A stretch of 64,000 nt of DNA, from positions 186,001 through 250,000 of the forward strand of contig JAGTXO010000044.1 of NCBI GenBank assembly GCA_019448385.1, read 5' to 3'. The stretch comes from Diacronema lutheri (taxonomy: Eukaryota > Haptophyta > Pavlovophyceae > Pavlovales > Pavlovaceae). Numbering within the stretch: the first letter of the stretch is position 1; each line of letters starts with the position of its first letter. Under the pieces are notes generated by a model. The model was not told the DNA's origin, did not search any database, and saw only the letters and a program-made list of their open reading frames with translations. Both the position numbers and the translations under genes were made by a program. Shown piece after piece: positions 1 through 64,000 of this stretch.

Positions 1-402
1 CTCCGCGCGTGGGCGGACGTCGATGCCGACTCGGCGGTGCGTGCGGAGCTGCCGCACCCGGAGACGTCGGCGTCCGCTGCATCCGCCTCCTACCCTTCCC
101 TCCAGCCGCGCGCCAAGCGCGCCAGCGCAAGCGCGCACGGCGGCGGCTGTGGCCGCGGCTCAGACGTTGCGCTCGGCGTGGGGGCCGGCGGCAGCCAGGC
201 GCCGCTCATCGACTCGGCGCTCATCCTCGACCAGCGCGCGGCGTACCTGCACCGGATGCGCATGCGCGTCGTCGCCGACAGGATCACGCTCGATGACGGG
301 CGCGAGTTTACGATCCGGCGCGAGGACAGCTTCACCGGCCTTGCGGCGATGGAGGAATTCCTCGACGCGCCCAAAGCGCAGGGCGAGTGGGACGAGCTCT
401 AG
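1..402 (+). CDS. 3' end of an unrecognised protein-coding gene (partial)
   Basis: The frame is open from the first base of the window and stops at 400-402, so this is the C-terminal part (133 residues visible) of a gene that begins to the left. The first half is Ala/Ser-rich and looks disordered. The last 70 residues look folded (hydrophobic and charged residues alternate, as in DRITLDDGREFTIRREDSF) and end in an acidic tail, GEWDEL. I do not recognise the family. It converges tail-to-tail on the transporter gene, whose stop lies 17 bp downstream, so the two transcripts probably overlap in their 3' UTRs. Confidence 0.5.
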   Translation, partial: LRAWADVDADSAVRAELPHPETSASAASASYPSLQPRAKRASASAHGGGCGRGSDVALGVGAGGSQAPLIDSALILDQRAAYLHRMRMRVVADRITLDDGREFTIRREDSFTGLAAMEEFLDAPKAQGEWDEL

Positions 403-419
403 CCGAGCTCCTAGCGTCC

Positions 420-1928
420 TCACGCCGGCTGCTGCGGTCTCGCGAGGCCCAATTTGCGCTGTGGGCTTGGCTCGACCGCGCCGCCAATCCCGATGGCAAC
501 AACGCCCGCGTCAGGTCGGACCTCATCGCGCTCGGCCATCGGCACCGACGGACGGATGGCCGTCGTCGCCGCGTAGCTCGTGCCTAGCGCGGACGCTGCG
601 ATGAGCGCGCCGCCCACGACCGCCGCCGGCCGGAGCGGCTGGCCGAGGAGCGCGCTCTGAAAAAAGTAGGCGAAGAGCAGCTCGAGAGAAGAAATGACGG
701 CGGCCGGCGCGGCGTCGAGGCGCTGCAGGCCGAGGTTGAGGCACACGTTTGCCACGAGCGACGTCAGCGCGAGGCCGACGAGCGCGAGCCACGAGCGCGC
801 CGTCGCATCGGCGGGCGCAAGCCCTTCGCCCGTCGCGGCCATGGCGGCGAGCGCGCTCGCGGAGAGAAGGCCACCGAGCCACATCGTGAGCGCCACGGCG
901 TCCTGCTGCGTGCCGATTGCGCGCGTCGTGACGACCATCGTCGCGAGCGCGACTGCCGCGGTGAGCGCGAGCACGCTGCCGACGACGCTCTGCATTGACG
1001 CGTGGAGCTCGGCCGGCACGGCTGCGCTGCCGACGCGCCGCCGGTCGGCCTTGGCGACGAGCACGACGCCGGCGCAGACGAGCGCGGAGGCGACGAGGCG
1101 CGCGCGCGTGAGCGGCTCGCGCAGCCAGAACGCGGCGATCAGCACTGCCCACACGGGCGACGAGTATATGAGGCTCGTCGCGTCGCCAATCGGGATGCGC
1201 GCGTACGCGCCGAACGAGCAGAGGATCGAGACCACGCCGCTCGTCTGGCGGAGCGCGCAGAGCGCGACGAAGCGCCAATCGCGGCCAGCGCACAGCGCGC
1301 CGTGCCTACTGTCCGCGCCGCGCAGCGCGACGAAGAGCGCACAGAGGAGCAGGCGGAGCGCGCCATTGTAAAAGGCGACCGCGCTCGAGCCGAACCCTTC
1401 GTCGAGCGCGACGCGCACGAGGAGCGACGAGGTGGCGAAGGCGAACGCACTGCCGCCAACGAGCAGCGCGCCACGAGTGCGCTCTTGCCGCGCGAGCCCC
1501 GTGTCGGCGTTCGCCTCGCCGTCCCGTGTCGCTGTTGGTGCCTCGGCTGGTACGGCCAGCGGCGCCGGCGGCGGGTCGTCGACCGGACGCATCCCGCCCA
1601 GCCGCGCCTTCCACCCGACAGCGCGAACTGCCGTGGCATCGCCATGCGCCTCAGCCCTACGGAACCACAGAGCCGCCTCCACCGGATCCCTCGCGACGCC
1701 GCGCCCCGCCTCGAGGCACTCTGCGAGGCTGTGCTGCGCGAGCGCGTGGCCTTGCGCTGCCGCCTTGCGCATCCACGACATGGCGAGCGCCTCGTCCTGC
1801 GCGACGCCCTCGCCACGAAGTAGCGCCTCAGCGATCTCGAACTGTGAAAGCGCGTCGCCCTGCTCGGCCGCCTCGAGGAACATCTCCACCGCCGACGGCT
1901 CGTCGCGCGTGCCGTCTTGGAGCTGCAT
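420..1928 (-). CDS. Sel1-repeat / EamA (DMT-superfamily) fusion transporter
   Basis: The 502-aa protein has two distinct parts. Residues about 10-95 carry two Sel1-like repeats (AEALLRGEGVAQDEALAMSW and AECLEAGRGVARDPVEAAL), which normally form an alpha-solenoid that binds partner proteins. Residues about 150-475 are a ten-helix EamA-type drug/metabolite transporter with two halves. Each half shows the usual tryptophan-containing and helix-breaking segments, such as IYSSPVWAVLIAAFWLREPL. The closest known architecture for the membrane part is SLC35G-like. A Sel1 domain on the N-terminus of a DMT transporter is unusual. Both parts lie in one open frame, so there is no sign of a false gene merger. 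The start at 1928 leaves only 65 bp to the divergent FAM32A start. The substrate cannot be told from sequence. Confidence 0.85.
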   Translation of the reverse strand: MQLQDGTRDEPSAVEMFLEAAEQGDALSQFEIAEALLRGEGVAQDEALAMSWMRKAAAQGHALAQHSLAECLEAGRGVARDPVEAALWFRRAEAHGDATAVRAVGWKARLGGMRPVDDPPPAPLAVPAEAPTATRDGEANADTGLARQERTRGALLVGGSAFAFATSSLLVRVALDEGFGSSAVAFYNGALRLLLCALFVALRGADSRHGALCAGRDWRFVALCALRQTSGVVSILCSFGAYARIPIGDATSLIYSSPVWAVLIAAFWLREPLTRARLVASALVCAGVVLVAKADRRRVGSAAVPAELHASMQSVVGSVLALTAAVALATMVVTTRAIGTQQDAVALTMWLGGLLSASALAAMAATGEGLAPADATARSWLALVGLALTSLVANVCLNLGLQRLDAAPAAVISSLELLFAYFFQSALLGQPLRPAAVVGGALIAASALGTSYAATTAIRPSVPMAERDEVRPDAGVVAIGIGGAVEPSPQRKLGLARPQQPA

Positions 1929-1993
1929 CCTGGCAGCAACTTCGCCTCGGGGATAACAAGTTTTTCACGCCAAAACGACCGTGGAAGAAAAGA
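1929..1993. promoter_or_regulatory. Short bidirectional promoter between transporter and FAM32A genes
   Basis: Only 65 bp separate two divergent start codons. The stretch is less GC-rich than its surroundings (it contains AACAAGTTTTTCACGCC). No TATA box is evident. Its role as a shared promoter and pair of 5' UTRs is inferred from the geometry alone. Confidence 0.45.
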
Positions 1994-2356
1994 ATGTCGG
2001 ATGCCTACTCCAACGTGGTGGGCGGCTCGCTGAAGCTGAAGGGCAAGAGGGGCAAGACGAAGAAGCGCACGCACACCGAGGCCGAGGTGGTGGTCGCACA
2101 GGATACCGAGGCTGCCCCCGAGGCAGCAGCCATGGCGACCACCGCCGCTTCCGAGGCCGGCGCGAGTGCGCTCCCCGAGGACAAGGCCGGGCTGACAAAA
2201 GCGCAGCTGGACTACGTGCGCGCGCACGAGCGGAACATGAGGCGAAAGGGCGACGAGCAGAAAGCAAAGACGTACCGAGATCGCATCGCGGGGCTCAACG
2301 AGTACCTGTCCAACCTGTCGGAGCATCACGACGTCCCGCGCGTCACCAAGCACTGA
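1994..2356 (+). CDS. FAM32A: FAM32A-like protein
   Basis: This 120-aa protein has the layout of the FAM32A family: N-terminal SYSNVVGGSLKLKG-type motif (here AYSNVVGGSLKLKGKR), a Lys-rich basic block KGKRGKTKKRTHTE, a variable Ala/Glu linker, then a C-terminal helical segment with LTKAQLDYVR and YRDRIAGLNEYLSNLSEHHD. In animals FAM32A is a small nuclear protein found in the catalytic spliceosome, where it helps 3' splice-site docking. That role is family knowledge and is not shown here. The ATG at 1994 is chosen because the family motif starts directly after it; the frame is open further upstream but there it would overlap the divergent transporter. The gene is tail-to-tail with the U32 gene, 146 bp away. 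Confidence 0.85.
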   Translation: MSDAYSNVVGGSLKLKGKRGKTKKRTHTEAEVVVAQDTEAAPEAAAMATTAASEAGASALPEDKAGLTKAQLDYVRAHERNMRRKGDEQKAKTYRDRIAGLNEYLSNLSEHHDVPRVTKH

Positions 2357-2502
2357 GCGCCGCCATTGGGAACGATGCGAACGGGGGCAGGCCGCGAGCA
2401 AGCCGCGATGTTTCTGCATGCTCGCGTGCAGCGTGCGTAACGGCCGGCGCGAGGGCCGGACTGCCCGCCGTCACCGTCAGCATGAGTTGCCAATGAAGAC
2501 GC

Positions 2503-5500
2503 CTAACGCCGCGCGGTTTTCTTGAGCGAGCTCCACTCGCGCTCGCGCTGCACGCGCAGGCTGCCCTCGCCCACGCCGTGCAGCCGGCCGTTCGAATCGT
2601 GCGCGTGCGCGTCCACGAAGGCGAGCACATCGTCGGCTGACGCCTCGTCGCGCACAAGCTGTGCGTACAGCTCGACCAGCCTGATCGCAACGTGCGCCGG
2701 CTCATCGACGAGCTCGATGCGCAAGCGGCGGACGCCGGCCGCGCGCCACGCCCTGACGAAGCGCGCACCGCTCTGCGCCTGCGCGTTGAAGAGCGTGTTG
2801 CGGCAGCCCATGTCGGCGAGGAGGAGGTGGTCGTCGCCCTCCGCCGAGCGCAGGTGCACCGCGTGCCGCTCGCACGGGTGGCCGCAGTCGACGTACGAAT
2901 TGCCCACTGAGAGCGTGCGCGCAAAGACGCAGTGCTCCGTGTGGAAGATGGGCAGGTGCGTGTGCACAATGAGCTCAAGGCGCGCGCTGTCCTCCCCCAG
3001 CCGTCGAGCCATCTCTGCTGCCTGCGCACCGTTGCAGTCGTGCGTCGGCGTGAGCCTTGCGAGGCCGCTGCCAAGCAGCAGCCGGGCGGACGGTGCGTTG
3101 GCCGCGTTGAGCGAAAAGTCGCCATGCAGCGCGAGGGTGCGGAGTGCATCGCCCTCCGCCGAAGCCTCTCGCGCGTCCGCAAGCTGCGCGAGCAGCCCGG
3201 CCGATCGAACGAGCACGCCATCTGCGCCCGCCGCTGCGAGAACCCTCCACAGCCCGTCCTCCGCTGGTTTGATCACCCGCGGCGCGGCCACGATGGCGCG
3301 GAGACCGGCGGCGCGCGCGAGCGCGACGGAGGCCTCGATGCCGCGCATCTCGAGGTGGTCGCAGATGATCTCATCGACAGCCGAGCCGCGCGCGAGGACG
3401 GACGGGAGCGCGCTGAGCGCCTCGACCTGCGCGGCCGTACGGCAGAGGACGCTCAGCCGGACCCCACCTGCCGCATCGCCGCTGTCCGCAGGACGCGGCC
3501 GCGCGCCGTCGGCCGCGCTCGCATGCGCGCGGCGCGCAGCGCGCGGCGGCGGCGGCGTCGCCACCGCATGTGGCGGCGGCTGCGCGGGCCGCGCGCTGCC
3601 CGCCGCGCGCATCTCGACGAGCTGTGATAGCGCCGCGCGGCGCGCAGCCTTGATCTCACGACCAGGCACGTGCAGGCCAGGCGCGAGGTCGCTCGTGTCG
3701 ACCGCGTCGCGCAGCGCGAGCGGCGAGGCGCCGAGGTCGCCGATCGCCTTGGCCGCGGCCGCGGCGAGCGCGTCGGGCGCGCCGACCGACGGCGGCCCTG
3801 AGGGCGGCGCGCGCGTGCTCGGCGCGAGCGGGCTCACTGTGCTCGCCTGCGCGCGTCTGCCCGCACTGTCCACAAGCTCGACGACAAGGGGCTGGCCGCT
3901 CGCCCCGCGCACGGCGACGCGCACGGCCTCGCGCCCGAGCTCGTGCGCGCGCGCGAGCCGCTGGCTCACGGCGCGCTCCAGGCTGAGCTGCTTTGTCCGC
4001 CATACGCGCTGGCCGGCGCGCAGCGCGGGCGCGGCGCGCGCGCCCGCGCGCTGCGGCGGCGCGCGCGGCGCCTGCAGCACGACGTTGTACGCGGCGCCCG
4101 GCCGCTGCAGCTCGGGCGGGACGAGCGCGCCCGTGCGCACATCGTGCACTGCGAGCACCGATCCGCCGAGCTCTCCACCGCCCTTGCCCACCCGTCCGTG
4201 ACCCCCCTCATAATGGCGCGGATCGTCAAAAACGATGCCGTCGCCCATCGCGAGTGGCTGCTCGAGCACGATTGTCGCGCTGAGACCCTCGCGCGGAACG
4301 GCGCCGCCGCCACCGTCGCCATCGCCGCCACTGCCACTGCCGTCAATGGCCGCCACGGCCGCGCGCCCTCCGCCCTCGCGCGTGCGCGTGTCGCGGCCGT
4401 GCGAGACAGTTCCAACAAACACGCCGCGGTGGCCGGGCGTACGGCCGCGAACGAGCTGCTGGTGTGCTGGCCCGCGCAAGAAGCCGCTGCTCAGGCCGTC
4501 GTGCGACTCGTCCTGCGCGCGCGCGAAGAGCTGCGCGAGCTCGGCGCGGCTCGGCGTCCAATCGTCGAGCGTCACCGCGCGCTCCGCAGAGGCGTCCGCC
4601 GTCGCCTCGCCGTCTGCGCCGCCGGTTGCAGGCGGCGCGACGTGCGCGTCGCCCTGCTGCTGCGCCCACGCCGTATCGACAGCCGCGCGGTACGCTCGCG
4701 TCGTTGCGTACACGTACTCCGCGCCCTTGAGCCGCCCTTCGATCTTGAGGGTGGCCGCTCCCGCCGCGATCAGCTGCGGCACGAGCTCGAGCGCGCCGAG
4801 ATCCTGGGGGCTGAGAAGGTACGCGGCACCGCCCTCGAGCTCTGATTCGTCCATGAAGCCCGAGAGGCGGCCATCGACGAGCAGGCCGTACGGCATGCGG
4901 CATGCCTGCGCGCACTGCCCGCGGTTGGCCGAGCGACCGCCCCACGCCTCTGACGAGAAGCACTGTAGCGGCAAGGGCAGGAGGGGGGGGGGGGGGGGGG
5001 GGTGTGTGGTTCGATTCGAGGGGCGAGGGATGGCACATCGCACGCGCGCGAGCTCGCGGCGGGCGCGCGTGGCGCACGCGCGAGCGCGTCGCACCTGGCC
5101 TGAATAAGACACGCAGAGCGCGCCGTGCACAAACACCTCAAGGCCCACATCCGCAAGGCCAGCGCCGTCGAGCGCCGACCGCACGGAGCCAACTTCGTCG
5201 ACCGACAGCTCGCGGCCGACGACGACGGTCTCGGCGCGCGCCTCTCGCGCGGCGTGCACGGCGCCGTGCCCGTCTGTGACGCTCATCTGCGTCGACGCGT
5301 GCACGCCGAGCCCGGGCGCGAGCTCGCGCGCGAGTTGCGCGACGGCGAGGTCCTGCACGATGAGCGCGTGCACGCCTGCCGCGTGCGCGGCGAGGATCAG
5401 GTCGTGGGGCACGCGCGCGTCAAGCTCCTCGTCAAAGGTGAGCACATTGACGCACATGTACCCGCGCACGCCGTGCTCGTTGAGCGTCGCCATCACCTCG

Positions 5501-5907
5501 CCCAGCTCGTCGAGCCCGAAATTGGACGCGCGCGCCCGCGCGTTGAGCCCTGCGGAGCAGCCAAAGTAGACCGCGTCGGCGCCGGCTGCAATCGCCGCGC
5601 GCAGCTGCGGCCAGCCGCCGGCGGGCGCGAGCACGTGCGGCTTGGACCGCGCGGGCACTGCGAGCGGGGCGGCCGCGCCCTCATCCACGCCCTCCGTGTC
5701 GGCTAGCTCGCGGTAGAGCTGTTGGTGCTTGCGCGCGCGCACGGCGCGCGCGCGTTGCCACTCAGGCGGCGGCGCGGCGGCCTGCGCGCCGGCGAGCGCC
5801 ATGCGCGACGCGGCGCGCAACTCAGCGCCGCGTGTCGAGGGTCTCGCCAACCCCAACCCCGCGACCGAGCAGCCCAGCGCGACGGCGAACAGCATCCTGC
5901 TGGGCAC
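2503..5907 (-). CDS. U32-family (RlhA-like) 23S rRNA hydroxylase, plastid/mitochondrial leader
   Basis: The protein is about 1090 aa after removal of one intron (4963-5094, GTGCGA...CTACAG, 132 bp, phase 0). The N-terminus LFAVALGCSVAGLGLARP resembles a signal peptide followed by a transit-like stretch. The U32 core follows: LAPAGGWPQLRAAIAAGADA, ALIVQDLAVAQLARE, VHGALCVSYSGQ, then after the intron CFSSEAWGGRSANRGQCAQ and CRMPY. These cysteines match those that hold the Fe-S cluster in U32 enzymes. A long C-terminal half follows the bacterial RlhA (YdcP) plan, with further Cys in GHPCERHAVHL and DMGCRNTLFNA. E. coli RlhA makes 5-hydroxycytidine at C2501 of 23S rRNA; an organellar counterpart is inferred. 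Without the intron the CYSGQ-CFSS motif is contiguous, which is why the splice is preferred, although the intron has no stop and is a multiple of three. Confidence 0.85.
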   Translation of the reverse strand: MPSRMLFAVALGCSVAGLGLARPSTRGAELRAASRMALAGAQAAAPPPEWQRARAVRARKHQQLYRELADTEGVDEGAAAPLAVPARSKPHVLAPAGGWPQLRAAIAAGADAVYFGCSAGLNARARASNFGLDELGEVMATLNEHGVRGYMCVNVLTFDEELDARVPHDLILAAHAAGVHALIVQDLAVAQLARELAPGLGVHASTQMSVTDGHGAVHAAREARAETVVVGRELSVDEVGSVRSALDGAGLADVGLEVFVHGALCVSYSGQVRRARACATRARRELARVRCAIPRPSNRTTHPPPPPPLLPLPLQCFSSEAWGGRSANRGQCAQACRMPYGLLVDGRLSGFMDESELEGGAAYLLSPQDLGALELVPQLIAAGAATLKIEGRLKGAEYVYATTRAYRAAVDTAWAQQQGDAHVAPPATGGADGEATADASAERAVTLDDWTPSRAELAQLFARAQDESHDGLSSGFLRGPAHQQLVRGRTPGHRGVFVGTVSHGRDTRTREGGGRAAVAAIDGSGSGGDGDGGGGAVPREGLSATIVLEQPLAMGDGIVFDDPRHYEGGHGRVGKGGGELGGSVLAVHDVRTGALVPPELQRPGAAYNVVLQAPRAPPQRAGARAAPALRAGQRVWRTKQLSLERAVSQRLARAHELGREAVRVAVRGASGQPLVVELVDSAGRRAQASTVSPLAPSTRAPPSGPPSVGAPDALAAAAAKAIGDLGASPLALRDAVDTSDLAPGLHVPGREIKAARRAALSQLVEMRAAGSARPAQPPPHAVATPPPPRAARRAHASAADGARPRPADSGDAAGGVRLSVLCRTAAQVEALSALPSVLARGSAVDEIICDHLEMRGIEASVALARAAGLRAIVAAPRVIKPAEDGLWRVLAAAGADGVLVRSAGLLAQLADAREASAEGDALRTLALHGDFSLNAANAPSARLLLGSGLARLTPTHDCNGAQAAEMARRLGEDSARLELIVHTHLPIFHTEHCVFARTLSVGNSYVDCGHPCERHAVHLRSAEGDDHLLLADMGCRNTLFNAQAQSGARFVRAWRAAGVRRLRIELVDEPAHVAIRLVELYAQLVRDEASADDVLAFVDAHAHDSNGRLHGVGEGSLRVQREREWSSLKKTARR

Positions 5908-5972
5908 GGAACGCCGCTACGCGCCTTCCTTCTCGCTCGTCGGCGAGAAGGGGAAACGCGCGCGCGGACAGA
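5908..5972. promoter_or_regulatory. Shared promoter of the RlhA-like / RoxA-like divergent pair
   Basis: The stretch is 65 bp between the two start codons, GC-rich, with no TATA box. The tight head-to-head arrangement implies coordinated transcription of two enzymes that both act on bacterial-type ribosomes (inference). Confidence 0.45.
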
Positions 5973-7337
5973 ATGGCCGTCCTCTGCGTCGCGCTCGCCG
6001 CTTGCGCTGCGTCGGTCGCGCCGAGAATAGCGGCGGGCGAGTGGCGCGGCTTCCCCGCGTCGCGCCGCGCCGAGTTCATGCGCGACTACTGGCAGCAGCG
6101 CCCGCTGCTCATTCGCGGGCTCGTCGGCGCCGACGAGGCGGACATCCTCACGCCCGACGAACTGGCCGGGATCGCGTGCGAGGAGGGCGTCGAGGCGCGC
6201 ATCATCTGCGAGCGCGGGCTCGGAGTGGGCGGCGCGCCTTGGGCGCTCATTCACGGTCCGTTTGGCGACGACGACTTTAGCGCGCTGCCCGAAGAGGGCT
6301 GGACGCTGCTCGTGAACGAGGTGAACATTGTTGTGCCAGATGTCGCGCGGCTGCTCGAGCGCAGGCTCGCAGCGGTGCCGGATTGGAGGTTGGACGACGT
6401 GATGGTGTCGTACGCGGCGAGGAACGGTGGCATCGGCGCGCACTGCGACAACTATGACGTCTTTCTGCTGCAGGGCGCGGGCGAGAGGCGCTGGGAGATC
6501 GAAGAGACTCCGCGCCCGGCCGCCGACGAGGTGCTCGTGCCCGGGCTCTCCGTGCGCGTGCTGCGTGAGTTTGCGCCGGACAGGAGCTGGGTGCTCGGCG
6601 CGGGCGACTGCCTGTACGTCCCGCCGCGCTTCCCGCACCGCGGCACCTCGCTCGACCAGGCGTGCATGACCTACTCGGTGGGCTACCGTGCGCCCAAGGC
6701 GGCTGACCTCGTGCGCGAGTTCGCGCAGCTTGCCGCGCGCGGCTGCGCGGACGACGATTTCTTCGCCGAGCCGGCGGCGCTGCTCGGCGACGGGCGTGCC
6801 GACGTGCCGGGCGAGCTCTCCGCGGGCGCGCTCGACGCGCTCGAGGCCATGCTGCGCGATCGCCTCAGCGCCGCGCTCGACAACCGCGAGGCGCTGCGCG
6901 CGTGGCTCTGCGAGCAGGCGACGGCGCGCAAGCGGGCGCCGCTCCAGTTTGAGGGGGACCACGCCGAGCTCGACGGCCCGGCGCTGGTCGACGAGCTCGC
7001 GCGCGCGCCGCAGCGCGACGGCGTTGTCCAGCTGCGCGCGCAGCTCGCCGACCTCGACCTGTGGCGAGCGGAGGGAGTGGCCTTCGCATTCGCGCGCGCG
7101 GCCGCGCTCGGCGCGGCGAGCGCGTCGCTCTTCGTCGACGGCGAGCGCTTCAACCTGGCCGGCGACGAGGCGGGCGCAGTTGAGCGGCTCGCGGAGGCGC
7201 TGTGCTCCCATCGGCAGCTCAGCTTGCGCCGGCTGCCACTCGCAGGCTGTCCGGCATTTGCGGCGGCGCTGCGTGCCCTCGTGCTCTGCGGCAAGATCTA
7301 CTTCGCGCCGAGCGAAGGCGAGGCGCTCGGCGGCTGA
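5973..7337 (+). CDS. Cupin-4/JmjC ribosomal oxygenase (RoxA/YcfD-like)
   Basis: This 454-aa protein is a 2-oxoglutarate/Fe(II) oxygenase of the JmjC ROX group. The entry motif RAEFMRDYWQQRPLLIRGLV (residues about 30-50) is typical of bacterial YcfD/RoxA. The iron ligands are visible as HCD in IGAHCDNYDVFLLQ and a distal His in CLYVPPRFPHRGTS. A winged-helix-like C-terminal region follows. E. coli RoxA hydroxylates Arg81 of ribosomal protein uL16. The hydrophobic N-terminus (MAVLCVALAACAASVAP) could be a signal or targeting segment toward an organelle; this is inference. The start at 5973 is used because the open frame upstream overlaps the divergent gene and is low complexity. Confidence 0.88.
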   Translation: MAVLCVALAACAASVAPRIAAGEWRGFPASRRAEFMRDYWQQRPLLIRGLVGADEADILTPDELAGIACEEGVEARIICERGLGVGGAPWALIHGPFGDDDFSALPEEGWTLLVNEVNIVVPDVARLLERRLAAVPDWRLDDVMVSYAARNGGIGAHCDNYDVFLLQGAGERRWEIEETPRPAADEVLVPGLSVRVLREFAPDRSWVLGAGDCLYVPPRFPHRGTSLDQACMTYSVGYRAPKAADLVREFAQLAARGCADDDFFAEPAALLGDGRADVPGELSAGALDALEAMLRDRLSAALDNREALRAWLCEQATARKRAPLQFEGDHAELDGPALVDELARAPQRDGVVQLRAQLADLDLWRAEGVAFAFARAAALGAASASLFVDGERFNLAGDEAGAVERLAEALCSHRQLSLRRLPLAGCPAFAAALRALVLCGKIYFAPSEGEALGG

Positions 7338-7395
7338 GAGCGCGGAGCGCGCCGCGGCATCGACATGGCCTGTCGTGTGCGCAGACGCCGATCGC

Positions 7396-8466
7396 TCAGT
7401 CGGCGCGGAGCGCGGCGCCCTGCCGAGCTCGCCTGGCAAAGGCTTGCCACGTGCGGACGGTGCACGGGACCTCCAGCCGAAAATGCGCGACGTAGCAGTG
7501 CGGCGTTACGCAGAGCAGCAGCTCGTAGTACGGGCTGAGGGGCTGCCTGGGCACGGGTGTGCGCATCGCGTCGGGCATTGGCTCGCCGAGCGCGCGCATC
7601 TCGCGGTCGCGGGCGGACCAGCCGGCTGACCAGGGCCCGAGGTGGTAGCCGTACGCGGGCCGCGTCGCGCGCCCCGCGTCGCGCAGCGTCGTGTACACGA
7701 CGGTCGAGCCGAGCACGCTGTCCGCACCGTGCGGCGGCAGCCGTGCGATTGCCTGGGCACTGATGAAGAGCGGGTGCAGGCTGCTCTCGCTGAAGCCGTC
7801 GCCAAACACGCACGGCTTAACGCGCCACGTGCGCGTGTCGCCGAGCGGCCCGGCGATCTGCTGCGGGAAGCGGCGGAAAGGTTCGGCGCGCATCGTCCGC
7901 CGGCCACCATCGTCTGGGAAGATGTAGGTCGCGCGCATCGGTCTGCCTGGCCGGCCGAGATGGTGCGCGAGCGGCATGATGCACGAGGACACGAGCCCAT
8001 CCTCGTCGGTGCTGATGTCCCAGATCACGACCCACGACGCGATCCCGGCGAACCGCGGACTCTCGGCGCTCTTCGCCTCTTCGACCTCCGTGTCGAGGAG
8101 ACCCTCGCGCCCGGCGAGGAGCACGATCCAGCCGCCGGCGCGAGAAGCTGCGTACGCAATCATCTCCGCGTGCTCGTCGTCTGCGCCGCGCCACACCTTG
8201 TCGTACCGGTGGCGGCGCGCCGGCCGGTCGTCGCCCGTGTAAGACCAGCCCTTGGCGATCAGCGCGCGGCAGCGCCGCTCCGCCTCGCCCTCGCAGGCAC
8301 GCCGGAAGTCGGTACACACCTGGGAGGCCGCAGAAAGCTCGAGCGTCGACGTGAGTTGCCTCGCGATGCAGGTGACGCACGCGTCGTCGAGGCGGTCGAG
8401 CAACGAGCAGACACGGATGGGTTCACCCGCCATATGAAGGTTCCATGCTGCGAATGGAGATCCCAT
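7396..8466 (-). CDS. F-box-like protein of unknown function
   Basis: The product is 356 aa, or 345 aa if the second Met at 8433 is used. Residues about 18-55 (VCSLLDRLDDACVTCIARQL, then a CTDFRRAC-type helix) resemble an F-box: a helical segment with leucines followed by 'VC..FR'. No LRR, WD40 or kelch repeats follow. The remaining 280 residues look globular, with tryptophan- and glycine-rich strands (SWVVIWDISTDEDG, YGYHLGPWSAG). Similar N-terminal F-box-like stretches are common in algal proteins of unknown function. The gene lies tail-to-tail with the oxygenase and head-to-head (30 bp) with the cyclic-nucleotide-binding protein. If the F-box reading is wrong, the protein is simply unknown. 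Confidence 0.6.
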   Translation of the reverse strand: MGSPFAAWNLHMAGEPIRVCSLLDRLDDACVTCIARQLTSTLELSAASQVCTDFRRACEGEAERRCRALIAKGWSYTGDDRPARRHRYDKVWRGADDEHAEMIAYAASRAGGWIVLLAGREGLLDTEVEEAKSAESPRFAGIASWVVIWDISTDEDGLVSSCIMPLAHHLGRPGRPMRATYIFPDDGGRRTMRAEPFRRFPQQIAGPLGDTRTWRVKPCVFGDGFSESSLHPLFISAQAIARLPPHGADSVLGSTVVYTTLRDAGRATRPAYGYHLGPWSAGWSARDREMRALGEPMPDAMRTPVPRQPLSPYYELLLCVTPHCYVAHFRLEVPCTVRTWQAFARRARQGAALRAD

Positions 8467-8496
8467 GATGGCCGTTCGTTGACGTTCGCGGACGGG

Positions 8497-11400
8497 ATGC
8501 AGCCCAGCCCGCCGCCGTTGTGGAGCCGGCGGTCGCCGCCCGCCAACGGCCGAGCCGCTTCGGCTCGCTACGCGCGCGATGCTCGCGCTGAGCTTCTCTC
8601 ACCGCGCTCAGTTGCGCGCACGGCGCGCGAGCGCGCGCCTGCGGCGCCGCCGGCCGTGAGCGTCTCGATCCAGCCGCTCCCCGGGCCGGGCCGCACGTTT
8701 GAGACGGACGAGGCGCTCGTGCGCGCTGGCCCGCTCATCGCCGGAGCGGGTGATGCGGACGCGGCCTTTACGGACGCAGTCCTGCGCGACTACTTGCTCA
8801 GCTGGCAGCACGGCTTTGAGCGCGAGCAGTCTTCGTACAAGTCGTTTGTGGTCTTCGCCGAGATCAAGCTGAGGCAGGTGCTGCTCGCCACGAGCCGGCA
8901 GCCGCAGCTGCCGTCGTCGCAACGCCTCGCCGCCGTCCTCGATTGCCTCGACCGCATGTCCGCGCTCTTTGGCCGCTACGGCCCGATCTTGCACGTGTGC
9001 AGGCACGAGCTGCTGCGCGCGCTCTACGTCGATTTTGATGATCGGCTGCTCGGCGCGGGCGCGGCGGCGTACGCGCTGCGCACGCCCTACTTTGCGCGCG
9101 CGGCGGCAGCGGAGCGCGAGCTCGTCGCGCTGCGCGAGACGATGGCTGCGTGGGAGCGCGAGCGCGTCGAGGGCACGGCGCAATCACGCGCATGGGAGGG
9201 CATCGTGCACGGCCTTGGGCGGAAGAAGGAGGCGCAGCTGGGCGAGCAGCTCAACGAGCTGCGCGTCGAGCTGAACAGGGCGGCGGATGAGCGATACCGC
9301 GATCCGCGCGACCGGCTGCTTGAGATGATCGGCTCGCGCGCGCCCGAACAGCGCGCGCAGCTTGCGCACGCCGTGCTGCGCCAGTTTGGCGCCCAAGCGC
9401 TGCGCGCTCTGCCCAGCCGCGAGCAGGCGGACGCGATCGGCGCGCTGCTCGGCGAGCACGAGGCGAGCGAGCGCGCACACGTGCTCGGCGTCGTGCTCGG
9501 CGCGCACGTCCCCGCCGCCGAGCGCCTCGACCTCGTCGGCGCGCTCGCCGACGCGTCGCCGGCCGGCAGCTCTCGCGCGCCCCTCGCGCTCGCCATCGTC
9601 CAGTCCGCGGACGCGGCCGAGCGGTCGGCGGTGCTGCGCGCGCTCTTCGACGCGCGGCCGGTGGCGGGTGCGGAGGGTAAGGCGGCGGCGCTGCACGCGC
9701 TTCTCGGCTTGCTCGAGCCCGCCGAGCGCGCCCTCTTCCTCTCTGCCGCGCTGCACTCGGCCGAGCTCCCCGCTCCGCTCCGCAGGCAGGTGCTCGTCGG
9801 TGCGGCCATCTCGCTTGAGCAGGCGGCGCACGGTGGATCACAAGCGGAGCTGCTCGCCACGCTGCTCGCCAGCGCGCGCGCGGACGCGCGCGCGAGCGCG
9901 CTCGTCGACGCGCTCGGCTCGCTGCCGCACGCTCAACTCGACGCCGTGCTGCGCGCGGTCGGCGCGCGGATGGAGCCCGCCGCGGCGGCCGCGGTCTTCT
10001 GCGGCGCGCTCGAGGACGACGGCGCGCGCGAGGCGGCGGCCAACCGGCTGGTGGGCTCGCTTGGCTGGGAAGCGAAGGAGCGCGTGGCCAAGGAGACGCT
10101 CCGCTCGGTGCAGCTCGCCGCCGTCATCCCCGACGGCGCGACGGCAGATTCGATCGTCGACCTTGCGTCGGCGGCCTTTGGTCGGCTGAGCGATGAGGGG
10201 CAGGTGCAGTTTGTGCGCCGCGCCTTTGCGCGCCGCGTCTTTCACGAGCCGAGCCTCGCGACAATGATGGCGGGGCTACGCACGATGGGGTTGCTGCGCA
10301 GCGCGGCCGAGCCGGCCCTTTCGTTCCCGCGCGCCGCCGACGCGCCGCGCCTGAAGGGCGTTGGGATGAGCGTGTGCCGCCTCAGCGCCGCCGTCGCCGC
10401 CGCGGCCGACGCGAGCGCGGCCACGGGCGCGCGCGCATCCGCCGCGCCGTTGGTATTGGCCGGCGCGACCGAGGCGAGCGCGGCGCGCGACGCCGAGCTC
10501 GCCCGCGAGCGCGCGGGCGAGGGCAACGCCGCGAGCGGTCGCGAGGGCGCGCGCGCGCCGGCGGACGCGGACAGCGACAGCACGTCGTCGACAGAGGAGA
10601 TGGGCGAGGGCGAGGACGAGAACGGGGAGGCGGAGGCGGAGGAGGACGCTGCGTGCGAAGTGGACGGCGACGCACGCACCGAGATGGGCGCGCGCAGGAC
10701 TGCGTCCGACGTGCGCCGCCCCTCCGCGCGGCGCAAGGCGCGCAGCGCGGCCGATCGCGCCGCGCTGCGCGCGCAGCGCGCCGTGCGCAACGCGCCGCGC
10801 GAAGCGGACGACGACGAGGCGGCGGTGGCGGACGGTGTGCCGGTTGCGCAGCTCGTGCGCATGATCGCAGACGTGTACGACAAGAAGGCGGCGGAGGACG
10901 AGGTGGCGGACGCGCGCGGGCGCGCGCGCATGGCACTCGGGCAGTTCGTCAAAGACTTTTTGATGCGGCAGTACGGCGTGCGTTCGATGGCGTCGCGCTC
11001 GCTCCTCGCGATCACGGCGGCGACGCGGCGTTGGGGCGGCGAGGGCGGGCACGCGCGCGTCCGCGCCTTTGGGCTCATGAGCGGCCTTCTGACGGGCGTG
11101 AGCTGGGCCGAGCGCAAGACGAATTTCTATCTTCGCGCGCTTGTCGAGCTGTGCGCGCGATCGGGTGGGATCGCGCGCGTGCTCGCAGACGCGAAGGCGG
11201 CGGTGCCATACGACGCGGCGCGCGCGGCCATCTCGGCGCTCGTGCTCGACCGCGATGCGAGGCGCGAGATGCACGAGTTGGCGCGCACGGCGGCGTTTGT
11301 GCCTCACGCCGCCGCGCCGGGCGCGGGCGGCGCCGCGCCGTTGGACGGCGCGGCGGAGCGCGGCGGCGAGGAGCGCGTGAGCACGGCCGGGAGCGGCGGC

Positions 11401-11876
11401 GGCGGGCGCGCCGAGCGCTCGCTCGACGCGTCCAACTCGAAGCGCGCGCTCGTCTTTGTCGACGACGTGGCGCTCGCGCTCGTGCGCGCGTGGGAGGAGG
11501 GTGAGGCGTCGGACGAGAGCTTGGCGCGCTCGGCGCTGCTCCGCGTCTTCGAGGCGCACGACGCGGACGGGAACGGCCTGCTCTCCTTTGACGAGTTCGT
11601 CCACTGCGTCCACGCGTGCACGCCGCGCGCCGTCCGCCTCGGCCGCGAGCGCCTCCTCGACCTGTACGACGAGGCGATCCAACGCTCGGCGGAGCTGACG
11701 GGGGCCGAGTCCGATTTGATCGAGCCACAGGCCTTCTGCGAGGTGATGCACGTGCATGGGCTCTTTGAGAGGCCGCACGCGCGCTTCGTCGAGCCCGCGG
11801 CCGACGCCGCGCGCGCGTACGACGAGCGGCGAGATGGCGTCGGCGCTGCGGCCGCGCCGGGTGGGCACGCGGTTGC

Positions 11877-11909
<33 letters not shown>

Positions 11910-12426
11910 GCGCGCGCTGCCCGGCGTGGCCGCGCCGCATGCGCGCACTGACGGGGCGGCGGGCGGCGCGCGCCACGGCGCGTGCGCCAGCGGCGCGCTG
12001 CTGGCGCTCTCGGTGCCCTCCGACCCGGCGCTGCTCGCCGCGCCCGCGCCGCCGCCCACGCCGGCCGCGCTCGGCGCGGCGCGTGGCGCGGCCGCGCCCC
12101 GCCTCGGACTCGGCATTGCGTGGGCCACGTTTGGCGGCATGGCGAGCAGCGGGCCGGTCGAGGCGGGCCGGGCGATCGAGCACGTGCCAAAGTCGGAGGC
12201 GAGCACCGCGCGGCTGCGCGATGCGCTCTCGCGCAACTTCCTCTTCCGCAACCTGCCCGCCGCTCTGCTCGAGGAGTGCGTGCATGTGCTCAAGCCCACC
12301 GTCGTCGCAAAGGGCTCGCGGATCGCGCGGCAGGGCGAGAGGGCGGACTTCTTCTTTGTCGTGGAGGAGGGGCGATTTGACGCGCTCACCGTCCCCGCGC
12401 ACCGCCTGCCCGCCGTACCGCACACT

Positions 12427-12463
<37 letters not shown>

Positions 12464-14679
12464 GCGGCTCGGCGCGCCGCGCGCGCTCGTCGCGCGGCGC
12501 TGCGAGCGGCCGGCGGCGCTCATCCGCATCATCGCGCAGCCCGTCGCCCGCATCGCCCGCGCCGAGCTCCAATCGCGACGCGGAGCGGCCCACGCGCGCA
12601 GAGCTCGATCTCGAGGGCGCGACGCTCGTCGACTCCTACGCGCCGGTGGTGGGCGAGCCGCTGCCGTGCTTTGGTGAGCTCTCGCTCTTGTACGCCAAGC
12701 CGCGCGCCGCGACGGTCGTCGCGCGCACGAGCGGTCTCGTCTGGTCGCTCGATCGCGTCGCCTTTCGAACAATCCAGTCGCTTGGCAACCTGCGCCACGA
12801 GCCCGGGGAGGACGGGTACCTGAAACGGTTGCTCGCAAACGTTCCGCTTCTCAAGGCGCTCGCTTCAGCCGAGCTGCGCCGGCTGAGCGGCGCGGCCGTC
12901 TACCGCTCGTACGAGGTGGGCGACTATGTTGCCAAGCAGGGCGACTGCCCCGCCGACGGCGACGACGCGCTCGTCGTAGTTCTGCGGGGGCGCGCGCGCG
13001 CCGTGCGGCGCGCGGAGGGGCCGGAGGAGGCGCCGAACGCGCAGCTGGCGCTCGAGGCCGGCGGCTACTTTGGCGCGGAACAGCTGCTCGGCGCGGCGCC
13101 GCGCGAGGCGTCCGTCATCGCCGTCTCGCACCTGAGCGTCGCTTGCTTTTCGCGCGCCGCCGTCGAAGAGGCTGTCGGCTCAATTCGGGTGCGCACGCAC
13201 GCATGCGCCGCCGACCAGCGTCTCTGTGGCCGACCGCTCTGCGCTCTGCGCGCGCGCCCCGTGCGCGCGCGCCCGGCGCGTGCGGCACGCGCGCGCCTCA
13301 CGCGCGTGCGCGCCGCGCGCCGCCTCGTGTGTGCGCAGCTGCTGGTGGTCGCCTCGGGCACCGCGCGCGCGCAGGCAGAGAGCGGCCGGCGCGAGCTCGC
13401 CAAGCAGCTCGGCGTCTCCCGCGTCGACCGCGCGAGCGTCGCCTTCTCACGCCGCGTGGTGGAGTTGCGCGGCGCTGGCAGCAGCGGCGGCGGTGTGTAC
13501 AATGGGCGCCATCTTTCGAGTGGCGTGCGTCTGACGCTTGTCGCGCTCGCAAAGGCCGCGCTCGCTCGGTCGGCTGAGCGCGAGGCGCTCTGCGCGCAAG
13601 TTGCGCTGCTTGGCGGCATCCGCGCGGCGCTCGGTTCGCGCGAGAGCGACGCCGACACGCTCGCCCTTCTACCGCCGCTTCTCAATACATTCCACGTGCG
13701 CGCGACGCGAAGCGCTCGCCGCCGCGCTCCGCGCACGCCGCCGCCGCGTGCGTCGCGCTCACACCCCGCGTGAAGCCGCTGCGCGCGGCGGCGAGCGGCG
13801 CAGGACGCGAGCCATGGCTTCTTGCTCTTTGAGGGCTGGCAGCTGTGCCCGCTCTCCGACCTGCCCGTGCCGCTCGACGAGGCGGGCGCGCGGTTCGTGG
13901 CGGCGTGCGTCGCGCTCCTGCTGCGCGCGCTGCACGATGGCGCCTCGACGCTCTGCCGCGGCATCAATGCGGCGGAGCTGTACGTGGGCGAGGACGGGCG
14001 CGTGCGCCCGCTGCTGCTGCGCCACGCCAAGCGGCTTGACGGCCCCACCTACACGGTGTGCGGCGCGAAGAGCTCGCTCTCGCCCGAGCAGATCCGTGGC
14101 GAGGGGCACGGCTTTGGCGCGGACGAGTGGGCCCTCGGCGCGCTCCTCTTTGAGCTGCTCACCGCGCGCGCGCCGTTCGCCGGCGAGAACACCTCGTCGT
14201 CCGTCGGTTCTCACATCAACCTCGTCGGCGACGACGAAGCCGCCGTGCCGGTCGACACGACAGCCGCCGCCGCCGGGCTCAGCGACGCCGAGGAGGTCGC
14301 GACGTACGAGCGCATCCTTGCGCACCGGGCGGGCGCGCTGCGGCCGCGCCTGATTGCACTCCGCCTGCGCGAGCGCAGGCCCGCCGTGAGCGACGCGTGC
14401 GCGGATTGCATCGAGGCGCTGATGGCGCCCGACGCGGCCAAGCGGCTGGGCGGCGCGAACGGGCCGTCCGAGCTGCTCGCGCACCCGTGGCTGCGCGACT
14501 TTGACTGGGGCGCGCTCGCGCCCGGCGCGGTCGGCTCGCCGCTGCTCGACGAGGCCCTCAAGGCGGCCGAACGCGCGGCGAGGGCAGCCTTCGCCGCCAG
14601 CCAGCCGCCGGACGCGGGGCTCGGGAATGAGCCGTACGAGGGCGATGATCTTGACTCGTGCTTCGAGCTCACATTCTGA
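8497..14679 (+). CDS. EF-hand, tandem cyclic-nucleotide-binding, PKG-related pseudokinase
   Basis: Three exons (8497-13188, 13339-13695, 13804-14679; introns GTGCGC...GCGCAG and GTGCGC...GGCGCAG, both phase 0) give 1974 aa. In order: a helical region and alpha-solenoid-like repeats (residues about 60-600), an acidic Ser/Glu block, a helical domain with FVKDFLMRQYGVRSMASRS, a canonical EF-hand loop DADGNGLLSFDE, Ala-rich linker, and two cyclic-nucleotide-binding domains. CNB-A has FGELSLLYAKPRAATVVA, with the Glu and Arg that bind ribose-phosphate; CNB-B has FGAEQLLGAAPREASVIA. An AGC-type kinase fold follows but is degenerate. The HRD loop reads CRGINAAEL and the DFG reads LRHAK. CGAKSSLSPEQI and WALGALLFELLTARAPF keep the AGC pattern. 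It is predicted catalytically dead. The order CNB-CNB-kinase is that of cGMP-dependent kinase. Confidence 0.85.
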
Positions 14680-14755
14680 GTTCCCCTTCTGCCGGCTTTC
14701 AGGCATTCTACACTTCTGAGTTCTGAGCTCGCGCGGCGCACGCCGCGCCTGCGCG

Positions 14756-16056
14756 TCATAAGAAGTCGTTAGCTTTAAAGGCCTTTTGCAGCTGGCCCGC
14801 GATCTCCTTGACGAGCACAGCCTTGTCCGCACTCGCGAGCCGCTCGACGACACGCATCAAGTTGTGCTCCATCACCATCTTCTTTGGGTTGCGATGGTGC
14901 TCGTAGAGGGAGGTGAGCATGCGCAGCAGGTTGACGCGGATGACGGGCGTCGGGTGGCTCAGCCGCTCGACGAGCTTTGGCACAAAGCGCGACTCGCCCA
15001 GCGCCTGGTTGACGCGTGCGCTCGCGTTGAGAATCTTCTTGAGCGATTCGAGAAGGTTCTCGAACGTGGCGGGCGTGCGCGTGTCGAGGACCTCGATCAG
15101 GAGCCGGATCGACTCCGGCTTCTGCAAGATAGCCTCGACCTGCGCGCGCGCGCGCGCGCGTGCGGTGGACGGCGGACGGCGGACGGCGGGCGGCGCGAGG
15201 CGGCGTGACACGGGGTCGCCGGGACGGCCGACAGCAGAGCGCGCGCCGGCGGACGGCGCGCAGCGAGGACGAGCGCATGGCCGTCGCGCCGCGTGCGCGC
15301 TCGCCTTGCGCGGCTCATCCGCCAGCCACGCGGCAAGCGCCTCGAGCGCATCGTCGCGCCACGTCTCCTGCGCGAGGAGCTCGAGATAGAAGCCCGCGCC
15401 TGCACGAGGGAGGGAGAAAGGGGGCGAAGGGAGGGGACAAAGCTTCAGAGCGCACGTGGCGAGCGCTCCGGCGCGTGCGCCGTGCGCGCGGCAGCACGCA
15501 CCGGAGTGCTTCCACAGCTCAGTGCGCGAGCGCTTGGACGCGCGCGCAATGTCGCAGAGCATGGGGAGTGCAACGTGCTTGAGCTGCGTCGAGCGGAGCA
15601 CGGCGTCCTGCAGGTGCGGCACGATGCCCTTGGAGGGCGGGCACACGACGGCCTGCTCCTGCCTGAGCCGGTTGAGCTTGCACAGGTGGTAGAGCGAGAG
15701 GAGCACCTGGCCGCGCATCTCGAGCGCGCACGCGTCGTCGTCGCCCACCGAGTCGAGGAAGAAGACGAGCGTCACGACCGCACCCGCGCGCTGCAGCGCG
15801 AGCACGTGCTTGCTCGGCCCCATCGACAGGTTCTTGACGCACTGCAGCACCGTAAGTACCGTCTGCGGATGAAAACGCTGCCCCTCCTGCAGCACGAGTA
15901 GCACATCCTGCAGCACCTCGCTGTCGAGCATGCCGCGCGCCGCGGTCTCGTCCGCGTGCGAGAAGAGGAGCAGCACGTCCGCCGCCTGCGCCACCGTGTC
16001 GAAGAGCCCGCCGTCGGTGACGCGCGCGTCGCCGCTCAGCCGGTCGGACCACGCAA

Positions 16057-16088
<32 letters not shown>

Positions 16089-18754
16089 GCGCCAGCGCCA
16101 CCGCCGCCGCCGCCCGCCGAGGGGCGCCGGGACATGTGCAGCACGCGCGCCAGCCGCTTGAGCACACCGTGCGCGCCGAGCTTCCTGCAAAAGTCGGAGC
16201 GCGGCGCCTTCCACGAGCGCATCTGGAAGAGACACCAGATTGAGTCGACCGCAAGAACGCTCTGATGTCTGCGCTGCGGGATCTCAGGCTCGAGCAGCGA
16301 GACGAGGACGGGCAGTGCGTCGGATGAGACGAGCATCGCGAGCGTCGCTGGCCCCGCGCGGCACATCGTGTTCAAGAAGAGCGCGATCTGCACGTGCACC
16401 GCCGCCGAGAGGCCGTCGCTGCCTGCGAAGAGCGCGACGGCGGGCACGGCGCCGAGGAGGCATAGGTTCTCGCAGACGAAGCGCGCACCCGAGCTGGCGA
16501 GCTGGTTGCACAGCGTGAGCAGCGCCTCGACGAGCGCGCTCTGCTGCAGCGGCGGCAGCGTCGTCGCCTGCTGCAGCAGCTCGACGACGGGCACGAGGCC
16601 GTGCTCGAGGGCAAAGTCCGCCGCGAGCTGCGGGCGGCGGTCGATGCGCGCGATGCACTGTCTGACGGCCGGGGCCATGTCGCGGCGGAGCGGGTCGGCA
16701 GAGAGGCTCGCGATCAGCGCGCGCATGTCCGCCCGCCGCACCTCCACCTCGCGCTCGTGCGCGGCGAGGTGGTTCTCGCGCTCGTTGGGCGGCGGCACCG
16801 ACGCAAAGTAGTCCGTCAACCCGCCATCCCACTCGTCGTGCCACGTGCGGCCGAGGCGCGCGGCGAGGCGCGCGGACAGGCTGAAGTGCGCGCGCGCCGC
16901 GTCCGCGCGCTCGGCCGCGCCGAGCGCGCTCGCGCGCTCGGTGACCGGCCGGCGCAGGCCGCCGCCGCCAAGCCCCGCGCCGTCCGTGTCAGAATAGGGC
17001 GGCTGGTGCGCGAGAAGAGCGGCGTAGCTGTCGTCGGCAGGCCGCTCCATGTACGGCTCGAGGCGGCGCGCGACCTCGTCCACGCGCGAGTCGCCGAGGC
17101 CGAGCCCGACCGCGCCAATCGAGCCCGCGCCCGCCCGCTCCGGCCGCCGGTTCGGCGAGTGAGGCGAGGGCGAGACGGCAATCATCGCGGCCGCGCGGTC
17201 GGATGGGCTCATGTCGGCGAGTGTCGTCGGATCGACGTGCGCGCCGGCGCCGGCGGTCGCCCCGTCCGACGACCGGCGCCGCTGCAGCGCGTCCGCGCCG
17301 CCCGCGGAGAGCCTCGCGGCGGAGTCGTGTCGTGCGGCGCGCGGCGAGGACGCGCTGCTCGTGTCGATGGCGGGCGGCGCGTGCGCGCTGTGCGCGCCGC
17401 CTGGGCGGCTCCACCCGCCGCCTGCCGGCGCGACAACCGCGCTCAAAGGTACGCTCGCGCCGCCCGCGCCCGTCGCCGCGCCCGCCACGTCGGCCGCGCG
17501 CGCGCCGCAGCCGCCCGCGCCGCAGGCCGGCGAGCTGCCCGCGCGCTCGAGCAGCTCAAAGTCCATCGGCGCGCGCTCGCCGCGCACGGTCACGTGCGCC
17601 GCGCTCATCGCCACCGCAATCGAAGTCGGCGAGAGCGCGCACTGTTGGATAGTTGCATCCTTGGCGCGCTCGAAGCGCTCGCGCGCCTCCTCCGCCTGGC
17701 CCTCGTGCAACATGCGCACGGCATCGGAGACGATCGCGTCGGGGCGCTCGCCGACCTCGCCGGCGCTGTGCGCGTGCTGCGCGTCCTGCGCCTTGTTGTT
17801 CGCCGCGTGGTAGTTCGCCATCCGCGCCTTTGTCGTCGTGATCCACGCGTGCGACGTCATCTCGACAGCCGTCGGCCGCTGCTCGGGCGACTTTGTGAAG
17901 CAGCGGAGGCAGAAATCGCGCATGCCAGCAGACATGTCAGCGGGCAGGGGCGGGTGCTCGTCCTGCACGATGCGGAACAGCGCCGACATGGGCGGGAGGT
18001 CAAAGTAGGGCGGCTCGCCGTTGAGGAGCTCGATCAGCGTGCAGCCGAGCGACCAGATGTCCGACTTGGTCGTGAATCCTGACATCTGGATGCTCTCGGG
18101 AGCCATCCAATATGGCGTGCCCACCACCGAGTTGGAGCGGTCCGAGTCGTCGGCCACGCGCGTCGCGACGCCAAAGTCCGCAAGCTTGACCATCCCTTCC
18201 TTTGTGACGAGGATGTTTGCGCCCTTGATGTCACGGTGGATCACGCCCTGCTCGTGCAGGTAGGCGAGCCCGTCGAGCACCTGCGCAATGTAGATCGAGA
18301 CGAGCTGCTCGGAGAAGGCGCCGAAGCGCTTCAGGATCGACGCAAGCGAGCCGTTCTCCACGTACTCGAGCACGATGTAGAGGTGGTCCTTTGTCGTGAT
18401 CGACTCGAGGTAGTTGACAATGTTCGCGTGCTTGAGCAGCTTCATCAGCTCGACCTCGGACGCGAGCGACGTCATCTGCTCCTTAGACATGCCCGAGCTC
18501 GGTATCTGCTTGACCGCGGCAAACTCGCCCGTCTCGCTGTTCAGCGCCTTGAACACGCGAGCCGAGCTCCCACGGCCAAGCTCGTCGCCTAGCGCCTGCG
18601 CGAGCGCGCCACGAGCGCGCGCGCCGCACGCGTCGCGCGGGGCGGCGGTGTCGGCGCCCGAGCGGCGGGCGGGAGAGGCGGGTCAACCATTTGCCCGAGC
18701 GCGCACGTATCGGCCGACCGTCTTGTCCTGCCGCCGACCCATCCTGCCCATCAT
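14756..18754 (-). CDS. MAP3K-epsilon/Cdc15-type protein kinase with ARM-repeat tail
   Basis: Four exons (18707-18754, 15502-18595, 15305-15399, 14756-15139) give 1206 aa. The first exon codes only 16 residues ending KTVGRY; splicing restores LGDELGRGSSARVFKA, the glycine loop. The kinase is intact: FAAVKQI (Lys), VIHRDIKGANILV, KLADFGVATR, GTPYWMAPES. The middle is Ala/Gly/Ser-rich and disordered. The last 600 residues form ARM/HEAT-type helices, such as VRVVERLASADKAVLVKEI. This layout (kinase first, ARM tail) is that of plant MAP3K-epsilon and of fungal and amoebal septation-initiation kinases, so a role in cytokinesis is likely. Introns: 18596-18706 (GTGCGC), 15400-15501 (GTGCGT) and 15140-15304, which begins GC and ends AG. 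The reading VEAILQKPESI is only contiguous with that GC-AG splice. Confidence 0.9.
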
Positions 18755-19068
18755 GCCGGCGGGTGGCACCCGCTAGCTACTACGATGGCGAGAAACCAAA
18801 TGCCGGTTCGATTTCTCGCCGACACAAGGGCGACCACGCAGCCGACACAGGGCACGCGCGAGGGATGCGTCACCCGCCCCGGGCCTCGGCTGATGCGCAG
18901 ACGAGGCGAGGATCCGCGCGTCTCGTGCGCCCACGGGCAAAGCGTGGCCTGCGCGAGACGGTGCGGGCGCGGCGATCCACGCTTCCTCGTGCGGCGTCAA
19001 GGGTCGCGGCGGGCCGCCACCATCGGGCGGGGCATCGAGGGTCGGCCGGGGGCCGCCACCTGCGCCGC
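18755..19068. other. Intergenic stretch, nothing recognised
   Basis: These 314 bp lie between the MAP3K start and the end of the one-helix protein gene. The stretch presumably holds the kinase promoter and the 3' UTR of the neighbour. Short open frames here have no recognisable content. No repeat, TATA box or RNA gene was seen. Confidence 0.4.
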
Positions 19069-19488
19069 CTATGACGGCGGCAGGATGCCGACGACCTCGA
19101 GCAGCGTGACAATCTGCTGCGGGACGCTCTGGCCCGTGATGGACTCAGTCGCGAGGCCGACGACGAAGAAGAACATGGCGTAGCGGCCGTTCAGGATCTC
19201 CGCCTGCGGACACCAGCCAAAGAGCTGCGCGTTGTTGAACGCCTCATCCTGCGCCTCCTTGCGCCACTCCTCGGCGAGCGTGTCGAGCGTCGTGATCTGC
19301 GCGGCTAGCTCCACGTCGCTGAGCTCGTCCATCAGCGTCGTGTCCTGTACGACGCGCGACCTCCTCGCGCTAGCCGTGCGCCGGACCAGCCCGCTGCGCG
19401 CCAGCCCGCTCGCCAGGCCTGACGCCTCACGCACGCACGCCAGCGCGCAGGCGACAAGCGCCACGCGCATGCTCGTCTTCATTTGCAC
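19069..19488 (-). CDS. One-helix chlorophyll-binding (HLIP/OHP-like) plastid protein
   Basis: This 139-aa protein has a signal-peptide-like start (MRVALVACALACVREASGLA) and an Arg/Ser-rich transit-like stretch. A mature part ends in the single chlorophyll-binding helix: AEILNGRYAMFFFVVGLA. The ExxNGRxAM motif is that of LHC-superfamily helix I, as in cyanobacterial HLIPs, plant OHP/ELIP and red-lineage relatives; Glu and Asn/Arg are the chlorophyll ligands. Such proteins protect photosystem assembly and quench excess light energy. The bipartite leader fits a plastid with more than two membranes. A TATA-like box lies about 55 bp upstream (19541-19548). It is divergent from SKA1. Confidence 0.85.
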   Translation of the reverse strand: MQMKTSMRVALVACALACVREASGLASGLARSGLVRRTASARRSRVVQDTTLMDELSDVELAAQITTLDTLAEEWRKEAQDEAFNNAQLFGWCPQAEILNGRYAMFFFVVGLATESITGQSVPQQIVTLLEVVGILPPS

Positions 19489-19540
19489 GTTCGTCTTCGA
19501 GCTCCTGCGGGTCCGGATCGCACGGCGTAAGGCAACCGGA

Positions 19541-19548
19541 TTTTTATA
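19541..19548 (-). promoter_or_regulatory. TATA box candidate of the one-helix protein gene
   Basis: Read on the minus strand this is TATAAAAA, 53 bp before the start codon, inside the only strongly AT-rich island (19535-19600) in this region. Most other promoters in the window lack such a box. A second AT run (AAAATATATTTTAC on the plus strand) lies between it and SKA1 and could serve that gene. Confidence 0.5.
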
Positions 19549-19638
19549 GTAAAACTCACAAAAATATATTTTACAGGGAACGGGCCAAGTTTTTTTTTTA
19601 AAAACGGTTGGCGGGGGACTGTCGGCGCGAAGTTCAAC

Positions 19639-20526
19639 ATGAACTTGGGGCCGGAGGAGCCGAGCTTCGCGCTCGTCATGCGAGAGTTCGAGCGGCGGTT
19701 GCGCGCGCTCAAGATGCTCGTGCTCCTACGCACCTCCGACCAAGATGCGGACACCGCCGACCTACTCACCATCCTCGATGCGCACCTCCGGCGCGTCGAG
19801 GGCGACGTCAAGGCGGTGCGCACGGTGATGGCGGACGAGCGGCGCGCAATCGAGGCGGCCAAGGAGCTTGGGCACAGGGCGCACATGCAGGCGGCGCGCG
19901 TACAGGCCATGCAGGCTCGCCTGCCCGCGCATCTGCCCGGCGACGCGCGGCTCGCGGCCGAGCGCGTAGCGGGAGCCGCGCTGCTGCCACCCGCGACCGC
20001 CGTGCGCGAGGTGCGCGAGCGGCGCGCGCTCGGCGAGTGCAATGCGGCTGCAGCGCCGCACGTGGAGGGCGGCGGCACGCATGCCGGTCCGAACGGTTTG
20101 CTTGACGGTCCACTTACGCCGCTCAACCCACCCGCGCGCAAGGGCGCGCCCATCGTGCCGACGATCGCCTACCTCACGACCGACGAGCTCGCGAGCGCGC
20201 CCGCGTACATGCGCACGCGGCTGTCGCTCGACAAGGTGAATAGCGGGGTCGACGAGATGCAGGAGATATTCAGGCGCAAGTACGAGCTGCTCCGCGCGCG
20301 CAACCTCGGCGCCGAGCAGAAGCGGCAACAGTCCGCATACAAGCAGCTCGAGATGGAGCACCCAAAGCTCAAGGGCCTCCTCTTCGTCTCGGAGGACGAC
20401 CTCAAGAGCGCGCGACACGTCAAGCAGGACCAGACGGGCAAGAATATCCTCTCGGTGCTGCGCCACGTGCAGCGCCTCAAGGAGCTGAGCGCGGGCGGGC
20501 TGAAGTGCTGGTTCATGGTCGGCTGA
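19639..20526 (+). CDS. SKA1: SKA1-like spindle and kinetochore-associated protein
   Basis: This 295-aa protein has the SKA1 plan. The N-terminus is a predicted coiled coil (residues about 1-95, ALVMREFERRLRALKMLVLL), which in animals binds SKA2 and SKA3. A Pro/Ala linker follows, then the C-terminal microtubule-binding winged-helix domain (residues about 175-290). Matching segments are PAYMRTRLSLDKVN, EIFRRKYELL, GLLFVSEDDLKSARHVK, TGKNILSVLRHVQRLKE and the terminal GGLKCWFMV. In animals SKA1 lets kinetochores track depolymerising microtubules. The start at 19639 is the first ATG after the AT-rich island. It ends 42 bp before the end of the kinesin-like gene, which may be a chance link between two mitotic genes. 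Confidence 0.88.
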   Translation: MNLGPEEPSFALVMREFERRLRALKMLVLLRTSDQDADTADLLTILDAHLRRVEGDVKAVRTVMADERRAIEAAKELGHRAHMQAARVQAMQARLPAHLPGDARLAAERVAGAALLPPATAVREVRERRALGECNAAAAPHVEGGGTHAGPNGLLDGPLTPLNPPARKGAPIVPTIAYLTTDELASAPAYMRTRLSLDKVNSGVDEMQEIFRRKYELLRARNLGAEQKRQQSAYKQLEMEHPKLKGLLFVSEDDLKSARHVKQDQTGKNILSVLRHVQRLKELSAGGLKCWFMVG

Positions 20527-20568
20527 TGATCTCATCTCGTGCCAGCGCCTGGCGGAGCTTGCAAAGCT

Positions 20569-23500
20569 TCAAAATGCGTAGTACAGTTCGGAAGGCAGCA
20601 TGTTCCCAAGCCCACCCGCTCTCAGCGTCGAGTGCCCTGCGCTTCCATGACCTCCAAGCCGCACAACCGGGCCGGGCGGCGACGCGACGGGTCCGCGAGC
20701 GCCCAGCGGCGACGGTGGCGGGGCAGAGGCGCGGTGGCAGCTCGTCTCGTGCGGCCACGCGCGCCCCAGCGAGTCCGCGCCCCCGGTCGACGTGCCGTGC
20801 GCATCACGCGCGCTGTCGCGTTGGCGCTCGATGCCGGCGCGCGCGCGCGGCGTGGCAGCGCGCGGGGGCATATGCCGCTCGAGCTGTTCGGTCGAGACGA
20901 GCGGCCCCGAGCGCGCGTCGTCATCGTCGTCGAGCGCGCGCGCTTGCGGCCGCTGCGCGCCGCCGCCGTCGGCGCCATGGGCCGCGGCGCCTGGGTGTAC
21001 GCGTGACACCGCGGCCGCGTCCGATGTGTGCTCGTCCGGTTCGGCACCGTCGAGCCATGCGCGCTCGACCTCGCGCACGCGCGCGAGCTCGCGCACGCAC
21101 GCGGCGAGCTCGCCGTCCGCGCGCGCGAGTTCGAGCGCGCACGCGCGCACGCGCACGGAGCCCTCGCCCGCCTGGGCTCGCGCCTCGCGTTCCCACGCGG
21201 CCGAGCGCTCGGCGGCGTCGGACGCGATGCGCGTCTGCTCGCTAAGCGCCTCACTCAGCTCACGGTTGCGCGTGCCTTCGCGCCGCGCGTCCTGTGCCGC
21301 GCCGCGTGTCGCCTCGTCGCGCGCGCGCTCGGCGTCGGCGGCGGCACGACGCGCGGCGGCCGCGTCGGCGTTCGCCACGAGTGCGTGCGCCTTGGTCGCC
21401 TCGAGCTCGCGGCCTGCGGCGTCGAGCGCGGCCTGCGCGGCGCGGTGGCGCTGCTCCCACGCCTCCTGCGCGCGCTGGTGCGTCACCATCAGGTCGGTCA
21501 TCTGCGCGCGGTGCAGCTCCTCGGCCTCACCCAGCCGCGCGCGCTCGCGAGCGAGCCTCGCCTCGGCGTCCGAGCCGATGTCGAGGCGAGCGGAGGAGCC
21601 AAGGTCCGCCCAGACGGAGGCCTGCTCGCCGACCGCGCCGTGCCTCCGCCGTGCCGCCGCCGCCTGCGCGCTCGTTGAGCCGCGCGCCGAGCCCGGCGGC
21701 GACAGCCCGGCTCCGAGTCCCGCGCCCGCCTCGGCCGCGGCGGCGACGGCGGCGGCCGCCGCCGGATCGAGCATGCTCGCGAGGTGCGTGCGCGCGCCGG
21801 GCCGCGCGCGCGCGCTGCCACCGCTCGCCACCGCCTCGGCCGCGGCGGTGCGCGCGGCAAGCAGCCCGGCGTTCATCTGGTGCAGCACGCCGAGCTCGCG
21901 CCGCAGCCCGCTGGCCTCGCGCTCGTGGCGCGCCTGCGCGGCGACAAGCGCGGCGTGCGCCTCGGCCTGGCCATCTCGCGCGGCGCGGTGCTTGTCCGCG
22001 AGCGCCGCGACCGTGCCGACCGCGCCCTCCGCCGCGCCGAGCTCCGTCGCGAGCGCGCGCGCAACCACCGACGCCTCCGCGCGCGCGTGCGCCGCGTCGC
22101 GCGCGAGCCTCAGCTCGGCGCGCCGCGCCTTGTCGAGGTCGGCGCGCAATGCGCTGGCGCGCTCGTCGCCGTCGGTCGCGCGCGCCTCGGCGGCAGCGAG
22201 GCGCGCCGCCGCCTTGTCGCGCGCACTCGCCGCGTCGCGCGCCGCCGCCTTGGCCGCGCCCGCCGCGCCGCGTTTCGCCTCGCCGAGCGCGTGCGCGTGC
22301 GCCGCCGCGTCCTCGGCCGCTGCGTCCGCGCGCCGGCGCGCCGCCTCGAGCTCGCGGCCGAGCGCGTCGAGTGCACGCGCGTGCGCGCGCGCGCGCTCAG
22401 TGGCGCGCGCCTTGGCCGTCTCCTCGGTGCGGCCCAGCCGGAGCTGCACCTCGGCCGCATCCGCGCGTGCCGCCGATGCGGCCGCACGCTCCTCGTCGAG
22501 CTCGGCACGCGCGGACGCCATCTCGCGCGCGAACACGCCCTGCGCGGCGGCAAGCGCGGATGCGGCCGCGCGCTTCTCACTCGCCGCGGCGCTGAGCGCG
22601 GAGTGCACGTTACCATGTGCCGATGATGCCCATCGCGCCGCCAGTTCGTGCTCTGCGCGCGCAGGCGCGCCAGGCTCGTCGCCGTTCCGCGCGGGCGCGA
22701 ACGCTCCGGCGCGCAGCTGCGCGCGGAGCGCGGTGGCCTCAGCCTCGGCCTCAGCGAGCGCACCGCGCAGCTCCTCCACGTGCGCCGCATGCCGCGCGCC
22801 AAGCGCGACGAGGCGTTGCGCATGGGCACCGTCGGTCGTGTCGGCGGCCGCGCGCACGACCACCTCTGCGTCGGCCGCGAGGCGTGCGAGCGCGTCGCGC
22901 GCGGCGTCGGCGCGCTCCGACTCGGCCGCCGCGCTCGCGAGTGCGTCCGCCGCGCGCTCTCCCAGCAGCGCGCGCTGCGCGAGCGCCGCGCCGACGAGCG
23001 CGTCGACGGCCGCCGCCTCGTCGTCCGCATCAGCGAGCGCGCCGACGAGCGCGTGCGTGGCAGCGGCGCCGACGAGCGCGTCTTCGTGCAGCGCGGCAGC
23101 GGTGGCGCCCAGGCGCGCGGCGGCGAGCTGCGCGTCCTCGAGCGCCGCGGCCATGCGTGCGTCCGCGTCGCCCGCCGCGCGTGCGGCCGCCTCGCCGAGG
23201 TTGCGGCTGAGCGCGTCGAGCGAGCTCACGCACGCGTCGAGCAGGTGCGCGGCGCGCGCGGGCGGCGCCCACGCGCGGCGTGCGCGGGCCGCACGCGCCG
23301 GCGCGGGCGCGCCGGCGCGGGAGGCGGAGGCGCGCGCGAGCGGCGAGCCGTTCGCACCCGTGACAGACGGTCGCACCATGCGCACCGACGTGGGCGCGGC
23401 CGCTGCTGCGTCCGCCGGCTGCGCGCGTGCGCGCGTGCCGCACGCGGCGGCCGGGACGCCAGCGGCGGCGGCGCGCGCACCTGCCGCGTTGAACCACGCG

Positions 23501-25038
23501 TCGCCCTCAAGCTCGCCGAGCGGGCGGCTGGCGCGGCCGCCGCCGCCGTCGCGCTCCATCGCGCCGTGCGCGAACGCGAGGTCGAGGTGCGAATCCACCG
23601 GGCGCCACGAGCAGGCGGGGCTGAGCTGCACACGCGACGGCGCGCGCACGTCAACCGCCAGCTGCTGCTCCTCGCGCACGGCCGCGCCAGCGGCGGGCGC
23701 CGCCGGCCGCCTAGTAGGCGGAACGCGCGGCGAATCGGTTGGGCGGAGCGCGGCCGCGCCCGCATTGGGCGCGAGGTCGACGGCGGCGGGTGCGATGGCA
23801 CGATCCGCGAGCGCGTCGAGCTGCGCGGGCGCTGGCGCGACGCCCTGCGCGCGCGCCGCGCCGCCTACGCCGTCGTCGCCGCCTGCCGCGCGCACGAGCG
23901 ACGAGGCCATTCGGAGAGCATAAAAGGTCTCGTCGACGCGCGCGAGCGCCGGGTGCACGCACGCGATCGTCAGCAGGTGGGAGCGCACGCCGAGCGCGGC
24001 ACCGAGCACGTGGCTCAGCCGGTGGTCGCGCGCGCGCGAGTGCGCGTGCGTCGCCGGCGGTAGGCGGAGCGCACGCCCGTCGTGCAGCGCGCGCGCGCGC
24101 TCGGCACGCGCCGAGAGCGCGGACACGAGCGCCGCGTGCGCGTGGCCGACGAGGGCGGCTTTGGCTTCGCGCTCGTCGGCGGGTGTGCGCAATTCGACAA
24201 AGTGGAGCGAATGCACTACGCCGCCGCCGCCGCCACCACCCGCGGCGCGGCGGTCGGGCGCGGCCGCGCCGCGCGCAACGTGGAGCGAGCAGACGAGCGC
24301 GGGCGGGAACGAGCCGCCGTCGCGCAGCGCGGTCGCGCCGGCCGTGCCCGCGCGCGGCGCGGCGTGGTGTGCTCCGAGCGCGCGCAGCGCCTCCTCCGCT
24401 TGCTCCCACGAGCGCAGCGGCAGCCTGGTCTGCCCGCGCACCGACGGCGTGCCGTCGGCTGCCGCGGTGAGCGCGAGCGCGCCGCGCAGCGACGGCACGG
24501 GCTGGAGCTCGTCGGAGAGGCTGGTTGCGCCAACGGCTATGACGCTCAGCAGCACGGCGAACGTGCCCTCGCCCTCGGCGCCCGCGCCTCGCGACAGCGC
24601 GCCCAGGCGCGCGTCCGCCGCCGCGCGGAGCAGCTCGCGCGCGGCGCAGAGCAGCGCGCCGCGAAAGTCGGGCTGTGGCGAGCCGACGATCGCGTGCGTC
24701 TTGCCCGCCTGGCGGCCACCGACGACGAGGCATGCAGCGCTCTCGCCGCGTAGCACGGCGTGCACGAGCGGCTGCACCTCGGCCAGGTAGAGCTGCGTCG
24801 GCGCGATCGCCGTGTAGACCGCGTGGAACGCATGCCGCGACGCGCGCACGTCGAGGTGCGCAGTGTCGATGCGGTGGTCGAGCAGGAGCTCGGGCTCTCG
24901 CGAAGCAATGATCACGCCGTCGCGCGTCGAGCAGCGTACCGCCGGTGGCACTCGCTCCGCCGTAAGCCCGTGCCGCACGATGACCACCGCGCGCATTGCA
25001 CCCTTCAGCGCGCCATCGGCCGTTTCATACAAATTCAA
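20569..25038 (-). CDS. Divergent kinesin-like motor with long coiled coil
   Basis: The 1489-aa protein has a kinesin-like head in residues 1-400 and a long Ala/Arg/Glu-rich coiled coil to about residue 1350. The P-loop GGRQAGKTHAIVG (residues 107-119) fits G-x4-GKT, and FHAVYTAIAPTQLYLAEVQP precedes it as in kinesins. The LSHVLGAALGVRSHLLTIAC segment matches the kinesin region after switch II, and FYALRMASSLVRAAG matches the helix before the neck. Switch I (NxxSSRSH) is not evident and switch II (DLAGSE) reads FVELRTPADE. The motor may therefore bind nucleotide poorly or serve as a structural head. The C-terminal tail SELYYAF is conserved-looking but unknown. No intron was needed to read the head. 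Confidence 0.75.
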   Translation of the reverse strand: MNLYETADGALKGAMRAVVIVRHGLTAERVPPAVRCSTRDGVIIASREPELLLDHRIDTAHLDVRASRHAFHAVYTAIAPTQLYLAEVQPLVHAVLRGESAACLVVGGRQAGKTHAIVGSPQPDFRGALLCAARELLRAAADARLGALSRGAGAEGEGTFAVLLSVIAVGATSLSDELQPVPSLRGALALTAAADGTPSVRGQTRLPLRSWEQAEEALRALGAHHAAPRAGTAGATALRDGGSFPPALVCSLHVARGAAAPDRRAAGGGGGGGVVHSLHFVELRTPADEREAKAALVGHAHAALVSALSARAERARALHDGRALRLPPATHAHSRARDHRLSHVLGAALGVRSHLLTIACVHPALARVDETFYALRMASSLVRAAGGDDGVGGAARAQGVAPAPAQLDALADRAIAPAAVDLAPNAGAAALRPTDSPRVPPTRRPAAPAAGAAVREEQQLAVDVRAPSRVQLSPACSWRPVDSHLDLAFAHGAMERDGGGGRASRPLGELEGDAWFNAAGARAAAAGVPAAACGTRARAQPADAAAAAPTSVRMVRPSVTGANGSPLARASASRAGAPAPARAARARRAWAPPARAAHLLDACVSSLDALSRNLGEAAARAAGDADARMAAALEDAQLAAARLGATAAALHEDALVGAAATHALVGALADADDEAAAVDALVGAALAQRALLGERAADALASAAAESERADAARDALARLAADAEVVVRAAADTTDGAHAQRLVALGARHAAHVEELRGALAEAEAEATALRAQLRAGAFAPARNGDEPGAPARAEHELAARWASSAHGNVHSALSAAASEKRAAASALAAAQGVFAREMASARAELDEERAAASAARADAAEVQLRLGRTEETAKARATERARAHARALDALGRELEAARRRADAAAEDAAAHAHALGEAKRGAAGAAKAAARDAASARDKAAARLAAAEARATDGDERASALRADLDKARRAELRLARDAAHARAEASVVARALATELGAAEGAVGTVAALADKHRAARDGQAEAHAALVAAQARHEREASGLRRELGVLHQMNAGLLAARTAAAEAVASGGSARARPGARTHLASMLDPAAAAAVAAAAEAGAGLGAGLSPPGSARGSTSAQAAAARRRHGAVGEQASVWADLGSSARLDIGSDAEARLARERARLGEAEELHRAQMTDLMVTHQRAQEAWEQRHRAAQAALDAAGRELEATKAHALVANADAAAARRAAADAERARDEATRGAAQDARREGTRNRELSEALSEQTRIASDAAERSAAWEREARAQAGEGSVRVRACALELARADGELAACVRELARVREVERAWLDGAEPDEHTSDAAAVSRVHPGAAAHGADGGGAQRPQARALDDDDDARSGPLVSTEQLERHMPPRAATPRARAGIERQRDSARDAHGTSTGGADSLGRAWPHETSCHRASAPPPSPLGARGPVASPPGPVVRLGGHGSAGHSTLRAGGLGNMLPSELYYAF

Positions 25039-25361
25039 AACAAACGGCTAATAAGTTCTCGCCTTTCAAAAGTTTTTTGGCAACAGTTCGAAACCAAGTT
25101 TCATCAAGTTCGCATGCCGGTTGAAACGGGCTGCGCCGGAAAGGTGGCCAGGAGAATCCTCGAAAAGTGCGCGCCCCACTCCGCGCCTCGTGGTGTCGCG
25201 CTCGCGCGCGCGCGCCAGCCGCGCAGCCGCGCGCGCGCCTCTCGCGCGTCTGATCTCGCCGGTCCGCGCGCCGCCCGCGGAACGCTCCGCTCGGCGCTCT
25301 CCGCGCGTCGGGCGCGGTGCTTGTGCGTCGGTGCGTTCACGTTTTGCGTCGGCGCGGGCAG
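25039..25361. promoter_or_regulatory. Divergent promoter region, partly AT-rich
   Basis: These 323 bp lie between the kinesin-like start and the unknown 309-aa protein. The half next to the kinesin is AT-rich (AAAAGTTTTTTGGCAAC around 25068); the half next to the plus-strand gene is GC-rich and repetitive in CGCG. No TATA box is clear, and no small gene was seen. Confidence 0.4.
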
Positions 25362-26443
25362 ATGGCGATGCCGTGCGGTTGCCAGGTGCCCCAGCTGCCG
25401 ACGGCGGAGTCGCTCAACGAGTCAATCGTGGCGGCCAAGGAGCGCGCGTACGACGCGCTCGACAAGGTCAAGGACTCGTTCACCGAGCTCGAGGCCAAGC
25501 TGTCGGAGGGCATCTCGATGGACTCGGTGAAGACGGGCATCAGGAGCCTGTCGGACAAGCTGCAGAAGATGGCGGACGACCCCTCGTCCGTGCTCGGCGC
25601 TGCAGGCTGCATCGCCTCGTGCATTTTCCCGATCCAAGAGCTTGGCGGCATCCTCAAGGATGCGGCCAAGGACGTCGGTAAGATCGCGACGATCGTGCTC
25701 GACGGCGCGCTCGACCGCATCATGCTGCTCGTCAACGAGATGATCTCGGGGCTGCAGGGCATCGGTGCTGCGCTCATGACGACGATGGGTGCGCTCTCCG
25801 AGGTCGGCACGCTCCTCGGGTCGCTCTCGGGCGCCTTCTCGGGCGATGCGGCCGCGAAGTTGCAGGTCGCCGACGAGATCGAGATCTTCATCGACAAGGC
25901 CGACTTCAAGCTGACGAGCAAGAAGATTGACCAGATCTTCGGCTCGCTCGGCAAGCTTGCCAAATCGGCGGACATCGAGGCGGTTGTCGTCAGCGTCACC
26001 GACCTTGCCAAGTTCCTCGCCGAGATCCCGCCGCGCATCAAGAAGGCTGTCACGCCCAACGCGTGCGCCTCCATGTGCATTTCGCTGCCCGCCGCGCTCG
26101 CCGACCTCCTCGACAAGATGGAGGCGTTCGGCAAGATGTTCAACGCGGACGCCGTCACGAAGGCGCTCAAGTTTGCGCAGAAGAATGCCGGTGTGCGCGA
26201 CGCGCGCAGCGTGCGCCAAACGATGCAGCGTGTGCTACCCCTCCCCCCCCGTCACCACCGGCTCTGCTGCGCGCCGCGCGAAGCAGTCGCTGACCGTCAT
26301 TCGATGGCCGCCGCCCACGCTCGCGCTCCATGCTGTTCACAGGCGTCAGCTCGTCGACGCTCACCGCGCCGCTCGACGGGATGGATAAGACGCTCCGCGG
26401 CGCGGCGTCGGCGCTCAAGCTGATGGCGAAGACCAATCAGTAG
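25362..26443 (+). CDS. Unrecognised 309-aa helical, Cys-containing protein
   Basis: Two exons (25362-26190 and 26343-26443; intron GTGTGC...TTCACAG, 152 bp) join in frame as KNAG-VSSSTL and end at TAG 26443. The protein is almost wholly helical with alternating Lys/Glu and hydrophobic residues, and resembles nothing I can name. Visible features: a Cys-rich start (MPCGCQVPQ), a hydrophobic Cys patch (AAGCIASCIFPIQELGG, residues about 80-96), Met/Gly-rich amphipathic segments (residues about 120-165) and a second Cys patch (CASMCISLPAAL). The codon use is strongly biased to one choice per residue and is cleaner than in neighbours, which suggests high expression. It could associate with membranes peripherally. 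It is immediately followed by the transposon nest. Confidence 0.75.
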
Positions 26444-26478
26444 GCGAGCACGAGACTAACGGCGCTTACTCTTAGTTA

Positions 26479-26556
26479 TACTAACGGCGCTTACGTCAGG
26501 ACAGCGGGGTCAGCACCAGCTGCGGGGGAATCGAGTAGCCACCAATGTCGTCGATT
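26479..26556 (+). repeat. Left terminal inverted repeat (78 bp, perfect)
   Basis: The arm starts TACTAACGGCGCTTACGTCA and ends at GTCGTCGATT, and is the exact reverse complement of 29268-29345. The motif ACTAACGGCGCTTAC is also present once more just outside (26456-26469), and TTAGTTATACTAACGGC occurs at 26472 and again at 26556. The end is therefore locally duplicated. Confidence 0.9.
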
Positions 26557-26580
26557 AGTTATACTAACGGCGGGGGGAAT

Positions 26581-26614
26581 GGGGGGGGGGGGGGGGGGGG
26601 GAGGGGGGGGGGGG
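26581..26614. repeat. Poly-G tract
   Basis: This is a near-pure run of G of about 34 bp with one A, followed by GGGTTGGGTTAGGGGG. It can form G-quadruplexes and is a likely site of sequencing or assembly length error. Confidence 0.9.
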
Positions 26615-26734
26615 TGGGTTGGGTTAGGGGGGATGGACGCCGTCATCGTCGTCGTCGCCGCCGCCGTCGTCGCAGTCGTCGCCCTGCGTGCACATGATTG
26701 TCGAGCTGTGACGTTACATACTTTTGGCAGCTGT

Positions 26735-26748
26735 TATGTAAAAAATCG
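26735..26748 (+). repeat. 14-bp direct repeat, left copy (candidate target-site duplication)
   Basis: TATGTAAAAAATCG is identical to 29259-29272. The left copy abuts the first recognisable base of the reverse transcriptase fragment; the right copy lies just after its 3' end. This is what target-primed insertion leaves. Confidence 0.6.
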
Positions 26749-29067
26749 CCTTACGCCTTAAACTCCGTCTCTCGCGCAGCCGTCCTTCGCCAGCTGTCCG
26801 ACGGCAGCGTCCCCGGCGAGATCCGCGCGCTCGCTCGCCTTGCGCACGCGACTCTCGGCCCGCAGGCGCCCGTCTTTGCCGGCGGCGGTAGCGGCGGCGC
26901 GCCCCTCACGCAGCTTCCCTTCCGAAGCTCGGAAGGCGTGCAGCAGGGCTCGGTGGAGGGCAGCTACTTCTTCGCGGTCGCCATCCAGCCCGCGCTCGTG
27001 GCCCTCGACGCCGAGCTCGCCGCGGTCGGTGGGGCCGCCCGCGCAGGTCATGACGACGTCTACGCCGTCGGCCCGCCCGCTCTCGTAGCCGCTGCGCTCT
27101 CGCGCTTCGAGGCTGCGCTCGCCGGCCTCGGCCTTCACGCCAATCTGGCCAAGTCGGCGTGCTGGATCGATCCGCGCAGCGCTGATGCGCTCGAGGGCTG
27201 CCGGGGGGCCGTTCCCCTCGGCTCGGTGGCGGACCCGGCCACTGGCGCTCTTCACTACGGCCTCAACATCTACGGCGTGCCGGTGGGCTCACCTGGCTAC
27301 GTGGGCAGGACACTCGCGACCAAGACCGACGAGATCGCTGGCATCTCGAACAAGCTGATCACAACGCTCGGCTCGTCGGCCAAACAGTCGCTGTGGGTCC
27401 TCACCCGCCGCTCCACCATCTTCCGCTTCTCCTACTTGATCTCCCACTCGTACCTGTCGGACTCCCTGCAGGCCGCGGCTGCCTTCGACGACATCCTCGC
27501 CCGGCAGGCTACCGTCGCTCTCGGCGTCTCCGTCTCGACGGATGCCATCGCGAGCCGCCGGCTGCCGCTCCCGATTGCGATGCATGGCACCGGCCTGCGC
27601 AAGCAGGTCGACCTCGCTCCCGCCCTGATCTGGAGCGCCGCCAGCCTCGCCCTGCCGCACCTGCTCGACACGCGCGCCGCGGACGGCTCGGTCCTGGAGG
27701 CGGGCGTCCTCGACCGGCCTGCCATCGCGGCGCGCGTCGGGCACGACGCCTTCGCCGACATGGACGCGCACGGGTGGCGCTCGTTCCTCGCCTCGGGCTC
27801 GCGCCTGGGGCGCGATCTCGCCTCCGCCTGGCACGCCATGCAGGCCGAGCTCGGCGGCGGCCAGGGCGACACGGAAGTGCGCGTCCTCCGCCTGCCGCCC
27901 GGCTCCGTCGCGCCCGCCGCTCCCGCCGCCGGACGCCGGCCTAGCCTCTTGGCCGACATCACTGGCGACCGCGAGCGCTGCCGCTTCGACATGCTCAACG
28001 CTGAGCACGCCGCCATGCCGCCGGGCTCGCGCCCACGCGGCCTCTGGTTTGGCCTCGGCAAAGAGAGCGGCCTCTTCCTCGAGGCACTGCCGCGAGCTTA
28101 TGCCGCTTTCTCGCCGGCGGAGTGGGCCGAGGCGGTTGCGCGCTACTTGGGTCTGCCGAGCCCCGTGTGCGCGCAGCTCGCGGCGGCGGGCGCGCGCCTC
28201 GCGCGCAGCGGCAGCCAGCGCCCGATCCCGGTCGATGCGTTCGGCGACGCGCTCGCGGCGGCACCGGGCGTCGCCCACGACCACGTCGCGAAGCTTCGCC
28301 ACGACCCCGCTCTCAACCTGCTCGCCTCGCTGGCTCGCGGATACGCCGGGACCTACGCGCGGCGCGAGGACGCGGACATCTTTGGCTCCGTGCTCGCCGG
28401 CGTGCCGCCGGCCGGGCGCGCGGCCCTGCGGCGTCGGCGCGTGCCCACCGTCGATCTCGTCGTCGTGCTCAACGGTGCGGGCTCGGCCCCTCAGCTCGTG
28501 CAGACACTGTGCGAGCTCAAGTCGATCTCGTACTGCCCCACGCGCTACGGCCAGTCGGACACGCGCCGCTGCCAGGCCGCTGAGCGGCGGGCGGCGGCCG
28601 TCGGCGGCGAGCGGCGGCGTGCGTGCGCTCAACTCGACGAGGAGCTCTTCGGCATGCAGCCGGGCCAGGTGGGCCCGATGCAGGCGCGCCTCAACTCGTT
28701 CCCGCCGATCCGCGCGCTGGTCATCGGCTCGTTCGGCGAGTGGTCGGCCGGCCTCGCCGACCTGCTCGCCACCTTCTCGCACATGGGCGCGGACGCGTGG
28801 ATGGCGCGCATGGGCGCGCCCTCGCGCGACGTCGCCCGCGCGGCCCTCGAGCGCCACATGCGCCTCCAGCTCGCCGCGTGCGTCGTGCGTGGGCACGCGC
28901 AGCTCCTGCTCGCGCGCGCGCAGATGGCGCGCGGACAGGCGCCGCCGCACCGCCACGCGGCTCACGGCGTCCAGGCGGATGTGGACGCCTGCGGCGGTGT
29001 GGACGGCCTCTGCTTCCGGCGCGGCGACGGCGGCGGCGGCCGGCGGGGGCCGGCGAGGGGTGGCTAG
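26749..29067 (+). pseudogene. Reverse transcriptase fragment with C-terminal PD-(D/E)xK-like nuclease
   Basis: The open frame is about 770 codons long and lacks its N-terminus. Palm motifs: SSEGVQQGSVEGSYFFAVAI corresponds to GVxQGDPLGPLLF (motif B); GHDDVYAVGP corresponds to the YADD box with Tyr-Ala replaced; LGLHANLAKSACWI corresponds to GL.LN..KS. A long thumb/connector follows (KSLWVLTRR to about residue 500). Near the C-terminus, TVDLVVVLNG and LCELKSISYC give the spaced Asp and ExK of a PD-(D/E)xK endonuclease, in the place where RLE-type LINEs carry theirs. The frame is otherwise open, so the copy is probably young. It is not expected to move on its own because the 5' half is missing. 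Confidence 0.75.
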
Positions 29068-29258
29068 GCGTGTGTGGGTGTCCGCCCATGACGCGTCCTG
29101 CCACGTCCTTGCCGTCCCGGCCGTTCCCGCTGCCGGCGTGCACAGGGTCGACGCCCTGATTTCGGCCTGATGTTGCGTGCGCCCTTTCGCTCGCTCCGTT
29201 TGTCCAGCCTCGGCCCCGTGCGCGCCCCTCCTGCTGACCCGCCTGTAAGCGTCGTTAG
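26749..29258 (+). mobile_element. 5'-truncated non-LTR (LINE-like) retrotransposon
   Basis: The insertion is about 2.5 kb. Its 5' end falls inside the reverse transcriptase at the motif A region (ALNSVSRAAVLRQL), as expected for incomplete reverse transcription. The 3' UTR after the stop at 29067 is about 190 bp and is shared with a second, inverted copy at 34722-34913, which confirms that this is a family. A 14-bp direct repeat flanks it. No poly-A tail is present. The last bases (GTAAGCGTCGTTAG) resemble the end motif of the surrounding TIR element, so the exact 3' boundary is uncertain. Confidence 0.7.
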
Positions 29259-29272
29259 TATGTAAAAAATCG
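29259..29272 (+). repeat. 14-bp direct repeat, right copy
   Basis: TATGTAAAAAATCG, partner of 26735-26748. It overlaps the inner end of the right TIR by five bases. Confidence 0.6.
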
Positions 29273-29345
29273 ACGACATTGGTGGCTACTCGATTCCCCC
29301 GCAGCTGGTGCTGACCCCGCTGTCCTGACGTAAGCGCCGTTAGTA
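29268..29345 (-). repeat. Right terminal inverted repeat (78 bp, perfect)
   Basis: This is the exact reverse complement of 26479-26556. A degenerate second copy of its tip (GTAAGCGTCGTTAG) lies at 29246-29259, 85 bp inside, mirroring the partial extra copy at the left inner end (26565-26572). Confidence 0.9.
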
Positions 29346-29388
29346 AAAGCTCGAATCATGGTTGCGAAGAGCGCTCACCGTTCGTAGG

Positions 29389-32118
29389 ATGAGGCTCACC
29401 GTTGAGCGCGTCGCCGAGGACTTCGGGTTTGGTCTGGCGAGCGCAGGGTTCACAGGCACCATCCCGACGGAGATCGGGCGCGTGTCGTTCATCTCGCGGC
29501 TTGACCTCAGCGGCAACAAGCTCACTTCAACCCTGCCCACGTGAGCCTGTCGCGCGGCGCGGCGTCCGGACACAGAGCATCGTCGGCGAAGCCAGCCGGG
29601 GACAAGAGGGGTTTCGCGGACCGCGCATTCACGCGCGTGGCCGCCTCCGCTCGCCGCTCACAGGGAGATAGGCATGATGGCTGGCCTCACCGAGTTCAAC
29701 GTGGCGTCCAATTCCTTGCGCGGCCCCGTCCCGACGGAACTCGCGACGCTCGGCGCCGGCTTTGAGCTATTCTCGAGCGAGTACAAGAAGGCGTGCACCC
29801 TCACCGCCGACTTGGCATTTGACACGACCAACCGTTTCGATCGTCCCGTCGACGCCCGCGTGCTCGCCGCCGGCTGCGACGCGAGCATGTCGCGCGTCAC
29901 TGCCTCGGTGCTCGTCATCTCCGCGTGCCTGTCCTTCTGGCTCGCCAGCCTACTCGTTGCCTTCCACGCACAATTGGGCGTGATCGCCCGGCACATGGGC
30001 CGCCGTGCGTCTGCGCCGAGCAGCGGGCTTGCTTTCCTCGGCATTAAGCCCGCCGACCGCGCCGACGCGGAGCTCGGCCATACGGCCGCGCCGCCCCTGG
30101 TTCCGCTCGTCGTGCGCAACCTAGTGCAGCCGTGCGCGGCGGGCGACGTGCCCGCGGCGGGCGAGCCCAATGCCAAGCTGGTTGGGTACACGGCGAACAA
30201 GGCAAGTGCGCCAAACGTTGTGATCACCATCGACGGCGCCTTTGCCGCGCTCGATGCGCTCAGCGCGGGCAAGAACGACGCAAACGCCGCTCGCGCCGTG
30301 CAGCGCGTTGGCCTGCCGTCGTCTGCGACGCCGTTCGTGATGATCTCGTACGTCTCGACGCTCAAGCGTGACGCGGTCGGGCGCGCATCCATCAAGGCGG
30401 CGCTCGAGGTGGCTCGAGTCGCTGGGTACAAGTATGTGTGGTGGGATTGGGTGGTCATTGACGTGAATGAGGCCGCAGGGCGCCCGTACGTGCAGGCCGA
30501 CTTTGAGGTTGCAATGCTGTGGGCGGCCGAATCGGCGCACGCCGTCTTCGTCGTGTGGCCGACCGTTGCGATCGCACAGCAGTACCTCACGCGCCCGTGG
30601 TGCGTCTCCGAGCTGATCGCGTCGGCCGGGCGTGGCGTGGTGTGTGTGCTCGTCGCGCAGGACGCGACTCTATATGTGTCGCACGGCTCGCACGCGCTTC
30701 AGCAGGGTATGACCATCGTCAATGCGAAAATCTGGTTGATGAGCCTCGTGTTCCTTGTGAGCTTTGGAGTGGTTCAGGCTTTGCCGTTCGACGTGGGCGA
30801 CGCCGGTTTTGGCATGTACTTGCTCGTGCCGACGCTCTATACGTACATCTCCTTCACTGCGCTCGCACTCGTGCGCCGGTTCCTCATCAGCCGCGGGCTC
30901 ATCAAGACGCACAGCCTCGTTTTCCCGGCGAATGCGGTTGGTGAGCTGCAGCGCGCATCGCGCGACGATTCGCGCGCTCAGCTCGTCTCAGCGCTGCGCG
31001 CAGCAGGCCACATGCGCGGGGCCATGTTCGATATGGGCGACGCGCCCGTGTGCGCGGCGGTGATCGGCGTGCCACCCGCGGAGTTCACATTCGACCAGGC
31101 GATGCTGCGCCTGTCGGGCCGCGGCGGATTTTGGGGCGTCGTCAACCTGCGCCTCACGGCGGAGGCGCTCGCGGACAGCTTCAGCCTCGAGGTGCAGCCT
31201 GGGCGCACCGTGCCGCACCGGCCGATCACGGGCGGGCAGGCATCGTGGCTGAGCGGCTCGCCCGCGTCTGGCAGCTGGGCGGCGGTGCGCGCCGTCTCGC
31301 GCGAGTATGCGACGGAGCTTACGCTCTGCACGTCGTCGCCCGCGCCGCCCGACGCGACGGCTAGAGAACCGAGCAAGCAGCGCGTACAAACGCGCGACCT
31401 CGCGCCCGCGGGCTGCCCCTTGGCGTCAAGCCTCGTCGCGTACACTGCGCGCACGGTCGTGCTGCGCAGCATCGTGCTCACGGGCGACGGGCTCGAGCGC
31501 GCGTTCGTGCTGCTGGGCCTGGTGCTGATTTTCATCGGTGCCGCGACGGCGGGCGCGTACCTCTCTTTGCAGATCGTCTGGATCTATGACGAGGACGAGT
31601 TGCGAAATGAGGTGCCCGGCGCGGATACGGCCATCCTGATCGCGGGGCTCACGCTCGAGGCGCTGCTCTTCTGGACCGCCGCGGGCGGGCTTCTGAGCAG
31701 CCGCTTCACTCTTGTCGGCGCGACGCCGTCGCTGCGCACACCCGGGCTGCATCTCCTCTTGCTCGCGCACCTGCTCGCAAGCTCGGCGATCTCGCTCGTC
31801 GCAAGCGTCCAAGCGTTCAACCCGACCCGTGCCGCTTGGCGCAGGTCGTTTCACCTGTGCGTGTTTTTCTCTGGCACGGCGTGGTGCTTGGTGCTGGCGC
31901 TCGCCATCGTGGTCCAAGTGGCGGCGAGCTGCGTACGCGTGCTCCGAGCCAGCGCAAGCATCGCGGCGTGGGCAGCCTTGTGCGGCGAGCGCGCGGCGAG
32001 ACCGCACGCCAGCGGCGGCCCGCCCGAAGCCTTTGGTGTGATTCGATGCGCAATGCGCTTCGCGTACCCGTCCGCGACGCTGTTGCTCGGTGCCATCTCG
32101 GCGCGGACGGTCTCATGA
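29389..32118 (+). CDS. LRR - membrane - TIR-like receptor protein
   Basis: Two exons (29389-29540 and 29664-32118; intron GTGAGC...CTCACAG, 123 bp) give about 868 aa. Splicing makes a continuous leucine-rich repeat: GTIPTEIGRVSFISRLDLSG, NKLTSTLPTEIG, LTEFNVASNSLRGPVPTEL. A transmembrane helix (SVLVISACLSFWLASLLVAF, residues about 130-150) follows. A TIR-like domain lies at about 265-375: TPFVMISYVSTLK, YKYVWWDWVVID, SAHAVFVVWP and RPWCVSELIAS. The last matches the WCxxEL helix that holds the catalytic Glu of NADase TIRs. Beyond it are at least five more hydrophobic helices. The 5' end is uncertain: more LRR exons or the signal peptide may lie upstream of, or have been cut off by, the transposon nest that ends 44 bp before. 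Confidence 0.7.
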
Positions 32119-32209
32119 GAAAATCTGTCGCAGTCACCAATCAGGCGTCCGAGTGGCCGTGGCTGGGCCAGGGCCAGGCGGCACCGTTGTCCCGCGGTGC
32201 CCCAGTGCC

Positions 32210-32887
32210 TCACTTTTCTTCGGCCGGCTTGTCAACCTTGCCGCTGCCTGTGACCGCCTTCCAGACGTTGTCGAGCGTCTTGCTCACGGCGGACTTGGCC
32301 TGGTCGACGCGATCGGCGGTCATCTCCACGGTGAGGATCGTAATTTTTGGCTCGGGGAGCGCGCCCTCCTTGATCTTGTCCTGCAGGTACTTGTCCTGGA
32401 TCTTGTAGCCCCACTGAAGGCTGTCCCTCGAATCCTTGAGGACCTTGTACTGCTTCAGCACGCCGTCCGTCAGCTGCTTCAGCTGCACGGGCGCAAAGAC
32501 CGACTTGGCGAGCCCCTCGTTCACCTGCGCCCTCGCCATCTCGGCGCCGATGCCGTTGTTGGCGATCGCGTCGACGAGGGCGCGCGTGGGCTTATCGCCC
32601 TTGAGCATCGACACGGGGTACCACATACCGATCGACGGCGCGCGCACGTAGAGCATGAACGCGGGAATGCCGTCTTCGGGCATCGGCATCGGCCCGCCCG
32701 CGCGCCCGCCCTGCCGCGACGGGTCCATGAAAGCCGGCGGCTTTCCGCGCGCCATCTCGACGCATGAGCGCGCAGACCGCGCGGTCACCACGTGGCTGCT
32801 CCCCGCCCGCCCAACCGCCGCCGCGTGGGGCTGCACGAAGGCCAGCGCCAAGTTCACGAGCATCAGCATCGTGTCGCGCTGTAACAC
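32210..32887 (-). CDS. HHL1-like plastid protein
   Basis: This 225-aa protein starts with a hydrophobic signal-like segment (MLMLVNLALAFVQPHAAA) and a Ser/Arg transit-like stretch ending near VEMARGKPP. The mature part includes PAFMLYVRAPSIGMWYPVSM, close to the VPMWYPLSIV segment of plant HHL1, followed by the DAIANNGIG..YA-type helix and LKQYKVLKDSRDSLQWGYKI (compare KQYRVLR..FRYGYK). HHL1 is a thylakoid protein that helps repair photosystem II in high light; the algal role is inferred. The C-terminal extension KTLDNVWKAVTGSGK is not part of the plant protein as far as I recall. The start may be at 32869 instead. Confidence 0.7.
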   Translation of the reverse strand: MLQRDTMLMLVNLALAFVQPHAAAVGRAGSSHVVTARSARSCVEMARGKPPAFMDPSRQGGRAGGPMPMPEDGIPAFMLYVRAPSIGMWYPVSMLKGDKPTRALVDAIANNGIGAEMARAQVNEGLAKSVFAPVQLKQLTDGVLKQYKVLKDSRDSLQWGYKIQDKYLQDKIKEGALPEPKITILTVEMTADRVDQAKSAVSKTLDNVWKAVTGSGKVDKPAEEK

Positions 32888-33003
32888 TGGCTTCTCGAAG
32901 CTTCACTCATTCTCGCCAGCACGCAATCATGGCTCCGATATTTTGACGATTTCCCCGCACCCTCCCCGCGCTCAGACATCCCGTCACAACCAGCGCCCGG
33001 CCG

Positions 33004-33834
33004 TCAGCCCGCTGGCGCACGCAGGATCGACTGGGTGACGCGCATCCCGCGGTCCGCGCTCGAGCCGGGGATGTCGGCGTACGCCTCGATGGCGCGCAGC
33101 TCGAGCGTAAACGGGCCTTCGCGCATCGCCGCGTACCCAATGTCGGCGTGCGCCGGATCGGCCGCGTACAGCGCGATGCCGACCGATTCGATCCGGCGGG
33201 GGTCAAGCTTGATGTCCTGTGGCTGGACAAAGCCGCGCCACGTCAGCCGGAAGGCGTCCCACGGGATCCGCACTTCACGCCACGCGCCCATCTCGCCCGG
33301 CTGGAGCCGGCGCGGGCGCGCGGCGGCGGCGGTGGCATGCGGCGCGTCTTGCGCGGGCGGCGACGGTGGCGGTGGCGGCACAAGCGCCTGGAAGACCTCC
33401 TGCGTGTCCTGCATGAACCGCGCCGTCTTGATGTTGACGACGTACGGTCGGCTGTCGGAGCGAACGACGAGAGCCACGCCGTCAAACTCGTCGAGCTCGC
33501 CAAACGGCGCCGGCTCCATGGAGCGCACGGAGGCGTAGCCGCTCCGCACCATCCGCGCACCGGCAAACGATGCGGGCGTCGCGCGAGCATCGGCTTCGAG
33601 CGCTGCGTCAAAGCCGGTGTCGAGGTGCCCGCAGAAGACGCCGATGCCGCCGTCGCGCGCCTCGTGCCTCCACACGGCGGCACTGCGGCCGCCGTCCTGC
33701 TCGTCGGAGTAGGCGTAAAAGGCGTCGAGCGCGGCCGGTGAAGCGAACGAGAAGAGCGTCTCGCGCGACCGAGGCTGCGCGAACGGCGCGTCGAGCACCG
33801 CGCGCGCCGCGCGTAGCAGCCGTCCGACTACCAT
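33004..33834 (-). CDS. NDUFAF1: NDUFAF1 / CIA30-family complex I assembly factor
   Basis: The 276-aa protein is a CIA30 domain: LFSFASPAALDAFYAYSDEQ, GGRSAAVWRHEARDGGIGVF, FAGARMVRSGYASVRSMEP, FDGVALVVRSDSRPYVVNIK, EVRIPWDAFRLTWRGF and DPRRIESVGIALYA are all typical of the galactose-binding-like fold. CIA30 proteins help build the membrane arm of mitochondrial complex I; plastid relatives exist. The start at 33834 (MVVGRLLRAARAVL) gives a short amphipathic Arg-rich N-terminus suited to mitochondrial import; the frame is open further upstream but without recognisable content. Confidence 0.88.
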   Translation of the reverse strand: MVVGRLLRAARAVLDAPFAQPRSRETLFSFASPAALDAFYAYSDEQDGGRSAAVWRHEARDGGIGVFCGHLDTGFDAALEADARATPASFAGARMVRSGYASVRSMEPAPFGELDEFDGVALVVRSDSRPYVVNIKTARFMQDTQEVFQALVPPPPPSPPAQDAPHATAAAARPRRLQPGEMGAWREVRIPWDAFRLTWRGFVQPQDIKLDPRRIESVGIALYAADPAHADIGYAAMREGPFTLELRAIEAYADIPGSSADRGMRVTQSILRAPAG

Positions 33835-34159
33835 GGCGGCCCAGGTCAATCGGACGCTACCGGATCTCGACGCATGACTGGGAGCGCACGAGATTCGGAC
33901 ACCACAGCTGACATGCCCTGACGCGACGCCTGCCCCGGAACGTCTGGCCGCAGCGAACGTGCGTCGTGCCTCCAGCCCCGGTTGTGACCGACGCGCCAAG
34001 CTATTGCGTTGTAAAACGCGACAGCCGGCCGCAACACGCGTGCCGGCCGCAAGCCGCTCTCACACCCGACAGCTCACCTGTGCGTGGTTTGACCGACAGC
34101 CGGCCGCAACGCTCGGCATCCGCGAGCAGCGAGCGGGCGGGCGCGAGCACGAGCAGCGA
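33835..34159. other. Intergenic stretch with 17-bp direct repeats
   Basis: These 325 bp lie between the NDUFAF1 start and the eL29 stop. CGACAGCCGGCCGCAAC occurs at 34019-34035 and 34094-34110, with a partial third copy at 34041. No gene is seen. The NDUFAF1 promoter must lie here. Confidence 0.5.
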
Positions 34160-34614
34160 TCACTCGTCGCTGCTGCCTCGGCCCTTGCCATTCCACTTCT
34201 TCGCGTATTTTTGGTTGCGCAGGAACTTCGGGTCGGTCTGCTCGTGCGAGCGTGCGTGCCGGGTGCGCACGCACTCGAGCGGCATGCGTGAGCCACACCG
34301 CGCATTCGGGCGGTGCGGCCGGGTGTGCGTGCAAGGTGCGGTCTCGAAGGAAGACGCGCAGGCGCCCGCAAAGCGCGGCCACGCGGAGCACGCACCCCTT
34401 TGAGCGACGGCTTGCTGCCCTTCACCGAGAAGCCGACACGCTCTTTCTTAATGCCGTTCCTGTGGTTCTTGTAGCTCTGGTTGTGCGCGGTGTGATTCTG
34501 CGCGGCGGGCAAGCGTGCGGGAAACGCACGCGCATAAGGCCCGAGCGGCGGCTCGCGCATCGCACCGCTCGGTCACGACACGGCCCGCCAGGGACCCACC
34601 GTGGATTTCGCCAT
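34160..34614 (-). CDS. RPL29: 60S ribosomal protein eL29, three small exons
   Basis: The gene is easy to miss because no exon is longer than 102 nt. Exon 1 (34600-34614) codes MAKST; exon 2 (34396-34497) codes NHTAHNQSYKNHRNGIKKER and on to SLKG; exon 3 (34160-34237) codes TDPKFLRNQKYAKKWNGKGR and ends SSDE. Joined, the 64-aa protein follows eL29 from end to end (family: MAKSKNHTAHNQSRKAHRNG ... DPKFLRNQRYARKHN). Introns are 102 bp (GTGGGT...CGCGCAG) and 158 bp (GTGCGT...GAGCAG), both phase 0. eL29 is a small basic protein of the large ribosomal subunit near the exit side of the peptidyl-transferase region. An old LINE fragment sits about 110 bp upstream of the start. Confidence 0.93.
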
Positions 34615-34721
34615 CGCGCTGCTGTCGCGTGGCCACAGGCCCGGACTTTTGCCGCGAAATCGGACCTTTCGTTATTTTTTCCTCAGACGGCGGCAGGCCT
34701 GCCGCCTGCCGCCTGCATGAA

Positions 34722-34913
34722 GGGGGGGGCGTGCACGGGGCCGAGGCTGGACAAACAGAGCGAGCGAAAGAGAGCACGCAACATCGGGCCGAAATCAGGG
34801 CGTCGACCCTGTGCACGCCGGCAGCGGGGACGGCCGGGACGGCAAGGACGCGGCTGGACGCGGCATGGGCGGACACGCACGCACGCCTAGCCACCCCTCG
34901 CCGGCCCCCGCCG
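34722..34913 (-). mobile_element. LINE 3'-end remnant, inverted copy
   Basis: This matches 29042-29235 in reverse complement at roughly 90% or better by eye. It covers the last codons and 3' UTR of the reverse transcriptase element. The homology starts abruptly on the 5' side (34913), as in 5'-truncated LINE copies. It fills most of the gap between the eL29 promoter and the GPKOW stop. Confidence 0.8.
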
Positions 34914-34939
34914 TAGGTTGAGCGGTTGCCGGCCCAATT

Positions 34940-36454
34940 TCAGTACTCGTCGTCCTCTGCCTCGTGCGCGTGCCCCGCCCACTCGCACACATCGTCAAAG
35001 CTGAGCGTGCACACGGCGAAGTCGCCGTTGAGCTGCACGACGGCCCGGCTCCGACGCGAGTCACGCTCGAGTAGGCGGCCGCGTCGACCGCGCAGCTCGC
35101 CGCGCACAACGATAATACTGCCACCTGCTTTGGGCAGCGCAGTCTCCACCATGTGCTGCGTGATACCCTCGCGAAGCCGCGCGCGCGAGTCGGCGGCCGT
35201 TGCCGCGTCGACGTCCATGAGCAGCGCAAACTCGCCAGCGCCGCCCGTGTCGACGACCACGCCCTTTTGGTTGTAGAGCATGCCGCCGTGCACGCGCTGG
35301 TCGACGACGCGCACCCGGATCGATGCGACGACCCACACCCGATCCTTCAGCCGAGCGGGCGGCTGCGCGTCGGCGTGCCGTCCTATGGTCGAGCTGACGC
35401 GCTCGTCGCGTCCGCGCGTGCGCTCGCTGTCGGTGAAGCCACCGCCTTGCGCGCGCACAGCCTGCGGTGGCGCGGAGGGCGCCGCGGGCGCGGACGGCGC
35501 GGCGGGCGCGGGCGGTGCCAGCCGCGGCGCGAGGTGCTCGAGGGCGACGAGGACGGTCTCGCCGTTAAGGCGGAGCGAGACGGTCGCCTTGGTGTTGCCC
35601 GCAATCCCGCCGACGCTCACAATCGTGCCGTCCAAGCCTGCGTGCGGCCCGCTCGCGATGGTGACGGCCGCGCCCTGCCGCACGCCGCTCGGCGCGCGCG
35701 CGCTCAGCTTCTCGCCGACCGGCTTCACGTGCCGCTGGCGGCCGTCGGCGTCGATGTAGACGAGGTCGGGCTTGGACTCGCGGCTCTCGCCCGGCCGCAA
35801 ACGCTTCTTTGCCGGCAACTCCGCCGCCTTGGGCTGCGCACCGAGACCAAGCCGGTGGTGGCGAGCGACGTACTCGACGGGCTGGTTTGGCTTTTCCATG
35901 TTGCGGCCGACGCCCTTCCCCTCGGACCAGCCCATGCCGCGCAGCATGGCCGAACCAAAATCCTCGACGGGCATCTCGTCGTACGCGATGTCCTGCGCGT
36001 CAGCCGGCCGCTCGATCGAATTGGCGGCCGCCTGACCGCCCGAGGCGCCGCAAGCGAGCACGCCGGAGGCAAATATCGACGCCGGGACTGCGCCACCCTC
36101 CACCTCGGCGAGGAGCGCCGCTGCGGCAAGCGCGTTCTCGTCGCTCGCGGGGGCTGCACTGTCAGCCACAGGCGCCATCGCTCTGGATCCCGGTGGCGCG
36201 CGCGGAGCGGCCGCGGCGTACCTGCCGCCGGAGCCCGCGTCGCGCCGGTGCTCGATGCCGCGCAGGTTGGTATTTGGCAGCGACGCGATCGCCTTGGGCG
36301 GCGCAGCATCGCCGAGCTCGTCAGTGGAGAAGGAGGTGACAAATGCACCCACGGTCGGGCGCTCCGACTGCGCATCCGAGTCGGCGAGCACCAAGGGCTT
36401 GACCACCGGGCGACGGCCTTTGGAGGGGAGCGCGAAGGACAGCCCGTCGGCCAT
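34940..36454 (-). CDS. GPKOW: GPKOW / Spp2 / MOS2-like splicing factor
   Basis: This 504-aa protein opens with LSFALPSKGRRPVVKPL, like plant MOS2 (LSFSLPSK). It carries the G-patch at residues about 165-215 (DEMPVEDFGSAMLRGMGWSE, then GKGVGRN). It has two KOW-like modules: RQGAAVTIASGPHAGLDGTI (about 265-320) and LPKAGGSIIVVRGELRGRRG (about 435-470). Proteins of this family recruit and activate the DEAH helicase Prp2/DHX16 at the spliceosome. Between the G-patch and the first KOW, RHHRLGLGAQPKA is a conserved family motif. It is divergent (58 bp) from the next gene. Confidence 0.92.
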   Translation of the reverse strand: MADGLSFALPSKGRRPVVKPLVLADSDAQSERPTVGAFVTSFSTDELGDAAPPKAIASLPNTNLRGIEHRRDAGSGGRYAAAAPRAPPGSRAMAPVADSAAPASDENALAAAALLAEVEGGAVPASIFASGVLACGASGGQAAANSIERPADAQDIAYDEMPVEDFGSAMLRGMGWSEGKGVGRNMEKPNQPVEYVARHHRLGLGAQPKAAELPAKKRLRPGESRESKPDLVYIDADGRQRHVKPVGEKLSARAPSGVRQGAAVTIASGPHAGLDGTIVSVGGIAGNTKATVSLRLNGETVLVALEHLAPRLAPPAPAAPSAPAAPSAPPQAVRAQGGGFTDSERTRGRDERVSSTIGRHADAQPPARLKDRVWVVASIRVRVVDQRVHGGMLYNQKGVVVDTGGAGEFALLMDVDAATAADSRARLREGITQHMVETALPKAGGSIIVVRGELRGRRGRLLERDSRRSRAVVQLNGDFAVCTLSFDDVCEWAGHAHEAEDDEY

Positions 36455-36512
36455 CGTGTCGCGGCCCCACTTTTCAACGAGTCTTTCAACGGTTTATTAA
36501 TGGTGGGCGGTC
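36455..36512. promoter_or_regulatory. 58-bp divergent promoter of GPKOW and the 967-aa protein gene
   Basis: Only 58 bp separate the start codons. It contains GGTTTATTAATGG, an AT-rich patch in a GC-rich region. Function is inferred from position. Confidence 0.4.
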
Positions 36513-37957
36513 ATGTCACGGCGACGACTCGCGAGCGACCACGAGCTCACGGCGCTCGCGCTGAGCCCATGGCTCGCCGACGATTCGCAAGAGGTTGAGC
36601 ATCGCCCGCTGGTTGCGCTGTGCGCCGTGCCGTGCAGCGCGGAGGCCGGCCGGCCGCACAGGAGCTCCGTCGGAGGCGCAGCCGGCTGCGTCGGTTCGAG
36701 CTCTTTGCGTGCGAGCCCGCGGCGAGCGCGACGCCGCGCGAGCAGCCCGCCGTTCGTTTGCGACGCGTCTGCGGCTGCTGGCGAGGGCACGGTGCTCGCT
36801 CGCGCGCGGGACGGCGCGTCACCTCGAGCGGGCGCCAACGCACCGATCGTCGGAAAACTCGGCCAGCTCGGCCAGCAGGGTGCAACGGCCGCGAACCCGC
36901 TCGTCGCGTCCGCGCGCCTGCCACCTGCGTCGCCTCGTCGCGGTCGCGCTGCGTCAGTTGGGGCGAGGCACGTGAGCCCACGCCGAGCTGCACGCGCTTC
37001 GCGTGGCTACGTCGGCGACACGCATCGTGCGGACGTTTCGGTTTGCGGCGGCGGCGGCTGCAGCGTGGGTGGCAGCTGCGCGCTGGCAGAGACTGAGGCT
37101 GCGCGCGCAAGACTCGCCCGCCAGCCTCGAGCCGACGGGGTGAGCGCACACGGCGGCGCTTCGGCCCGCGCGCATGGCGAGGTTGCTTCCGCTCTCGCCC
37201 TCGCTGCGCGCCCGGCCTCCGCTGGCGCATCGGCGCGCGCACGCGCCGGAGCGCGCGCTCCCTCGCCGCGCGCGAGAGAGAGTTCTAGGCGCGACGGCCA
37301 TGACGAGCCGCAGCGCTCGCGCCACGCCTCAGCGGACGGCGCACCGCTGGGCACGCATCTGGCACGCGCCACCTCCGCGCGCGAGGCGTGCGGCGCGTGC
37401 GAGGAGGACGGTGAGGTGCAACCTGGTGGCGCGCCACAGGTCGCGTGCGCAGAAGTGCGCGCGGACCCCGCGGCAGCCCAACCGCGCGACGACCAGCCAT
37501 CGCCGCGCATTGGGGCAAACGGCCGTGCATCCGCTCGCGCACCGGGCGCGCAGCGCGAAGGCCGCGGCGGTGAGACAGACGGCAGTACACTTCCTGCGCT
37601 GACGCGGATTGGCGCGAGAGCCGCGGCGCAACGCTCGCACTCTTGCGAGGGTGACGAGCTCTTCCGCGCACGCGCCGCTTTTCTCGTGCACGCAGCCAAC
37701 GACGGAGCAAACGCCGCCCTCTCTCCGCGCGACTATGGTCTTCCAGCGCGCAAGATTGTCGCCGTCCTGAGGTGCGTCTGCGCCGAAGTCGGCCTGAGCG
37801 CGCACGTCGCGCGGCGAATTTGGCGCGCCGAGAAACACGCGCTCCTCGCGCCGTCATTGGCGCGGGCCGCGCGGTCGTCGAGGGCGGCCACGCCGTCCAG
37901 CCGCGCCCGCGCGCCAGACGTGGGGAGCTGTCTCCCCGCCGCGCGCACGCGCGGCGG

Positions 37958-37993
<36 letters not shown>

Positions 37994-39559
37994 GGCAGCC
38001 GCGACGGTGTCTGCACGCGGCGGGTCGCGCGACCGCGGCGGCAGCGACGGCAGCGACGACAGCGCTTATCTGACGTTGCTCCACTTTGAAGAGTGGTACG
38101 GGCAATGCGTGTGGCCGAGGCTCTGCGCGGCGGTCTCAGCGACGGCGCGCGAAGGCGACGGGCACGAGGGCGACATCGGGCGCGCGAGCGTCGCCGCGCG
38201 CTTTGAGCCGTCCGCCGCGGAGCGCGCGCGCGTCGACTCGGTGGCCGCGCGCTTTGCTGAGGTGCACGGCGCAAACTTGAAAACTACCGAGCTGACCGCC
38301 GTGCTGCGCGCGCTGCACGGCGACGGGCCGGCCGCGCCTGCGGGCGTCAAGCTGGGCGCGCTCGCCGCGGCCGCGCGCCGCGAGCTCGACCCGGCCTCGC
38401 GCGGCGAAGTGCGTCGCGCCGACTTGGCCGCGTGGTGGTTTGCCCATCCGCGCTTGGCGAGGCGCGCCGCCGAGCTCGCCGCTCGCCCACCCGCGACGAC
38501 ATTGGCCGAGGCGAATGAGCCTTCCGCGCAGCTGGCTGCCGTCCTCGCGTCGCTCACGCCTGAGGACGTGGCTGAGGTGCGCAAAGCGCGCGCGGCTTTC
38601 GCCAAACGCGCAGCGTCCGTTGCGCGCACGCAGCCGGGCCGTGCGCCGCCGCGCGCGTCGGCACGCGCCCCGGACGGCGCGCGCGCGGCGGAGGCGGCCG
38701 CCGCCACGCCCGCGCTCAGCGGAGCAGAGCTCGAGGCGGCCGTGTTTGACGCACTTGTCGAGCTTGGTGCCCGCCCGACCGGCATCGCCGACCGCCGTGC
38801 GCTCTGGCTGAGCGCGCGCTTGGCGCTCGACGCCGGTGCGGACGCGGACGCAGACGCGGACGCGGACGGGGCGTTGCGCGCTCCCTCGCCGCCGGGCTCT
38901 TGGCCGCCCACGGCAGACATCGACGCGTTCACCGTGTGGTGCGCGCGAGCACGTATTCGCCCACCGCCATGAGCGCACCCGCTTTTGCGCCATGTCACGA
39001 CGCACGCTTTTCGCTCGCCCAAGACATGCCACCCGCTGTCGACCAAATGCCCCCCCCCCCCTCTTCCCACCCGACTCGCAGGGCAGCTCAGCGCGCGCTC
39101 CCGGAGGCGAAGCGCCGCCGTTTTCGCGCGGCGCAGCGCGCGCACCAGCGGGCGGTCTCGGCCTCGCGCGCGCTCGCCGGCCCGGACAGCGGCGACGCCG
39201 AGGCGCGGCGCGCGTTGCGCGTGGTGAGCTCGCTCGACTTTGGCTCTGCGGGCTCTCTCGCCGAGTCGGCGGTGCTGCCCGCGCTGCGCGAGCTCCTCGG
39301 CGACCTCGTGCGCGACAAGGCGCTCAAGCTTGGTCCGATCTCCGCCGCATGCAAGCGCGACGTGCCCGCCGACGCGTTTGGCCGCCACGACCGCATGCAC
39401 TTTGTACGATGGTGGCTGCGCTCGCAATGGGCGGCGCTCGTGCGCGAGCGCACGAATGCCACGGCCGCCGCCATGTCGACGGTTGCGAGCGGCGCGCCGT
39501 CCCCACGCACGGCGCGCGCCGAATACGACGACGGCGTTGGCGTATGGGGGCGCGGATGA
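36513..39559 (+). CDS. Unrecognised 967-aa protein with EF-hand-like helical units
   Basis: Two exons (36513-38938 and 39082-39559; intron GTGCGC...TCGCAG, 143 bp, phase 2) join as AFTVW-AAQRALPEAKRRRF. The first 390 residues are Arg/Ala/Ser-rich and disordered. The rest is made of repeated helical units that end in an aromatic pair: LLHFEEWYGQCVWP, VRRADLAAWWFAHP, ADIDAFTVW and MHFVRWWLRSQW. Between them are acidic turns such as ELDPASRGEVRRADL. This spacing resembles degenerate EF-hand pairs of the kind that close with a Phe-x-x-Trp, but no unit keeps a full calcium loop. Simple GA/GAC repeats encode GDGDGDGDGE and ADADADADADG. I cannot assign a function. Confidence 0.7.
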
Positions 39560-39637
39560 ATCGTGTGAGGCATTGCCTGGCAACCTGCTCTACCTCCGCC
39601 GGCGCGGCGCGCGCCGCGTGGGCCCGATTGTTCGAAA

Positions 39638-39657
39638 CCCCCCCCCCCCCCCCCCTC

Positions 39658-39688
<31 letters not shown>
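39638..39688. repeat. Poly-C tract
   Basis: About 51 bp of C with a single TCT interruption, 80 bp after the stop of the 967-aa gene. It marks the left edge of the repeat-rich island. Length is likely unreliable. Confidence 0.9.
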
Positions 39689-39702
39689 AGCCACCTATAT
39701 AC

Positions 39703-40018
39703 GGCGCGGTCCGGGCTGGTCCGGCCAGTGTAAGGCTGAGAGTACGACCCGGTGAGCGCTCGAGGGGTCGGGGCGAGGCTTGTGACGAGCCTAGGACCGA
39801 GACACCCTCCTGACCGGCCGATTTGGAGTAGAATTCGGGGTCGAGCGGGCGCGGCGGACGGAGGGCCCGAGCCGGGCCGACGGAGGGTCCGACCCCGGAA
39901 TGCGGGCGACCGGAAGGGCTTGGGTGATTTACGCCTAGTAGAATAGAATGGCGGATTCCGGGGGGGCTCGCAACTGGCATCGCGCAAGCTGAGGCCCCCT
40001 GACTGACCGGACCGCGCC
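39703..40018. repeat. Possible small element with 12-bp inverted ends
   Basis: GGCGCGGTCCGG at 39703-39714 is repeated in inverted form at 40007-40018. The enclosed 290 bp contain near-repeats (GACGGAGGGCCCGA / GACGGAGGGTCCGA) and no gene. Twelve bases in a GC-rich region is weak support. Confidence 0.3.
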
Positions 40019-40731
40019 GAGTGCGCGTGCACCCCGTGGAGGGCGCGGCCAGTCGGACACTCTTCGCGACTGAGCTCGCCGCGGCATACCGTGCGCTGCG
40101 CCGGCGCGCTACTTGCCGTTGGCCGAGCTGCGGGTGTTGCGCACCGCCGTGTTGCGCAGCCAGCGGCTGGATGCGCCGGTGGCCGGAACCTTGGCGCGCT
40201 TTGGCTAAGCGACCTCGGCCTGCACAGACTCGAACGCGTGCGTAAACTCGAGGCGTTGCAGGTGGCGAGCACGTGAGTTCGCGTAGGAGGTCTTGTACTC
40301 GGTGGCCTGACTGTCGACCGACGAGAGCTTGGGCGAGTTCGGCGGCACGTTGGCTCACTTGGGCTCGGTGCGCGGCTCTGCCGGCGCGGGCGCGTGCGCG
40401 GGCGCGGGCGCGACGCTTCGGACTCGCTGCCCGGCTCTGCCTGTGCGGGCGCGATGCACTCGGACTCGATGCCCGGCTCTGCCTTCGTGGGCGCGGTCGC
40501 GGGCACGGGCGCGCCCTCGACCCCGTCGCGGTTGAAGACATCGAACTCGACGCACACGCCGTGGTCCTCGAAGTCGGTGGCCTCGCTGTCGTTCGCGTAA
40601 GCCTCGGGCGAACTCGCAACGAGCGACGACATCTCGGCGTGGAGCCAGCACATCTCATGCTGCACCGCGTGATCAGGTTCTCGAGCGCTCCGTTGAAAGA
40701 GTCACTCTCACGGAGGCGCTCGCTGCATTAC

Positions 40732-41353
40732 ACCAGATAGCCATCGAGCTTGTGAGCGTGCTCGTGCGCCCGTGCGAGGTCCTTGGAGAGCGCGTCGGCG
40801 CGCGCGCACATGCCGTCGCATGATTTGGCCGGTGTCATGCTGTGCTTCCAAGGCCTGGTGCTCGGCGTTGAGCGTGTCGTGATCCACGCGAACGAGCTGC
40901 AACCAGCTGCAGCAGCCGCGCGACGCCGCTGTCGCCGACGATGCGCTGGAGCATGTGGCCCATGAGGTGCGCGCGGCACGTGGCGAGCGCGACGTTCTCG
41001 CGCAGCAGCGCGAGGATCCGGGCGCCGCGGACGAGCCGGCCCATGCACTTGAGCGCGTAGATTCGGCCGCACATGCACGCGCCGACGACCGAGTCGGCGG
41101 GCCCGCCGTCGAGCCAAAAGTTGGCCTCGGCCGCATCGCGGCGGCGGGCGACGCGCTGAAGGATGCGCACGCGGTAGTGCCGGTCGACGAGCAGCTCGTC
41201 GCCGAAGATCTCGTCGGGCAGCAGCTCGGAGACGTTCTGGGGGTACATGTTGTGCGAGCGAGCACGCGACGAGATCTCGTCGGGCGTGCCGTCCGTTCGT
41301 TCAGAGCAGAGCGCGTCGGACCGGCAGACAGACGATGCAGCGCGCGAAGGCAC
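40732..41353 (-). pseudogene. Unrecognised, apparently degraded coding stretch
   Basis: Protein-like sequence on the minus strand (ELLPDEIFGDELLVDRHYRV, ARILALLRENVALATCRAHL, then coiled-coil-like DTLNAEHQALEAQHDTG and ARADALSKDLARAHEHAHKL) is spread over more than one frame. It has no continuous open frame and no introns that I can justify. No family is recognised. It sits in the repeat island left of the Pif1-type helicase remains and may be part of the same decayed element. The stretch 40019-40731 holds short Ala/Pro/Glu-rich repeats (GCTCTGCC units near 40380-40500) and nothing I can name. Confidence 0.3.
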
Positions 41354-41664
41354 CTGCAGCGCGCGGCGTGGCCTCGCGTGCCGTCACGAAGCCGCCTGCG
41401 CGCACTGCGGAGGCGGCGAGCGCGACGAGGGCGGGCGCGGACGAGGTGCTGAGCGGCGTCACGTACGCGCCCTCGCCCGCCGAGCTCGACGCCGCGGCGC
41501 TGACGATGCGCGCGGCATACCACACCGACCGCCTCTGAGACGATGCGCGGCGCCTGCGGAGGACTGGTCCGTTGGCGCGCAAACCGTGGGCGAAAGGGCG
41601 CGAAGCCAACGGCCGTCCGCGCACGTTCAAACGCGCGCATACGGGTGGCTTCCTCCCACCTTCG

Positions 41665-41985
41665 GCGCCGCTTTTCAAAAGGGTGTAGGGTGTAGGGTGT
41701 CGGATGCAAAACAAGCCCTCCCCACATTTGGGCCCGACGTCATTCCTTCTTCGAAGCCGTGACGTTACTCACATACGAGTACTTTTACTTAGTGTAGGAT
41801 GGATCTATTCTCTAAGTATTTACATAGTGTAGGGTGTAGGATAAGTACGGTTATGAAAGTCCCATAGGGGGAGAAGGAATGACGCTGTGACGGAAGAAGG
41901 AGTGACGTCGGGCCCAAATGTGGGGAGGGCTTGGTTTGCATCCTACACCCTACACCCTACACCCCTTTAGAAAGCGGCGGCGCCT
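41665..41985. repeat. MITE-like inverted-repeat element with TGTAGGG units
   Basis: Two arms of about 100 bp (about 41665-41768 and 41880-41985) are inverted copies: CGCCGCTTTTCAAAAGGGTG against the complement of ACCCCTTTAGAAAGCGGCG, and CCTCCCCACATTTGGGCCCG against its exact complement. Each arm holds three tandem heptamers TGTAGGG near its outer end. The 110-bp centre is AT-rich and has further AGTGTAGG motifs. There is no coding capacity. The arms differ at several bases, so it is not as young as the 26.5-kb TIR element. Confidence 0.75.
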
Positions 41986-42141
41986 CAGAGCATGGCGGCT
42001 CGACAGCATGGCGCCTCGACAGCATGGCGTCGTCCAGCGTCACGCCGCGTCGTGGTCCTGCCGCTCCTCCGTGGCGCACGGATGGCGCTCCTCCGTGACG
42101 CAGCCGAACGACGCCGCGGCGTCACGGCCCGGGCGCAGTCG

Positions 42142-44224
42142 CCATCCTGGACGCCACGGATGGCGAACCGGTCGACGAGATCCGGCACGAGGACGTCTGC
42201 GCCATCGCCACGCAGCTCGACTGCGTCTACACGGGGCTCACGGGCTCGATGTTTGGCACCAAGTGGAACGTGTGCGGGGTCATGCTCCCGAAGCGCGCCG
42301 AGCAGCGGCCGCAGCCCGGCTCGGACGCCTTCGCCTCGTACAGCGTGGCCGCCTGGGCCGACACGTTCGACTCCACGGGGCTGTACGTGCCCGACGAGCG
42401 CGAGCGCGCGGCGGCGCTCGCGGCGGTGGCCGGTCTGCGCACGGCGCGCGCGCCGGCCGGGCCGGGCGGGCGCGAGCTCGCGCGCGCGCAGGGCTACGAT
42501 CGCGCCGAGCAGGCTGCGAGCGCGGCGGCGGCGCGCGCGGCGATGGCCGAGACCGGCCAGCAGCGCGCGCTCCACGGCGCGGTCGTCGACTCGGCGCTGC
42601 GCGGCGTGGGCGACCGGCTGCACTTTTGCGACGCGCCGGGCGGCACGGGCAAGACGTTCGTCGAGCGCGCCATCATCGCCGCCGTGCGCGCGGATGGGCA
42701 CGCGGTCGTCGTGTGCGCGTCCTCGGGCGTCGCCGCCACGCTGCTGCCCGACGGCCGCACCTTCCACTCGACCTTCAAGGTGCCCGTCGGCGCCGACTCG
42801 GACGGGCAAGCCGTTCAATGGCGTGCCGCGCTCCGAGCGCGGGCGCTCCGTGGCCGCCGCGGCGAATGATCGTGGGGGACGAGGCGCCGATGCAGAAGCG
42901 GGGCCGCCTCGACTCGCTCGATCGGTGTTTGCGCGACGTGACGGGCGTCGACGAGCGCTTCGGCGGCAAGACGTTGCTGCTCGCCGGCGACTTTTGCCAG
43001 TGCTTGCCGGTGGTGCGGCGCGGCTCGCGCGCGCAGATCGTGCGCTCCTGCCTCGAGTACTCGGCATCGTGGCAGCACGATCGGCCGTACGCCTTGGTCG
43101 AGAACTCTCGCGCCTCGAACGCGGCGCGCGACACGGGCGACGCGCTCGGCGCGGGCGAGTGGGCGAAGCTGCCGCGCAGCCTCGGCGACGGCGCCTTTCC
43201 CGCGGCGGTGCCGCCTGCGGGGGCCATGCCCGGCGCATTCCCGCTCGATCCCGTGCAGCTGCCCGAGGCGTCTCGGCCTACCCGGCGGAGCTCGTAGCCA
43301 CTCGCCTCCTCTCGCTCGGCGAGGGGCTGTGCAGCGGCACGCGGCTGGTCGTGCGCGGCGTGCGCGCCGGCGGCCGGCTGCTCGAGTGCGCGCGACCCGG
43401 CGCGGCCGCCGGGCGCGACAGCACCGTGCTCATCGCGCGCATCGACCACCACTCGCCCGACGAGGGCACGTTCGCGTTTGCATGGCTGCACCGCCAGTTC
43501 CCGGTGCGGCCGGCGTAACAAGGCGCAGGGTCAAGCGCTCGGGTGCGCGGGCGTGTGGCTCGCCGAGCCGTGCTTCACGCACGGCCAGCTCTACGTGGCC
43601 GCTTCGCGCGTCGGGCACGCGTCGCGCATCCGCTTTGCGCTTGGCCCGGACCCTGTGACGCGCACCGTCGTCTTCAAAGAGGTGCTCCGCGCGGTCAGCG
43701 GTGGCGAGGCGGCGGCGGCGGCGGCGGCGTTCGCCGCGGCCGCCGTCGCCGCCGCGCGCGAATGCGCGGCGGCGGCGCGCGGTGGCGGCGGGCGCGGCGG
43801 GCGCGGCTCGGACGGCGCGCGCGGCGCCGGCGGCGGGCGGCGCGCTGGCGGCGGGCGCGACGCCGGCGCGCGGTGCTGCCCAGCACCCGCCGGCGCGACG
43901 CCCGCCGCGCCGCTCGCGGCCGACGCGCAGCCGGCGGGTGCTCGCCAACACCGCGCGCCGCGCGACTGGCCCGCGTACCTGCGCGCCCTTCTAGGGCGCG
44001 CAGGGCGGCGCCAATGCGGCCGGCAAGCAGGGGCCTCAAGCCGGCGCGCTGCCCGACGCCGCGTGGGTCGCCGCCGCGCGCGTGCCGTCGGCGCTGCCGC
44101 CGTCCGGCGTCGCGCTCGCGCCGCTGCCGCAACCTCAGCCGCCGCCGCCGCCGCCGCCTGCCGGCAAGCAGGGCAAGCGCGCAGCGGCGGCGACGGCGGT
44201 GCGCGGCCCGGCGAGCAAGCGGTA
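42142..44224 (+). pseudogene. Decayed Pif1-type helicase (Helitron-like)
   Basis: Motifs of a Pif1/Helitron-type SF1 helicase appear in order: LTGSMFGTKWNVCGVM, Walker A FCDAPGGTGKTFVE (about 42637), ASSGVAATLLPDGRTFHSTF (motif Ia region), Walker B as MIVGDEAPMQKR (about 42868), LLAGDFCQCLPVVRRGSRAQ, and near the C-terminus CFTHGQLYVAASRVGHASRI. They lie in different frames and the parts between do not join by plausible introns, so the gene is broken in several places. No HUH replication-initiator domain is seen in the window. The end of the region is an Ala/Gly/Arg/Pro-rich tail. It could be the remains of a Helitron or of a host Pif1 paralogue. Confidence 0.65.
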
Positions 44225-45405
44225 GCGGTGCCGCCGAGCCGGGGGCGGGCTCCGTGGGCGACGCGGCTTGGCCCGCCACTCGCACCACTCGCGCCGGGCG
44301 CGCACAACGCGCCGTGGTCCGCTGCGTGGCCGAGCGAAAATGCGGTCCTGGCTGCGGGGCGGATCCGACACGCCATGCGGGAGAGGCCGTACAGCGCGTG
44401 AGCTTGGGCCCGTGATTTATTACTCATGGATTTATTACTCATGCCATGGCGTCGCGCCACGATTACGCCCGTGGCCCCGGCCGCCAGCCTCGCGCCGCTA
44501 CGCCGTGTCGTCGCGGCCGGCGCACACAGCGAACTGTGTGTCCGCGGCACATGCCCGGCTGCTCGCGAGCTGCAAGCTTGCCGAACTGCTCGCGCTAAAA
44601 TGGCGCGTTGCGGGCGTGCCCGCGCACCGCGCGTATGTTCCGCGCGTTCCAGGCGCGCCGCGCCGCGCGCCGAAGCGGCGCGCGGCGCACGTGCGGCCGC
44701 GAGCCGAAGAGGGGCCGGCGCGACCGGCCGCGAGGCAGACGCAGACGCTCGGCGTGCCGGTCGACGCGTCGTCCAAATCCGCGTCGGGCGGATGCGCGCC
44801 TAGGCCGGCGCTGCGTGCAATCGGCGCGGGTCGCCGCCGCATGACGAAGCATGCTTCCATCCGGTGCTCGGCCACGCGCTCGGGCGTAACGTTCGCGCCT
44901 GTTCGGCCGAGGCGCACTCGCCGTCCCCTCGCGCCGGCAATGCGCGTGCGTGCCAGCACGCCGGCAGCGGAGGATGCCACGGCAGCGGCGAGCGGGTCCC
45001 CGCCGGTGTGCCGCTCGGCGCCCCGTCACGCGCAACGCGCGCGCCGCCCGCTGAACGCGCACAATTGCCTGGGCAAGATCGTCCCGCGCTCACGCCGCCG
45101 TCGCATCGTTCCATGCATGGCGCCCGGCTCGTCCGTACCGCTTTCGGGCAGTGCCGCGACGCCCTTTTTCAAAGGCGGGTGCCGCGCTGATTCGTCATCG
45201 GCCACCATCCATCTGGCCCTCTAAAGCCGGTTTGCGCGTGGGCGCCCGTCCGGTGCGAGAAGCGGCTCGCGTCCTCGCGCGGGGCGCCTCCGCGCCAGGC
45301 GCCCGGCGCGCGCTCGTCTTGCCGCGCCACCACGCTGATCTGCGCCCAACCCTCGCTCGCCTATTCCCCCGTCGTTTCTGCTGCGTAGCCCGCAACAGCG
45401 CGCGC
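44225..45405 (+). other. Non-coding-looking stretch before the giant gene
   Basis: These 1.2 kb have no recognisable protein content. ATTTATTACTCATG is tandemly repeated (44415-44428 and 44430-44443), an AT island in GC-rich sequence. The promoter and possibly early exons of the giant gene should lie here; the frame of its first exon is open back to 45151 without an ATG before 45406. Confidence 0.4.
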
Positions 45406-48400
45406 ATGACGCGTGCACGGCGCAGCGCCTGGAGCAACTTCCGAGTCGTCGGCCGGCAGCCTGTGGGGGGCGCGTTCATCGGCCCGATGTGGCCGGTGAG
45501 AGTGCCCGACGTGCCGCGTGGTGAGCGCCTGCACGGCTCGCCGGGTTCGGCGCGTTCCCAGTCGGCCTCTCTCCGACCCGCCGTAAACCTTGCGTGCGCA
45601 CCCCGCACACCCGGCGCTGCGCGGCGCGGCGCAGGCGTGAAAAACGAGGGCAACGCGTGCTACGTGAACGCCCTCGCGCAATCGCTCGTCGCCTTGAACG
45701 TGCTCCGTCCGATGCCCCGCTCCGCTTCGCGCCGTGCGGGAAGAGTCGAGAAGGCGCTTTTTCGGGACTTTGGCACGCTGCTCGAGGACACCGAGGCGCC
45801 GGCACAGCTGTGTCTTGTGTCCGTCGTCGACGTCATCTTGGGCCGTGGCACGCGAGGGACGCAGCAGGACGCTGCTGAGTTCTTCCAGATGCTACTCGGC
45901 CGAGTGCCCGGGCTCGCTGCTGCCTTCGAAGACGACAGACGCGTAGTGCTCGAGCCGATCGCTGTGGCCTCGAGCGAGCGCGGTGAGGGCATCGCCATCC
46001 TCGTCAGCATTGGCGGCGATGCGGCGCGCACGCTCGCACACGCTCTGGGGGGCGTCGCTGGGCCGCCGCAGGGTGGCAGCCCGGACGCGTGCCGCTCGGA
46101 CGTGCTCATGCCAGCCAGCATTGCCGTCGAGGTGCCGCGCACGACGCGCGGCAATGGCTCGCAGTGCAAGAACAAGCACGCGTTCGTGTGCGCGCCGCGG
46201 CTGCTACTCGGCGGGCGCGACTACCTCCTCGTCGCCGCCGTCGTGCACTTGGGCGAGGAGTCGACGAGCGGGCACCTTGTCGCCATCGTGCTCCGCAACG
46301 GGGCTTGGTTTCTGTGCGACGACGACAACGTGCGGCGGCGCGCACGGCCGCTTGGCGCCGCGACCGGCGGTTGATCGCAGCCGCAGCCGCCCCGTCCTCC
46401 CGCGCGGCACGCGCGCGTGGCCTGAAAGCTCGCGCCGCGCGCCTGCCGCACGCACGCGCGTTGCCCGCGCAGATGCACAACTTGTCTCAGTCCGACGCGC
46501 TGGCGTGGGCAAGTGGTGCGAGCATGCTCTTCTACAGCCGGCTCGACGCGGAACCGTTGGACCCGGCGCTGGGCTCAGCGTCACCGCCGTCGGCCGCATC
46601 GCCTGCGTGGCCGAGCTCGGCGCCCGACGCGCCGACCCTGTCGGCAGCCTGGTCGCGGGTGCGGCAGATGGCAGCGGTGCCAACAGATGCGACGATCGGC
46701 ATCGCGGAGACGGCTGCAGACACCTCTGCGGCGGCGATCGGCCCAGCTGCGTGCGAGGCCCGCCAAGTTGTCTCCGCGACGCGCGCATTGCCAATGGCGG
46801 TGAGTGCCTCGCACGCGCACGCCGTCCGCTGTCCACAGCGTGGCGCCCGGCGCTTGCGTTCGCGCCAGGTAAAGTTTGCGCGTATAGCGTGCAGCACCCT
46901 CACGCATCCCCTACGCCTCCCGCCCGCCCGACCTCTTGCCCGCCGGCCGCGCGCAGGACCAGCGCACGCCAATTGTTGGGCGCGGCCAAATCTGGGCATG
47001 CGCAAATTTTGAGCCGGCAGCGGAGGGCGGGGATGCGCAGCACAACTGGCGCAAGCGCACGTGGTGCCCGCAGCACGAGCAGCGCGAGCAGCGCGAGCAG
47101 CGCGAGCAGCGCGAGCAGCGCGAGCAGCGCGAGCAGCGCGAGCAGCGCGAGCAGCGCGTGCAGCGCGTGCAGCGCGAGCAGCGCGAGCAGCGCGAGCAGC
47201 GCGAGCAGCCCTGGCAGCCAGCGCGGCCAGGCCTCGGCGCGGGCGCTGGCGTTCGGCCCGCTGCTCTGCCGCCGAGCCATCCGCGCGCCAGCATGCGCGC
47301 GAGCAACCGCTTCGAGCCGCTCTTGTTGGCCGAGGCGGACGTGCCCGCCACCGAGCCCGCCGCCGCCCAGCCCGCCGCCCAGCCCGCCGCCGAGCCCGCC
47401 GCCAAGCCAGCCGCTGCCAAGCCCACCGCCGAGCCCGCCGCCCAGTCCACGGCCCAGCCTCCCACCGTGCCTGACGCCAAGCCAGCCGACCAGCCCGCCG
47501 TCAAATGCGCTGCCGCCAAGCGCGCTGACGACCGCATTGCTGCCGCTGAGGTAGGCGCCGTCGCCGCCACGCTTGCCGCCGCCACCGAGCCTGGCGGCGT
47601 TGCCGAGCTCGCCGCCGCCGCCGACGAGGGCTGCAGGGCGCGTGCCGACGCGCTCGCCAAGCGCGAGACCCGCCGCGCGCTCCACCGCGAGCAGCTTTTT
47701 CGCGAGGACAAGCGCGCGGCCGGCCGCCTGATCGAGCAGTGCGCGCTGGGCTCTGCGGACGATGCAGCGCGCGCGCGCGCCCTGCTCGAGCGCGTCAAGG
47801 CGCGTGGCCACGCGCTGCCTCCGCACCTGCTGCGGTCGCTGCGCGACCTCGCGTCGCCGCGGCTCGCGCTCGCCGCTGAGGCGGCGGGCGTGCTCGCCGC
47901 GTCCGAGATGGGCGAGGCGGACGCACCTGCGGAGGCGCGCGCGCTACTCATGCACGCCGAGGCCGTGGGCGCCCACCTGCCCGCGCACACAGAGCTCGCG
48001 CTGCGCCGCGCCTGCATCCCCACCGCCGAGCAGGCGGAGCTGCTCGCGACTGCGCGCGAGCTGCTCGCGCCGCGCGACCCCGAAGGCTCGGTGGCTCCGG
48101 CGGGCGCGCGTGCCGAGTGCGACGGCGCCGCGCTCGGCACTCGCGCGCGCGAGCTCCTCTCGCGACTCGACGAGGCGCACCTCGACGTGCAGCCCTGCAT
48201 TGCGCGGCAACTGCGCCGGCTCGCCGCCACCGAGCCAGACGCAAGTTCGAGCGCTGCGCTCGCCGCCACGCCCGGCACCGCCGGTCGCGCGGCCGCCGAG
48301 CCGCGGCGCGCGTGGCGCCCGCGCGGGTGGCGTCTCGCGGTAGGCGCAAAGGGTGCGCGCGCGCGCGCGCGCGCCGCGGCTGCTCCGCTCGACACGGCGC

Positions 48401-50258
48401 CGCCCGCGGCGGCCGGCGCCGTCCCGCCGCTCGAGCCGCAGCCCGAGCGCCGTGCAGCCGACGCCGCGGCCGCCGCAGCGGCGCCGGCGGCCGGCGACGA
48501 CGGCGTGGCACGCGCGCTCGCAGCCGCAGCGCGCGGCGACGGCCTCGACGGCGTCGATGGCGCCGACGACCTCGTTTGCGCGCCGTGCGACCGAGGCTGC
48601 GCGCACGCACGCGACGGCGGCTGCTGCGAGCCTGCCGCGCGCAGCTCGCCCGACCAGTGCCCGCGCGCACCGCCGCGGCGCGCACGGCGGGCGGCAAAGC
48701 GCGCGCGCGACCGGCTGCGGAGATCAATCGACAGGTCAGAGCGGGCTGTCGGCCGCCGATTGCGTGGCGGCGACGCGCGCCGCGAGCGCAAGCGCAGGTG
48801 CGCGACGGGCGGCCAGCACGCACCGCAGCCGCTCCGCCGCGCGAGTCGCAGCCCGCCGTCGCGCACCGATCGGCCCTCGGCCGAGCATGCCGCCGAGCCT
48901 GCCGCCGAGCCCGACAGCCCCCACCGCCGCCCGTGTGCCGGTGCCGCCGTCGCCGTCGCCACTGTCCGGTGCGCCGTCGGCATCTTCGCGAGTGTCGTCG
49001 CCGCCTCTGCCGTCCGGGCCGCCATTGCTCCGGCCGCTCGCCCGTCTGCAGCCACCGCCTTTTGGCTCGTCGCCGTGTGCTCGGCCGCCGCATGGGCCGC
49101 CTTCGCCTCCGCCGCCCGCCCGACCGCCGCCTTGGCCGCGCCGCAGCCTGCCACGCAATCGTCGGCCGCCGAGCCCACCGCCGCCGCGCCAGCCCCCGCC
49201 CAGCCCGCCGCTGCCGAGCCAGCCGCTGCCCAGCCCGCCGCGGCCGAGCCCGCCGTGGCGCAGCGCGACGTCCAGTCCGCCGCCCCGGCGCTGCTCGCGT
49301 GGGCGGGCGACGCGGCTGCGCTCCGGCTGGCCGATGCCGCCGCGCGCGCCGGCATCCCGCAGGCAGAGGTGGACTGCATTGCGGGCGGCGACATGCTCGC
49401 CTCCACTGTGGACGCTTGCTGCGAGGTCGTGCTGCGCGTGCACGGGCAGGCCGGCGAAGGGCGCGTCTGCCACGTACCGCTTGCCGCTCAGCCCGCGGTG
49501 TTCCAGGACGGCGCCGAGCGCGCCGCGCTGCTGCACCGCCTGCACAGCGAGGCGACGACGCAGGCGGTCATCGGCATGTGGAGCCCGCCGGGCGGGCGCG
49601 GCGGTGCGGGCAGTGACGATGGCACGCCGCCCGCTTCCGGCCATTTCACCGCGTTGCGCCTCGTGCGCGTCGCGCGCGCGGGCGAGCATCGCTACGACGC
49701 GGTGCTTGTCGACACGCTCGCGTCGCCGAGCAGGCAGGCGCTCAAGCGTGCCAGGTCGATAACCGCCACGCTGCACGCGGCGGGCCTCGACGTCTTGCCC
49801 GTGCGCCGCGCGCGGCTGCTCGACAACGCGGCGCAGCGTGGCGCGACGTGCGGCCTCGCCGTGGTGGGCGCGCTCAACGACGCCGCGCTCGCTGCGGCGG
49901 GCGGTGCATCCGCGCCGCGCACGTTCAGCGTGGCGGACATGTACGCTGTTGGCGAGCACCTCCGCGTCGCGTTGACTGGCGCGGTCAGCGGGCGTGCGCC
50001 GAGCGGCGCCTGCGCCGGGGCGGGCGCGGTGCGCGGCGGGGGCAGCCGCGATCGCGCTGCCGAAGCGCCGCGGCAGACGCGCGGCGCCAAGGCCGCCGCA
50101 GACGCCGCCGCCGCTGCCGCCGTTCCGCCGCCGCCGCCACCTCCGCCGCCCGCGCTGGGCGCCGCCGCCGCCACCACCACCGCCGCTGCCGCTGCTGCCG
50201 CCGCCGTGGCCGCGCCGCCACCGCCGCCACCGCCGCCGCGTGCCGGCGACGAGGGCGA

Positions 50259-50306
<48 letters not shown>

Positions 50307-53300
50307 GCGCACGTTCTTGAAGCTCGCGCCCAGGGCGCGCGCGGCCGCCTCGGCGCGCGAGGCGTTGCGCGCCGCGTGTGCGCGCGCGGACGCGGCGGCG
50401 TCGTCACACGCGTCGGCGCCGCACGCGCCCGCCGATGCGCGCCGCCGGCGGCGCGCGGGCGCAGGCGAGCTGGCGCTCGCGGCTGCGCGCGCGCTCGCCT
50501 CGACGGAGCACGGCGATTTGACGGACGACGCGCTCGAGGCCGCCGTCGAGCAGGAGCTGGGCGACGAGCGCGGCCAACTGCTGCTGTGCACGCGGGGCGC
50601 AGCGGCGCAAAGGCCCGCGCTTTGCCGGCTCCTGAAGCACGCGTGCGCGTCGGCGCGCGCGGCGAAGCGCGCGCAATTCACGGTGTTCGTCGTGCGCGCG
50701 GCCACGCGCGGCGAGCGGGGGGGCGCCGCCGCGAGGCGCGTGGACTCGGTGGTCGAGCTGTCGTGCGCGCTGCACGAGAAGGCGGGCGCGCTCGGCGGCC
50801 TCCAGAGCGTCTGTGTGCGTGGCTTTGCCCTCGAGCGCCGCCGGACACTCGACGCTGGCGCCGAGGCCGGCGCGTCCGCCATCGGCCAGGACGAGCAGGT
50901 CGAGGCAGAGGCGGGCGAGGCGTGCGTCGCCGGCGTGACGATGGCCAAGCAGCTGCGTCAGTTTGCCGAGCAAGCTGCCCGCGACGACGTGCTCTTCCGC
51001 GTCGCCGTGTCCGAGGCCGACGCCCACGCCCGGCTGGCGCGCGTTGCGGGTGACGATGTCGGCGCGTACAGCGTCGTGCTCGCAGTCGCCGGGCTCGTCT
51101 GGCTGGCCAAGGCCGACGAGGTTGCGCCGGCGGCCGCCCAGTCCGCCGCCGCGCCGCCCGCCGCCCCGCCTGCTGCCGCCACGTCCGCCGACGCCGAGCG
51201 CGACGCCTCGCCTTCCGACCGCCTGCGCGCGCTGACGCTCGCCGTGCGAGTCGCGCTCGCGCGCGGCGTGCTGCGCCACCTCCTCGCCGACGCGTCGCCG
51301 GGCGCGTCCGCGACCGCTGGCGGTAGTTGCGCGACGCCCGTCGACGCGGCCGCGTCCGACGCCGCGCCGCCCGCCACGGGCGTCGTGACGAGTGGCGTCG
51401 CGGCGGGCGCTGTGGCGGCCGCACCGGCTGCTGCGGGCGGTGCGACGGCGGGTGCATCGCCCATCACGCGGCCGGCGAAGCGCGCGCGGCGCACGCTCAC
51501 CGCCGCTCCAGCCGCCTCGGCCGTTGCGGCCGCTGGAGGCGCACGCGCGGGCGCACGCGGCGCGGCCGGCGCGCCTCGCGCGCGCGCCGCGCGCGCGCCG
51601 GCCGAGTACGTCTGGCTTGCCATCGCGCGCCGGATGCTGGCGGCGCGACACGCGGCGGCCGCGGGCGGCGACTTTGTCGCGTCGTGCGTCGCCGCGATGC
51701 AGGCCGAGTACGGCGACGGCTGTGCCGTCGTCGTCGGCGACGCGCCTGGTGACGCCTTGGTCGAGGCTGCGGCGGCGGCGCTGCTCGAGGGCAAGCACGC
51801 GGCGGTGAGCCTCGGCTGCGTCGACCGGCCGGCGGTGCTCGTCGTGCAGCGCGCCGTGGACGCGCCCACGTCGCGCGTGCACGGGTGGTGCGCGCACGCG
51901 GCGGGCGCCGCCGAGTTTGACGAGGGCGCCGCGCACGGCGTGTTCAACGCGATCGTCGAGCGCGCGTGGGCGCTGCGTCCGGACCCGGCCGACGGCAGCC
52001 CGCCGCCCACGCGCACGTGGGAGGTCGAGCGCATCGCTGACGACGCGCCCGACCAGGCGGGCGTGGCCGCGCTGCGCGTGCTCTACGCGCTCGTCGCGGC
52101 GCACGGCCGCTACCGCTCGGCCGCCGCGCTCTTTGGCGCGCTCGCGCAGCTGCACGCGCCCGACGCCGCCGGCGCGCGCGCGGAGGTCGTCGCGGCGGCG
52201 TGCGCGGTGCCGCACGGCGCGCGGCCGGGCGCCGCGCCGGCGGCCGCGCGGGACGACGCGAGGGAGCGCGCATGGGAGGGCGCTCAGATCGCCGCGCTCG
52301 CCGTCGGCGCGGACGCTGCGCGCAGGCGTGTCGCGCCCGTGCGCGCGCTCGTCGACGCGCTCGGCACGCCACCGACCTCGGCGATCACGGGCGGGCCGGC
52401 GGTGCGGCTCGCGGGCGCGGGCGACGGCGGCCACGGTGCACGGTGGGTGGGCGGGCAGGCGGCGACGCCCGCCGAGCAGCTGCCGAGGGAGCTGCTGCGC
52501 GCCTACCACGAGGCGGTGCTGTGCGTCACGCCCGGCAGCCTCCAGCTCGGCCCGGCGGCGCTCGACGCGGTCACGCGGCCGCGCGAAAACGACACGCTGG
52601 AAGGCCTCCTCGCGCGCGTCAGCTGGCAGTGCGGCGCGAGGGCGAGCACGTGCGCCATGCTCGCCACGTTTTCCGAGCAGGCGGGCACCGGCTCGCGCGT
52701 CGCGCTCAAGGCCCTCCGCACGAGCTCCGACCTGGCCGGGCTGACGGCGGCTGCGGTCGGGCAGCAGGCGCCGCAGACGCCGCCGCCGCCGCTGCTCGTG
52801 ATGCTCGGCCGCTGCCCCAGCCCGCTCGTCGGCGGCGGCCTCTTCCCGCCCGACCGCGCGACGGGCGAGCCGGCGGTGCACGCGGCGACGTCCGAGCTCG
52901 CCGTCGAGCTGCTGCGCGACGCGCGCGCGCTGGCCGGCACGGACGGGCGGCTCGTCGTGCTGTGCCTCGAGGCGTCCAACCCGCTCTGGTTCTGCCCCAA
53001 GGTGCGCGAGCTCGAGCTGCCGCGGACGCGGTCGGACGGCGTGCGCGCGTCCGGCTGCACCTGCCCTGCGACGTGCAGCGATGCGCGCGGCGCGGCGGGT
53101 GGCGCTGCCCGCGGCGCATCGACGCGGCCGGCGGCGCGCGCGATCAACAAGGCGGTGCTCGACCACTTCGTCGCGCTTTTCGGCCGCGAGGGCTTCGCGA
53201 CCTTTGAGTTTGCGGGCGGCGGCGAGGCGAGCTGGCTGTGCGACAGCGCGGCCGGCAAGACGACCGTCGCGGCGTGCGCGTCGCTCCCGCCGCGCATGGG

Positions 53301-55635
53301 CGATGGGCAGCTGGCCATCCGGCGGCACACGCTCGGCACGGGCGCCGACGCGCCGGCGCACGCCGTCGTCTCGCTCCGCGTCGCGCACGTGAGCCACGCC
53401 ATCCGCCGCGCGGCGGACGACGGCGGCGCGCGCGCCGAGCGGATGGCGCGCGCCGCGCGCGCGTTTTGCGATGTGGCGGCCGCGCTGCGCGTCGACGCGA
53501 TCCTGGCGGAGGTGCCCGAGGACCGCCCGACGGGCACGCCCTTCCTTGGCGGGCTGCTCGAGTTTTGGAACAAACGCCACGGGAGCTCGACGGCGCCAGC
53601 CACGCTCGCGCTCGGAGACGTGCGCGAGGTGGCCAAGCGGACGGCCGACGCAGCGGCCGGCCGAGCGGACGAGGTCCCTGCGGCTGGCCGTCCGCAGGTC
53701 GCGGCGCGCGCGTGCGCTGGCGCGATTGGCGGCGGCGCGGGCGCGGCGGGCGCCTCGGACGCTGCGCCCCGTGCACTGGCGGGCGCGTCGGGTGCGCGCA
53801 CGGACGGCGGCCCTGCCGACGCACCGCGCCAGCTGGAGAGCCGCTACGGCGAGGCGAGCAAGCTCGACCTACCCCAAGATTCCACTACGGGCTGCGTCCT
53901 CGACGCTCGCGAGGCCCAGGACCGCGCGCGCGTGCCTGCTGCGCCCGACGGCACAGCGCTGCGCCGCGTGCTCGACGCCGTCGGCGCGGGCGCGCCCGCG
54001 CAGCGCAGCCCGCGCTGGCACGACGAGCGATGGGAGGAGGTCACGGGCAGCAAGGTTGGCGACGTCGTGAACGACAACGCCGGCGTCGCGCACGAGACGC
54101 TCACCGACGAGTACGTGCACCGGCGGCGGCGCGAGGTGCGGACCAAGGCGACGACCGCGGGCATCCTCGGCGAGGCCGTCGCGCTGCGCAAGCTGGCGGC
54201 CGCGTACGGCATCACCGTCGTGTGCAACCTGCCGATGGTGCGTGCGGACCCGCACGACAAGAGCGCGCCGTTCGCCTTCTCGCCGGACGGGCTCGCCATC
54301 CTCCCCGAAGACAACGAGCAGGTCCTCGTCGAGGTGAAGACGCTCACCAAGGCGGACGCCAAGGCGCACGAGGACGGGCCGCCGCAGCCGCACCGCGATC
54401 AGCTGCAGCTCGGCATGCACGTCCTCGGCGTGCGCAAAGCGCTCTACGTGCAGTACCTCAGGCACGAGGACCGGATCGTCGTGCACGTCGTGACGCGCGG
54501 CGCCGGCTGGCTTGCATTCGCGCAGCCGAGGGTGCAGGCCTTCTGGGCGCGCGTCGTCGAGCGGCGCGCGCGGCTCGAGCGCGCGCGCGCCGACCACCCG
54601 GCTGCGAGCCGGCGGCACCGGCGGCAGCAGACGCCGGCCGGGCCGCCGCTCGTGCTCGCGCTGGACGGGCGCATCCCCGCCGCGCGCGCCGCCGCGCTGC
54701 ACGCCGTCGCGCACGGCACCGCGAGCGCGGCGGCGGTGGCGGCGACGGCGGCGACGGGCGACGCGACGGCGTTGCAAGACGCGATCGCGGCGCTGCGCGC
54801 GCCCGTCGGCAATGCGGCGATCGACAGCGCAGCGCGTGCGGAGCGCGCGGCCGTCGAGCGGGCGATCGCGTACCTCGGGCAGCCGGCAGGCGACGCCGCC
54901 GCCCGCGGCACGGCCGAGGCGGCCGAGGAGGAGAGGACGGTCGACGCCGACATCTGCGCGTTGCTGCACCAGCTCGGCGCGAGCGTGGCGCACGTGCACG
55001 TCGAGGACGCGGATTGCGTCACGCGTGAGCACTGGGGCGGGGCGGTGCTCGCTGCAGCGGGCGACCCGTCGAGCGCCCCCGCCATTTCGAGCGTCATCGT
55101 CGCGCACATCGTGCGGCTCGCCGGCTTTGGCGTCGAGCTCCCGCAGTCGATTCGCGTCGCCCCCAGCACGGCCGACTGGCACGAGGGCTGGCTCGACGTG
55201 CAGTGCGTGCTGCTGCGCACGCGCCGGCGCGGGCGGCGCGACGACGACTTTGTGGCCGTCGTCAGGCGCGGTGGGCGCTGGTTTGCGTGCGAGCCCGGCC
55301 GCGCGCGGCGGCTGCAGTGGCGGTCGGTCCTGCGCCGCGCGCGCGGCGGCGTCGACGGGACCGGCGAGGAGGCGTTCGCGGTCGTCTACGTGCGGCGCGG
55401 CGACGCGGCCGGCGACGCGGCTGGCGACGCGCAGGCCGAACGGGCGCGCGGCGGGCGCGCGCGCAGCGCACGCGCGGCGGCACGCGCAAGCGCAAGCGCG
55501 GCGCCTCCGCCGGGCTCGAGGCGGCCGCGCCCGCCGGCGCGCCGGCTGCCGCGCCCGCCGGCGCGCCGGCGGGCGCTGCTCACCGCCCGCCCGCCATGCG
55601 CGCGACGGTCGCCGCGCGCACCACGCGCTCTGTGA
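45406..55635 (+). CDS. Giant protein: USP deubiquitinase + Ulp1-like protease + YqaJ/lambda-type exonuclease
   Basis: Exons 45406-46329, 46473-46868 and 46957-55635 give 3332 aa. Introns are GTGCGG...CGCGCAG and GTAAAG...CGCGCAG, both phase 0. Residues 70-330: a compact USP domain with Cys box VKNEGNACYVNALAQSL (Cys85), GTQQDAAEFFQMLL, His box TSGHLVAIVLRNGAWFLCDD (His290), closing with ASMLFYSRLD only after splicing. An EQR-repeat region and Pro/Ala linkers follow. About 1300-1430: a C48-like triad, GHFTALRLV (His1336), VLVDTL (Asp1359) and AQRGATCGLAVVGAL (Cys1405). About 2780-3000: a YqaJ fold, SPRWHDERWEEVTGSK, FSPDGLA (Asp2884), LVEVKTLTK (Glu2899, Lys2901) and HRDQLQLGMHVLG. The end resembles a USP tail without its His (DDDFVAVVRRGGRWFACEPG). 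Residues 1900-2750 are unrecognised. The start codon is uncertain; the protein may continue into the Fanzor part. Confidence 0.72.
47077..47208 (+). repeat. 9-bp minisatellite encoding Glu-Gln-Arg repeats
   Basis: GAGCAGCGC is repeated about 14.7 times with two GTG variants, in frame inside the giant gene (EQREQREQR...VQRVQR...). The 9-bp period keeps the frame whatever the copy number. Confidence 0.92.
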
Positions 55636-58600
55636 CCGACGCGCGGCACTCGGCGCCTGCCGCCACGGTTGCACCTGTCTTCGACTGGCGCGCCGGCCGC
55701 CCGCCCCCCGCCGCTCGAGCCCGCCACCCGCGGCCGCGTGGGCGCGCGCCACCGGGCAAGGCCTGGGACAGCGTCTCGGGTGCGTGGGCGGACAAGCCGA
55801 CTGGTGCTGCCGTCGCCGCCGCGCCGCCGCCGCTGCCGCCCGCCGCCGCGCCGCCGCCCACCGCCGCGCCGCCGCCCGCCGCCGCGCCGCCGCCCGCCGT
55901 CGCGCCGCCGCCCGCCGCCGCGCCGCCGCCGCCGCCGCCACCGGCGGCGCTCGGCCGCCGGCAGCACGTCGGCGCGGGCGGCAGCGCGGCGGGCCGGCGG
56001 CTCGCGGCCATCGCACGGCGGCAGCGCGGCGTGCGCGCGCCGCCGCCCGCCGCGCGCTTCCTCGCCACGCTGCCGCCACCGCCACGCGACGGCCTCGCGC
56101 GCACGAGCAAGCAGGCGCGCGCGAGGCGCAACGCGGACGGACGGCCGGCGCACGCGCGCGCGGCCAACGCGCGCGCCTTCTACCGCGGCGTGGAGCTCGG
56201 CGTGCACGCGACGCGCGCCATCGTCGACGCGCGCCACGCCGACCTGCCGCAGGCCGTCTTCGTGGCGGAGGCGCGGGCGATCGTCGCGCGCTCCGCCGGC
56301 GGCGGCGCGCTGCTCGCGCCGGACGACGTGCGCGACCTGTGCGACGCGCAGACGGACGCCGATCGCGCTGCGATCTGGGCGTCGGTGGGCGCGCACGAGG
56401 CGACGCGCATCTTCGCGCTCGTCACGCGCAACGCGAGCTTGGCGGGCGCGGCGCTGCTCGTGCTGCACACGCCGGCGGGCGCGCCGGCGCGCGCGCTCGG
56501 GCTCGTGGCGACGCGCTCGCGCGCGCCGTCGACGGGCGCGCCGCGCGACGCGCACAGGGCGCTGGTGCAGCGGTTGGACGTGCTGATGGACGCGATCGCC
56601 GCGGCGCGAGGCGCGTCGCCGCTCGAGCTCGGGCTCGCGCTCGCGCCCGAGCCGCAGAGCGCGTGCAACGCGCGTGCGGCCGCGCTGCTCTGCCTGCAGG
56701 CCGTCGCGGACGCGAGCGGCCGTCCCGCCGCTGAGGACGCGCTGGCCGCGCTCGACGACGCGCGCGGCATCGACCGGCACTGCCACGCCGTCCGGCAGCA
56801 GATCGAGGCGAAGCTCGCGTGGCGGCGCGCCGACGGCGCCGTCGGCGTTGACGGCGCCGACGGCGCGCCCGCGCTCGCGCCTGCCGCCGCACCGCCGGCG
56901 TGCGCGCCGGCGCACGCTGCCGGCGAGGCGGCAGTCGACCAGGCGATCGTCACGCGGGTGCGCGACGCGCTGCGCGCGTGGGCGACGACTGGCACCGCGC
57001 CCAGCGCGGCGGTGCTCGACGACGCCTGCGCCGCGTACACGGCGCGCGCACGCGCGCGCAAGGACGCGCGCACGGCGCTGGGCCCGACGCGCGCGGCCGA
57101 GCTGCTCGCCGCGGCCGCGCGCGGCGGAGCCGACGGGGCGGATGCCGCGCGCGCGCTGCTCGGCGGCACGCCGCGCCTGCTCGTCGTGCTCCTCTGCGTG
57201 CCCGTCGCCGCGCCGTCCGGCGAGCCGCCGCGCCCGGTCGGGCTGCTCGTCGCCGACCGGCCGACGGACGACTCGCGCCCGGCCGCGCTCGTGCGCTACG
57301 ACTTTGCGCCGCTCGACGCGGACGTGGCCGTCGCGGTCGGCGCGCATGCCGTCGCGCTGGCCAGTGCGATCTGGCCGCTGCTCGCGGCCGAGGGGGAGCC
57401 GCGGCCATCGCCCGTCGTGCGCTCGCAGCCGCGCGGCGGCGACGATGGCGCGCGTGCGCTCGCAACGTTCGCGTGCCTCGACGCGCTGATGACCGCCAGC
57501 GTCGGCGCGCACGGCCTCGCGGGCGGCGCGGGCATGCTGCCCGCGCTGGTCGCGCGAGGCGCCGCGGCCGCCCAGCGCGAGCGGCAGCTGCGCGCGGCCG
57601 CCGAGAGGCTGGGCGGCACGGTCGCTGGGTGGCCGGACACGGGCGCGAGCGCGGCGGGCGCGAGCGTCGACGAGGAGGCGCGCACGTACGAGGTCGAGGC
57701 GGTCGTCGACGAGCGCCGCAAGGCGGGCAAGAAGGTGACGTTCCAGTTCCGGATCAGGTGGCGGGGCTACGACGAGAGCGCCGACACGTGGGAGCCTGAG
57801 GCCAACGTGAGCAGCGACCTCGTCGCCCAGTTCCGCAAGACGCGCGACGAGCAGAAGCGGCGCGCGGGCGTATCGGGCAGCGGCAGCGGCGGCGCGGGCG
57901 CGGCGTCGGCATTGGCGTCGGCGCCGCTTCGCGCGCACGGCGTGTCGGGCGCCGCGGGCAAGCGCGCCGCGGCGGGTGCTGCCGCGAGCGCGCGCGACGC
58001 CGCGGGCGCGCGCGCGCCGAGCGTTCCCCGCGCGCGCGGCGTCGAGCGCGCGCGCGTGGACGAGCCCGCTGCGCCGAGCGCGCGCGCCGCCGGCGGCGCG
58101 ACGGCGCGCACGCGCGTCAGCGTGCTCCCGGGCTTCGTGGTCAAGCGCTCGACGCTCAACGCGGGGCCGCAGGCGGTGACGGCGCAGCCCGGTGCGCGGA
58201 AGGAGCTGCGGCGCATCGCGGCGGCCGTGCACAGGCTCACGACACAGGCGTACCGCGTCATCAACAAGGTGGTGCGCGACGAGGCTGCGGTGGCGAGCGC
58301 GCAGGCCGTCGGCGCGGCGTCGGGCGGCCCGTCGACCAGCGTGCACACGTCGACCACGATGGACAAGGGAACCGTCCGTGCGATCTTCTCGGCCATCGGC
58401 TGGCACAAGGACGAGAGCACGTACGGTGCAGCGCCCCGAGGCAAGCCCGCCGAGCAAGCCGCCGCGCAGACCAAGGCGGCGACGGCGCGCGCCGTCGGCG
58501 AGATGGCCGAGGGCGTCCAGCCCGTCTGCGCGGTGGGCCTCACGGAGATCCTCGAGGCGGAGGCGACGCAGGTGTCCACCGCGTGCCTGATGCATCCATC

Positions 58601-60847
58601 GCGCGTCGTGAACGGGCTGCTCCGCGACGTCGTCCGCGCGGCAGTCGAGCGCGACGAGGCGCTCGTCGCGCTGCCCGAGATGCAGCGAAACGCGCGCGTG
58701 CGCGAGCTGTGCGAGCGGCTGCTGCGCGGCGACGTGGAGGGCGCGCGCGTCGGCTGCCCCGCCGCGCTCGACCGCCACCTGCCCGACATGGTCCTCCACA
58801 AGATCGACTACAAGTGCACGCCCACGAAAAGGTGGAACTACGACCGGCACACGACGCGCTACTTCCTCGTGCAGATCCGCACCCTGCAGCACGTGGCCGA
58901 GGGGCAGGCGCTGCTCTGCCGGCTCGCGCACATCCACACGCAGCTGACCGGACGGCCGCCGCGGTACAATGTGGCGCCGCTGCGCACGCACAATGTGCGC
59001 GCGAGGCGTGGCTGCCGCTGCCGCCGCCGAGCGCCCAAGCGCGCGCGCCGCCGCCGTGCGCGCCGCCCCGCGGCCAGGTTGGTCACGCGCCCGCGCGCTC
59101 GCGCGCCGCGCGCTGCGCGCAGGTGCCGCGCAACGTGCGCCTCGCCGCGAGCGCCATCTGGGTGACGCTTTCGGATGACGAGCGCAAGGAGCTGCGCGCG
59201 CGGCTCAAGGCGCTGGACCTGCGCGACCACGATGGCGAGCCGATCAAGTGGACAGGCACAAACGGCAACACCCCGCCGATGTCGGACGTGCGCGTCAGGT
59301 ACGCGGTCTTTGCGACGCGCTTCGACATCTCCAACCGCGTCTTCGACTACGCCGGGCGCGAGCGGCCGCCGGCCGATCTGCCGTGGCACGCGCGGCGCTC
59401 GTGGGTTGGCCTCGCGCCGCTGCCGCGCGTGCCGCTCCCGGGCCGGCAGCCCGTCAAGTCGGTGGTGACAGATGGCGTCGCCGTGCACGCCGTCGGGACC
59501 GTCCTCGTGCCGAAGGCGCAGGCGCCGGCCGGCGGCTCGGGCGTCCTGCACCGCTGGCGCCGGCCGGACGGGCGCATCGCCGTCGCGCTCGGCTCCGAGC
59601 TGCGGCGGGCGATCGACGTCGAGGCGGCGGTCGTCGTCGCGGCCGACCCGAACATGGGCAACATCACCACCTACTCTGCGCACGTCGGGCGGGCGGCCGT
59701 CTGGCGGCAGTTCACGCAGCGCGCGCGCGCGCGCGCCGCGGGCTTTGCGCGCGAGACGGCCAAGACCAACGCGGCGCGGCGGCGCGTGCGCAAGGACGGG
59801 CGCGGCGAGGAGTTCAGCGTGGAGGCGGACGAGGCGCGGCTTGGCGAGGCGCACAGCGCCAAGGTGCTCGACGAGGGCGAGTTCCACGCCTTCCACCGCG
59901 AGAGCGCGCGGGTGCGCGAGCGCGCCGCCGAGCACGTGTACGACGCGCCGGCGCGCCGGAAGGAGCGCTGGCGGCGCGACAGCGGCGGGCGGTCCAACGC
60001 GGCGCGCGTCGCCGAGGCGCTCATCGCGGCGCACTGTGTCGACGGCGTGACGCGCGACCGGCTGCTCGTGTGCGTGGGCAAGTGGCTGCGCGACCACAAG
60101 GGCGCGCAGCCCAAGGGCGCGCCGCCCGCCTTCCAGGTGGGGCTGCTGCGCGAGCTGCGGCGGCGCGGCGTCGCGGCCGTCTTCGTGCCCGAGCCGTACA
60201 CGTCGATGCACTGCTCGATGCCGCGGCTCGCCAAGGGCGGCAGGCTGCAGCGCTGCGGCGCGGAGCTCGCGCAGAACCCGCGCCTGCCCGTGGCAAAGGG
60301 CGGCACGCGCACGGTGCACGCGCTCGTCATCTGCCCGGCGTGCAACGGCGGCAAGAAGCCCGTGCACCGCGACTACAACGCCGCGCGCAACATCTTCTAC
60401 GACGTGCACGACATGGCGGCGCACGCGGCCGGGCGCGACACCACGTCGACGCCTGAGCGCTTTGCCCTCGTGCTCGCCTGGTGGGCGCGCGGCGAGGTGT
60501 GGGAGCGTGAGGAGCGCATGGTGCACGGCGAGGGCGACGACTGCGACGACGAGTGCGACGGCGACGACGAGGGCGACGACGAGGGCGACGACGACGACGA
60601 CGACGATGGCAGCGGCGACGGCGGCGGCGGCGAGGGCGACGGCGACGGCGACGGCGACGGAGGCGGCGGCGGCGACGACGACGATGACGGCGGGGGAGGC
60701 GGCGGCGGCGACGGCGGTGGCGACGACGGCGGCGGGCGCGGCGGCGGTGGCGGCGGCGGCTCTCGCGCCCGCACCCCCGCCCGCGGAGCTGCCAGCGCCA
60801 GTGCCGGCGGCGGCAGCGCGCGCGGGCCGAAGCGCGGCCGGCGTTGA
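55596..60847 (+). CDS. Fanzor/TnpB-type RNA-guided nuclease with chromodomain
   Basis: Two exons (55596-58994 and 59123-60847; intron GTGCGC...GCGCAG, 128 bp, phase 0) give 1707 aa. Residues about 695-750 are a chromodomain: TYEVEAVVDERRKAGKKVTF and FRIRWRGYDESADTWEPEA. From about 840 on the protein follows Fanzor/TnpB: helical and wedge-like regions (MVLHKIDYKCTPTKRWNYD), then the RuvC core. RuvC-I is VVVAADPNMGNIT (Asp1308); the Glu is in AVFVPEPYTSMHCSM (Glu1490); RuvC-III is VHRDYNAARNIFYDV (Asp1550). Cys residues in MHC, RCG and CPAC form the finger between them. The tail is a long Asp/Gly-rich stretch ending GPKRGRR, a likely nuclear signal. TnpB and Fanzor cut DNA at sites chosen by an RNA made from the element's own end. 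The residues 1-690 (Pro/Ala then helical) are unrecognised. It may be the C-terminal part of the preceding giant protein. Confidence 0.8.
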
Positions 60848-61294
60848 CGCACGGCCGAGCCGCGCAGCGGTCGACGCTTTGCGGGCTCTGCCCAGGTCGC
60901 GCGCGGCTGGCGACGCGTGCCGCGCGCGGCACGACCGTGCACGCCGCCACCCGTGGCCGAGCGCGCCGCACCAGCCGGCCCGCTCCAACCGCCGTGCGGA
61001 TCACGGACGCTCGCTACGGCTCGTCGGCGCGCGTCACCTGCGCCGGCGGCCACGGCGCCGTCTGCTCCGGCCTCGTCGCGAGCAGCCCGACCGCTGCTCG
61101 CCGCCCGCACGCCGCCGCAGCAACGCTGCGCGTCGTGCTCCCCCGCTCGCCAAACGCGAAGAGCTCCCTCACAAGGACGTCCTTCCGAACGGCCCGCGCT
61201 GCACTCGGGGCGCGATCGTGCCCCTGATCGGATTTGGCTTGACCATCTATACTGGTTGACGGCCGCTCACAAAAAGCGCGGTCGCCGTGATACG
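60848..61294. other. 3' flank of the Fanzor gene; candidate guide-RNA region
   Basis: These 447 bp lack a gene. A perfect palindrome GTGCCGCGCGCGGCAC lies at 60917-60932, and a hairpin with stem CGAGCAG / CTGCTCG and an 8-nt loop at 61079-61100. Fanzor and TnpB elements usually encode their guide RNA over or just after the 3' end of the nuclease gene, so this is where one would look; no guide scaffold can be recognised from sequence alone. The right end of the stretch (GATCGGATTTGGCTTGACCA onward) is less GC-rich and may be outside the element. Confidence 0.35.
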
Positions 61295-64000
61295 TCAATC
61301 GCTCCATCCTTGTCCAGACGTGCGCGTGCCCACGCGTTGCGCATGGCGCAGCAAGACGCCTGCAAACTGGCCGCGCGGCGACGAGCGCGGGACCAAGTCG
61401 TGGGTGAGCGCGCCCCCCAGGCTGACGTCCTCTACCGGCTCGGCGTTGGCATACGCCCACATCGGCGGCGCGGCGCGCGTGCGCCGCGTGCTCAGTCGAC
61501 GGAGGATGAGCACGTCCGCCGCGTCGCTCGGCTGCGAGATGACAAATTTGTCGAGGTGCAGCAGGACCTGCAGCTTGACGAGCGCGAGGCGCTGGCAGCG
61601 CGGCGACGCCTCGTCGAGCGAGCACTCCGCCTCCCACGCGCCCGGGAAGTAGGAGCGCATCGAGAAGACGTCGCGCCGCCTGCGCCAGTGGCGGCGCAGT
61701 GACGCGTAACACTCCTCATCGTCACACGCGAGGAAGTAGCGCAAGCTGAGGCCGCGCGCGATCGTCGGGCCCGTCACGTTGTCGAGCATCGCAAAGACGT
61801 GGTCCGTCGGCGTGAGCACGTGCGCGCTGCGCGCCGCGGCGCTCACGCTTGCGCGGCGATGGCGGGCGTGGGAGTGCATGCCGACGTGCACGCCCACACT
61901 GCCGCGCAGCCGCGCGATCTTGACGATGTGGTAACTGATCGCTGAAACGTCGGCGACGCGCGGGTGCAGCCACTCGAGCGCGCACCCCAGCTCGCGCGCC
62001 GAGAGCCCCACGCCCTCCGCCTTGGCCATCCTGCGCGTGCGCACGTAGAGCGACAAGCCCGAGTGCACGTGCTGCGCCGAGATGAGCAGCGTGCGTCGCG
62101 CGGAGCCGCCCGTTGCGCCGTCAGCGTAGTCGACCCAACGGCTGCTCTCACGTCCGGCGGGCGGGTGGTCGAGGACGAGCATCGAGCTGTTGCGGACGAA
62201 GAGCTCGTCAAAGCTGCCGCCGCACTCTGCCGTCCGCTCCCAGACGACGGCAAACGAGAAGCCGAGCTTGGCCGCAAGCGCCCACGCGGCCGCGAGCGCG
62301 AGCTGCCGCTGCGAGAGGTCGCCGAGCACGTGGGCGAGGAACATTGGTGCGCCCTTGCGCGCGAGCAGCAGCGCCTGCTGCCACTCGCGCAGCTGCCGGC
62401 TCTCGCTCCAGCAGCCTCCGTTCACTGAGTCATCCACGTCCGACTCGAAGCCGGGCACAACGGGCGGGTCGATGGCGGCACGCCACACAGATGATCCCGC
62501 GCCCGCACTGCCCGCCCCGCCGCTTGGCTCGATGGTGCGCTCATCGGCCATCCGCTGCCCGACGAGGCCCCAGTCGCACGTCGCGTCGAAGCCGCCCGAC
62601 GCGTGCGATGCGGCGAGCAGCGCGACCTCGCACTCGGCGCGCAGCCGGTTGGCGTGCAGCCGCAGGTTCACCTCGCGCTCGTGGGAGGTGGTGTCCGCGC
62701 GGCGCGCGTCGGCGCTGACGCGCGCGGCGGCGACGCGCAGCTGCTTCGGCAGCAGGCGCATCTTGCGCGCGCCGCTCACTGAGTCGAACTTGCCCTGTGT
62801 CGCCTCGCCTGTCCTCCACCAGCGCGTCCACCGCCCGCCTGCGCTGATTGCGCACGGCGCGCCCTTCGCGCCGCACGAGAGCCAGCTTGTCGAGATGCCG
62901 TGCGCGCCGATGCGCTGCGCGAGGTACCGGTCGGCGTGCGGCGCCGTCACGATCCCCTCGGGCATGCCGCGCACGATGTGCCATAGCGAAGTTGGCAGCA
63001 GCACGCCAATCGCGCCGCTCGGCCCCGCGCCGCCGCAGTGCACGCGCGCGGCCTCGTCGACGGAGGCGATCGTGCCGAGCGCGGAGACGGTCGGGACCGT
63101 GGGAATCTCGCACGACGAGACGACGTGCGCCGAGTGCGAGAGGCCGTGCCCGCGCAGCCGCGCGAGCGCCGAGAAGAAGCCCGAAGTGAAACGGCTGTTG
63201 AGCCCAGCGCACAGCACGTGATTCGCGCGTGCGAGACGGATGCCCGCATTGAGCGCGACCGCGTCGAGCGGCGGCAGCTCGCCGCTGTGCGGCCGCAGTG
63301 CGCGCGCGTGCAGCGCGGGCGGAATGCGCACGACACGCACACGCAGCGCGTGCGCACGCGGCCCGTCAATCCACGGCTCGCCATCCGTGTGTGCGCTCGG
63401 CCCGTCCTCGCGCGGCCAGTGCATCACGAGCAGCTCGGCGCGCAGGCCGTGCGTGAAGAGCCCGTCAGCGAGGCCGCGCGCGAGTGAGCGGATCGCGTCC
63501 CACGCCTCCGCCTCGCTCGCGGGCTCTCCGCGCCACGAGGCGGTGAGGCCGGTCAGCCACGACGCGCTCACGACGACCGTGAGCGCCAGCGCACTTGCCT
63601 CGCTCAGCGCGGCGAGGTGGGCGTCAAAGGCGCTGGCGCCGCCGGGCGCGAGCGCAGGCGTCGATGGCGCCGGCACGCGCGCCGTGCCGCGCTGCGCGGC
63701 CGGCTTGCGCACGCGCGCTGTGTCATCAATCGCGTCGAGCCGCTTGCGCAGCTGCGTGAGCCACGCGATGGGGCAGATCCACAGTCCGACTGTCTGCAGC
63801 TGCTCCGACTTTGCGCCGCCATTCTTGTCCGAGAGACAATGCGCGACCATTGACATGCGCAGCTGCTCCTGCTCGTTAATCCCCGAGCAGTTGCGCACGA
63901 CGAGCCGGTCGCTCACGACGAGCAGCCGCACGCGCAACAGCGCGTCGGCCACGTCCGCACGCGCGGGCGCGCCGGCGCGCGCCGTCGTGTCGGCGAGGGG
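61295..64000 (-). CDS. Two-domain glycosyltransferase-like protein (5' end beyond the window)
   Basis: The frame is open to the right edge, giving at least 901 residues of the C-terminal part. The N-terminal half has GT2-like features: DAVALNAGIRLARANHVLCA and FTSGFFSALARLRG. The C-terminal half resembles GDP-fucosyltransferase-type (GT-B) enzymes: FLAHVLGDLSQRQLALAAAW then AAKLGFSFAVVWE with GGSFDELF, SVGVHVGMHSHARHRRAS in the place of the HxR(M)-type motif, LRYFLACDDEECYASLRRHW, and FVISQPSDAADVLIL near the end. Donor and acceptor cannot be told. The hydrophobic N-terminus expected of a Golgi enzyme would be outside the window. It is tail-to-tail with the Fanzor gene. Confidence 0.6.
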   Translation of the reverse strand, partial: PLADTTARAGAPARADVADALLRVRLLVVSDRLVVRNCSGINEQEQLRMSMVAHCLSDKNGGAKSEQLQTVGLWICPIAWLTQLRKRLDAIDDTARVRKPAAQRGTARVPAPSTPALAPGGASAFDAHLAALSEASALALTVVVSASWLTGLTASWRGEPASEAEAWDAIRSLARGLADGLFTHGLRAELLVMHWPREDGPSAHTDGEPWIDGPRAHALRVRVVRIPPALHARALRPHSGELPPLDAVALNAGIRLARANHVLCAGLNSRFTSGFFSALARLRGHGLSHSAHVVSSCEIPTVPTVSALGTIASVDEAARVHCGGAGPSGAIGVLLPTSLWHIVRGMPEGIVTAPHADRYLAQRIGAHGISTSWLSCGAKGAPCAISAGGRWTRWWRTGEATQGKFDSVSGARKMRLLPKQLRVAAARVSADARRADTTSHEREVNLRLHANRLRAECEVALLAASHASGGFDATCDWGLVGQRMADERTIEPSGGAGSAGAGSSVWRAAIDPPVVPGFESDVDDSVNGGCWSESRQLREWQQALLLARKGAPMFLAHVLGDLSQRQLALAAAWALAAKLGFSFAVVWERTAECGGSFDELFVRNSSMLVLDHPPAGRESSRWVDYADGATGGSARRTLLISAQHVHSGLSLYVRTRRMAKAEGVGLSARELGCALEWLHPRVADVSAISYHIVKIARLRGSVGVHVGMHSHARHRRASVSAAARSAHVLTPTDHVFAMLDNVTGPTIARGLSLRYFLACDDEECYASLRRHWRRRRDVFSMRSYFPGAWEAECSLDEASPRCQRLALVKLQVLLHLDKFVISQPSDAADVLILRRLSTRRTRAAPPMWAYANAEPVEDVSLGGALTHDLVPRSSPRGQFAGVLLRHAQRVGTRTSGQGWSD

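Follow-up and report, generated by a model that had tools for sequence, protein, structure and literature searches.

The integrases of chromoviruses (Ty3/Gypsy) carry a chromodomain, and in them, as in the Diacronema lutheri protein described here, an enzyme of a mobile element is joined to this module. Such integrases are named in PMC6338049. The partner in D. lutheri differs: it is a predicted Fanzor-type nuclease, and the frames scanned showed neither a reverse transcriptase nor an integrase. With SpuFz1, GtFz1, and PpFz1 the D. lutheri nuclease shares a RuvC D-E-D set with a shifted glutamate, the TDG motif, the TNB, and residence in a mobile element (PMC10432273 and PMC11423790); it departs from them, as far as those papers describe the three, in the chromodomain carried in frame, in DPN for DPG, and in forming the tail of a giant polyprotein. 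The Chlamydomonas Helitron2 elements CRe-1, 2, and 3 have a Fanzor1 gene and a precise 3′ end, as does the D. lutheri element (PMC3627910). No published description of a chromodomain-Fanzor fusion was found in the literature searched; the string “chromo” is absent from the available text of PMC11423790 and PMC10711439, as is “fusion” from that of PMC10432273.

Architecture and copies of the element

The genome analyzed, that of the marine haptophyte alga D. lutheri (43.5 Mb), includes the window, the 64,000-nt stretch of DNA examined here. Within the window lies one copy of a mobile element whose full length is at least 26.5 kb. This copy starts with TATATACGG, finishes with GACCATCTATAC, and is shorter than the copies C69 and C11 and frame-broken. 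Its features are as follows.

39696..61252, + strand, mobile element copy (21.6 kb), delimited from blastn alignments to other copies and from junction reads
42163..44377, + strand, Pif1 helicase-homologous region, fragmentary in this copy (blastn, 91 to 96% to C69/C11)
44426..46810, + strand, region homologous (87%) to the ubiquitin carboxyl-terminal hydrolase (UCH) domain part of C11
53995..54567, + strand, part of the giant ORF with a RecE/YqaJ-like exonuclease domain (PHROG_434; E value, 1e−17)
57687..57839, + strand, chromodomain (PF00385; E value, 1.8e−12; 47.4 bits, cutoff 25.1)
57840..58100, + strand, low-complexity linker of 87 residues between chromodomain and nuclease, from the sequence
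58101..58994, + strand, nuclease exon 1 (N-terminal half), in the chromodomain's frame
58995..59122, + strand, predicted intron (128 nt, GT-AG)
59123..60847, + strand, nuclease exon 2 (TDG, RuvC D-E-D, TNB, acidic tail, stop)
60848..61252, + strand, 3′ noncoding end of the element with a precise 3′ terminus, candidate source of a guide-RNA scaffold

Besides the chromodomain and the Fanzor1-like nuclease, the element codes for a ubiquitin-type protease, a Pif1 helicase, and a RecE/YqaJ-like exonuclease. Pfam matches to Pif1 sit in L030 and L031 (best stated E value, 1.8e−24, in L031), and the UCH domain is found in L031:5317-6810 (Pfam; E value, 4e−09). For the exonuclease region at 53995..54567, the Pfam YqaJ match (0.011) did not reach the cutoff.

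The initial annotation had described a Fanzor gene at 55596..60847. The end of the nuclease at 60847 stood, but the start at 55596 did not, since the ATG there is not conserved (C69 has Arg). The gene extends far upstream: it is the giant ORF of a mobile element present in many copies, and the chromodomain-nuclease unit is the C-terminal end of this ORF and no stand-alone Fanzor. The giant frame is uninterrupted over 5388 aa in C69 and 6136 aa in C11, passing in both through the chromodomain into nuclease exon 1, and the break in the window copy is located somewhere in 55029-55635.

At least 131 copies of the RuvC region were identified in the genome (131 of 397 candidates scored), all 98 to 100% identical and none with an internal stop, which argues that the nuclease frame is not a product of chance. 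Among 150 chromodomain matches, 118 were followed by the nuclease at a nearly constant spacing (1892 to 1921 nt in 101 pairs), and 102 lay inside frames of ≥4,000 aa. Given this identity, the stop-free RuvC regions, and the long frames, the amplified source was therefore open throughout. Differences between copies gave no indication of purifying selection. Exon 1 of L056, for example, showed 20 nonsynonymous against 7 synonymous changes; in the chromodomain, 3 nonsynonymous changes were counted in L056 and 6 in C36, with no synonymous change in either. The copies are too young and mosaic for selection on the chromodomain to be decided from them.

Chromodomain and Fanzor1-like nuclease in one frame

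A chromodomain upstream of the nuclease and in its frame had been claimed from the sequence, and the Pfam match, together with a single 1378-aa frame (55029-59165) lacking any stop between the chromodomain and nuclease exon 1, bears this out. The domain corresponds to residues 887 to 937 of that frame and covers positions 1 to 52 of the 53 in the Pfam model. Chromodomain chains in the PDB were matched with E values down to 5.4e−10; at this level it resembles the chromodomains of HP1 and CDY/CDYL, also in the positions of Tyr, Trp, and Tyr, and differs from them in sitting in a transposon protein. In an alignment with 1kna, Tyr (57687), Trp (57759), and Tyr (57768) align with the cage residues of HP1, which we take to be the Tyr-Trp-Tyr positions of the aromatic cage. 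A single-sequence model of the chromodomain alone (pLDDT, 67; pTM, 0.34) placed a helix where one would expect the first strand of the three-stranded sheet that, with a C-terminal helix, makes up the chromodomain fold.

More than one choice of GT-AG or GC-AG splice sites would connect the two frames. The junction at 58995-59122, put forward in the initial annotation, is preferred because the annotated D. lutheri protein KFE25_006464 (BRAKER2, RNA-seq used) is spliced at exactly this site. The annotated protein includes residues of exon 1, read in the frame of the chromodomain, and these are spliced to VPRN. In the amplified subfamily with a 1915-nt spacing (n = 16), both copies inspected carried 2 additional nt inside the intron (at 59038). 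At the level of the predicted reading frames, it is confirmed that a genuine chromodomain shares its frame with the Fanzor1-like nuclease.

The complete RuvC Asp-Glu-Asp set was recovered at the places claimed (Asp, 59645-59647; Glu, 60191-60193; Asp, 60371-60373), and all three residues align with those of a second, DPG-bearing Fanzor1-like family in the same genome (30% identity). The glutamate lies in PEPYTSMHC, aligned with DESYTSQDC of the second family, and agrees, as had been proposed, with the shifted Fanzor glutamate (Ealt), described in PMC10711439 as six residues before the zinc finger. The same paper assigns a TDG motif to the Fanzor1 WED domain; here the motif is found at 59468-59476 (VVTDGVAV, aligned with IQTDGKAA of the second family). 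The DPG of RuvC-I, near-exclusive in RuvC1 among Fanzors according to that paper, was not found in AADPNMGN, which reads DPN, and the second family has FDPGKNK. This substitution had been missed in the initial annotation.

The frame 57800-60847 matched PF07282 (RuvC/TNB; E value, 4e−06) with 27.3 bits, barely above the cutoff of 26.3, and a single-sequence search of the PDB with the nuclease frame matched no Fanzor or TnpB chain. A profile match to Cas12f1 was obtained at 2e−4, and a single-sequence structure model of the RuvC half had a pLDDT of 38. By its motifs the nuclease is Fanzor1-like, and it is probably RNA-guided.

No chromodomain-nuclease fusion was found outside D. lutheri in searches of limited reach, and for that reason the absence of relatives is weak evidence. 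One search scored 7987 candidates and recovered from them two D. lutheri-like proteins, a second scored 7993 and recovered none, and a further one gave a single weak TnpB (E value, 4.8) among 15; two viral-contig scans yielded no confirmed relative.

Possible roles of the fusion

A histone-mark reader and a cutter in the same frame suggest that the nuclease may be tethered to particular chromatin. We give about even weight to the reading that this is a young, high-copy element with a chromodomain-tethered, RNA-guided Fanzor1-like nuclease at the C-terminal end of its giant ORF. By analogy with Fanzor and TnpB biology, the nuclease would load RNA from the 3′ end of the element, with flanking DNA as the guide, and would cut matching sites that lack the element. 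The chromodomain, by binding methylated histone H3, would keep the complex at chromatin bearing the mark, and the element would be copied or retained when the cut is repaired. If the fusion works in this way, it would represent a natural chromatin reader joined to a Fanzor, focusing RNA-guided cutting on marked chromatin, and would shed light on the role that Fanzors play for the elements harboring them. The many near-identical copies in a cultured alga would permit a direct test of whether insertions follow histone marks.

Counted in favor of a tethered nuclease were the Pfam domains, the HP1-aligned cage residues, the stop-free frame, the KFE25_006464 splice, the 2 nt added within the intron, the 118/150 pairing, Ealt and TDG as in Fanzor1, and the Pif1, UCH, and RecE-like domains. 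Counted against it were DPN, the PDB search without a Fanzor or TnpB match, the Cas12f1 profile match of 2e−4, the lack of a purifying selection signal, a 3′ region whose folding did not stand out from that of shuffled sequences (z, −1.13), the lack of a fusion outside the species, and unusable structure models. No Rfam match was obtained in 55000-62500.

Less probably, the chromodomain could instead serve another activity of the element, such as placing insertions (compare chromovirus integrases), with the polyprotein later cut and the nuclease acting alone. The size of the frame (up to 6136 aa), the encoded ubiquitin-type protease, and the low-complexity linker of 87 residues would suit this account, whereas the chromodomain adjoins the nuclease in frame at a near-constant distance in the 101 pairs, and neither a cleavage site nor an integrase was identified. 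That the fusion is a passive relic, with a functionless acquired chromodomain or an inactive nuclease, is unlikely: cage and D-E-D residues alike are retained, the copies are 98 to 100% identical, RuvC is stop-free in 131/131, and 102/150 chromodomains lie in the long frames. Neutral-looking changes between copies, DPN, the broken frame of the window copy, and a derivative (L033) without the chromodomain and exon 1 point the other way, though copies this young say little about selection. It is highly improbable that chromodomain and nuclease are separate genes sharing a frame by accident; spurious long frames do occur in this GC-rich DNA (antisense, up to 1787 aa), but the annotated protein splices exon 1 residues of the chromodomain's frame to VPRN, and in C69 and C11 a single natural frame (5388 and 6136 aa, respectively) takes in the chromodomain and continues into exon 1.

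The tethered nuclease could also form part of a self-contained, chromatin-directed homing machine, which we consider quite unlikely. Here, the chromatin-held RNA-guided nuclease would cut the element-free site, the RecE-like enzyme would resect, and Pif1 would drive break-induced copying; copying halted early would yield 5′-truncated copies with intact 3′ ends.

Element ends and comparison with Helitrons

Classical Helitrons end at the 3′ side in CTRR; the D. lutheri element ends in CTATAC. No HUH Rep domain was identified by Pfam in the element frames scanned, and the one Helitron_like_N match in the genome (C63:35738) lies outside the element. A helicase of Pif1 type is a trait that the element has in common with Helitrons. 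In 11 of the 12 copies read at both ends, no target site duplication of ≥5 bp was present at the junction; one copy had 13 bp. With CRe-1, 2, and 3, as described in PMC3627910, the D. lutheri element shares 5′-truncated copies and a 5′ terminal T; in both, target duplications are mostly absent, the exception being a copy whose 5′ end is unusual. Set against what that paper describes, the D. lutheri element differs in that no Rep domain was found, in its much larger size, in the lack of TTTT before the 5′ end, and in its Pif1, UCH, and RecE-like domains and chromodomain.

A retroelement, with which 5′ truncation would agree, was also considered and rejected, as Pfam scans of the element frames gave no match to a reverse transcriptase. 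Telomere-directed insertion was rejected, the contig starts at the element's 3′ end being read as assembly breaks at repeat borders. Thirteen contig starts were examined as short ends (30 bases for C26 and 150 for each of the other 12, including C9). Contigs C1, C6, C12, C83, C5, and C10 start ≤3 bases from the element's 3′ end and C26 and C29 ∼10 bases inside it, and telomere-like repeats were present on other contig ends (C9 and C36).

Chromodomain and nuclease in one reading frame

The initial annotation had placed a chromodomain in the same frame as a Fanzor/TnpB nuclease, and the frame does run without a stop from the chromodomain through nuclease exon 1. The features concerned are as follows.

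39696 to 61252, + strand: window copy of the high-copy giant mobile element
57687 to 57839, + strand: chromodomain
58101 to 58994, + strand: nuclease exon 1
58995 to 59122, + strand: predicted intron
59123 to 60847, + strand: nuclease exon 2 (RuvC/TNB half)

The in-frame pairing of chromodomain and Fanzor1-like nuclease is genuine and occurs in many copies. The window covers C70:186001-250000 of the genome of the haptophyte Diacronema lutheri (43,492,796 bases in 103 contigs; size given as 43.503 Mb in PMC8379373). With 131 of 397 candidates scored, searches of this genome identified at least 131 RuvC matches of 98 to 100% identity, none of the 131 with an internal stop; with 150 of 260 candidates scored, they identified at least 150 chromodomain hits. 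Among the matches listed, a RuvC match lay downstream on the same strand for 101 of the 150, and 17 further hits, from 30 picked, had a TNB match at 2468 to 2473 nt, giving at least 118 with a nuclease downstream. Four of the other 32 differ in score and are apparently located outside the element; the remainder may be truncated copies or have their nuclease beyond the matches listed. Conversely, an upstream chromodomain was listed for 101 of the 131 nucleases and not for 30.

The profile check of the chromodomain was positive (Pfam, 1.8e-12, frame 55029-59165). It matched CDY, CDYL and HP1 chains, and the alignment retained Tyr, Trp and Tyr at the HP1 positions that we take to form the cage. 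Synonymous changes were not in excess among differences between element copies, which thus give no proof that the chromodomain is under selection. Chromatin-directed cutting is the likeliest reason for the fusion, with roughly an even chance of being correct. Alternatively, the polyprotein could be cut between chromodomain and nuclease. For 102 of the 150 chromodomain hits, the surrounding frame is 4,000 aa or longer (longest, 6136). No fusion of this kind turned up outside D. lutheri in searches whose reach was limited, and no published description of one was found in the available portions of the Fanzor, TnpB and Helitron literature.

Exon 1 can be joined to the RuvC half by several splice pairs. 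An annotated SAM-domain host protein, KFE25_006464 (P0005, contig C69), reads APLRTHN joined to VPRNVRL, corresponding to the pair 58995-59122, and this identical junction supports the intron predicted initially; the N-terminus of this protein is a captured piece of the element's nuclease gene. According to PMC8379373, D. lutheri gene models were made by BRAKER2 with RNA-seq. Chromodomain-RuvC spacing was 1913 nt in 80 of the 101 pairs and 1915 nt in 16, and in both copies read with the longer spacing the predicted intron is two bases longer, the addition lying at 59038.

Identity of the nuclease

PMC10711439 gives DPG and a glutamate six residues ahead of the zinc finger as Fanzor marks, and TDG as a Fanzor1 mark. 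The element nuclease has TDG and the shifted glutamate, the latter in line with the initial annotation, but DPN in place of DPG. Frame 57800-60847 gave a TNB domain (Pfam, 4e-06, one bit over the cut-off). A three-sequence profile gave 2e-4 for Cas12f1 and about 0.3 for TnpBs. A single-sequence PDB search with the nuclease frame matched no TnpB or Fanzor chain. The nuclease aligned at 30% identity to another family encoded in this genome, one that carries DPG (L032, L035); searched singly, L032 reached SpuFz1 only at 0.55. Both predicted structures were too poor for use. Folding of the element's 3′ region was not better than that of shuffled sequences.

The giant element and its ends

Element length is 21.6 kb in the window, 26.5 kb on C69 and at least 30.6 kb on C11, where the 5′ end falls outside the stretch read. 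In the C69 copy the chromodomain shares a single 5388-aa frame with a weak match to YqaJ; the equivalent of the YqaJ region in the window matched RecE-like exonucleases at 1e-17. The C11 copy, 99.4% identical to C69 in the giant-frame region, has a frame of 6136 aa. Upstream of it and in the same orientation, C11 codes for a helicase of the Pif1 type (1.8e-24) and for a ubiquitin carboxyl-terminal hydrolase domain (4e-9).

Classical Helitrons have a 3′ end of CTRR. The giant element's 3′ end is not CTRR, and a genome profile search found no Rep domain for it, in contrast to Helitron2; for these reasons the element was not classed as a Helitron. The single genome match to Helitron_like_N (C63:35738-36019, L029) lies outside the element. 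The element nevertheless recalls the Fanzor1-bearing Helitron2 elements of Chlamydomonas, as described in PMC3627910.

The element starts with TATATACGG and ends with GACCATCTATAC, the latter in 26 of the 29 stretches examined (24 distinct copies); of the other three, two are cut off by the end of the contig and L089 has a variant sequence. L026 is an element copy with a different 3′ end. The base preceding the 5′ end was C in 11 of 13 cases, and this C may belong to the element; the base directly after the 3′ end was G in 15 of 24. Twelve copies were read at both ends (window, C69, the 5′-truncated C13 copy beginning at window position 57224, and nine others), and one had a junction duplication, of 13 bp. 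This duplication, GCGAGGACTATAT, flanks the copy on C9 near 2907620 (L071, L091), which sits in a target similar to the 5′ terminus of the element itself, CTATATACGG. Near the 5′ end, window positions 41663-42158 hold inverted repeats and match C69 in both orientations. Three left flanks (L063, L064, L078) share AAGCGTCGTTA beside the 5′ end, and their right flanks differ.

Several contigs begin with, or close to, the 3′ terminus of the element (L038, L039, L041, L043, L046, L047; L027, L028), which probably reflects assembly breaks at repeat borders. G-rich repeats differ among contig ends (L051 to L055), being TAGGGG-type on C9, GGGTAA-type on C36 and GGGTGA-type on C5 and C11.

Related families and a derivative

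At least two further Fanzor1-like families occur in the genome, one represented by L032, L035 and L014:5100-6365 (- strand) and another by L034, whose sequence covered little beyond the RuvC part. Their motifs are DESYTS and RDFNAARNI or RDFSGARNI. The upstream frame of the former family, read in L036 and L032, held no Pfam chromodomain. L033 (C49:214042-216215) derives from the giant element by an internal deletion and lacks chromodomain and exon 1; in it the frame upstream of the chromodomain position continues directly into the RuvC part.
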